DNA of 32,939 nucleotides from a virus, in the IMG/VR virus record IMGVR_UViG_3300030090_002268, positions 1 to 32,939 of that record; one strand, written 5' to 3'. The notes below the pieces were generated by a model. That model made no database searches, was not told where the DNA came from, and was given only the letters and a program-made list of their open reading frames with translations. Of this stretch, positions 1 through 32,939 are shown one piece after another. Each line of letters starts with the position of its first letter. Within the stretch, counting starts at the first letter, position 1. The position numbers and the translations under genes are program-made.

Positions 1-98
1 GTGCTACCGGTACTACCGGTGCTACCGGTGCTACCAGTATCACCCTTGCTTCCAGAAGCTGTAAAGTGTACTGATAGTTCATCAGCTGCACTAAAGGT
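1..98. repeat. Left copy of terminal direct repeat (assembly overlap)
   Basis: Bases 1-98 equal bases 32840-32937 with no mismatch. Base 99 (g) differs from 32938 (a), and base 100 agrees again. The repeat includes the 9-bp period encoding Gly-Ser-Thr in the tail fibre. The simplest reading is a circular genome cut at an arbitrary point during assembly. The single mismatch falls on the third base of an Asn codon (AAC or AAT), so it is synonymous and looks like population variation rather than error. Confidence 0.9.
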
Positions 99-1292
99 GT
101 TGTTTGAATTTAAATGTCCTACTGCAAGTTTTACATACCCACTTGCATCTGTGGAAGCACCAGTTATTTTAAATCGTGCATAGGTTGATCTATCATTAAT
201 GTCGTAGATCATTATAAAACCTCTTATTGTGCTTGTAGAGTCATCCCATGTTAAAACATCTGCTGACACATCTACACCATCTGCATTGGCATCATCAATA
301 TATATTTCTGTAACACTAGAATATGTTGCATTATTAAATGCTATTTCTCCTGCTCCGGGGTCTGCATCAGAAGTTCCAGTATCAAACGCATAACGATAAC
401 CGGGTATAGCACCATCTTCACCACTTGCTACAAATGACACAAAGACTTTATCATTATTAGAAAAAGTTCCTTCTGTATCAATATATACAAGACTTACCTT
501 TGTATATCCCGTTGCGTCTGTTACAGCTCCGGTAACTCTAAAAACCATCCATGTATCTAAAGTATTAGCTTTACTTATTCTTATTCTACCTCTGTTTGTA
601 TCATTGCCCGTTACATCATCAAACGACTGCACCCATGCAGAAACATCTGTACCATTGAATTCTTTATCATCTATGTAGGCTTCTGTAGCTGATGCAATAG
701 TGGTGTTATTAAGTCTTAAAAAACCATCACCCGGATCAGAATCTGTTGTTGTTGTGGAATATTGAAACATGGCACTATCACCACCTGCCGGTAAAAAATC
801 TGCAACTGTTGTAAGATCACCAGAAGAATCAAATCCTAATGTCTTACTTGCTCTTGATGTTGCACTATCTGTAAACTCAGATGATGTAATACTATTGGTT
901 CTACTAACTTTAAATGATCTGTCTACCTGTTCTTGTAATTCTTGTATAGCTGATAAGTTTTTATCAAAAGCACCCTCTACACTATCTGCTGTAAATGGGT
1001 CATTTTCCACTAAATCAAGAGTTTGTGTAAGTGTTGTATTTCTTCTCAGCACAACTGTTTCTGTTGCTGTAGGTATATTGCCAGATGTAAACACAACATT
1101 ACCACCACTTGCTGTACCTGATCCAGTAACTGTGTAATGCGTGGTTAATGTCTTAACAGTTTCAACCCCTGCTGAGGAACGAATAATAACCTGCATATCA
1201 GCATCAGCAGATATTTTAAAAGTATAGGCAAATGTATCCTGAGAACCATCACCGGAATAACTATTTTTAATTGTAGTTGTTGATATTGTCAT
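1..1292 (-). CDS. Tail fibre protein, N-terminal part (gene continues across the contig junction)
   Basis: This is the first 430 codons of a tail fibre gene that runs off the left edge and resumes at the right end of the window. The ATG at 1292 follows AAGGTG at a good distance, 26 nt after the preceding gene. The first ~150 residues resemble the N-terminal, virion-attaching domain of T7-type gp17 fibres (Y-T-V-T-G followed by a conserved E-T-V-V-L-R-R-N segment). Two ~118-residue repeats follow, at about 175-293 and 296-415, each with a D-x-D-P-G motif, a Y-I-D-D strand, a D-D-S/D-D-V turn and a V-T-G-A/I-T-G-A strand. They lead into a collagen-like G-S-T linker. With the overlap removed, the full gene is exactly 2409 nt (802 aa) with no frame break. 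It should bind the host receptor; which receptor cannot be told. Confidence 0.9.
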   Translation of the reverse strand, partial: MTISTTTIKNSYSGDGSQDTFAYTFKISADADMQVIIRSSAGVETVKTLTTHYTVTGSGTASGGNVVFTSGNIPTATETVVLRRNTTLTQTLDLVENDPFTADSVEGAFDKNLSAIQELQEQVDRSFKVSRTNSITSSEFTDSATSRASKTLGFDSSGDLTTVADFLPAGGDSAMFQYSTTTTDSDPGDGFLRLNNTTIASATEAYIDDKEFNGTDVSAWVQSFDDVTGNDTNRGRIRISKANTLDTWMVFRVTGAVTDATGYTKVSLVYIDTEGTFSNNDKVFVSFVASGEDGAIPGYRYAFDTGTSDADPGAGEIAFNNATYSSVTEIYIDDANADGVDVSADVLTWDDSTSTIRGFIMIYDINDRSTYARFKITGASTDASGYVKLAVGHLNSNNTFSAADELSVHFTASGSKGDTGSTGSTGSTGS

Positions 1293-1318
1293 AAATTACA
1301 CCTTATATAGTTATAGTA

Positions 1319-4300
1319 TTATTTTTGTGGATTAGCAATATCATAATTTTCTATGATTTTATTAGTTGTTTTTGAAATGTTAATCATAGTTTGTATGTAA
1401 TTATCAATAATATCTCTTATCTCATTTTGGCTAATGTCAACACTATCCTTTGGAATTCTTTCATATTTATATATTTGATCTCCAAAAAATTTTATTTGTT
1501 CGGCAGCAAGTGAAACCTGCTCTTCTAGAACAGTAGTTCTTTGTGATTTCACTTTTAAAGACCTAGCAATATCACCTCTTCTTTTAAATTCTGCTGATGA
1601 GTCTAATTCTTTTTTGATTTGCGAATATTCATTCCAAAACTTTTGCAAAGGGGTCGCACCTCTGCTTAGTCTGCGAACAACAAACGATCTAAAAAACGGC
1701 ATATTTTCTAAATTTTTTACATAGTTATCACTCCAAGGTTGTATAAAATCATCACCTATACCTGCTTTTTTAAGTATTAGATTTGTTGCATCTAAAGCAT
1801 AAGCACCTAAACCACCTGTCCATGCCTTAATAGCATAATCTATTTTTATCGGACTTATACCATCTGTAAAAGGTATTTGACTACTTGCTTTGCCAATAAG
1901 TTTTGCTAACTCTGATGTATATGGTGTTGTTTGCACTTCAGGCAATGAACCCTCCAATCTTCTTGGAACAATAGGTCTGTTTTTGTAAATACTATAATTA
2001 GATACTAATTCAACAGGCAATTTAAGGACTTCTGGTAGTGGTATCTGATTTGCACCAAACTTAAGTAGACCTTTAACTATATCTTCATATATTCCATCCA
2101 AACTTTTAGGATCTTCTTTTGCTACATAATCTAAAAATCTTTCTGGTAAAGTTCCAAAAATAAATCCTAATTCCCATAATTTAGGTACTTTATATACTAT
2201 TTCATCATCTAAACCTTCATTTACTATAATAATATGATGTGTATCTTTTATCCACTTATCTACATTTTCATAAGTATCACTGTCTCTGTTGGCAAACCAT
2301 AACAAAACAGAAGGTACTGTTTGGGTTGCAATCAAAACACTTATTAACTTTGCTGCTGTTTTAGGAGTCGCTAAACCCTTTATTATTTGTTCATATCCTC
2401 TAATTCTTGCATTATAAAATGCTGTAATATGATTAAGAGCTTGCATCTTGAGACCAATTTTTTGAAAGTCTAGTGTAACATTTCGTGCATCTAAACCTGC
2501 TAATTCAAGTTTTTGTCTTTCTGTTAAAGGTTCTTTTTCAAGTCGCTTTTGTGATTTTTGAAACTCTGTAATTCTAGCAGCACTTTCTGTAAACTCTGAC
2601 AATATTCTTAAGTTTTCTAGAATGTTTTTTGGATTGACAACATTATAAACAGGTCTTGATGTTAGTTCTTGTTTCATAAAACCCTCTCTAATATACTGCC
2701 TGTCGAAACTAACCAAAGCAGATTGCATAGCACCAGATTTAATAAAATCCTTATATAGTTGTGTTTGTTTATTTTTTCCTTTTATTAATCTAGCTACTCC
2801 CATTGCACCATGTATAAAAGGTACATATCGGTTTTTTGAAAATGTACTAGCTCCTACTTCACCTCTTATAAAATTTCTAATCATAAATGTTGGGTCTAAA
2901 GTAGCACCCGCTTTTAATACTTTAGTCGGTATACCTAAAATTTGCATGGTCATACTTTCCATAAATTTACTATCACTTTTTATAGCTTTTGCTAGCATCT
3001 CTCCAACTTCATACACTTCTGCCTTACCATCTCTTGTAAATGAAATCTCAGTGTCTTTAATTTGTTGTTTTTGTTTTCTGAAGATTGTAAATTCTTCCAA
3101 AAGTTTTTCATTAATAACAGATGGATCATCTACAATTTTTTCAGCTTCTTTCTTTTGTAATTTAAATCCACGCAAGTCTGGTGAAACCTTTTTTATATCT
3201 GCTATTTTTTCATACCCTAAATTAAATAGTGCTTGATTTTTTTCTGCTATTTTACCATCAATTTCCAAATTTGTTTTATCTAACTCTTTAATTAGATCAT
3301 CTACCTTTTTGTTGTTTCCCTTTTGTCTGGCATCTTGTATATCTTTTTCTATTTGATTTACTTTTTCATTTAAAGGCTCAATTTGTTTATTTACATTATC
3401 AACTTTTTTGTCGGCTACTTTTTGTAATTTTAAAACAGCATCAATAAAATCACGAGTAACTGCATTTCTTTCTGCTAGTCTTACAAAACTATATGTGTTT
3501 AAATAAGAAGTTTCTATAGGATCAAAAACATCTTTTTCACTGCCTTTAAATTCTTTGATAGGGTTTCTAAAAAAAGTTGCCCTTTGTTTTTCTCCAGATT
3601 TCATATCCATAAACCTAGCAAATGGCACATAATCTTTGTTAAGTTCAATTGCTTGTTTGTAAAATTCTTTACTTATCAGACGGCTATCTAAAAGATATTT
3701 AAATAATGTCTGGTTATATTCTACAAACTCTTTAAATGGCTTGTTAAAAACGGAATCATACTTTTTAACTATTGCTGTTGCATCTTCTAAATTAAAACCA
3801 GTTTTTTTTCCTTGACCTTCTTTTTCTATAACTCTTTTAGCTATTGCATATCTTATAAAAGCATTATATTCTTTTTCACTTTTTAAAACAGGATCAAGTA
3901 TTTTAAGTAGAGGTTTACCAACATCTTTCAAAGTAGTATAATCCAAAGTTCCAAATTTTATAAAATGTTCTGCTCTACCTATCATGCCCGGTTGTATTCT
4001 AAATCGTTCATAGATATTATCCATTGCCTTTGAGTCTAATTTTTTTCCTGTTCGTGCAATTTCAAATATAGGATGTAATTTATCAGACCAGTTTTGTAAA
4101 TTTGAGTTATAAAATTCTGCATCTACTTCCCTTTTAATTTTCCCTGATTTAATTTTAGCATCAAAGTTTTTTTCTGCTGGCAACAATTCAGTTACAGTTT
4201 TTGGTTGTTCTATTTTTTGATCTCTTTCTTTTTTTAAATTTTCTAATGTTTCTGATAGTCTTTTTATTGCCGGATCAATTTTTTTATTTATTTCTAAATT

Positions 4301-6163
4301 AAAAGGATCTTTCTTAAAATTATCCAATTCAACTTCTGCTTCTTTTCGTTCTTTTTTTGCTTCTTGCAACTTGTTTTTAAATTTAGTTTTATCTTTTATA
4401 TTAGTTGCAAATGTTTCAAGTCTATCCAAACTTACAATGTTAGCATCAATATCTTTTAAATTTTTTTCAAATTTTCTAATATTCTTTTTTTGATTACTTT
4501 TTATAGCTTCAGGAATTTGTTTTTCTAATCCTTCGATTCTTCTATTTAAAAAAGATGGATCAGTTGTGGTTTGTGTAGGTTCTGTTTCCTGTGGCTTCAC
4601 ATCTCTTTGTTTTTTTAAATTTTCCAATTTGTCTGCAAGTCTATTAACAACAGGATCAATATCTTTAATAATTTCTATGTTTGTAGGATTTTCTTTAAGT
4701 TGTTTCAATTTTTTATTGGCTGCCTCAAAGTCCTCTCTATTTTTATTTATAGATCTTTGTAATTGTTCTTTTCTTTTTTCTGTAGTCGCAGTCTCAAGAG
4801 ACTTTTCTAAAAATATTTGTTTATCTGCAAACGAATCTAGTTGTTTATCTAATTTTTCAATATTTTTTTCTGAATTTTTTTTTATAAATTCTGATATTTC
4901 TTTTTCTGTAGTCTCAATAGCTTTTTTTATTTGAGATAAATTACCTTTAAATGCAGTTGTAGTAGTAGGCTCAACTAATGTAATTTCTATTTCCTTAAAT
5001 GGCTCACCTAATTCTTGAAATGTTTTTTTTATTTCTTTGTATTTTTTTATTTTGTCTTTATTTACAAGAGGGTTTGTCGTAAACTCTTTATCGTTTCTAA
5101 GTTTTTCCAATTCTGCTTTTGCTTCTTTTAGGATAATATTATCAATCTGTTTTTCTTTTGTAAATGTTCTATGAGTTGTGCTTGCAGCTTCTGCAAACAT
5201 AACTGGATCTTCAAATATTTCTTTAGTAACCTCAGCAGGATGCTTCAAAGTCTTTTTCATTCTATTTCGCATCATATTTGAACCACTTTCTGCAAAACCT
5301 GCTATTTTAAAAATTACAAGGTTTGTAAGAAAATCATCTAAAGTAGGCATTTCGGACTCAAGAGCAGCACCTAAACCTGTAAAAGCGGTTGTTCTTGTAA
5401 GTGTTTTAGTAAAAAAGTTTTTAGGAATATTAGTTGCGTCTAGGACTTTTGTGGATGCTCCTGTTCCAATAAGTAATCCAGCTTCTTTTATACCTTTTCC
5501 TATAGCTTTACTGCCTGAAAGCAAACCTAAAATATTTTTATCGTTTCTTAAAGATTCTGGTAATGCTTGTATTAACCAGTTATCCCAAAAATTAGAAAAG
5601 TTTTGTACTTTTTGTTTATCAAGTTGGTCAAGAAATATACTTCTAATAGCACCTGGAATAGCTAACCCAATACCAGTACCAGCTACTGGATTTCCAGTGG
5701 CAGCTGTTGCTGCAATTACACTACCTGCATATGCTGGTAAATCTCCTACTAAAGTTACTGCACCTTCAAGACCTGATTCAAGAAACCCTTGGTCATCATC
5801 TACTGCAAAAGCTTCTTCGTATGGTATACCTTTATTCGAACCTGCTTGTTGCAATCCTAAATTGTAAATAGTTTTACCCATTGCTCTCCTAAGACTAAAA
5901 TCAAACTTATCGCCAATAGCTAAATCTTTAAAACCTTCTATGCCATCATTTATTTTCTGCCAATAAGATCTATTTTGCTCTTGCACTTCTGGATCATTGC
6001 GTGTGGTGTCTATAGTTACAGTTCCTGTCTGTCTTTGTATTTCTTCTTCGGGTGTTCCTATAAATCTTAAAACTTCTGTTTCTTTAGAAATAAATTTTTG
6101 TATTTCTTCTTCCGAGTTTCCAAGTTGTCTTAGAAGTTCAGCTTCTTCGTATACGGATACCAT
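1319..6163 (-). CDS. Very large internal virion (ejection) protein with LPD38-like region
   Basis: At 1614 aa this is the largest protein in the genome. Its place between the other internal virion proteins and the tail fibre is where T7 carries gp16, so a role in genome ejection through the host envelope is inferred. Residues ~130-165 are Ala/Gly-rich and hydrophobic. Residues ~360-660 are highly charged coiled coil containing a tandem duplication (about 407-525 and 534-655, both ending in an I-D-P-x-x-x-R-L motif). Residues ~730-900 and ~1090-1300 resemble the large polyvalent-protein-associated domain LPD38 of phage mega-proteins (Y-V-P-F-A-R and D-P-T-F-M-I-R-N motifs). A hydrophobic stretch lies near residue ~1280. 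I see no lytic transglycosylase motif such as T7 gp16 carries. Its ATG abuts the TAA of the preceding gene. Confidence 0.8.
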   Translation of the reverse strand: MVSVYEEAELLRQLGNSEEEIQKFISKETEVLRFIGTPEEEIQRQTGTVTIDTTRNDPEVQEQNRSYWQKINDGIEGFKDLAIGDKFDFSLRRAMGKTIYNLGLQQAGSNKGIPYEEAFAVDDDQGFLESGLEGAVTLVGDLPAYAGSVIAATAATGNPVAGTGIGLAIPGAIRSIFLDQLDKQKVQNFSNFWDNWLIQALPESLRNDKNILGLLSGSKAIGKGIKEAGLLIGTGASTKVLDATNIPKNFFTKTLTRTTAFTGLGAALESEMPTLDDFLTNLVIFKIAGFAESGSNMMRNRMKKTLKHPAEVTKEIFEDPVMFAEAASTTHRTFTKEKQIDNIILKEAKAELEKLRNDKEFTTNPLVNKDKIKKYKEIKKTFQELGEPFKEIEITLVEPTTTTAFKGNLSQIKKAIETTEKEISEFIKKNSEKNIEKLDKQLDSFADKQIFLEKSLETATTEKRKEQLQRSINKNREDFEAANKKLKQLKENPTNIEIIKDIDPVVNRLADKLENLKKQRDVKPQETEPTQTTTDPSFLNRRIEGLEKQIPEAIKSNQKKNIRKFEKNLKDIDANIVSLDRLETFATNIKDKTKFKNKLQEAKKERKEAEVELDNFKKDPFNLEINKKIDPAIKRLSETLENLKKERDQKIEQPKTVTELLPAEKNFDAKIKSGKIKREVDAEFYNSNLQNWSDKLHPIFEIARTGKKLDSKAMDNIYERFRIQPGMIGRAEHFIKFGTLDYTTLKDVGKPLLKILDPVLKSEKEYNAFIRYAIAKRVIEKEGQGKKTGFNLEDATAIVKKYDSVFNKPFKEFVEYNQTLFKYLLDSRLISKEFYKQAIELNKDYVPFARFMDMKSGEKQRATFFRNPIKEFKGSEKDVFDPIETSYLNTYSFVRLAERNAVTRDFIDAVLKLQKVADKKVDNVNKQIEPLNEKVNQIEKDIQDARQKGNNKKVDDLIKELDKTNLEIDGKIAEKNQALFNLGYEKIADIKKVSPDLRGFKLQKKEAEKIVDDPSVINEKLLEEFTIFRKQKQQIKDTEISFTRDGKAEVYEVGEMLAKAIKSDSKFMESMTMQILGIPTKVLKAGATLDPTFMIRNFIRGEVGASTFSKNRYVPFIHGAMGVARLIKGKNKQTQLYKDFIKSGAMQSALVSFDRQYIREGFMKQELTSRPVYNVVNPKNILENLRILSEFTESAARITEFQKSQKRLEKEPLTERQKLELAGLDARNVTLDFQKIGLKMQALNHITAFYNARIRGYEQIIKGLATPKTAAKLISVLIATQTVPSVLLWFANRDSDTYENVDKWIKDTHHIIIVNEGLDDEIVYKVPKLWELGFIFGTLPERFLDYVAKEDPKSLDGIYEDIVKGLLKFGANQIPLPEVLKLPVELVSNYSIYKNRPIVPRRLEGSLPEVQTTPYTSELAKLIGKASSQIPFTDGISPIKIDYAIKAWTGGLGAYALDATNLILKKAGIGDDFIQPWSDNYVKNLENMPFFRSFVVRRLSRGATPLQKFWNEYSQIKKELDSSAEFKRRGDIARSLKVKSQRTTVLEEQVSLAAEQIKFFGDQIYKYERIPKDSVDISQNEIRDIIDNYIQTMINISKTTNKIIENYDIANPQK

Positions 6164-7930
6164 TTATTGACTTTCCCTTTGATCAAAAAGTTCCCTTATT
6201 CTTTGGTATTGTGGTAATGCTCTTTGTTGATCTATTGTTAAATTATCTAATTCTGTAATTCTTTTTATAATTTCTTGTAATTGATTAATTTCTTTTGTAA
6301 TTAACTGTTTTTCTGTAAGTTCTTTATCTTCTTTAGAACGAACTTTTACACCAAAGGCTTCACTTGTTTCTATAGTTATGTCTTGTTGCGTAGGTCTAAA
6401 TCCACCTTTGTCTGTTAAAAGTGGTTCTTCAACATAAATATAATCAGCAGTTCCAGCACTAAGTAATTGTTTTGCTGTTTTACCTGCTGCTAAACCCTCT
6501 TCAAATCTTTCACTTAATTTGAGATATGCTTCGGAAAATCTTCTTACAGCTCTAGGACTGCTTTCAGCCAGTTTGTTTTGTGTGCTACCTATAATAGATG
6601 GTTTTATTCTATCAACAAATTCTTTAAAAGCAGTATCCTGTTGTTTTTTAAGTGGGTCAGCTATTCTTTTTATTTTTTTGTCAAAATATCCATTAACCTT
6701 TACATCTTCTTTTCTAAGCAAGCCACCTCTTTGCATATCAAATAGACTAACTGCTGAATCAGTTTCTGGAATAATTTTTCTTTTTTTTAAATCTGTTACA
6801 ATATCATCATCTACTACTTGTTTTTCATACAAACTTGTGACCTTATTTGCAATAATAAGATCATCTATTCTAATTCTTTGGCTTTGTGTAGTTGGGGTAA
6901 TAACACCTCTTTCTATTTCAGAATCTACTGTTTTAAGAATGCTTTGTTTAATTTCTTCACCCTTTTTTCCAACAAACTTTAATTTACTTATTCTATCCCT
7001 TTGTTCTGCTTGTGAAATTTCTGGTATGTCTCTTATTCGTTCTGCTTCAATAAACTTCTTATTGTTTTCTACCTCTGTAAAAATAGCTACATTTGCTCTA
7101 TGCTTTTTTCGTTCATCAACATAAATCTTTTTTAAATCTCTTTTATCATCCTCTGAAATATTTTCACCACCTAGTTTTTTCGTGTCCGGACTATTTAAAA
7201 TATTAATTATATTTGTATAATCAAAAGTTTTTTCATTAGTAATTTCATCAATCTTAGCTGAACCTTTTTGTAAAATTTTTTGAAATGCCATAAGTTTTAA
7301 CATTCTCTTATCTTGTTCTATATTTACATTACCTCCAAATCTTCGTGAGTTTTTAGCAAGTTGCTCAAGTTCAGGAATAAAAGTGTTATTTATAGCGGTA
7401 AAAATACCTTCACCTGTTGATCCCACCGGTATATTCATGATTTGTTCTTTGTACGATTGAAGTTGACTTGGGTATGCTGCTATAGTGTCTGTAGCTAACC
7501 TTTGATTACTAAATCTGTAAATATCTTTTTCATATTGTTGTAGAGCATTAAAACGAATTCTTCCTGTATATTTCAAACCCTCTTCATCACCTTTAAATAA
7601 CTCACTTAGTCTTTTATCAACATACTCAACATTGTCTTGTATATATTGTTGCACATTATTAGGCTCAAAAGAATTATTCTGATCTAAATAAATTTCATTA
7701 GCTCGTTGATTCATTTCTCTTAATATTTGTGCTTCTGCACTGTATAATTTATTTTGTGTCCTAATTTTTTGTTTTTCATTTTCTGCATCTAATATTGCTT
7801 GACCAAGATTATTAACAGCATTGCCTATGCTCTCTACTGGAACTCTATTGGCTCTTGCAACTTGTAGTAGACTGGATCTACCAATATTTCTTGAATCAGT
7901 TCTACTACCTCTTGGTATTCTTATGACCAT
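6164..7930 (-). CDS. Probable internal virion protein (gp15-like position)
   Basis: The 588-aa product is mostly charged and predicted helical, with no membrane segment or enzyme motif that I can see. I chose the ATG at 7930 (Met-Val-Ile-Arg) because it lies 4 nt past the stop of the upstream gene. A longer reading from 7990 would overlap that gene by 56 nt and adds an unlikely N-terminus. It ends exactly where the 1614-aa protein begins. Position between a small core protein and the giant ejection protein matches T7 gp15. Family membership is inferred from synteny only; I recognise no named domain. Confidence 0.75.
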   Translation of the reverse strand: MVIRIPRGSRTDSRNIGRSSLLQVARANRVPVESIGNAVNNLGQAILDAENEKQKIRTQNKLYSAEAQILREMNQRANEIYLDQNNSFEPNNVQQYIQDNVEYVDKRLSELFKGDEEGLKYTGRIRFNALQQYEKDIYRFSNQRLATDTIAAYPSQLQSYKEQIMNIPVGSTGEGIFTAINNTFIPELEQLAKNSRRFGGNVNIEQDKRMLKLMAFQKILQKGSAKIDEITNEKTFDYTNIINILNSPDTKKLGGENISEDDKRDLKKIYVDERKKHRANVAIFTEVENNKKFIEAERIRDIPEISQAEQRDRISKLKFVGKKGEEIKQSILKTVDSEIERGVITPTTQSQRIRIDDLIIANKVTSLYEKQVVDDDIVTDLKKRKIIPETDSAVSLFDMQRGGLLRKEDVKVNGYFDKKIKRIADPLKKQQDTAFKEFVDRIKPSIIGSTQNKLAESSPRAVRRFSEAYLKLSERFEEGLAAGKTAKQLLSAGTADYIYVEEPLLTDKGGFRPTQQDITIETSEAFGVKVRSKEDKELTEKQLITKEINQLQEIIKRITELDNLTIDQQRALPQYQRIRELFDQRESQ

Positions 7931-7934
7931 AATA

Positions 7935-8438
7935 TCATCCGAATCTAGTACCAGTTCTAGATTGTACTGGAACTCTAGATGGAGCATCACTAAATAAAGA
8001 TTTAGAAAAATCAGCTTTGTATGCTGTAATTGCTAAATTTGTAGCCCCTTGTACTATAGATGCTTTTCTTCTATACGATTCTTCCGCTAAAGTACCACTT
8101 AGAAAAACATCTTGTTTTTGTAACTCTATTTCATAACCCTTTTCAATCCAAAAAAGATTTTCATTTAAATCTTCCATAGATTCATCATGTATAAGCAAAG
8201 ATGTTCCTGTGCCAACAACACCTCCTCCTGATGCTGCTGCTGCTCTTTGATAGCTTAACAATTTTGCTGCTGCTTCATTTTCTTTAATTGTTTCTTGTTT
8301 TTTTCTTAAATTAGTCTGATATTTATCAAAAGCTGCTGCTGCCTTCAAATTTTTACTTCTTCGATTACTAGCCATTACAGAAACTGCTGTACTAGCTACC
8401 TGTGCTGCTATTAATGCTGCTGCTATTTGCCATGCCAT
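7935..8438 (-). CDS. Small internal virion protein (gp14-like position)
   Basis: The 167-aa protein starts with an Ala-rich hydrophobic helix (residues ~3-24) and then a charged coiled coil. Next comes a Gly-rich G-G-G-V-V-G-T-G-T-S segment (~70-80) of a kind common in small internal core proteins of podoviruses. It sits directly after tail tubular protein B and before two larger internal proteins, the T7 gp14-gp15-gp16 order. A role as a membrane-interacting ejection protein is inferred from the N-terminal helix and the gene order. No SD sequence is obvious; 4 nt separate it from the preceding stop. Confidence 0.7.
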   Translation of the reverse strand: MAWQIAAALIAAQVASTAVSVMASNRRSKNLKAAAAFDKYQTNLRKKQETIKENEAAAKLLSYQRAAAASGGGVVGTGTSLLIHDESMEDLNENLFWIEKGYEIELQKQDVFLSGTLAEESYRRKASIVQGATNLAITAYKADFSKSLFSDAPSRVPVQSRTGTRFG

Positions 8439-8442
8439 AATT

Positions 8443-10932
8443 TTAATCCACTGTTAATAATGTTCCTGTTACACCCAAAACTGTCATAGGTAATGGTTGC
8501 GTTTGTTGTATTGTTATCTGCCCTTCTCTATTCCACCCTAAATTTGTAACTCGTTTATCACCGGAGAATGTTGGTATACTTTCTCCCATAGCATTCGCAC
8601 TTGTTCTAAATGGTATTTGATCTCCATTTATTGTTGCACCAACAGTATCTAACAAACGAACCACAATTTCATTATATCTTTTTTTTCGTGCTTGTGAAGT
8701 ACCTGCTTGACTTCCTGCTTCAACTCGTAAAGTTTTTAATGTTGATACATATCCAAGACCAACAGTTATTGTTTTATTAGAAAATGTACTGGGCAAACTT
8801 ACTGTTACTGCACCATTTGTAACTTTCTGTGCAGGATACACTGCATCATCAATTACTATCTGAACTGTCTGTCCTTCTAAGTGATCTAATGCAGTTACTT
8901 TTGTAGAAGAAGCATTTACTGTACCGGTTAAACCAGAGTCAACATTAAAGTCAGGATCAAAGTATTCAACATATTTAACTGTTGATCCATTTATTATTCT
9001 TTCTACAATAACATATACTTGATTCTCTGTTGTTTCAGCTATACTAGCAATACTCTTTACATCTGCATGAGTTTCACTTGTTACGGCTAATCTTGTGCTA
9101 TCTGTGCTTGTTATAGTCAAAAACCCTGTAGACTTTGGTGTTGTTTCTGTAATGGTTACAACATTTGCTGACGGATTAGCAACTGTAAAATCTGCATGAG
9201 CATTTATTGCTGTAAATATATTATCAGCCGTTGTGTTGTTGTTTGTATTTGGTCTCCAGCCTAAAGTTTCTGATGGTGAAGAACTACCTGCTGTTTCAGA
9301 TGTAAAAGTAACAGTTGTACCATCAGATTTAGTCAACACTAAACGACTACCAACAGGTATATTATCATAATCTGTAACTGTAACAGTACATGATGTGTTC
9401 TTACCACCTATTACTGATCTGTGCCATGCAACAACTTCTTCTTGTCTTTGATATGTCATTCCTGTTAGTTGTCCATCAGTTCTAATTGCATAGTAAATAG
9501 AATCAGGTTCTTGTGCATATTCGATATCTACTATACCTGTTTTAGTAATATGTTCAGATAATATTGTCATATCCGGTGCTGCATAAGCATCATTCTCAAA
9601 TCTATAAGTAAATTCTCTTACTTTTCTTTGTTGTCTTTGCACAAATAAAACTGTGTTGCCAATCTGAGCAGGTGCAATAGTATGACTGCCATATGCCGTT
9701 TGTTGTTTTATATTTACATTATCAGGTTTTAATGGTTCTCCCGTTGGTCTGCCTACTTGAAACTCTCCTCCGGCTGTGCCAATAATTAAATCTCTTGCAG
9801 GTGCAATCCATCTAATTACATTTACTCTATTTGCTGCTATGGTATAAATAAAAGAATCTGCTGCACTAGAATCACCTACATCAAAATTATTATACAATCC
9901 AGATTGAGAAAACCAGATTGTCTGTGGAAAATCTGTACTCCCTCCATACACGAGTCTTTGCTCAAAAAAACTAACAGCTCTTGGAAACCCTGTTGTATTA
10001 GAATATGCACCTAATGCCCATGTTGTTGATCCATTACTTGTCAAAGCCACTAATACTTCTACTGTAACCACTGTAGCACTTGTAAAAGCTGTAATTTTAC
10101 CATGACCATCACCCAGTTTAAATAATCTACCAACATCTGTACTTGCAAATAAACTTGCACTTGCTGTTAAAGTTCTGCCTGTGCCTACAGTTGTAGCACT
10201 AGAAGTAAGTGTTGTAGATGTAGAGTTTGCATCTAAATATGGTCCTTTTTCAAAAACAGCATCCGCAAGTGTCCAACTTGTATGCCCTGTTCGTGATAAT
10301 ATCGCAGGTTCATGTAAAGGATGCACTAGATACATAATATCTGCGGATTGTGCAAACTGTATATCAAACAACTGAGAAGATGTATATGGTGTTGATATTT
10401 CAAAAACTTTAGCTGCCGTACCACCAGAACTATATGTTGTATAGTCTGTTGAATCTACACCGGATAACTCAAATGTGTTTGTTGTTTTGTTAGCTACTGT
10501 ATATCTTCTGCCATTTACTTCTGTCATACCTACGACATCATTAATCCATACATGATCTCCATTAGAATATCCATGAGAACTTACTGTTACTACAGCAGGA
10601 TCTGCTTTTGTTATTGCTGTTATATCTTGTGCAGTTTCTGTTATTTGTCCATTATCTTTAAAAAATCGTATATACTGATCTCCGAATTCCATAACATAGG
10701 ATTGCTCTACATTAAATTCAAAAGGTATTAATCTTGTTACATTAGCTGAATTTTTTACTTCACATATAAATCGTGTACCTGCTCTGCGAGTTGCCCCACC
10801 CTGTGGAAATACTTGCATATTTTCTAATGTTTCAACAGCATTTGCATACTGCTTTAGATCAACTTGACCACCTAGTTTGGGTGTAAGTTCTCCTTTAGTA
10901 AAATTAGTTTGAAAGGGATGTACTCTTGCCAT
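8443..10932 (-). CDS. Tail tubular protein B (T7 gp12-like)
   Basis: This is an 829-aa nozzle protein forming the distal part of the short tail. The N-terminus is diagnostic: T-N-F-T-K-G-E-L-T-P near residue 10, then Q-G-G-A-T-R-R-A-G-T-R-F near residues 43-54, and Y-V-M-E-F-G-D-Q-Y-I-R-F-F. These are typical of marine and T7-type tail tubular B proteins. Several Thr/Ser-rich beta repeats fill the middle. Length fits the family (about 750-1000 aa). Its ATG overlaps the TAA of tail tubular A by one base (TAATG at 10932), so the two are probably translationally coupled. Confidence 0.93.
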   Translation of the reverse strand: MARVHPFQTNFTKGELTPKLGGQVDLKQYANAVETLENMQVFPQGGATRRAGTRFICEVKNSANVTRLIPFEFNVEQSYVMEFGDQYIRFFKDNGQITETAQDITAITKADPAVVTVSSHGYSNGDHVWINDVVGMTEVNGRRYTVANKTTNTFELSGVDSTDYTTYSSGGTAAKVFEISTPYTSSQLFDIQFAQSADIMYLVHPLHEPAILSRTGHTSWTLADAVFEKGPYLDANSTSTTLTSSATTVGTGRTLTASASLFASTDVGRLFKLGDGHGKITAFTSATVVTVEVLVALTSNGSTTWALGAYSNTTGFPRAVSFFEQRLVYGGSTDFPQTIWFSQSGLYNNFDVGDSSAADSFIYTIAANRVNVIRWIAPARDLIIGTAGGEFQVGRPTGEPLKPDNVNIKQQTAYGSHTIAPAQIGNTVLFVQRQQRKVREFTYRFENDAYAAPDMTILSEHITKTGIVDIEYAQEPDSIYYAIRTDGQLTGMTYQRQEEVVAWHRSVIGGKNTSCTVTVTDYDNIPVGSRLVLTKSDGTTVTFTSETAGSSSPSETLGWRPNTNNNTTADNIFTAINAHADFTVANPSANVVTITETTPKSTGFLTITSTDSTRLAVTSETHADVKSIASIAETTENQVYVIVERIINGSTVKYVEYFDPDFNVDSGLTGTVNASSTKVTALDHLEGQTVQIVIDDAVYPAQKVTNGAVTVSLPSTFSNKTITVGLGYVSTLKTLRVEAGSQAGTSQARKKRYNEIVVRLLDTVGATINGDQIPFRTSANAMGESIPTFSGDKRVTNLGWNREGQITIQQTQPLPMTVLGVTGTLLTVD

Positions 10933-11516
10933 TAGCCAAACTTACGGAAATCTGTGAAAGTATCTGACACAATATCATCAGTAAAGCCTTCTGTGGAATC
11001 AATACTTCTTGCTTCTGTAAGTTTAAGTTTAAATAGTCTTTCCATTTGAGTTTGTAATGAAGTGCTGTTTGTAATAGGGTAAGCCAACTCTGCTGCTAGT
11101 TTTGCAGTTAAAGTGTCCACAAATATAGAGTCAAATAAGTTTGGATCTGTTATTCTCGCTATATACAATATATTAGCTGTACCTTCATCAGTAAGCAAGA
11201 CCCTACCCTCTCCTGCTAAGTTTTCTATTTTAAATTTGAAATCATCAAACTCCATTTTAAGAACTCGTAAACAAAATGGGTCTGTAGGTAATAAATACTG
11301 ATGAGCAAACTCAAAAGAAGGTGCTGTTGATAATTGTGCTAATGATGCACGAGTAATAGAAAAATTAAACGCATGGGATCTTAATAAACTATCTCTTGCT
11401 GGTGCATACAATGCATTACATAATCTGGCTCTTTCTGAATCTTCTGTTAAAGATGTAATAGGACTATCACCTAATCTTCTTAACGCATTTGAACAAATTG
11501 AAACCTCTGTTGCCAT
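10932..11516 (-). CDS. Tail tubular protein A (T7 gp11-like adaptor)
   Basis: This is a 194-aa gatekeeper that joins portal to nozzle. The start Met-Ala-Thr-Glu-Val-Ser-Ile-Cys, followed by N-A-L-R-R-L-G and the R-A-R-L-C-N-A-L-Y segment, is typical of the family. A longer in-frame start at 11558 lies inside the terminator hairpin between this gene and the decoration gene, so I prefer the ATG at 11516. The C-terminus keeps the A-A-E-L-A-Y-P-I-T motif. It is followed by tail tubular B with a 1-base overlap. Confidence 0.92.
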   Translation of the reverse strand: MATEVSICSNALRRLGDSPITSLTEDSERARLCNALYAPARDSLLRSHAFNFSITRASLAQLSTAPSFEFAHQYLLPTDPFCLRVLKMEFDDFKFKIENLAGEGRVLLTDEGTANILYIARITDPNLFDSIFVDTLTAKLAAELAYPITNSTSLQTQMERLFKLKLTEARSIDSTEGFTDDIVSDTFTDFRKFG

Positions 11517-11533
11517 AATACACCCAATGTAAC

Positions 11534-11560
11534 AAAAAGGGTGCTGTATTTCAAGCACCC
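11534..11560 (-). terminator. Rho-independent terminator after the capsid/decoration genes
   Basis: Read leftward, GGGTGCT pairs with AGCACCC (11560-11554 with 11545-11539). The stem has 7 bp and an 8-nt loop, followed at once by TTTTTG (11538-11533). It begins inside the last sequence before the decoration gene's stop and sits in the 50-nt gap before tail tubular A. It would lower tail-gene transcription relative to capsid, as the T7 terminator T-phi does at the same place between genes 10 and 11. Confidence 0.85.
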
Positions 11561-11566
11561 ATTTGT

Positions 11567-12121
11567 TTAGTCTACTACATAAGTAACTACCATAGTAATA
11601 TCACCGGCTGCTGCTGTGGCTGCATCTGCTGATATTGTCAAGGCAATTCTCAATGGTACACCGGGATCTGATGTTAATCCACCATCTTCCCAAGCAAAGT
11701 TTGCTATTGCATTTACATTTCTAGCTTCAAAAGCTAACTCAACACCTGCTGTATTAGCTGCCTGTAGTGTTGTAATTGCTGATGCATAACAATCTTCATC
11801 AATAACTGCTCCAGCAGCATATGATGTAGCTGAACCATCTGTGTCTGTAAATTTAGTTTGACCTACATACAAACCCACATTTGTTGTTAATGATGGTGAA
11901 CCACCTGAATCAAGATCATCATTAAAGATTTTGATGCTATTGACTTTTGCATTTGATGGTATTTCTGCCATCATAATAACATCATCATTATCAATGTCAC
12001 CTGTACCAGCAGCTATTGTGTCTGCAAATACACGCATCTTGCCCTGAACATTACCAGCTTCGGTAATAGTTCTTGGTGTCGTATCAAGGTTAGTTACTTC
12101 TACTGATTTTGCTGTTGCCAT
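11567..12121 (-). CDS. Putative capsid decoration / head-associated protein
   Basis: The 184-aa, Ala/Thr/Asp-rich, probably all-beta protein lies directly after the major capsid gene. It has a recurring pattern seen after capsid genes in marine phages: I-P-S-N-A-K-V near residue 55, a D-D-L-D-S-G-G-S turn, a V-G-L-Y strand and an S-D-P-G segment near the end. The strong SD (AGGAGGT, 7 nt before the ATG) suggests high expression, as expected for a head component. The family has no established name known to me, and the decoration role is inferred from position and expression signals. A terminator follows its stop. Confidence 0.7.
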   Translation of the reverse strand: MATAKSVEVTNLDTTPRTITEAGNVQGKMRVFADTIAAGTGDIDNDDVIMMAEIPSNAKVNSIKIFNDDLDSGGSPSLTTNVGLYVGQTKFTDTDGSATSYAAGAVIDEDCYASAITTLQAANTAGVELAFEARNVNAIANFAWEDGGLTSDPGVPLRIALTISADAATAAAGDITMVVTYVVD

Positions 12122-12131
12122 AATCTACCTC

Positions 12132-12995
12132 CTACGATTCAGTACAAGCTATTTCTACCATCTTTTCATCTTCAATGCGTGTTGCACCAATAGACATAGA
12201 TAGAAATACTTGTGTAGCATAGTTCTTATCATCTCTTTCTGATATTTTTGTTGTAACATCAGAGCCGACAGCAAGACCTATAGCTGATTGACAAAAAGCT
12301 AGAACCTGTCTATTTCCACTAGAATCAGTTCCTAACCGTTGAGACCTTATAAAATTAAAGCCTAAGAATGTATCAACTTCACCCTGAACAAGAGCTTTTA
12401 CTGTAGCAAAGTCACTGCTTGTAACATTTGTTATAGCTAATAAATCACTTAATTGTTTAGCCGTTACAACCATATATCTTGGTTCTTCAGGATCAGTTTC
12501 ATTCTTATCCAGAATTTCTTTAGCTGAAATCATTTTTGCTAAAGTTAAACCTGCTGAACCATGAGCAACTTTTTGCCCAGATGGTAATGCGATAGTTGTA
12601 CCACCGGAAACACCTCCAAAGGCATTACCCGTTGCAGCATCTACAATGGCATCATCCATAGCTCTACCCATTGCCCAAGCACCTGCTAATGCGTACTCAG
12701 ATGAAGGTGAGATTAACATTCTAACTTTATCCTCTTGGTCAACAAGATCTGCCCAATCATAGTCATCTAATGATACTTTCCTTCTGGAATGTGGAGTATC
12801 TACTCTTGGTGTATCAGAATGACGGCTAGTTCTTTTTTGTGCAGCAGTAGAACCAATTCTCTCAAAGAAATGAGACTTACCAGTAACTGTTTCACTTCGT
12901 ACTGCATCTCTGAGTCTTGATCCTTTTTGTTGAGCCAAATGGAATACATTGCTTTTATATTGTTCTACAAAAGCTGTAGTAATTTGAACACTCAT
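12132..12995 (-). CDS. Major capsid protein
   Basis: This 287-aa coat protein should have the HK97-type fold. It lies after the scaffold gene and before a decoration-like gene, and shows motifs of short marine podovirus capsid proteins: a Q-Q-K-G-S-R-L-R-D N-arm and the R-H-S-D-T-P-R-V-D-T-P-H segment. The latter is followed by R-R-K-V-S-L-D-D-Y-D-W-A-D-L-V-D. The ATG at 12995 follows AAGGAG (13008-13003) with 7-nt spacing; the TTG just upstream at 12998 is less likely. It is shorter than T7 gp10A (about 345 aa) but typical of this marine group. Preceded by the longest gap of the late operon. Confidence 0.9.
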   Translation of the reverse strand: MSVQITTAFVEQYKSNVFHLAQQKGSRLRDAVRSETVTGKSHFFERIGSTAAQKRTSRHSDTPRVDTPHSRRKVSLDDYDWADLVDQEDKVRMLISPSSEYALAGAWAMGRAMDDAIVDAATGNAFGGVSGGTTIALPSGQKVAHGSAGLTLAKMISAKEILDKNETDPEEPRYMVVTAKQLSDLLAITNVTSSDFATVKALVQGEVDTFLGFNFIRSQRLGTDSSGNRQVLAFCQSAIGLAVGSDVTTKISERDDKNYATQVFLSMSIGATRIEDEKMVEIACTES

Positions 12996-13158
12996 CAAAT
13001 TTCTCCTTATAAAATTAATATTTACTTGTTAATGCAGTTTTTGTCCAAAAATGGGAAACCTATTTTATAGTCTTTTAGACTTATCCATTGCTTATCTATT
13101 GCTAGGGCATTGAATATCTACAACATTAGCATAGCAATTTTTACAAAGCAAATATTTT
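12996..13158 (-). promoter_or_regulatory. Capsid gene leader (163-nt gap, no gene)
   Basis: This is the only sizeable gap inside the late block. It holds the strong SD AAGGAG at 13008-13003 and a small inverted repeat AGTCT-AAA-AGACT (13069-13081). It is otherwise A+T-rich. A separate capsid promoter would make sense, but no convincing -35/-10 pair is visible. I therefore call only a leader, with a phage-specific promoter possible. Confidence 0.35.
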
Positions 13159-14034
13159 TTATGAAGGATGTACTTTTTCATGTAGTTGTCGCATATGCTC
13201 TACTCTACCTCTATGATCTCTATGTCGTGCATCATGGTAAGGATCGTCAGGGTCATTCATAATATTTTCTATTTCTGTTTTAGCATCTAATGGTGAAGTT
13301 GCTAAATTATTATTTTGAGTATTTTGCGTCATATCTTCGGTAATATCTCTACCAAGTAATTCAAAATGTTCTATTACTGATCTCATATTACCTGCACCTG
13401 TTTTTTCTAAAATCTCAATTAACTCTGGATTACCATATACTTTTTTAGCTTTTTGAATATTTCTCATCTTTCTATCGTAGTCTGTACCCCAATCTTCTTT
13501 TAGTTGACTTACCATAGCATCCCTTTCAACAGTTGTATTATCTTGTAGTCTTGATGTCTGTTGAGTAATTCTATTGACTTCAAACTCCATAAGCTGTGCT
13601 ACTTGATTTTGATTGAGTCCTATTTTATGAGCTACCTCTTTAAAATTATTTATATCATTTGTATCTAATGATTGTGTATGAGTATCAGGCACAATAATAT
13701 CATACTCCTCTGAGGTTTTTGGTCTGCCTAACTTGTCATATACTTCCATTTGTTCTTCTGGAGTTTTAGGTATAGGTATTCTGTTACCCATTTGTTTTTG
13801 TTGATGCACAACAGTTTTTGCCAAAGATTCTACATCTTTAAAATTTTTTAATGTAGGATCATTTTTAAGTTCCTCTGGCAAACTAGATTTCCAATCGCTA
13901 GTTGTTGTTGTTTCTGTTGTTGGTGTTTCTTGTTGCTGATTATCACTTTCAGAAGTAAGAACTGTTGAGGTATCTGTTTCTTTAACAGTATTTTCTACAA
14001 CAGGTTCAGCTGTCTGTGTGGTCTGCTCTTCCAT
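13159..14034 (-). CDS. Capsid scaffolding protein
   Basis: The 291-aa protein is acidic and low in complexity at its N-terminus (Glu/Thr/Gln-rich, residues 1-50). A W-K-S-S-L-P-E-E-L-K motif follows near residue 48, then K-T-P-E-E-Q-M-E-V-Y-D-K-L-G-R-P near 90-105. A helical region and a basic, His-rich C-terminus (R-H-R-D-H-R-G-R) complete it. This arrangement is typical of podovirus scaffolds, whose basic C-terminus binds the coat protein. The gene lies between portal and capsid. The start follows GGAGC, and the first 29 nt overlap the upstream Bbp19-like gene. Confidence 0.88.
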   Translation of the reverse strand: MEEQTTQTAEPVVENTVKETDTSTVLTSESDNQQQETPTTETTTTSDWKSSLPEELKNDPTLKNFKDVESLAKTVVHQQKQMGNRIPIPKTPEEQMEVYDKLGRPKTSEEYDIIVPDTHTQSLDTNDINNFKEVAHKIGLNQNQVAQLMEFEVNRITQQTSRLQDNTTVERDAMVSQLKEDWGTDYDRKMRNIQKAKKVYGNPELIEILEKTGAGNMRSVIEHFELLGRDITEDMTQNTQNNNLATSPLDAKTEIENIMNDPDDPYHDARHRDHRGRVEHMRQLHEKVHPS

Positions 14035-14230
14035 CTTTTTTTTGCTCCTTTATTAAGTTTAAAATACGAAGTATTACACTTCTTTGTCCTTCCTTATAAG
14101 CAGTTTCATAAGGATCATTACCATAAGATATTCTATGGTAGTATGCAGATTCTAAATCTGCTAATACTTGTTGCCCTTCATTAGTGGCAAAAGTAATTCT
14201 ATAGTAATCTTGTAATTGTTTAAGTTCCAT
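14006..14230 (-). CDS. Bbp19-like small phage protein
   Basis: The 74-aa protein has the pattern G-Q-Q-V-L-A-D-L-E near residue 20, then Y-E-T-A-Y-K-E-G-Q-R-S-V-I-L-R-I near 41-56. This matches the Bbp19 family (Bordetella phage BPP-1) of portal-adjacent proteins. Its ATG shares a base with the portal stop (TAATG at 14230), and its 3' end overlaps the scaffold start, so coupled translation from portal to scaffold is likely. Its molecular role is unknown; position suggests head assembly. Confidence 0.7.
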   Translation of the reverse strand: MELKQLQDYYRITFATNEGQQVLADLESAYYHRISYGNDPYETAYKEGQRSVILRILNLIKEQKKDGRADHTDS

Positions 14231-15897
14231 TATTCAATAAAGCCTTCATCTCTTGCTCTTTGCTCTGCCTTGTCAAATCCTTCTATTGTTTCTGGTTTAC
14301 CCATTTCTTTCATAGCCTGACTTTGTGTAAGTGCTGTTTTTGCTTGTTGCTCTTCTGCTATTGCCTGAGCCTGTAATTGCTGAGCCATGGCTCTTTGTTG
14401 TCTTATTGCAAGAACTTCATCAACACTTCTTAATATTGTTTTTGGAACACCAAGTAGTTGTCCACGCATTCTAACTGCTTCATCATGATTTATATTATCA
14501 ATAATACTAGGATCTATAGCAGCAACTTGCATTACAAGTTGATATAATCTATCAATAGCCACAGACTCACCCATTCTTTGTGATCTGGCAAGTGGACCCA
14601 CATATTCAACATCTATTTTACTACCAGCTATTATCTCAGGTACTTCTAAAAAAGCATCGTTTCTTAACATAATTCCAAACACTCTTTCTATAAGTGGATT
14701 GAGAAACTCACTTTGGAATCTACCTAATGTTGGTCCTAATAATCTTTGCATAAGTTCATACCTTACCTGCACTTCAGTTGCTGTCATTTGAGGACCAGTT
14801 TGAAGTTGCAGTTGGTCAGAGTAATATGCCTGTCTTATTGCTGCTCGTAACTGGTTTTCTTTCATATCTGTAATCTGCCAGTTTGTTGCAACCTGCAAAG
14901 GTCTTACACTTCCATCACCACGAACAACTGTAATGCCACCCGGTGTAACTCTAACTCTTCCAATAACACCATCATCAGTAACAAGTAAAGGTGGGTCAAT
15001 AGCTTTTGCCCATGCTTTTAGACCAATCTCTACTGCTTTGTTCAATGTTTTTATATCTGGTAAAGCATTAAATGATGGTGATCTTCCAAATACTTCTCCA
15101 GTTGCTTTTGACCATCTTGGAACTAAATATGGAAACTCATTATATCCACTTACCCTAACAACCATTTGATCTTCTTCACAGACATGACAAGAATGAAAAG
15201 GTAACTTTGTTTCTGCTGTTTCACCTGTACCTTTTTCATAATCTTCTTTTGGTTCTACAGCATGAATAAATGTAAAATCTTTATCTGGTTTTTTTTCCAA
15301 AGATTCAATAACCTTATCTCCAAGGTTATCTTCTCCAAATTCTTGTACTGCTTGTCTTGCTGTAAGTTTGTATCTTCTGTATAATGTATCTACTTTACCA
15401 TTAATACTTTCTTTTATGTAAAACTCTGAAATGTGCAATGTATTAAAATGTATAGCATCTTCATCAAAACCTTTTTTACCTTCTTCTACAAATAACGCAC
15501 CTGTACCAATAGAACACAAATCAAGATATAACTCATGTACTTCGGTATTAAAATTTGTTTCATTAAATAAATCATACATTTTTCTTGCAGAATCTTCTAA
15601 CCATAACTGCACTTCTCTTTCTCTGTTTAATGCATCTTCTCTTAATTTAAGTTGAAACCATTGTAAGGATGGAGATGTTAGAGTGCCATGCAAACTAGCG
15701 GCTAATAAATTGTTAGCCGTTATAGCTGTTGCATCAAACAATACTTCTGTTCGTGCTTCACCTTGAGATCGTTGAAAAGTTATGTCAGCTTTTCTTGGCA
15801 TAACATAATCAAGAATCTGTTGCCAATGATCTTCCCAAGTTTGTCTCTCCCCTTCCATAGAGGACATTCTTTTTTTAATATATTCGTAATTAGCCAT
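14230..15897 (-). CDS. Portal (head-tail connector) protein, T7 gp8-like
   Basis: The 555-aa protein forms the dodecameric ring through which DNA is packaged and ejected. N-terminal features of the podovirus head-tail connector family are visible: R-x-x-W-E-D-H-W-Q-Q-I (residues ~18-28), Y-V-M-P-R-K, and A-A-S-L-H-G-T-L-T-S-P-S-L-Q-W-F near residues 66-81. The C-terminal ~60 residues are Gln/Ala-rich helix (barrel-like). Length is close to T7 gp8 (536 aa). TAATG overlaps couple it to the genes on both sides. Confidence 0.95.
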   Translation of the reverse strand: MANYEYIKKRMSSMEGERQTWEDHWQQILDYVMPRKADITFQRSQGEARTEVLFDATAITANNLLAASLHGTLTSPSLQWFQLKLREDALNREREVQLWLEDSARKMYDLFNETNFNTEVHELYLDLCSIGTGALFVEEGKKGFDEDAIHFNTLHISEFYIKESINGKVDTLYRRYKLTARQAVQEFGEDNLGDKVIESLEKKPDKDFTFIHAVEPKEDYEKGTGETAETKLPFHSCHVCEEDQMVVRVSGYNEFPYLVPRWSKATGEVFGRSPSFNALPDIKTLNKAVEIGLKAWAKAIDPPLLVTDDGVIGRVRVTPGGITVVRGDGSVRPLQVATNWQITDMKENQLRAAIRQAYYSDQLQLQTGPQMTATEVQVRYELMQRLLGPTLGRFQSEFLNPLIERVFGIMLRNDAFLEVPEIIAGSKIDVEYVGPLARSQRMGESVAIDRLYQLVMQVAAIDPSIIDNINHDEAVRMRGQLLGVPKTILRSVDEVLAIRQQRAMAQQLQAQAIAEEQQAKTALTQSQAMKEMGKPETIEGFDKAEQRARDEGFIE

Positions 15898-16112
15898 TAG
15901 CCACCAAGTATAGTTCTTGATGTTGGTGCTTCTTCTGTAACTCCTTGCCCACTTGTAAGTAATGTACCCATTTGTCCTTGACTTTTAGTTCTTATCATAG
16001 CTCTTCTTTCTTCTTCTAATTTAGCTTCTGATTCGGCAACTCTATCATCAACTGCTGGATCAGTTGGTGGTGGCATTTGCATTGCCGGTGGAGTTTTTGC
16101 TCCCATACCCAT
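15897..16112 (-). CDS. Small portal-adjacent protein with C-terminal T-I-L-G motif (possible gp7.3 analogue)
   Basis: The 71-aa protein has a Pro/Met-rich N-terminus, a charged helix (residues ~25-45) and a C-terminus ending S-R-T-I-L-G-G. It shares its tail design with the 76-aa protein at 16551-16781: a basic helix, then G-x-x-x-T-L/V-L, then T-x-R-T-I/V-L-G-G/S at the end. T7 gp7.3, a small tail/ejection assembly protein, is encoded at the same site before the portal gene and also has a low-complexity N-terminus and basic helix. The analogy is inference. A good SD (TAGGAGA) precedes the ATG. Confidence 0.65.
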   Translation of the reverse strand: MGMGAKTPPAMQMPPPTDPAVDDRVAESEAKLEEERRAMIRTKSQGQMGTLLTSGQGVTEEAPTSRTILGG

Positions 16113-16122
16113 ATTTTATCTC

Positions 16123-16551
16123 CTAAAAATATTTACACTCTTCTCTAAGTAAACCATATACTATACCATCAAGATATTGCATACCTTTTTTTATAACTTT
16201 TCTAATATGTCCTTCTTTTTTAAATCCTGCTGATTCTATTAATTTTATACATCTTTCGTTACTTGGTGTTGTCATAGCTGTTATCCTAACACACTTACAC
16301 TTAATAAAACAATACTCAAAAACATCTTTTGCAAATGACCTACGCATAATTTTAGGATCATCTAATGCCATATGCATCCAAATGTTGTGTCCATCATAAT
16401 GTGAAAATATTACACCTCCTCGTATTTCTTCATTTTCAAAATAACCAAAAAAAGAATAACCATCTTTTAAATCATGATGTATATCAGCTCGTGGAGCTAC
16501 AAAATCTAATACTTGTTCTTTAAATTTATTATCTGTTTTGCAAACAATCAT
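16123..16551 (-). CDS. GNAT-family N-acetyltransferase
   Basis: The 142-aa protein has the C-terminal GNAT pattern N-E-R-C-I-K-L-I-E-S-A-G-F-K-K-E-G near residues 100-116, where the alpha4 helix and the G-F-x-x-E-G turn close the acetyl-CoA site. A G-G-V-I-F-S strand (~41-46) precedes it. Such acetyltransferases often sit near the portal gene in marine podoviruses; the substrate is unknown. Here it separates two paralogous small proteins, and its ATG overlaps the stop of the upstream one (TAATG). Confidence 0.75.
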   Translation of the reverse strand: MIVCKTDNKFKEQVLDFVAPRADIHHDLKDGYSFFGYFENEEIRGGVIFSHYDGHNIWMHMALDDPKIMRRSFAKDVFEYCFIKCKCVRITAMTTPSNERCIKLIESAGFKKEGHIRKVIKKGMQYLDGIVYGLLREECKYF

Positions 16552-16781
16552 TAACTGCCTAAGACAGTTCTGCCAGTTCCTGACTGTTCCATATCTGCAA
16601 GAACAGTTGATCCTCTTCCATATCCTGCACCTCCTAGTCGTTGTGCTGCTCTTCTTTTTCTCATTGTTTTTTGTGCATCCGTTTCCTTTGGCTCCATTTT
16701 TGGTGCAGGTGGTGGTGGCGGTGGTGTTGGTGCTGGTTTAGGTGGTTTTGGTGGTGAGAATATTCTAGATACAAATCCCAT
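16551..16781 (-). CDS. Proline-rich small virion-like protein with C-terminal T-V-L-G motif
   Basis: The 76-aa protein starts G-F-V-S-R-I-F, continues with a run of Pro/Lys (residues ~9-30), then a basic helix K-T-M-R-K-R-R-A-A-Q-R. It ends G-R-G-S-T-V-L-A-D followed by G-R-T-V-L-G-S. It is a likely paralogue of the 71-aa protein at 15897-16112. An assembly or internal tail role like T7 gp7.3 is possible from position and composition; not proven. AAGGAAAG upstream is a plausible SD. Confidence 0.65.
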   Translation of the reverse strand: MGFVSRIFSPPKPPKPAPTPPPPPPAPKMEPKETDAQKTMRKRRAAQRLGGAGYGRGSTVLADMEQSGTGRTVLGS

Positions 16782-17029
16782 TATGCTTTCCTTTTCTTTT
16801 TAAATGTTGCTACATTAGTTGGTTTTGGTCCTGTGTTTTTTGCTGCCCTTTTTCGTGATACAGCCGATTTAATTTGTGCAGGTGTCATGTTTCTTGCTTT
16901 TGCTATAGGTACGCATTTTGGATATTTTCTTTTAGATCCTTTAGCTCTGCCACAGGGTTGAAACTTGCCATTCTTTTTTGGCGCTCCAATATCTACCCAT
17001 CTTTCCTTTACCCACTTTTTTAAACTCAT
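16781..17029 (-). CDS. DUF5872-like small basic protein
   Basis: The 82-aa basic protein contains W-V-D-I-G-A-P near residues 11-17, C-G-R near 27, Y-P-K-C-V-P near 36-41 and a Q-I-K-S-A-V-S-R-K-R segment near 67. I associate these with the DUF5872 family of phage proteins. The two cysteines may bind metal. Function is unknown. It is the largest member of a run of small Lys/Arg-rich proteins after the terminase, and its ATG overlaps the previous stop (ATGA). Confidence 0.75.
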   Translation of the reverse strand: MSLKKWVKERWVDIGAPKKNGKFQPCGRAKGSKRKYPKCVPIAKARNMTPAQIKSAVSRKRAAKNTGPKPTNVATFKKKRKA

Positions 17030-17190
17030 GCTCTACTTCTTTTAGTGCTTGTTTTCTTCTTAGAAGTAAGTTTTATTCTGCCACTGCATACACCTGCTGC
17101 ATACATATTTGCATACGCACTTGGATACACTTTAAACTTTCTTTTTGCTGCTGCTTTACCCTTTGGGCATAATTTTTTACTTTTTGTCAT
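17026..17190 (-). CDS. Small basic protein, 54 aa
   Basis: Reading from the ATG at 17190 gives 54 residues with L-C-P-K-G-K-A-A-A-K-R-K-F near the N-terminus, then V-Y-P-S-A-Y-A-N-M-Y-A and V-C-S-G-R. This pattern recurs in short marine phage proteins (family unnamed to me). About a third of residues are Lys or Arg, so nucleic-acid or capsid-interior binding is plausible. It overlaps both neighbours by ATGA (4 nt). The gene is too short for usual ORF cut-offs, but its conserved look and tight packing support it. Confidence 0.7.
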   Translation of the reverse strand: MTKSKKLCPKGKAAAKRKFKVYPSAYANMYAAGVCSGRIKLTSKKKTSTKRSRA

Positions 17191-17363
17191 GCTTTTCCTT
17201 TGGCTACTTTTTGTGCTGTTTTAGATAAATCTTTAAAATGAAATAATCTTTTGCTTGTTTTTGTATGTGTTTTATTAGAATGTAGTTCACCATTTGGCAT
17301 CTTATGCGTAGAACCTTTGTGTTCTTTGCCGTTTCTAAAATAATGCTTTACACCTTTACCCAT
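17187..17363 (-). CDS. Small basic protein, 58 aa
   Basis: The ATG at 17363 opens a 58-aa frame starting Met-Gly-Lys-Gly-Val-Lys-His-Tyr. It contains G-K-E-H-K-G-S-T-H-K-M-P-N-G-E-L-H-S and ends in a Lys-rich tail. The K-M-P-N-G-E-L-H-S-G/N pattern recurs next to terminase genes in T7-like marine phages. High Lys/His content suggests nucleic-acid contact; the role is unknown. It is coupled to both neighbours (TAATG at its start, ATGA at its end). Confidence 0.7.
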   Translation of the reverse strand: MGKGVKHYFRNGKEHKGSTHKMPNGELHSNKTHTKTSKRLFHFKDLSKTAQKVAKGKA

Positions 17364-17488
17364 TATGCCATCTTCTTTTTTTTACCTTTTCGCAAGACGG
17401 CAAAATCTTTTCCTGTTATTTTATTACGAGGTTTAGCTACTCTTGCTATTTTCATTTGCTTTGCTGTTAGTTTTTTTCTTCCGGGCAT
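17363..17488 (-). CDS. Small basic protein, 41 aa
   Basis: The frame from 17488 gives 41 residues: M-P-G-R-K-K-L-T, then K-Q-M-K-I-A, then P-R-N-K-I-T-G-K-D-F, and a Lys-rich end. The L-T-x-K-Q-x-K-I-A and R-N-K-I-T-G-x-D-F motifs recur in tiny phage proteins that I have seen next to terminase and portal genes. Function is unknown. Start and stop each overlap the neighbour by one base or more (TAATG). Confidence 0.7.
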   Translation of the reverse strand: MPGRKKLTAKQMKIARVAKPRNKITGKDFAVLRKGKKKKMA

Positions 17489-17595
17489 TATTTTTTACCT
17501 TTCATCATTTTTTCAAGTTTTACCGCTTGTGCTGCATGAGCTTTAGATGCTTTTTTTAATGCAGCAATTACACTTTTCATTGTTGCTTTATTCAT
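17488..17595 (-). CDS. Small basic helical peptide, 35 aa
   Basis: From the ATG at 17595 the frame encodes 35 residues, with a predicted amphipathic helix (S-V-I-A-A-L-K-K-A-S-K-A-H-A-A-Q-A-V) and a K-K tail. No family is recognised. It is retained as a gene because it fills the interval exactly, with one-base TAATG overlaps on both sides, inside a run of similarly basic short frames. Confidence 0.55.
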   Translation of the reverse strand: MNKATMKSVIAALKKASKAHAAQAVKLEKMMKGKK

Positions 17596-17666
17596 TATTT
17601 TTTCTTCTTCATCATTTTCTTTTTTTTAGTTCCTGATTTCATTCCTTTTCCATAATGTCCTGGCAT
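17595..17666 (-). CDS. Very small lysine-rich peptide, 23 aa
   Basis: The frame from 17666 encodes M-P-G-H-Y-G-K-G followed by a Lys/Met-rich tail, 23 aa in all. Peptides starting M-P-G-H-Y-G-K are recurrent in phages of this type. The SD (AAAGGAG, 13-7 nt before the ATG) is the strongest of the cassette, which fits entry of ribosomes here and coupling through the five overlapping genes downstream. Function is unknown. Confidence 0.6.
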   Translation of the reverse strand: MPGHYGKGMKSGTKKKKMMKKKK

Positions 17667-17678
17667 AGTTTTGCTCCT

Positions 17679-19091
17679 TTAAAATAAGTTAAATGCAGAA
17701 TCCGATTGCAACTGAGGTGGCTCAACATTCCTTACTCGTGTTTTGCGTAATGACATTACAGCATATCGTAATGCTGAAAGTACATCATCATGCATAGGAA
17801 TAATTTTACCATCTTTCCTATGATACATTCGTAACTCTTCAAGTAGTTTACTTTGATTAGAAAATATTTTCAATCTTTTTGTTTGAAATCGTGTTAGCAT
17901 TTCCATTACTCCTGCTTCTACACTATTGCCACCACTGCCTTCTTTCATACCTTGTTGGGGCGGATTGGTAAAATGTTCACGCAATAAATTTACTCCCTCT
18001 TCTCTGTATTGAACAGCAAGACTCTTACCGCTTCCTTTATCTGCTTGTCTGCCATCCATTGGATAAATTACAGGAATCCATGCACCTCTTGATTTAATTG
18101 CCGATGCATGAACCGGAACTGTTTCTTGTCGCATAGCATAACTGTCATATACAAAAACAATATCATTATCTCTATCCCATGCTATCCATACACAAGCCGT
18201 TGGGTGATCCCATCCAAAATCTATTGCACATATTCTTGGATAATATGTTGGCACACTAAATGGTTCGCAGGTAACATCTTCTTCATTAACAGGAAAGACA
18301 AGACCAGATCCTAATTGTGGTATGCCCTTTTCTCTCATTTTTCTTTCATGTGGTGGCAAGGCTAATAAAATTTGTTCTCGTATATTTTTTGTCATGTGTG
18401 GTGCATCATCCCATGTAGCTTGTATAAGTTCCTGTCCTTCTTTTAAATTATTGACAAACTGAGTTACTGTTTCTGTCATACCTTGTTCTGGTGTAAATGT
18501 CATATACACAATACCCCCTTTATCAGCAGTACGAGTTAGGGCTTGAGAATAAATACTTTGTGGTGGTTCTTCATCTAACCAGATCACATCTAAAGATTCA
18601 CCCATCCATTTTTCTTTACCCATTTCATAAGCCTTAAAACCAATACGAGAATGTCCACCACTTTTATGTTTAATTACAACAGAGTTCATAGCATTAGGTA
18701 CACCGGGTTTTCTTACAGTTTCTCCGATTAATCTTAATGGAATACTACCCATACCTTTTGCATTAGGATCATCAGGCTGACCACATAATTCTTTCTGACA
18801 AACATCTCGTGTTGTTTCATTAGATACACCACCTACCCAACATCTAACAGGTCTTTTAAATTTTCTACCTTTCCACCAGTTAGGATACAAACCTGTGCAA
18901 TGATATGCCATTTCCATTGCACCACAAAAAGATTTACCTACTCTGTTACCTGCCATAAGTAATCTTTGCGATGCTTGGCTATTATGAAACTTCAACTGAT
19001 ACAAATATGGCTTATAGAGTTTCATTACATTTGTGCGTTTTCTAAACTCCAGCTCTCGTGCAATCTTTATGGCTCTGGCTAAATTATTCAT
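17679..19091 (-). CDS. terL: Terminase large subunit
   Basis: The 470-aa packaging ATPase and nuclease has a Walker A motif A-G-N-R-V-G-K-S (47-54). Walker B is V-I-W-L-D-E-E (169-175, catalytic Glu174), and a coupling motif T-F-T-P lies at 198-201. The RNase H-like nuclease domain starts at A-I-D-F-G-W (Asp291). Further acidic residues are at D346 and D435/D436 (M-H-D-D-V-L-S-A-L-R-Y-A). Length fits podovirus TerL. It is the second gene of the leftward late block, 2 nt after a small membrane-protein gene. The small subunit is encoded far away at 28940 in a rightward operon. Confidence 0.96.
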   Translation of the reverse strand: MNNLARAIKIARELEFRKRTNVMKLYKPYLYQLKFHNSQASQRLLMAGNRVGKSFCGAMEMAYHCTGLYPNWWKGRKFKRPVRCWVGGVSNETTRDVCQKELCGQPDDPNAKGMGSIPLRLIGETVRKPGVPNAMNSVVIKHKSGGHSRIGFKAYEMGKEKWMGESLDVIWLDEEPPQSIYSQALTRTADKGGIVYMTFTPEQGMTETVTQFVNNLKEGQELIQATWDDAPHMTKNIREQILLALPPHERKMREKGIPQLGSGLVFPVNEEDVTCEPFSVPTYYPRICAIDFGWDHPTACVWIAWDRDNDIVFVYDSYAMRQETVPVHASAIKSRGAWIPVIYPMDGRQADKGSGKSLAVQYREEGVNLLREHFTNPPQQGMKEGSGGNSVEAGVMEMLTRFQTKRLKIFSNQSKLLEELRMYHRKDGKIIPMHDDVLSALRYAVMSLRKTRVRNVEPPQLQSDSAFNLF

Positions 19092-19093
19092 TG

Positions 19094-19300
19094 TTAATCA
19101 TAATACCTATGATATAATGATTTGAGAAACTTTTTCGTAAAGGCTTTTATCATATATTTAAAATAATACTTCCCAATCCGTATCGGAATCAACAAAGGTG
19201 TCATCAAAACATCAAATAATAACAAAAATACATCAACAATAAAGTCAATAATATTATCCGCCGTAGAAAATCTAGCCTTTATTTTCCTAATAAACTCCAT
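19094..19300 (-). CDS. Small membrane protein, first gene of the late block
   Basis: The 68-aa protein has one long hydrophobic segment (residues ~17-42, rich in Leu, Ile and Phe) between basic flanks and a Lys/Arg/Tyr-rich C-terminal tail. I recognise no family. A membrane or holin-like role is possible, but a clear holin is encoded at 29334. Its stop is followed after 2 nt by the terminase ATG. It is probably the first gene transcribed leftward from the control region at 19301-19761. Confidence 0.6.
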   Translation of the reverse strand: MEFIRKIKARFSTADNIIDFIVDVFLLLFDVLMTPLLIPIRIGKYYFKYMIKAFTKKFLKSLYHRYYD

Positions 19301-19487
19301 ACAAGACCCTATATCCCCACTACACTATACCATAATACCCCATATGTATACTATATTAACATATCTGCATTTTGGGGGGTGCCACATTATAATTTTACAA
19401 CTGCTAACTACTTTCTACATATATATGCATAAATTTTCTGCTTTTTCTGGACAGTGTGAGTGTGGACGGGAAACCTTCTTTTCTGCT

Positions 19488-19646
19488 TTATATATATATG
19501 TCTGTATATGGTGTTTTACCTGTAGAGGTATAACACTTCTTGTCTGTAGCTATTGGAGTGGTATAACAATGTAAAACAATCATATATATATGTACTGGAT
19601 TTCCTCCGCCAGATTCTAAAGTGGTGTCGCTTCTGCTTTCCTTCAT
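19488..19646 (-). CDS. Possible 52-aa protein inside the control region
   Basis: An ATG at 19646 opens 52 codons with ordinary amino acid use, including a T-L-E-S-G-G-G-N-P segment and two C-Y-T motifs. Two of its DNA segments repeat (TGTTATACC, near 19557 and 19530). No SD is seen and no family recognised. It could be chance reading of regulatory DNA. It is listed because its composition is less A+T-biased than the DNA around it. Confidence 0.25.
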   Translation of the reverse strand: MKESRSDTTLESGGGNPVHIYMIVLHCYTTPIATDKKCYTSTGKTPYTDIYI

Positions 19647-19700
19647 ATGTACCATTATATATAACTTACAAACTAAAGTATAATTATTTGTTATTTCTGC

Positions 19701-19728
19701 TTGACTATTAACCTAAGTTAACTAACAT
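19701..19728 (+). promoter_or_regulatory. Candidate early rightward promoter with operator-like inverted repeat
   Basis: TTGACT (19701-19706) matches the -35 consensus at 5 of 6. TAACAT (19723-19728) is a possible weak -10 at 16-nt spacing. Between them lies TTAAC-CTAA-GTTAA (19708-19721), an inverted repeat of the type found at the two promoter regions flanking the Cro-like gene. The first early gene starts at 19762. Confidence 0.5.
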
Positions 19729-19761
19729 ATATATTAATATTAATTTTATAAGGAAAAGAAC

Positions 19762-19923
19762 ATGAAACTAGAAACTAAACTTGATTATATAAAAAGAAGG
19801 TGTGAAGTAGTTGTTGGAACCGAAAAAAAAGAACTTGAAGACACTGAACTGTTGAGTGAGTGGGTTCGAGGAAGAGAATCTTTAGCAAAAGATTTGTTAA
19901 ACATAATCAATGGAGACAAATAA
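19762..19923 (+). CDS. Early hypothetical protein, 53 aa
   Basis: This is the first gene of the rightward early block. The ATG at 19762 follows AAGGA with 6-nt spacing. The 53-aa product is charged and helical (E-K-K-E-L-E-D-T-E-L-L-S-E-W-V-R-G-R), with no recognised domain. The next gene starts one base after its stop (TAATATG). As first early gene it might act in host takeover, but that is only position-based. Confidence 0.65.
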   Translation: MKLETKLDYIKRRCEVVVGTEKKELEDTELLSEWVRGRESLAKDLLNIINGDK

Positions 19924-19924
19924 T

Positions 19925-20155
19925 ATGGAAAAAGAAACTAAACAAATACTTGCACTGATTCGCAAACATAAAGTTATTTATGGCGAATTAAAAAGTTCTG
20001 CACATGATATTAGCTACATTAAATTAAATAAAAATGATTTAATAATGGAAGTAAAGAGACGACCACATAACTGGCAGTTATGCAGTTTTACCCCGCATGA
20101 TACATTGGATGCATTATATGTGGGTTATGAAGAATCTAACGACCCAGACAAATAA
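19925..20155 (+). CDS. Early hypothetical protein, 76 aa
   Basis: I chose the ATG at 19925 over 19910 because the latter lies inside the previous gene and GGAG is correctly placed 9 nt before the former. The 76-aa product alternates charged and aromatic residues (R-R-P-H-N-W-Q-L-C-S-F) and looks like a small alpha/beta fold. No family is recognised. Confidence 0.6.
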   Translation: MEKETKQILALIRKHKVIYGELKSSAHDISYIKLNKNDLIMEVKRRPHNWQLCSFTPHDTLDALYVGYEESNDPDK

Positions 20156-20168
20156 GGAGAATAAAAAT

Positions 20169-20393
20169 ATGGATAAACCAACTAGAATAAGTATAGAATT
20201 CCCAAATGAAGAATCTGCCATGCAATGGTTTAAAACTTTTCAATGGCTAGGTAATTCTTTTAATGAAGAATTAGCATTATTTCAATGTGATGCTTTGTTA
20301 GATAAAGCTATGGCAAATAAGTGGGTTGTTAAAAGCAAATCATTTAATGGCTTTGCAATTAAGAGCAAATCTGATGAGACCTACAAAAAATAG
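20169..20393 (+). CDS. Early hypothetical protein, 74 aa
   Basis: The ATG at 20169 follows a strong AAGGAG; an in-frame start at 20097 would lie inside the previous gene. The 74-aa product has a short acidic N-terminus, an A-M-Q-W-F-K-T-F-Q-W-L-G aromatic helix and a Lys/Ser-rich C-terminus. No family is recognised. Confidence 0.65.
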   Translation: MDKPTRISIEFPNEESAMQWFKTFQWLGNSFNEELALFQCDALLDKAMANKWVVKSKSFNGFAIKSKSDETYKK

Positions 20394-20403
20394 AATGGTC
20401 GAA

Positions 20404-20425
20404 ACTACCCATTAATTTGGGTAGT
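20404..20425 (+). other. Stem-loop between early genes
   Basis: ACTACCC (20404-20410) pairs perfectly with GGGTAGT (20419-20425) around the 8-nt loop ATTAATTT. The stem follows the previous stop by 10 nt. No U-tract follows, so it is more likely an mRNA 3'-end stabiliser, processing site or attenuator than a simple terminator. Confidence 0.5.
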
Positions 20426-20457
20426 CATTTGCAATATTAATTTAACAGGGAGAAAAT

Positions 20458-20778
20458 ATGTTAGCAAATAAAATTATAACACAAGCTATATCTGATGGTC
20501 ATTTACTGGCATTCAGTACACCAGAAGAAGTAGGATATTTTGATAAAACTAAGAATCTACAAAAAGCTATTGACTGCTTCAGAGCTTGTGATGATGTAGA
20601 AGTTCATATTTATTCTAGAATGTTCTGCCACAAAAACCCTAAATACAAAAAAATAGACTGGTTTTATGGATCTGCATTTGCAGACTATGGAAAATACAAT
20701 GATGAAACCATTATAGATTATTCATGCAATGGTTATGTCGACAAGTTAATAACTCTTCATGAAAAATATAACAAATAA
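20458..20778 (+). CDS. Early hypothetical protein, 106 aa
   Basis: The ATG at 20458 follows AGGGAGA. The 106-aa product has F-S-T-P-E-E-V-G-Y-F near residue 19 and is rich in Tyr and Asp (D-W-F-Y-G-S-A-F-A-D-Y-G). It has three Cys, not in a metal-binding spacing. No known family. It lies just after a stem-loop, which could tune its expression separately from the genes before it. Confidence 0.65.
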   Translation: MLANKIITQAISDGHLLAFSTPEEVGYFDKTKNLQKAIDCFRACDDVEVHIYSRMFCHKNPKYKKIDWFYGSAFADYGKYNDETIIDYSCNGYVDKLITLHEKYNK

Positions 20779-20795
20779 GAAAGGAGAATTTGAAG

Positions 20796-20954
20796 ATGAA
20801 AAAAGATTATAATTTAAATATAGATCAAATTAGCAAATTAATAGAAGAATTTTATTACAGTAGATTTTGCACGGACTATATGGAAGTTTTGCGTGATGAT
20901 AAACTTTTTAAAATTTGGTTGAAAAAAGAAATAAATGGAGTAACAAAACGATGA
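20796..20954 (+). CDS. Early hypothetical protein, 52 aa
   Basis: The ATG at 20796 is preceded by AAAGGAG at 20780-20786, 9 nt upstream. The 52-aa product is a charged, aromatic helix-rich peptide (E-E-F-Y-Y-S-R-F). Its TGA overlaps the next ATG (ATGA at 20951). No family is recognised. Confidence 0.6.
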   Translation: MKKDYNLNIDQISKLIEEFYYSRFCTDYMEVLRDDKLFKIWLKKEINGVTKR

Positions 20955-21334
20955 AATTACATTATACAAAATATAAAGAAAATTATAAAAGGTTTATATT
21001 ATCAACTATTAAAACTGATATAAACGATAAACCAATAACTAAATATTCAGATAAAGTTAATTATTTATTTAAAAGGTTTTATTCAGAATACAGTTTCATG
21101 ATACCTAGAGTTGGAAAACAAAAAGCCATATCAGAATGGTTGAGCGGCTTGGCTCTAGATTTACCATTTTATTATGATGATATTGTAGATCTTGCCGTTA
21201 AAATGGGTTCAATAAATCCAAATCCTAGTGATGCTTTAAAAAATAAGGTTGAACAAAATTACTGGGATTTTATGGCTAATATAATATTAGAAATAGAAAA
21301 AGATATATTAAACCAACAATTAAAGGGTGAATAA
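20951..21334 (+). CDS. Conserved phage hypothetical protein, 127 aa
   Basis: The ATG at 20951 overlaps the preceding stop. The 127-aa product has a pattern I associate with a widespread marine phage family: a Y-L-F-K-R-F-Y-S-E-Y motif near residue 41, G-K-Q-K-A-I-S-E-W-L-S-G-L-A-L near 59-73, a middle D-D-I-V-D-L-A helix, and N-Y-W-D-F-M-A-N near the end. Relatives occur in the early regions of cyanophages and pelagiphages; the function is unknown. Confidence 0.7.
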   Translation: MKLHYTKYKENYKRFILSTIKTDINDKPITKYSDKVNYLFKRFYSEYSFMIPRVGKQKAISEWLSGLALDLPFYYDDIVDLAVKMGSINPNPSDALKNKVEQNYWDFMANIILEIEKDILNQQLKGE

Positions 21335-21477
21335 TGAATAAATTTGATTTTTATGCTTTATGTGGCAAGTATTTAATTGATGTTAATACTGCCTTAGAAA
21401 ATAAAGAGTTGAGAAAACTTTTAAAAGATAAAGCAGATTATAAAACAATAGATAAATTTTTATTAGAACAATTTTAA
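21334..21477 (+). CDS. Early hypothetical protein, 47 aa
   Basis: The start overlaps the previous stop (TAATG at 21332-21336). The 47-aa helical peptide (N-K-F-D-F-Y-A-L-C-G-K-Y, then L-R-K-L-L-K-D-K-A-D-Y) has no recognised family. Coupled translation with the 127-aa gene suggests related use. Confidence 0.55.
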   Translation: MNKFDFYALCGKYLIDVNTALENKELRKLLKDKADYKTIDKFLLEQF

Positions 21478-21494
21478 AAAGGAATTATAAAACG

Positions 21495-21581
21495 ATGAAT
21501 ATTTTTGAAACCATAATTAATTTTATTTTTGTTGTTTTTATGTTTGCGGGTTTCTTTTTATTGTGGATAGCTTTACCATGA
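21495..21581 (+). CDS. Single-span membrane micropeptide, 28 aa
   Basis: The ATG at 21495 follows AAAAAGGAAT. Nearly all 28 residues are hydrophobic (F-I-F-V-V-F-M-F-A-G-F-F-L-L-W) and form one transmembrane helix. The TGA overlaps the ATG of a second such peptide (ATGA at 21578). Single-span phage micropeptides can modify host membrane proteins or lysis; the role here is unknown. Confidence 0.5.
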   Translation: MNIFETIINFIFVVFMFAGFFLLWIALP

Positions 21582-21658
21582 AGACAATAAAATTTTTAAC
21601 TGTAATATTTGCATCGGTTTTTTTGGTGCAAATGTTACTTTCTTTAATTTTAATGTAA
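21578..21658 (+). CDS. Single-span membrane micropeptide, 26 aa
   Basis: The ATG at 21578 lies within the preceding stop. The 26 residues start M-K-T-I-K-F and continue as one hydrophobic helix (L-T-V-I-F-A-S-V-F-L-V-Q-M-L-L-S-L-I-L). Positive N-terminus and hydrophobic core give an N-in orientation or an uncleaved signal anchor. Paired with the previous micropeptide. Confidence 0.5.
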   Translation: MKTIKFLTVIFASVFLVQMLLSLILM

Positions 21659-21667
21659 GGTTATAAA

Positions 21668-21916
21668 ATGAACAAAACTAAACAATGGAAAACAATAGAG
21701 GAAATAGAAAGTAATATTATCAGAAAAGTTCAAAAGCTAGTTTATACTTATAAAGATAAAAACATAGCAGCAAATATATCTGTTGACATAAGGAATGATA
21801 AAACTGTCTGCAACATTGAAACTAATAAAAAAAGTGAAGTAAAAATTTTAGATACAAAAAAAAATATTGAGTTGCAAGTATTAGAAATATTTGTTAATTT
21901 AGTTAACGAAAGTTAA
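21668..21916 (+). CDS. Early hypothetical protein, 82 aa
   Basis: The ATG at 21668 is preceded by AAGG at 9 nt. The 82-aa product is Lys/Asn/Ile-rich with an N-terminal helix (I-E-E-I-E-S-N-I-I-R-K-V-Q) and then alternating beta strands (A-A-N-I-S-V-D-I-R-N-D-K-T-V-C-N-I-E). No family is recognised. Its last codons contain TTAAC-GAAA-GTTAA (21903-21916), like the operator pattern near the Cro-like gene. Confidence 0.6.
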   Translation: MNKTKQWKTIEEIESNIIRKVQKLVYTYKDKNIAANISVDIRNDKTVCNIETNKKSEVKILDTKKNIELQVLEIFVNLVNES

Positions 21917-21920
21917 TATT

Positions 21921-22088
21921 ATGGATGAACAAACAAAACAATTACATAGGTATCTTACTAAAGATCAGTTAATAGAAAAACTTATTACATATGAAAAAGG
22001 TTTTAATATCTTAGTACATTACTTTGATTATATTCCTGAAGAGGAAAAAGATCAGGTTGATAATAAACTTAAAGAATTAAACTTGTGA
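21921..22088 (+). CDS. Early hypothetical protein, 55 aa
   Basis: The frame from 21921 starts 4 nt after the previous stop. The 55-aa acidic helical product has L-T-K-D-Q-L-I-E-K-L near residue 12, then an E-E-E-K-D-Q-V-D-N-K-L-K-E-L end. There is little SD; ribosomes may continue from the preceding gene. No family is recognised. Confidence 0.5.
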   Translation: MDEQTKQLHRYLTKDQLIEKLITYEKGFNILVHYFDYIPEEEKDQVDNKLKELNL

Positions 22089-22100
22089 GAAAGGATAATT

Positions 22101-22259
22101 ATGCATGAATTACTGAAAGACATTGAACAATTAGAAATGATGCATCAAGCATTATCTAATCAAATATCAGAACTAGAAAAAATAATAGCGGATAAAAAAC
22201 AACAGTTTAAAGATTACGATGATTATAACACCAAACAAATGGAAGAAAATGATGACTAA
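22101..22259 (+). CDS. Early coiled-coil peptide, 52 aa
   Basis: GAAAGGA precedes the ATG at 22101. The 52-aa product is one coiled coil (L-L-K-D-I-E-Q-L-E-M-M and I-S-E-L-E-K-I-I-A-D-K-K-Q-Q) with an acidic end. It overlaps the next gene by 8 nt. No family is recognised. Confidence 0.55.
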   Translation: MHELLKDIEQLEMMHQALSNQISELEKIIADKKQQFKDYDDYNTKQMEENDD

Positions 22260-22482
22260 AAAATATAAAATATATAAAAGAACTGTCCACGAGGATCGAG
22301 GAATCTATGTGAGCTTTGGCACTCAGGAAGATGTTAAGGATTGGAAAGAGGAGGAACAGGAGTGGATTGAGCAAGACCTAGGTGTTGGTGATGATACCAT
22401 TGAGCAGTTAGGAATAACATCCTCTGATCCAAACATTGGTAAAATATTAAATCTTATTAACGATAACATTGATAAATATTAA
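22252..22482 (+). CDS. Early hypothetical acidic protein, 76 aa
   Basis: Two adjacent ATGs exist (22249 and 22252). I chose 22252 because GGAAG (22241-22245) is then better spaced. The 76-aa product begins basic (T-K-K-Y-K-I-Y-K-R) and becomes very acidic (D-W-K-E-E-E-Q-E-W-I-E-Q-D-L). No family is recognised. Acidic early proteins can mimic DNA, but nothing specific supports that here. Confidence 0.6.
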   Translation: MTKKYKIYKRTVHEDRGIYVSFGTQEDVKDWKEEEQEWIEQDLGVGDDTIEQLGITSSDPNIGKILNLINDNIDKY

Positions 22483-22494
22483 TTGGGGAAAAAA

Positions 22495-22683
22495 ATGAGT
22501 AGTTATAGCATGAACGAAAAAGAAAAAGAAGAGTATGCAATTAAAGAAACCATACCATTGATAGATGGTGAAGATATTAGAGAGATAGTTGGTGAATTAA
22601 GAAAACAAGTAAGTATAATTTTACATGATGATGATGAAATAAAAGAATTGATTTACTGCTACTATGATGATATACAACCTTAA
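22495..22683 (+). CDS. Early hypothetical acidic protein, 62 aa
   Basis: The ATG at 22495 follows GGGG; the earlier in-frame TTG at 22483 is less likely. The 62-aa product is acidic, with E-K-E-K-E-E-Y-A-I near residue 7 and an H-D-D-D-E-I-K-E-L helix. It is the last gene of the early rightward block, ending at a convergent junction with a terminator-like inverted repeat. Confidence 0.6.
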   Translation: MSSYSMNEKEKEEYAIKETIPLIDGEDIREIVGELRKQVSIILHDDDEIKELIYCYYDDIQP

Positions 22684-22746
22684 CATAGCTAATACATTCC
22701 TTGTAAATTAATAATTGTTCTATATTGTATTAGCTATGACCTTTTT
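22684..22746 (+). terminator. Long inverted repeat and T-tract at the convergent junction
   Basis: CATAGCTAATACA (22684-22696) pairs over 13 bp with TGTATTAGCTATG (22726-22738), with a 29-nt loop. CTTTTT (22741-22746) follows 2 nt later on the + strand, so it may terminate the rightward early transcript. The right arm covers the stop codon of the leftward HNH gene. The low G+C stem and large loop make it an atypical terminator. Confidence 0.5.
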
Positions 22747-23015
22747 AATAAAGCCATAACCTCTTTTAATAAATCCTCCTGACTTCCCCATTTTTCGGAA
22801 AACGATTTAGGACTGTGGTGGTACGATTCATTGGATAAACGATGGTGATACCCACAAAGTGGAATACTTCTATTGTACGGCTCTTTCCTGCCCATTCCAG
22901 TATGGTTTTTAATGTGATGTATCTCCGGAGGAGTATCAACACCTAATTTGCGGCAAATTATACAACCTAGTTGAAACAATCTGTCATAATGTGCCTTCTT
23001 ATTTTTTGAAACCAT
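22734..23015 (-). CDS. HNH endonuclease, Ref-like
   Basis: The 93-aa protein has a zinc-type HNH arrangement. C18-x2-C21 comes first, then P-P-E-I-H-H-I near residues 29-35 (catalytic-type His pair), G-x-G-R-K, I-P-L-C-G-Y-H-H-R (51-59), and a terminal Y-H-H-S-P-K-S-F-S-E-K-W-G. This order resembles the RecA-dependent nuclease Ref of phage P1 and related DUF968 proteins. A role in recombination or host DNA nicking is possible. It is the last gene of the leftward replication operon and overlaps the previous gene by 17 nt. Confidence 0.75.
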   Translation of the reverse strand: MVSKNKKAHYDRLFQLGCIICRKLGVDTPPEIHHIKNHTGMGRKEPYNRSIPLCGYHHRLSNESYHHSPKSFSEKWGSQEDLLKEVMALLKRS

Positions 23016-23352
23016 AGTTTTTTGCTTCTTGATTTATATTAAACACATTTGTTTTCCATGATTCAAATTTCATTTGTATTATTTTAAGTTCCCATTGCAG
23101 CTTAATACATTGTTCTTCTGCAATGCTAAGTTGTTTTATGTGTTCTTTATATTTTTGATGTGATCGTGCCATCATCTCACATTTCGCAACACTAACTTTA
23201 TCATTACTGGATTCATAGGATTCTCTCATAAGGTCCGCCAGAACTATATGCCTGCTATGTTCAAGTAAAGTATGCCTAGATTTTGCTTCAGAATATTTTT
23301 GTGTAATCTTTCTAATTTCTTCTAGTCTTTTTTCAATTATATTTTCATTCAT
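22999..23352 (-). CDS. Conserved coiled-coil phage protein
   Basis: The 117-aa protein is almost fully helical. The pattern S-R-H-T-L-L-E-H-S-R-H-I-V-L-A-D-L-M-R-E near residues 25-44, then L-Q-W-E-L-K-I-I-Q-M-K-F-E-S-W-K-T near 86-101, recurs in phages beside replication and recombination genes. Function is unknown. ATGAATGA at its start overlaps the preceding 49-aa gene by 8 nt. It lies between a zinc peptide and the HNH nuclease. Confidence 0.65.
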   Translation of the reverse strand: MNENIIEKRLEEIRKITQKYSEAKSRHTLLEHSRHIVLADLMRESYESSNDKVSVAKCEMMARSHQKYKEHIKQLSIAEEQCIKLQWELKIIQMKFESWKTNVFNINQEAKNYGFKK

Positions 23353-23494
23353 TTTTTTTTCTCTTTCTATTCAAACAATCAGAACAAATAATAGTATGTT
23401 TTTTTGTTTGAAACATTTTAATAGCATTAAATAGTTGTTCAGTTGATTTGTAATATTCTTTGTGATTACAAATACTACACTTTATATGAATCAT
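23345..23494 (-). CDS. Small zinc-knuckle protein, 49 aa
   Basis: The ATG at 23494 overlaps the helicase stop (ATGA) and opens 49 codons. Two pairs of cysteines, C6-x2-C9 and C37-x2-C40, would bind one zinc ion, and the C-terminus is basic (N-R-K-R-K-K). The gene is invisible to a 60-codon cut-off, but the cysteine spacing and coupling support it. Such a protein could bind nucleic acid beside the helicase. Confidence 0.65.
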   Translation of the reverse strand: MIHIKCSICNHKEYYKSTEQLFNAIKMFQTKKHTIICSDCLNRKRKKNE

Positions 23495-24984
23495 AACCTT
23501 TTATATTGTTTAGATTTTGCCTGTTTAATTTGTAAGTATTTTAAAAAACCAAGAACTTCTTTTGTTGGTGCTTGTGGTAACACTTGTTTTGAGTGGGGAA
23601 AATGTCCAAACTTATCCTTAAATTTATGCGAACTCCATCCGATATTATACCCTTTTTGTTTAGCTATAAACAATAATTGTGCATACCATTTTTTCTTATC
23701 ATGTGCTTTTGTTTCTTTTGGTTTACTTAATTCTTTTAGTCTGCCTTGTTTTATTAATAATTTAACTGATTTTTGTGTAGGTTTGTAAGAACAATTAGGA
23801 CACTCAGGATTTTCTTTTGTGGGTCTGTATATAAAATCACACTGAACACATGAAAAAGGTTGTTTACTTATAGGTTGCATTTCTTTTTTCTTTCTCTCTT
23901 TTTTGTCTTTGCTTACAGTTAACTTCCAAAATCTGTCATCATCAGGAAAACCAAATCCCTCATAGATACATCCTGCATGGTCAAATATAATTGTGTTGTC
24001 CTTATTCTCATGCGGTCTAAGTGATCTGCCTATCATCTGTAACCATAACCCTAATGATTTTGTTGGTCTTGCAAGTACAACGGCAGAAACTTTTGGAAGA
24101 TTCCAACCCTCTGTCAGAACCATACAGTTAGAAAGTACCTGAATTTTATTTTTTTTCATCGCATCTAAAACTGTTTCTCTTTCTATTTCTTCCATTGTGC
24201 CATCTATATGTCCAGATGGTATGCCGTTTTGCTGAAACATTTTGGCTATATATTTAGAATGAGCAACACTAGATGCAAATACAACTGTGGGTCTGTTGTT
24301 TGCATGATCTATGTAATGTTGGACTAAATCTCCAACAAGTTTTGTAGTATTCATTCTTCTAGATAACTCTTTTTTTTCATAATCACCTTGTACTATTTGT
24401 ATTTTTGACAAATCAGGCAAAGTTGGTGCAAAATATTTTGTGTTTACTAAATAACCTTGTTTTTGTAATGATTTAACTGTACCGCATTCAACTAAATCTT
24501 CATAAATATTACCAAGACCTTTGCCATCTCCCCGAATTGGTGTTGCCGTAAGACCGATGATAAAACTATCTGGATACATCTCAATCAAATCACTAAACGA
24601 TTTACTTGTTGATCGGTGAGCTTCATCAAGAATAATTAAATCACCTTTAGGTTTATGAAAATCAATATTCTTTTTTCTTGCCGTAAAAGTTTGTATACTG
24701 GCAACCTGAACATTCTCAAACTGTGTCTCTGGTTGTCCACTCATGAGTACACCAGATGTAATACCATAATCAAATAATTTGTTTATTGTCTGATAAACTA
24801 ACTCTCTTCTGTGTGCTACAAATAAACATTGTTTGTTTTTTTCTAATGCCTTTTGTATCATAGCACAAGCTATAACAGTTTTACCTGATCCAGTTGGACT
24901 TACTAATAAAACTTTTTTATTACCTTTTTTAAAAGATGTTCTTATATCATCAATCGCTGTGTTTTGATATTCACGCAGTTCCAT
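23491..24984 (-). CDS. Superfamily 2 DEAD/DEAH-type helicase (replication)
   Basis: The 497-aa helicase starts with Met-Glu-Leu-Arg-Glu-Tyr-Gln, a usual beginning for such phage helicases. I chose 24984 over 25002, so it overlaps the primase stop by 14 nt. Motif I is S-P-T-G-S-G-K-T (29-36), motif II D-E-A-H (120-123), motif III T-A-T-P (146-149), and motif VI Q-M-I-G-R-S-L-R-P (316-324). A C-terminal zinc ribbon C379-x2-C382 and C395-x2-C398 follows, typical of phage replicative SF2 enzymes. Next to the primase, it is the probable replication-fork or initiation helicase; no DnaB-type helicase is present. Confidence 0.93.
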   Translation of the reverse strand: MELREYQNTAIDDIRTSFKKGNKKVLLVSPTGSGKTVIACAMIQKALEKNKQCLFVAHRRELVYQTINKLFDYGITSGVLMSGQPETQFENVQVASIQTFTARKKNIDFHKPKGDLIILDEAHRSTSKSFSDLIEMYPDSFIIGLTATPIRGDGKGLGNIYEDLVECGTVKSLQKQGYLVNTKYFAPTLPDLSKIQIVQGDYEKKELSRRMNTTKLVGDLVQHYIDHANNRPTVVFASSVAHSKYIAKMFQQNGIPSGHIDGTMEEIERETVLDAMKKNKIQVLSNCMVLTEGWNLPKVSAVVLARPTKSLGLWLQMIGRSLRPHENKDNTIIFDHAGCIYEGFGFPDDDRFWKLTVSKDKKERKKKEMQPISKQPFSCVQCDFIYRPTKENPECPNCSYKPTQKSVKLLIKQGRLKELSKPKETKAHDKKKWYAQLLFIAKQKGYNIGWSSHKFKDKFGHFPHSKQVLPQAPTKEVLGFLKYLQIKQAKSKQYKRL

Positions 24985-25768
24985 ATCTATTCCAAATATC
25001 ATTAAGTTGAAACACTATTTCGTTTGGTGATTCAGGTGGGTTACACATTCTTCCAAAGTCTAATGCTTCATCTCTAGCTTTTTCATATGACACACCTCTT
25101 TTTCTCATGGCAATTAACATAGAAACTAATTTTTGATGTCTGTTTCCCTGTCCTGTACCTTGTATTGTACCAGTAAATTCTTTGTGTGTCTTTGTGTATT
25201 CTTTAAATATTTTTTTTTCAGGTTTAATAAGATTCAAACCCTCTCTAATTTCTGACATTTTATAAGGACTACTATACTCACTATAAATTATTTTTACTGG
25301 ATAGGGTTTAACTTTGTTATGATAAAATCCGGCAACTCTCATAATTCTAGGCAGATCAATAATTACTGGATCACTATTAAATTTATTAGCTAATGCTTGT
25401 TGGTATAATCTAAATGATTCTTTTGGCATATCAGATACAAGCCAATAAGTATGATATTTATTTGGACTTGTATTTACAATAAGTTGTGGATTTATTTGAA
25501 AACTTTTTGGTAATGGTGTGCCGTCAAAATCACAAAATACTGCCCGTACTTTTGTTATGTGTTTGGTTGTTCTGCCTTGTAAGTTTGTTTCATTAACTGT
25601 AAAATAAACACCTGCACCTTGTTGATTAAGTTTTGATAATTCATCTATGTGTTCATCTATTGTTCCATGTAATTGTTTGATAAGTTTTTTGTTTCTGCCT
25701 TTATCACAAAAAGTTTGAAAGCTATGTTTATCACCAAATGCAGATAGAAATTTTTCGTATGTTGTCAT
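24971..25768 (-). CDS. RepB-type DNA primase (archaeo-eukaryotic primase fold)
   Basis: The 265-aa protein resembles the RepB-type primase domain. The pattern is G-A-G-V-Y-F-T-V-N near residues 51-59, V-F-C-D-F-D-G with the D80/D82 metal pair, then N-T-S-P-N-K-Y-H-T-Y-W with His106. Next come D-L-P-R-I-M-R-V-A-G-F-Y-H-N-K near 138-152 and a C-terminal helical part with G-T-G-Q-G-N-R-H. The start at 25768 overlaps the preceding stop (ATGA), which favours it over 25777. It would lay primers for host DNA polymerase, since the genome encodes none. Confidence 0.88.
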   Translation of the reverse strand: MTTYEKFLSAFGDKHSFQTFCDKGRNKKLIKQLHGTIDEHIDELSKLNQQGAGVYFTVNETNLQGRTTKHITKVRAVFCDFDGTPLPKSFQINPQLIVNTSPNKYHTYWLVSDMPKESFRLYQQALANKFNSDPVIIDLPRIMRVAGFYHNKVKPYPVKIIYSEYSSPYKMSEIREGLNLIKPEKKIFKEYTKTHKEFTGTIQGTGQGNRHQKLVSMLIAMRKRGVSYEKARDEALDFGRMCNPPESPNEIVFQLNDIWNRYGTA

Positions 25769-26136
25769 TTTTTCCACCTAATTTTTGCACCTAGTTTGCC
25801 CGCTTTTGATCTTTTCTTTCTATTGTATTCTTGTTCTTTTCTCTCTTCTTCTGCCTGTATACAAATAAGATATGTTTTACCATGACATTCTTTTTTTTGA
25901 AACAAGTGTTCTATCTTTGGAAATATCTTTTCTATTTTATCTAATCTACAGTTACACATTCTTGATATGGTTTCTAAATTATATTCTATTTTAAAACCTC
26001 TCCAACAATAACAGTACAATAATATGTATGCACCTTGTTGCTCTAGAGATAAATCCATTCTATCTGGATTGGCTATCCAATCAGTTGCATAAAATTGAAA
26101 TGATGGAGATTGTTCTTGATGTGTAGATTTTCTCAT
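25765..26136 (-). CDS. DUF1376 replication-associated protein
   Basis: The 123-aa protein has the DUF1376 pattern: S-F-Q-F-Y-A-T-D-W near residues 12-20, then L-S-L-E-Q-Q-G-A-Y-I-L-L-Y-C-Y-C-W and a C-terminal S-K-A-G-K-L-G-A-K-I-R-W. Members of this family commonly precede phage replication genes and may help load helicase or bind the origin; the role is not settled. It is the first gene of the leftward replication operon. Its ATG lies only 36 nt from a perfect TTGACA, so the mRNA may be leaderless. Confidence 0.85.
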   Translation of the reverse strand: MRKSTHQEQSPSFQFYATDWIANPDRMDLSLEQQGAYILLYCYCWRGFKIEYNLETISRMCNCRLDKIEKIFPKIEHLFQKKECHGKTYLICIQAEEERKEQEYNRKKRSKAGKLGAKIRWKK

Positions 26137-26171
26137 AAATTAACATTAAGTTAATAATTAACTTATGTCAA
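26134..26171 (-). promoter_or_regulatory. Replication-operon promoter with operator-like inverted repeats
   Basis: Read leftward, TTGACA (26171-26166) is a perfect -35 box. A weak -10, TAATGT, follows at about 17 nt. Between and beyond lie AAGTTAAT-A-ATTAACTT (26148-26164, arms exactly complementary) and TTAAC-ATTAA-GTTAA (26140-26154). A repressor bound there would block RNA polymerase. The ATG at 26136 would fall near +1. Confidence 0.6.
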
Positions 26172-26199
26172 ATTGTTTTTTATTTTGTAAATAATTAAG

Positions 26200-26266
26200 A
26201 AGATATAGATATCTTGTATGTAGATGTAGGTGTAGTTGTAGTTGTAGTTGTAGATGGAGATGAAGG
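26200..26266. repeat. Hexamer repeat array with adjacent palindrome; candidate replication origin
   Basis: Eight consecutive hexamers of the form TGTAGN (with two divergent copies, TGGAGA and TGAAGG) fill 26219-26266. They are preceded by the palindrome AAGATAT-AG-ATATCTT (26200-26215). The array lies between the replication operon and the repressor gene in noncoding A+T-rich DNA. Iteron-like repeats, a palindrome and neighbouring primase/DUF1376 genes are what an origin would show. Function is inferred. Confidence 0.5.
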
Positions 26267-26283
26267 GGATAAAATCGCATTGG

Positions 26284-26315
26284 CAAAAAATAACACAGCT
26301 ATAGCAATGCTATGT
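26284..26315 (-). terminator. Possible terminator of the repressor gene
   Basis: Leftward, ACATAGC (26315-26309) pairs with GCTGTGT (26299-26293) with one G-U pair and a 9-nt loop. A T-rich run (TATTTTTTG, about 26292-26284) follows. It lies 31 nt after the stop of the Cro-like gene. The core also contains ATAGCA-A-TGCTAT (26301-26313). Confidence 0.5.
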
Positions 26316-26345
26316 CTCTGTAATCCTTTGTGAGTGCGGGTTTGA

Positions 26346-26543
26346 TTAGAATTTTAAGTCTGGTCTAATGTAGTCTAGTTGAAAGTCTCCAAAATTTGCT
26401 ATTTGAAATGCTCTTAATGGTGGCACCACTTCCCATTTGGAAACTGCTGGATGTGAGATGTTTAACAAAACAGATAGATTCTTACCACCATACTTTGCTA
26501 CAATCTCTTTTTTGCGTTCTTTAGCTAATTCGTATTTATTCAT
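26346..26543 (-). CDS. Cro/YdaS-like helix-turn-helix repressor
   Basis: The 65-aa DNA-binding protein has a helix-turn-helix at about residues 18-40 (G-G-K-N-L-S-V-L-L-N-I-S-H-P-A-V-S-K-W-E). It is followed by V-P-P-L-R-A-F-Q-I-A and a terminal Y-I-R-P-D-L, a typical end of Cro-type and YdaS-type regulators. It stands alone between two control regions, and its upstream DNA carries a divergent promoter. The start lies 35 nt from a TTGACA, so the message may be leaderless, as lambda cI is from PRM. It probably controls its own gene, the replication operon and the SSB-like operon. Confidence 0.82.
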   Translation of the reverse strand: MNKYELAKERKKEIVAKYGGKNLSVLLNISHPAVSKWEVVPPLRAFQIANFGDFQLDYIRPDLKF

Positions 26544-26577
26544 AAGTTAATTTTAATTAATTATTAACTAATGTCAA
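26541..26577 (-). promoter_or_regulatory. Repressor-gene promoter (leftward)
   Basis: A perfect TTGACA reads leftward at 26577-26572. The following 35 nt closely resemble the same stretch before the gene at 26136: both read TTGACAT-AGTTAAT and end T-TTATG or C-TTATG. No good -10 is visible in the A+T-rich spacer. AAGTTAA (26544-26550) abuts the start codon. It faces away from the rightward TTGACA at 26585 with only 7 nt between the two boxes. Confidence 0.5.
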
Positions 26578-26584
26578 TAAGATG

Positions 26585-26614
26585 TTGACAATATAATTTT
26601 AGTATGATTATACT
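26585..26614 (+). promoter_or_regulatory. Strong sigma70-type promoter of the SSB/exonuclease/lysis operon
   Basis: TTGACA (26585-26590, 6 of 6) is followed after 18 nt by TATACT (26609-26614, 5 of 6). This is the best promoter in the window and drives the genes from 26650 on. It suggests recognition by unmodified host RNA polymerase, in line with the lack of a phage polymerase. Confidence 0.8.
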
Positions 26615-26633
26615 TAACTTTAAATTAAGTTAA
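26614..26633. promoter_or_regulatory. Operator-like palindrome over the transcription start
   Basis: TTAACTT (26614-26620) and AAGTTAA (26627-26633) form a perfect 7-bp inverted repeat around TAAATT. It overlaps the last base of the -10 box and the expected start of transcription, an ideal place for repression by the Cro-like protein encoded 70 bp away. Confidence 0.6.
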
Positions 26634-26649
26634 AGTAAAGGATACCAAC

Positions 26650-27237
26650 ATGAGTTTAATAGCAAAAGAAAATATACAAAGTGAATATCCACAAGTGCCT
26701 ACTGGTGTACACAAGGCACGATGTGTAAAAATTATTGATCTAGGTACACAAAAACAGGATTACCAAGGTGATATATCATGGAAAAAACAATTTATGATTA
26801 TTTGGGAAATACCTGAATATACAAACAATGAAAACGAACCTCTTACACTCAGTAAGTTTTACAACCTATCTTTGCATGAGAAATCTAATTTAGCAAAAGA
26901 TTTACAATCATGGAGAGGTAAGGCAATATCATCAAGCGAGAAAAGAGGTTTTGATATAACATCTTTATTAGGTGATGCTTGTCAGTTAAATGTTATAGAG
27001 GGCAAGAATGGTAGACCAAAAATATCTAATGTTATGAAAATAAAAGATACTGATGTTAGTTCTGAACAAATTATTCCAAGTTTCTTCTTCAGCATTGCTG
27101 AATATCAAAAAGGCAATAAAGAAAAATTTAACCAGTTATCAGAAGGTATAAGAAATATTATACTAAAAGCAAAAGAGTTTGATGATACAGATCATGGAAC
27201 AAGTGATATGAACCACGATACTAATGTACCATTTTAG
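26650..27237 (+). CDS. Single-stranded DNA-binding-like protein
   Basis: The 195-aa protein has a pattern known from many phage replication regions. It begins Q-V-P-T-G-V-H-K-A-R-C-V-K-I-I-D-L-G-T-Q (residues ~15-34), with W-E-I-P, then L-S-L-H-E-K-S-N-L-A-K-D-L-Q-S-W-R-G-K (~71-91) and G-F-D-I-T-S-L-L-G. These proteins are often uncharacterised or annotated as SSB-like. The C-terminus is acidic and ends N-V-P-F, like the D-I-P-F tip of bacterial SSB that recruits partner proteins. That supports an SSB role, though an OB fold is only inferred. First gene of its operon, with AAAGGA before the ATG. Confidence 0.7.
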   Translation: MSLIAKENIQSEYPQVPTGVHKARCVKIIDLGTQKQDYQGDISWKKQFMIIWEIPEYTNNENEPLTLSKFYNLSLHEKSNLAKDLQSWRGKAISSSEKRGFDITSLLGDACQLNVIEGKNGRPKISNVMKIKDTDVSSEQIIPSFFFSIAEYQKGNKEKFNQLSEGIRNIILKAKEFDDTDHGTSDMNHDTNVPF

Positions 27238-27247
27238 GGGGTTATAA

Positions 27248-27442
27248 ATGAGTATTTTATTTGCGATTTTGTTTTTCTTAAACATTATACATCCGGAAAA
27301 TGTAGAGTTTGTAGAAACAACAATAGAAAACAATAAAAAGTATGAGTGTTCTTTTGTATATAAAGGCTTATCAAGACCAACTTCAGATAAAGCTATGACC
27401 TTATATGGATACACATTATTTAAACAATCTTGTAAACAATAA
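27248..27442 (+). CDS. Small exported or membrane-anchored protein, 64 aa
   Basis: The ATG at 27248 follows AGGGGG. Residues 2-14 are hydrophobic (S-I-L-F-A-I-L-F-F-L-N-I-I), a short signal peptide or anchor; the rest is polar with two Cys (about C34 and C62) that could form a disulphide. No family is recognised. Its stop overlaps the next ATG (TAATG). Periplasmic fate is inferred. Confidence 0.6.
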   Translation: MSILFAILFFLNIIHPENVEFVETTIENNKKYECSFVYKGLSRPTSDKAMTLYGYTLFKQSCKQ

Positions 27443-27738
27443 TGAAAGAGTCTGTCTTTTTGTTTTTACTTATAGGATCATTAGATACACTAGAAGAAAA
27501 ATATGTAGGCAGACTTAATTCCTGCGAGGATACAATAAACCTTATGCAAAAATTAGAAAAAAAATATAAAAACATAAACGGGTATTTGTGTGTAGATTCA
27601 AGACTAGCAAGAAAAAAGTTTATGCACAAACCCACACCGCAAGAGGAGTTTATTATTAAAGAGATAAAAGAACTTACACTACCACCAAAACCGGTGGGCA
27701 AACCTTTAATACTAAAAAAAAAATATGAAACTAACTAA
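27442..27738 (+). CDS. Small exported protein, 98 aa
   Basis: The start overlaps the previous stop. A hydrophobic N-terminus (V-F-L-F-L-L-I-G-S-L) is followed by a charged helical body with two Cys and a Pro/Lys-rich end (L-P-P-K-P-V-G-K-P). It pairs with the 64-aa exported protein. Its last 14 nt overlap the exonuclease gene. Lysis (spanin-like) or superinfection exclusion would fit two exported proteins, but no lipobox or known motif is present. Confidence 0.6.
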   Translation: MKESVFLFLLIGSLDTLEEKYVGRLNSCEDTINLMQKLEKKYKNINGYLCVDSRLARKKFMHKPTPQEEFIIKEIKELTLPPKPVGKPLILKKKYETN

Positions 27739-28624
27739 TTTATGTAACCTTCCCAAAGTAATTGAACGAGCAGTAGCTAACGATCCATATGACTCAGATG
27801 GTTCAGACATATCTGCTACTCGTTTAGTTGCTCCTGCAAGGGTAGTTGCTTTACAAAAAAAATATGCAGATGAAATAGAAGAAGATGTAGCTGATAGGAT
27901 ATGGTCTTTATTAGGTCAATCTGTACATCATATTATAGAACGATCAGCAAGACCAGAAGATATATCTGAGTTACGATTGTTTCACAAAAATAAAGAGATA
28001 ACAAATGACTGGACAATATCCGGAACATTTGATTATTTGCAATCTGATGGTGTGCTTGTTGATTTCAAAGTTACCTCTGCATGGTCCGCTTTAGATGCAG
28101 TAACAAAAGGCAAAAAAGAATGGGAACAACAATTAAATATTCTTGATTATCTGTGTAAAAAAAATCCTGACAAAATAAATAATATAGAGGTAAAAAAATT
28201 ATACATTATGGCAATTCTTAGAGATTGGTCAAAAAGTAAAGCTAAAGAACCTGATTCTAATTATCCGAAGAAACAAGTAATAGTAATACCTATTAGAAAA
28301 TGGAATACGGCTGAACAGGAAGCATTTATAAAAGAACGAGTAAAGGCTCATCAAGATGCACAAATCAAGTCTGTAGCTCCTGTATGCTCTTCGGAAGAAA
28401 GGTGGACTAGACCAGATCAGTATGCTGTTATGAAAAAAGGTAAAAAAGCTGCTTTACGATTACTTTCATCACAAGAAGATGCAAAAAAATACATGGAACA
28501 AAAAAATATGTTGGACAATAAAGATTTTAGTATTGTTCACAGAAAAGGGAAAGATGTAAGATGTGAAGAATATTGTAATGTAAATAAGTTTTGTGATTAT
28601 TATAATAAAGAATTAGCACTATGA
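27725..28624 (+). CDS. PD-(D/E)XK exonuclease, Cas4/RecB-like
   Basis: The 299-aa nuclease has a G-Q-S-V-H-H-I-I-E helix (64-72). Motif II/III follows: G-T-F-D-Y-L (Asp103), then V-L-V-D-F-K-V-T-S-A-W (Asp113, Lys115), and a Q-Q-L-N-I-L motif (Gln136). Four cysteines, C221 and C280-x3-C284-x5-C290, are arranged one plus three as in Cas4 and AddB iron-sulphur nucleases. It would resect DNA ends for recombination, or process host DNA, working with the SSB-like protein upstream. The start at 27725 overlaps the upstream gene by 14 nt. Residues 240-249 recur in the next gene. Confidence 0.85.
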   Translation: MKLTNLCNLPKVIERAVANDPYDSDGSDISATRLVAPARVVALQKKYADEIEEDVADRIWSLLGQSVHHIIERSARPEDISELRLFHKNKEITNDWTISGTFDYLQSDGVLVDFKVTSAWSALDAVTKGKKEWEQQLNILDYLCKKNPDKINNIEVKKLYIMAILRDWSKSKAKEPDSNYPKKQVIVIPIRKWNTAEQEAFIKERVKAHQDAQIKSVAPVCSSEERWTRPDQYAVMKKGKKAALRLLSSQEDAKKYMEQKNMLDNKDFSIVHRKGKDVRCEEYCNVNKFCDYYNKELAL

Positions 28625-28818
28625 AAAAAAATGCTTTACGATTGCTTTCATCAAAAGAAAATTTAAAAAAAATGAAATGTTGGTATTGCAATACGGAATT
28701 AATTTGGGGTGGAGATCATGATTGTGAAGATGATTCAGAATATCTAATTGAAACAAATCTGTCTTGTCCTCAATGCAATGCATTTGTAATGGTGTACTTG
28801 CCTAAAGATGAAAAATAA
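28621..28818 (+). CDS. Zinc-ribbon protein with a duplicated N-terminal extension
   Basis: The 65-aa protein has C20-W-Y-C23 and C49-P-Q-C52 with W-G-G-D-H-D between, a recurrent small phage zinc ribbon that usually begins at M-K-C-W. Here the ATG at 28621 (overlapping the exonuclease stop) adds 17 residues. They contain A-L-R-L-L-S-S and nearly copy residues 240-258 of the exonuclease, also at DNA level. Whether the extension or an internal start at 28672 (no SD) is used is unclear. The role is unknown; nucleic-acid binding is plausible. Confidence 0.7.
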   Translation: MKKNALRLLSSKENLKKMKCWYCNTELIWGGDHDCEDDSEYLIETNLSCPQCNAFVMVYLPKDEK

Positions 28819-28827
28819 TATAACATT

Positions 28828-28938
28828 ATGACTATGATGGATAAAATAAAAAAGTTTTTGCAAAGTTTTACAGTAATCAGTATGTATGATTGGACAGTTC
28901 TGGTACTACTTATTATTATTCTATTAAACACATTATAA
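28828..28938 (+). CDS. Small single-span membrane protein, 36 aa
   Basis: The frame from 28828 encodes a basic amphipathic start (D-K-I-K-K-F-L-Q-S-F) and a transmembrane helix (W-T-V-L-V-L-L-I-I-I-L-L). Similar short proteins with M-Y-D-W-T-V occur before terminase small subunits in marine phages. It might assist lysis together with the holin and lysozyme downstream, but the function is unknown. It ends one base before the next ATG. Confidence 0.55.
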   Translation: MTMMDKIKKFLQSFTVISMYDWTVLVLLIIILLNTL

Positions 28939-28939
28939 C

Positions 28940-29332
28940 ATGGCAAAAAGTTTATCAAAAATGCAATCTGATTTTATTTATTATTTTAGTCAGACAGGCA
29001 ATGCTACTCAATCAGCAATCAAAGCAGGATATAAAAAAACAAATGCTGATAAAATGGGATATGAACTTAAAAATAGATACTCTCAACAAATTGAAGATGA
29101 AATAAAAAAACAATTATCTGGATCTGTTCCAATGGCACTTAACAGAATAGTAACTTTGGCTGAGAATGCAAAGCAAGAAAGTATATCTTTACAAGCGAGT
29201 AAAGATATTTTAGACAGAGCTGGTTATCAGGCTGTTAATTTGCACAAAGATGTTACTGATGAAAGATCAGACAAAGACTTGCAAGAAGAACTTAATAGTA
29301 TACTAGATGGCATAAAAGGAAAACCAAACTAA
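28940..29332 (+). CDS. terS: Terminase small subunit
   Basis: The 130-aa protein has the classical DNA-binding N-terminus of small terminases: F-I-Y-Y-F-S-Q-T-G-N-A-T-Q-S-A-I-K-A-G-Y (helix-turn-helix, ~12-31), then N-A-D-K-M-G-Y-E-L-K-N-R near 35-46. A helical oligomerisation region follows, and an acidic C-terminus. It recognises phage DNA for packaging by the large subunit at 17679-19091, which is encoded on the other strand about 10 kb away. Here it precedes the lysis genes, and its ATG is 1 nt after the previous stop. Confidence 0.88.
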   Translation: MAKSLSKMQSDFIYYFSQTGNATQSAIKAGYKKTNADKMGYELKNRYSQQIEDEIKKQLSGSVPMALNRIVTLAENAKQESISLQASKDILDRAGYQAVNLHKDVTDERSDKDLQEELNSILDGIKGKPN

Positions 29333-29333
29333 A

Positions 29334-29729
29334 ATGTTAGCATCAAGTGTAATAGGAGTTGCCGGGAAGATTCTTGATAAATTTATTGAGGACAAAGACC
29401 TTAAAACCAAGATAGAAGGTGAAATAAGAAAAGAAACATTAGCTATTTCACAGGCACAAGCTAACGCAAATCTAGAACAGGCTAAACATCCATCATTGTT
29501 TGTTTCAGGGGCAAGACCAGCAATAATGTGGGTATGTTGTTTAGGCATAGCATGGCAATACTTTTTAGGACCTATACTTACATGGGTTTTTGCAATGTGG
29601 ATGCCTGAAATACAACCTCCACAAATAGAACTAGAAGGTCTATTGGGTCTTACAATGAGTCTTTTGGGATTAGGAGCAATGAGGTCATACGAAAAGACTA
29701 AAGGTGTAGCAAGAAATAATATGAAATAA
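29334..29729 (+). CDS. Holin (3-TM, GTA-type)
   Basis: The 131-aa membrane protein has an N-terminal charged helix, then K-H-P-S-L-F-V-S-G-A-R-P-A-I-M-W-V (~52-67), a second hydrophobic segment (L-G-P-I-L-T-W-V-F-A-M-W), and a third (L-L-G-L-T-M-S-L-L-G-L-G) ending A-M-R-S-Y-E-K-T-K-G-V. This is the pattern of three-span holins found in marine phages and gene transfer agents. It lies two genes before the lysozyme and would form the membrane lesions that release it. Confidence 0.85.
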   Translation: MLASSVIGVAGKILDKFIEDKDLKTKIEGEIRKETLAISQAQANANLEQAKHPSLFVSGARPAIMWVCCLGIAWQYFLGPILTWVFAMWMPEIQPPQIELEGLLGLTMSLLGLGAMRSYEKTKGVARNNMK

Positions 29730-29730
29730 T

Positions 29731-29916
29731 ATGTTTGCATTTATTAAAAATTTATTTTTAAAAAAAAAGAAGAAACCTCTTAAAATAACACATTTGCAAA
29801 TTATGACTAAATCACAATTATTTAAATTAGGCAAAAAACATAATCTTAGTTTTGATAAAAAAATACAAAAATCAGAACTTGTACACATTCTGTTTGATTA
29901 TTTGAAAGATAGATAA
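29731..29916 (+). CDS. Rho-N/SAP-like small protein
   Basis: The 61-aa protein starts with a hydrophobic/basic segment (F-A-F-I-K-N-L-F-L followed by five Lys). Its C-terminal 35 residues fit the two-helix Rho-N/SAP fold (M-T-K-S-Q-L-F-K-L-G-K-K-H, then K-S-E-L-V-H-I-L-F-D-Y-L). Such domains bind nucleic acid or capsid proteins. It lies between holin and lysozyme; the function is unknown. Its last base is shared with the lysozyme start (TAATG). Confidence 0.6.
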   Translation: MFAFIKNLFLKKKKKPLKITHLQIMTKSQLFKLGKKHNLSFDKKIQKSELVHILFDYLKDR

Positions 29917-30341
29917 TGTATGAAGATTTGAAAAAAAGAATAAAGTATCACGAGGGTTTTAGAGACCATGTTTATTTGGACAGCCTTGGTAAAAAAACTA
30001 TAGGGTATGGTCACCTATGTAGAAGTGATGAAAGTTGGGATATGGACAAGGCATATGATATAGAAGTGTTGGAAGAGTGTTTTGAAAAAGATTTTCAGGT
30101 TGCTGTCAATGGTGCGGAAACTTTAATTGGTAAAATCAATATGAACAATACAGCAAAAGAAGTAATTATTGAAATGGTTTTTCAACTAGGCAAAACAGGT
30201 GTAAAAAAATTTAAAAAAATGTGGGCAGCCTTTAAAAAAGGGGATACGAAAGAAGCTGCAAAACAAATGTTAGATAGTAAATGGGCAGACCAAACATCGC
30301 AAAGAGCAGAACATCTTGCATCTATAATACGATCCATCTAA
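29916..30341 (+). CDS. Endolysin: T4-type lysozyme (GH24 muramidase)
   Basis: The 141-aa enzyme hydrolyses peptidoglycan. The catalytic triad is visible as Glu13 (Y-H-E-G-F-R), Asp22 (Y-L-D-S-L-G) and Thr28 (K-T-I-G-Y-G-H), with the spacing of T4 lysozyme E11/D20/T26. A C-terminal lobe follows with M-V-F-Q-L-G and W-A-D-Q-T-S-Q-R-A (typical substrate cleft Q-R-A). No signal peptide, so it depends on the holin. Last gene of the rightward operon; its stop directly abuts that of the convergent gene. Confidence 0.94.
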   Translation: MYEDLKKRIKYHEGFRDHVYLDSLGKKTIGYGHLCRSDESWDMDKAYDIEVLEECFEKDFQVAVNGAETLIGKINMNNTAKEVIIEMVFQLGKTGVKKFKKMWAAFKKGDTKEAAKQMLDSKWADQTSQRAEHLASIIRSI

Positions 30342-30815
30342 TTATTTCATCAAATAATTTATCTCCCATACAAGTGCTATAAATCCAATGACAATGGCTA
30401 TTATAATAATGGTAATTTTTTTTGCTCTTTCCTTTTCAATAATTTGTTGTCTTAATCTTTTTTTATGTAATGCTCTTTGGTGACTGATCTCTTTCTGTAA
30501 ATCCTCCCATTGCTGTAATCCGTTAGGAGCATACAATAAAAATATTTCTCTAAGCTCTTCTTTCATTTGTTTTAATTCCTGTTTTCGTAAATGAGCAGCT
30601 ATAGCATTTTGTTCTATCGTGGAAAATTTACCAAAAAGTTTTCCTGTAATTGTTTTGCCTTTTTGACTAGCTGCAACATCCATAACAGATTCAGCATTTG
30701 CCCATTTTAATATTGGACTAGCTAAATCATGCAAACCTTTGCCGACCTTAACACCTTGTTGAATTAGTGAAGTAGCACTTTTGATTGCTGCAAATGCACT
30801 GATTGGATCAATCAT
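30342..30815 (-). CDS. Conserved late protein with C-terminal membrane segment
   Basis: The 157-aa protein begins M-I-D-P-I-S-A-F-A-A-I-K-S-A-T and contains a G-V-K-V-G-K-G-L-H-D-L motif, a long charged coiled coil (~75-130) and a transmembrane helix (I-T-I-I-I-I-A-I-V-I-G-F-I) near the end. Similar proteins with M-I/L-D-P-I-S occur downstream of tail fibre genes in T7-type marine phages. Function is unknown. It is the end of the leftward late block. Its ATG overlaps the preceding gene's stop, and its own stop directly follows that of the lysozyme. Confidence 0.7.
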   Translation of the reverse strand: MIDPISAFAAIKSATSLIQQGVKVGKGLHDLASPILKWANAESVMDVAASQKGKTITGKLFGKFSTIEQNAIAAHLRKQELKQMKEELREIFLLYAPNGLQQWEDLQKEISHQRALHKKRLRQQIIEKERAKKITIIIIAIVIGFIALVWEINYLMK

Positions 30816-31084
30816 GTTTTTTTATTTCTTTTTACGAAATTCTTAGCTGCCTGGACACTACCAAAACCCCATGCTTTTAAAGCTAATGCTTTTCTTGTAG
30901 GTCTTCCCTTTTCATCTTTCATTGGACCTTTCATACCAGCAAAACGAGCTGCAAAACTAACTCTTCTTGGACTTGTACCTGTTTTTAATGGTTTTTTTAA
31001 ATTAGAACCTTGTGTTCTTTTGAAAAACTTCCTACCGGCTTCATTGAGACCACCCCTAGGATTTTGATATTTCTTAGCAACCAT
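30812..31084 (-). CDS. DUF6321-like basic protein
   Basis: The 90-aa Lys/Arg-rich protein shows Y-Q-N-P-R-G-G-L-N-E-A-G-R-K-F-F-K-R (~6-23), then G-x-x-x-R-R-V-S-F-A-A-R-F-A-G-M-K-G-P-M (~36-55) and K-G-R-P-T-R-K-A-L-A-L-K-A-W-G (~59-73). This is a pattern I associate with DUF6321, found in T7-type phages and some large phages. Function is unknown; the basic charge suggests nucleic-acid contact in the head. It is coupled by overlaps to both neighbours. Confidence 0.75.
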   Translation of the reverse strand: MVAKKYQNPRGGLNEAGRKFFKRTQGSNLKKPLKTGTSPRRVSFAARFAGMKGPMKDEKGRPTRKALALKAWGFGSVQAAKNFVKRNKKT

Positions 31085-31278
31085 TATAAAACCTTAAATA
31101 TAACTCCCATCATTGAACATAGTATAGTAAGTGTAGAACCCATAATCAATAACTCAAGCCTTTTTATTCTGCTTTCAAGATTATCTAGACTTTTTTGTGT
31201 TGCTGATCTATAAACTTTGCACTCTCTTTCATGTGCTTCCATTTCTGATGCCACATCATGTATTGTTCTTGTATCCAT
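31084..31278 (-). CDS. Coiled-coil plus transmembrane protein (XhlA-like)
   Basis: The 64-aa protein has E-M-E-A-H-E-R-E-C (~12-20), a coiled coil L-D-N-L-E-S-R-I-K-R-L-E, and a C-terminal transmembrane helix (I-M-G-S-T-L-T-I-L-C-S-M-M-G-V-I-F). This arrangement is that of haemolysin XhlA-type phage proteins, which attach to membranes and often assist lysis. Here it lies in the late block away from the lysis genes. Its stop overlaps the next ATG (TAATG). Confidence 0.65.
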   Translation of the reverse strand: MDTRTIHDVASEMEAHERECKVYRSATQKSLDNLESRIKRLELLIMGSTLTILCSMMGVIFKVL

Positions 31279-31280
31279 TT

Positions 31281-31715
31281 TTAACTTGGTTGTGTTGGAA
31301 ATGAAACTGCATTCACTTCAGCTTCGGTTGTTAAATCTTTGGTAATGTCTCTCAGTTTTTGCCTGTAAGTTTTCCACTCTGCCTTTTTGTCATCAGAAAG
31401 TTGGTTGTCGTTATTAACTGTCCATTCTGATTTATCAAGTAAAGTATTTCTCTTGTCTCTTAAAATTTCTATTGCTGCGTTAAAAAGTTGAGTGGCTGTA
31501 TATACTGTATAAGAAACAGTAGCATCATCTAAAGATGTGCCTGTTACTTTTGTATTTTCGTTTCCAACATATTTAATTTGATCTCCAAACAAAGCATATT
31601 CTTCTGAAGTAAATTCTCTTGTATTAGAATCATTAGCATGATTTGTCTGATCTGTCGCATTATCCGAGTTAAGTGCTATTAGTCCTTCTGGTGTAAGTTT
31701 TACATATGCTTTCAT
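31281..31715 (-). CDS. Tail fibre assembly chaperone (Phage_tail_APC-like)
   Basis: The 144-aa protein ends with the pattern of the phage tail assembly chaperone family: L-R-D-K-R-N-T-L-L-D-K-S-E-W-T near residues 84-98, then L-S-D-D-K-K-A-E-W-K-T-Y-R-Q-K-L-R-D-I-T (~106-125) and F-P-T-Q-P at the end. It lies 7 nt after the tail fibre stop, as expected for a fibre-specific chaperone. The N-terminus is unrelated to anything I recognise and probably binds the fibre tip. Confidence 0.82.
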   Translation of the reverse strand: MKAYVKLTPEGLIALNSDNATDQTNHANDSNTREFTSEEYALFGDQIKYVGNENTKVTGTSLDDATVSYTVYTATQLFNAAIEILRDKRNTLLDKSEWTVNNDNQLSDDKKAEWKTYRQKLRDITKDLTTEAEVNAVSFPTQPS

Positions 31716-31722
31716 AACTATC

Positions 31723-32939
31723 CTATTGAAATGCTGTTAATGTTCCTACGCATTGATTTACACTAAGCACTATACTTGTGCCTGTTGGTATTAAAACTGT
31801 TGCCATTGCTCTTCTGGCACTTTGTGTATCATCAGAAAAAATACCAAAAAATGTGCTTGTATTATGTGTCATGCCAAGTGGTGAGGTTGTTCCTGAAGTT
31901 ACCTTATAACTTATTTCTGTTTTATCACTTGCGTTACCACCAATAATAAATACTGGTATATTAGCTGTCAAACTAGATATAGTAAAAGTGCCTGTGCTAG
32001 TTGTTGTGGCTTTTTGTGTTACTGTAGAACCAGCTGGAGTTTGAAAACTAGGTACGGCACCTGCTCCTGCACTTGTTAATACTTGACCAGAACTACCTGT
32101 AGCAACTGCAACTGGGTTTCCAGATGTATCATATGAAATTAAATTTCCATCTGTACCAGAAGCCATTTTTGCTAAAGTAATTGCGTCATCTTGAATCTCT
32201 GCTGTAGCTACACCATCATCTTTAATAGTTACAGCACCACTACTTACCGAAAAATTGTCACTACTAAATGATGCTATGCCTTTATTTGAAGATGAAGCAT
32301 CTTCTCCCGCAATCGTTACTGTGTCAGTCGCACCGCCTGATGTATCTATACCTTCACCACCAGCTATAGTTAAAGTGTTACCATTGCTTATGGTCTGATT
32401 ACTTCCAGAATCACCCGCTAATGTAAAGCTAGTCATATCTCCTGTACCATCTGCACCTGAATATGCAAAATGTACACTCACTCCATCAAGATTAGAAAAT
32501 GATCCAGAACTTGTCAGATGCGTCACAGCTACCTTACTGTATCCACTAGCATCAGTTACTGATCCCGTTACCTTAAAAGTCGCATAAGTTGCTGGCGTTG
32601 CTTCTTTGGTAACAGTAATAATACCCCTTGCCACAGCATTCGTAACATCGTCAAATGATTGTACAAAAGTTGTAATATCTGCACCCGCATCATCAGCATC
32701 ATCAATAAATAATACGGATACACTTGATAAAGTGCCGTTGTTAAAAGCAATCTTACCTGATCCCGGATCTGCGTCACTTGTTGAATTACTAAAAGTCATA
32801 GAAAGTTGTGGGTTTGCTCCTGTTGCACCCGTACTACCAGTGCTACCGGTACTACCGGTGCTACCGGTGCTACCAGTATCACCCTTGCTTCCAGAAGCTG
32901 TAAAGTGTACTGATAGTTCATCAGCTGCACTAAAGGTAT
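31723..32939 (-). CDS. Tail fibre protein, C-terminal part (gene begins at the left end of the window)
   Basis: This is the continuation of the gene starting at 1292. No start codon is needed here: the frame enters from 32939, passes through the 98-bp overlap and a collagen-like linker (about seven G-x-T triplets), and continues to the stop at 31723. It encodes the third ~118-residue repeat (S-D-A-D-P-G-S-G at its start, ending H-F-A-Y-S-G-A-D-G). A Gly/Ser/Thr-rich shaft and a receptor-binding end follow. The shaft motif M-A-S-G-T-D-G-N-L-I-S-Y-D and G-Q-V-L-T-S-A-G-A-G-A are common in marine phage fibres. A Met at 32799 could be mistaken for the start. Full length is 802 aa. Confidence 0.9.
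   Translation of the reverse strand, partial: TFSAADELSVHFTASGSKGDTGSTGSTGSTGSTGSTGATGANPQLSMTFSNSTSDADPGSGKIAFNNGTLSSVSVLFIDDADDAGADITTFVQSFDDVTNAVARGIITVTKEATPATYATFKVTGSVTDASGYSKVAVTHLTSSGSFSNLDGVSVHFAYSGADGTGDMTSFTLAGDSGSNQTISNGNTLTIAGGEGIDTSGGATDTVTIAGEDASSSNKGIASFSSDNFSVSSGAVTIKDDGVATAEIQDDAITLAKMASGTDGNLISYDTSGNPVAVATGSSGQVLTSAGAGAVPSFQTPAGSTVTQKATTTSTGTFTISSLTANIPVFIIGGNASDKTEISYKVTSGTTSPLGMTHNTSTFFGIFSDDTQSARRAMATVLIPTGTSIVLSVNQCVGTLTAFQ
32840..32939. repeat. Right copy of terminal direct repeat
   Basis: Identical to bases 1-98, with one mismatch at 32938 corresponding to base 99. It includes the period-9 Gly-Ser-Thr tract (32831-32875), which is slippage-prone and may be where the assembler opened the circle. 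Confidence 0.9.

Follow-up and report, generated by a model that had tools for sequence, protein, structure and literature searches.

The Cro protein of Salmonella phage P22 is recorded as turning off early gene expression in lytic growth, and the annotated OL and OR operators of this phage read TTAAG-N4-CTTAA or close to it. In the telomere phages PY54 and phiKO2, Cro has one operator only and occurs alongside a prophage repressor (PMC4488713, PMC4997575). We analysed a viral stretch of 32,939 nucleotides (IMG/VR record IMGVR_UViG_3300030090_002268; hereafter the window), a linear contig that is possibly incomplete, in which TTAAC/GTTAA repeats had been noticed around a gene for a Cro-like protein. 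The window phage is an ocean podovirus related to one infecting SAR11 bacteria, the isolate Pelagibacter phage EXVC032P Baldr, whose genome is complete and whose record names a SAR11 strain as host. We found no report on regulation in Baldr in the published literature.

The Cro protein and predicted operator geometry in the window

The 65-residue protein matched the Pfam P22_Cro family (PF14549) with 40.9 bits against a curated cut-off of 30.2, which confirmed its predicted Cro-like character. The family profile matches P22 Cro in the PDB (E 1.6e-5), and P22_Cro was detected above the cut-off in 16/16 genomes searched, with one copy per genome. The AlphaFold2 model (pLDDT 93.6) is composed of five helices in an all-alpha Cro fold; its best alignments were with the Cro proteins of Xfaso 1 (Z 7.8) and P22 (Z 7.3), and N15 Cro gave Z 5.9; Z-scores below 8 would be weak by themselves, and the family assignment is carried by the sequence match. 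Judged by this match, the protein is a P22-type Cro. Its recognition helix, assigned by homology as ISHPAVSKW, is invariant in 22 sequences, and the operator described below is invariant alongside it while protein identity drops to 62%.

The original prediction placed TTAAC/GTTAA repeats at 26140–26164, 26614–26633 and 19708–19721, and we located all of them at promoters. Their spacers had been described as varying from 3 to 10 nt; instead, the window repeats fit a single 5-4-5 palindrome, TTRAC-N4-GTTAA (consensus RTTAACNTANGTTAAY), and the spacers of 3, 5 and 10 arise for the most part from reading these sites in a different register. The AAGTTAA word reported before the cro start is present, but it belongs to a full predicted operator at 26564–26577 rather than being a stray half-site (Table 1).

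Fixing the spacer at 4 bases and allowing up to one mismatch gave seven window sites matching TTAAC-N4-GTTAA, four of which are intergenic, an approximate class because genes were called with a simple ORF rule. These four occupy four of four promoters, namely those of the early block (19708), the replication operon (26158), cro (26564) and the SSB-like gene (26620). Shuffling done separately for each gene and each intergenic stretch gave a mean of 0.29 intergenic sites, and none of 1,000 shuffles reached four. The clustering at promoters emphasised by the original prediction was therefore upheld, whereas the TTAAC half-site showed no enrichment; with 87 occurrences in the window compared with 131 expected from shuffles it is rarer than expected and thus uninformative by itself. 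When the window was scored alone, TTAAC-N4 ranked third of 330 permuted motif/spacer controls. Because the motif was defined after inspection of the data, we took the relatives as a more independent test.

A consensus promoter scan gave no promoter excess (68 versus 75 in shuffles), so we called promoters from their position, conservation and operators. The −35 hexamer TTGAC itself forms the left half-site in the promoters of cro and the replication operon; such halves are partly promoter sequence, which counts against reading them as operators. The spacer-5 repeat at 26140–26154 is real and is retained in the closest relative, G001, where the −35 operator of the replication promoter is absent, a point against the operator model, and this repeat alone remains. 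Its retention there means that the replication promoter may have a second operator of variant spacing.

Three window sites (17679, 21373 and 21903) fall inside genes. The first of these, 17679–17692 (TTAAAATAAGTTAA, one mismatch), lies within the terminal part of the gene for the large terminase subunit and has counterparts inside coding sequence in three relatives (G010 32925, G011 9270 in extract coordinates, and G019 23408); we set it aside as an operator, as this in-gene conservation is probably protein conservation. The 21903–21916 site has no counterpart in G001.

Table 1. Position and composition of the features discussed in the text (window coordinates).
Feature	Position	Strand	Sequence elements	Remarks
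P22_Cro-family repressor gene (65 aa)	26346–26543	−		Pfam P22_Cro (PF14549)
cro promoter, predicted	−35 26577–26572; −10 26555–26550	−	−35 TTGACA; −10 TAAAAT	
cro-promoter operator, predicted	26564–26577	−	TTGAC-ATTA-GTTAA	Left half is the −35 hexamer
Replication-operon operator, predicted	26158–26171	−	TTGAC-ATAA-GTTAA	Overlaps the promoter's −35
Second replication-promoter operator, candidate	26140–26154		TTAAC-N5-GTTAA	Spacer 5
SSB/lysis promoter, predicted	−35 26585–26590; −10 26609–26614		−35 TTGACA; −10 TATACT	
SSB/lysis-operon operator, predicted	26620–26633	+	TTAAA-TTAA-GTTAA	Directly 3' of −10
Early-block operator, predicted	19708–19721	+	TTAAC-CTAA-GTTAA	Perfect palindrome in −35/−10 spacer; −35 TTGACT 19701–19706
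Decayed operator	19356–19369	−	TGCAG-ATAT-GTTAA	Upstream of packaging/structural operon
Perfect palindrome, function uncertain	21903–21916	+	TTAAC-GAAA-GTTAA	End of early ORF, 5 nt before next ORF
Early block of small ORFs, putative target	19762–22683	+		
Replication operon, putative target	22734–26136	−		DUF1376-like/primosomal, RepB-type primase, DEAD helicase, HNH
SSB/lysis operon, putative target	26650–30341	+		SSB-like, exonuclease, terminase small subunit, holin, lysozyme

Conservation of the sites in related phages

The Cro protein used as query identified 53 viral contigs and Baldr; the helicase as search bait recovered two loci only. Sites were searched in 20 records, comprising 19 contigs and Baldr, which together with the window make 21 genomes. 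Exact TTRAC-N4-GTTAA was present in 20/20 relatives, and the backward control pattern occurred 0–1 times per strand. Over the 21 genomes, 95 of the 139 sites with at most one mismatch were intergenic, with intergenic DNA amounting to 7%, although these genomes are related to one another and their counts are non-independent. The other spacers between 0 and 12 gave 2–28 intergenic sites each; none came near N4, and the smaller excesses at 0, 5 and 10 were partly overlaps of N4 sites. Outward repeats (GTTAA-N-TTAAC) were rejected for inconsistent spacing. Across eight dereplicated genomes including the window, the motif had 34 intergenic sites compared with 13 for the best of 329 other controls, and with spacer 4 it ranked first of the 330 permuted motif/spacer combinations once relatives were scored. 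Positions outside the search were also informative (central TA, 72% each; flanking R, hence the form of RTTAACNTANGTTAAY), and the inner C/G and inverted symmetry of the sites are kept across genomes. Three pelagiphages without P22_Cro had 3, 0 and 1 intergenic sites.

The repeats are conserved at homologous promoters in the relatives, as the original prediction required of genuine operators. In 15 of 21 genomes the cro dyad begins 34–35 nt upstream of the start codon (ATG), its left half being the −35 TTGAC in most of those, and the cro promoter carries TTGAC-TTTA-ATTAA in five further genomes. In Baldr, the cro-side site lies upstream of a two-gene operon, before the gene preceding cro. The gene divergent from cro is SSB-like, and its promoter has operators in most relatives, positioned between −35 and −10 or just past −10. 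Early promoters of relatives have sites in the −35/−10 spacer or at −35, and the window's 19708 site has counterparts at G001 5167, Baldr 38928 and others. Replication promoters carry sites, at varying positions, in most genomes where the replication gene follows cro. An exact TTGAC-TTTA-GTTAA also occurs in Baldr at 32459–32472, within an annotated ORF (32360–32731) between cro and the replication genes; because of this site, the ORF may be a misannotated promoter region.

The relatives add a predicted operator that the original prediction did not include, at the late promoter, which serves the packaging/structural operon. A perfect palindrome lies upstream of the block leading into the terminase large subunit in 15/15 aligned relatives, which were chosen because the site had already been found there. 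It usually begins 18–19 nt before a −35-like TTGAC, TTGTAC or TTGAAC, that is, upstream of the promoter. Among the other five relatives, G014 shares the late site of G018, the G003 and G019 records are incomplete or truncated, and perfect sites occur in the late region of G004 and G007, outside the 15-relative alignment. The window has lost one half of this palindrome.

Genome context, proposed mechanism and alternatives

Consistent with the original description of a virus without integrase, we found tyrosine (PF00589) and serine (PF00239) integrases in 0/21 and 0/16 genomes, respectively. CI-type Peptidase_S24 was found in 0/16 genomes and ParA was not found, and the controls of these searches were recovered. 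HTH_3 was not found in the window, and a helix-turn-helix domain was absent in the ten early-block ORFs scanned. One contig (L032/G011), which at 67,849 bases is roughly double its relatives in length, encodes an HTH_3 protein at 61639; it could represent either a larger genome or an assembly chimera. T7-type RNA polymerase was not found in eight records of the group, with HTVC011P and HTVC019P detected as positive controls, and these phages therefore probably need the host RNA polymerase. The terminase small subunit gene (28940–29332) lies in the SSB/lysis operon, distant from that of the large subunit on the opposite strand. Between cro and the replication operon, the minus strand contains a CAACTA/CATCTA/CTTCAT-type repeat tract (26210–26265) followed by a conserved ACAAGATAY-like word, both present in most relatives inspected; the tract could be a replication origin or encode a small Ser/Thr/Pro-rich peptide.

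Based on the conserved sites, Cro very probably binds RTTAAC-N4-GTTAAY placed on the main phage promoters. We consider it likely that this is an autoregulated P22-type Cro turning down host-polymerase promoters in lytic growth. A Cro dimer would bind the palindrome, with TTGAC tolerated as the left half. At the promoters of cro, the replication operon, the SSB-like gene and the early block, the predicted sites overlap the −35, fall in the spacer or lie immediately past −10, and Cro binding would therefore block host RNA polymerase. Cro would thereby limit its own synthesis, and early and replication transcription would be turned down as infection proceeds. Its role would resemble that of P22 Cro in lytic growth, but with no CI partner, in phages without a detected RNA polymerase gene, and it is reasonable to regard Cro on host-type promoters as a timing device. 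The core of the original prediction, a Cro-type repressor with operators shared by several promoters, is well supported at the sequence level. Its suggestion that the circuit times expression also appears likely, but the carrier state offered with it gained no support.

Such a carrier or plasmid-like quiescent state is improbable, even though one repressor acting at every main promoter could shut down the whole genome and the replication genes are under its predicted operators. Integrase, ParA and CI-type S24 peptidase were not found, Baldr was recorded with its SAR11 host strain, and stable silence is hard to reconcile with a cro promoter that itself carries an operator. Recognition of the sites by a regulator from the host, for instance CtrA (TTAA-N7-TTAA), would accord with CtrA sites in Alphaproteobacteria phages, which consist of TTAA elements (PMC9437464). 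The spacing is wrong for a CtrA regulon, however, as TTAA-N6-TTAA was intergenic in 62/119 cases over the 21 genomes versus 21/54 for N7, so that N6 and not N7 is enriched; the preserved inner C/G and inverted symmetry, together with the few sites in the three other pelagiphages, also make this reading very improbable. Half-sites are common in A+T-rich DNA and TTGAC is a promoter element, but chance or promoter composition is hardly credible as the source of the sites, because relatives show spacing specificity; the pattern was not reproduced with shuffles, permuted motifs or other spacers, nor with the backward control or in other pelagiphages.

The late palindrome suggests an extension of repression by Cro that we regard as possible but rather unlikely, in which one Cro would time the whole infection as an early-to-late switch, repressing the cro promoter together with those of the early block, replication operon and SSB-like gene and activating the late promoter from upstream. 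Lambda CI activates transcription from an upstream site, and the perfect late palindrome of the 15 aligned relatives is mostly upstream of the −35-like element. Its dyad centre, however, is near −48 compared with the classical −42, the late −35 and −10 are predicted only, and extra GTTAA half-sites within the late promoter of several genomes fit repression; in the window, half of the late operator is gone. If true, one repressor would fill the role that a phage-encoded RNA polymerase has in T7-like pelagiphages.

Comparison with characterised Cro systems

The repression model provides a whole-genome regulon, predicted to operator level, for marine podoviruses whose promoters and timing are otherwise unannotated and among which we found one SAR11 isolate, Baldr. 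It also offers one way in which transcription may be ordered in phages where no RNA polymerase gene is detectable. The T7-like pelagiphages HTVC011P and HTVC019P share podovirus-type genes and Pelagibacter hosts with this group, but they carry an RNA polymerase and an annotated integrase, P22_Cro was not found in them, and they have 0–1 intergenic sites. In contrast to the lambdoid CI/Cro switch, neither a CI-type prophage repressor nor integration machinery was detected here, and such a CI-free system bears on what Cro does alone. The telomere phages N15, PY54 and phiKO2 resemble this system in the all-helical Cro fold and in having Cro as lytic repressor; compared with the single operator of PY54 and phiKO2, four to five promoters carry sites here, and a prophage repressor was not seen.

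P22 Cro shares with the window protein its family and five-helix fold, and the predicted operators here, like the annotated ones of P22, are 5-4-5 palindromes with TTAA halves. P22 also has an operator in the −35/−10 spacer of its early right promoter, and more than one early promoter has operators. Unlike in P22, a CI/c2 partner and integrase were not seen here, the −35 doubles as a half-site, and predicted operators also lie at the SSB and, in relatives, late promoters. The inner base of the half-site is C here and G in P22, and the recognition helix reads SHPAVSKW rather than SDAAVSQW. SHPAVSKW/TTAAC would thus provide a second recognition-helix/half-site pair for a Cro code, beside SDAAVSQW/TTAAG of P22.
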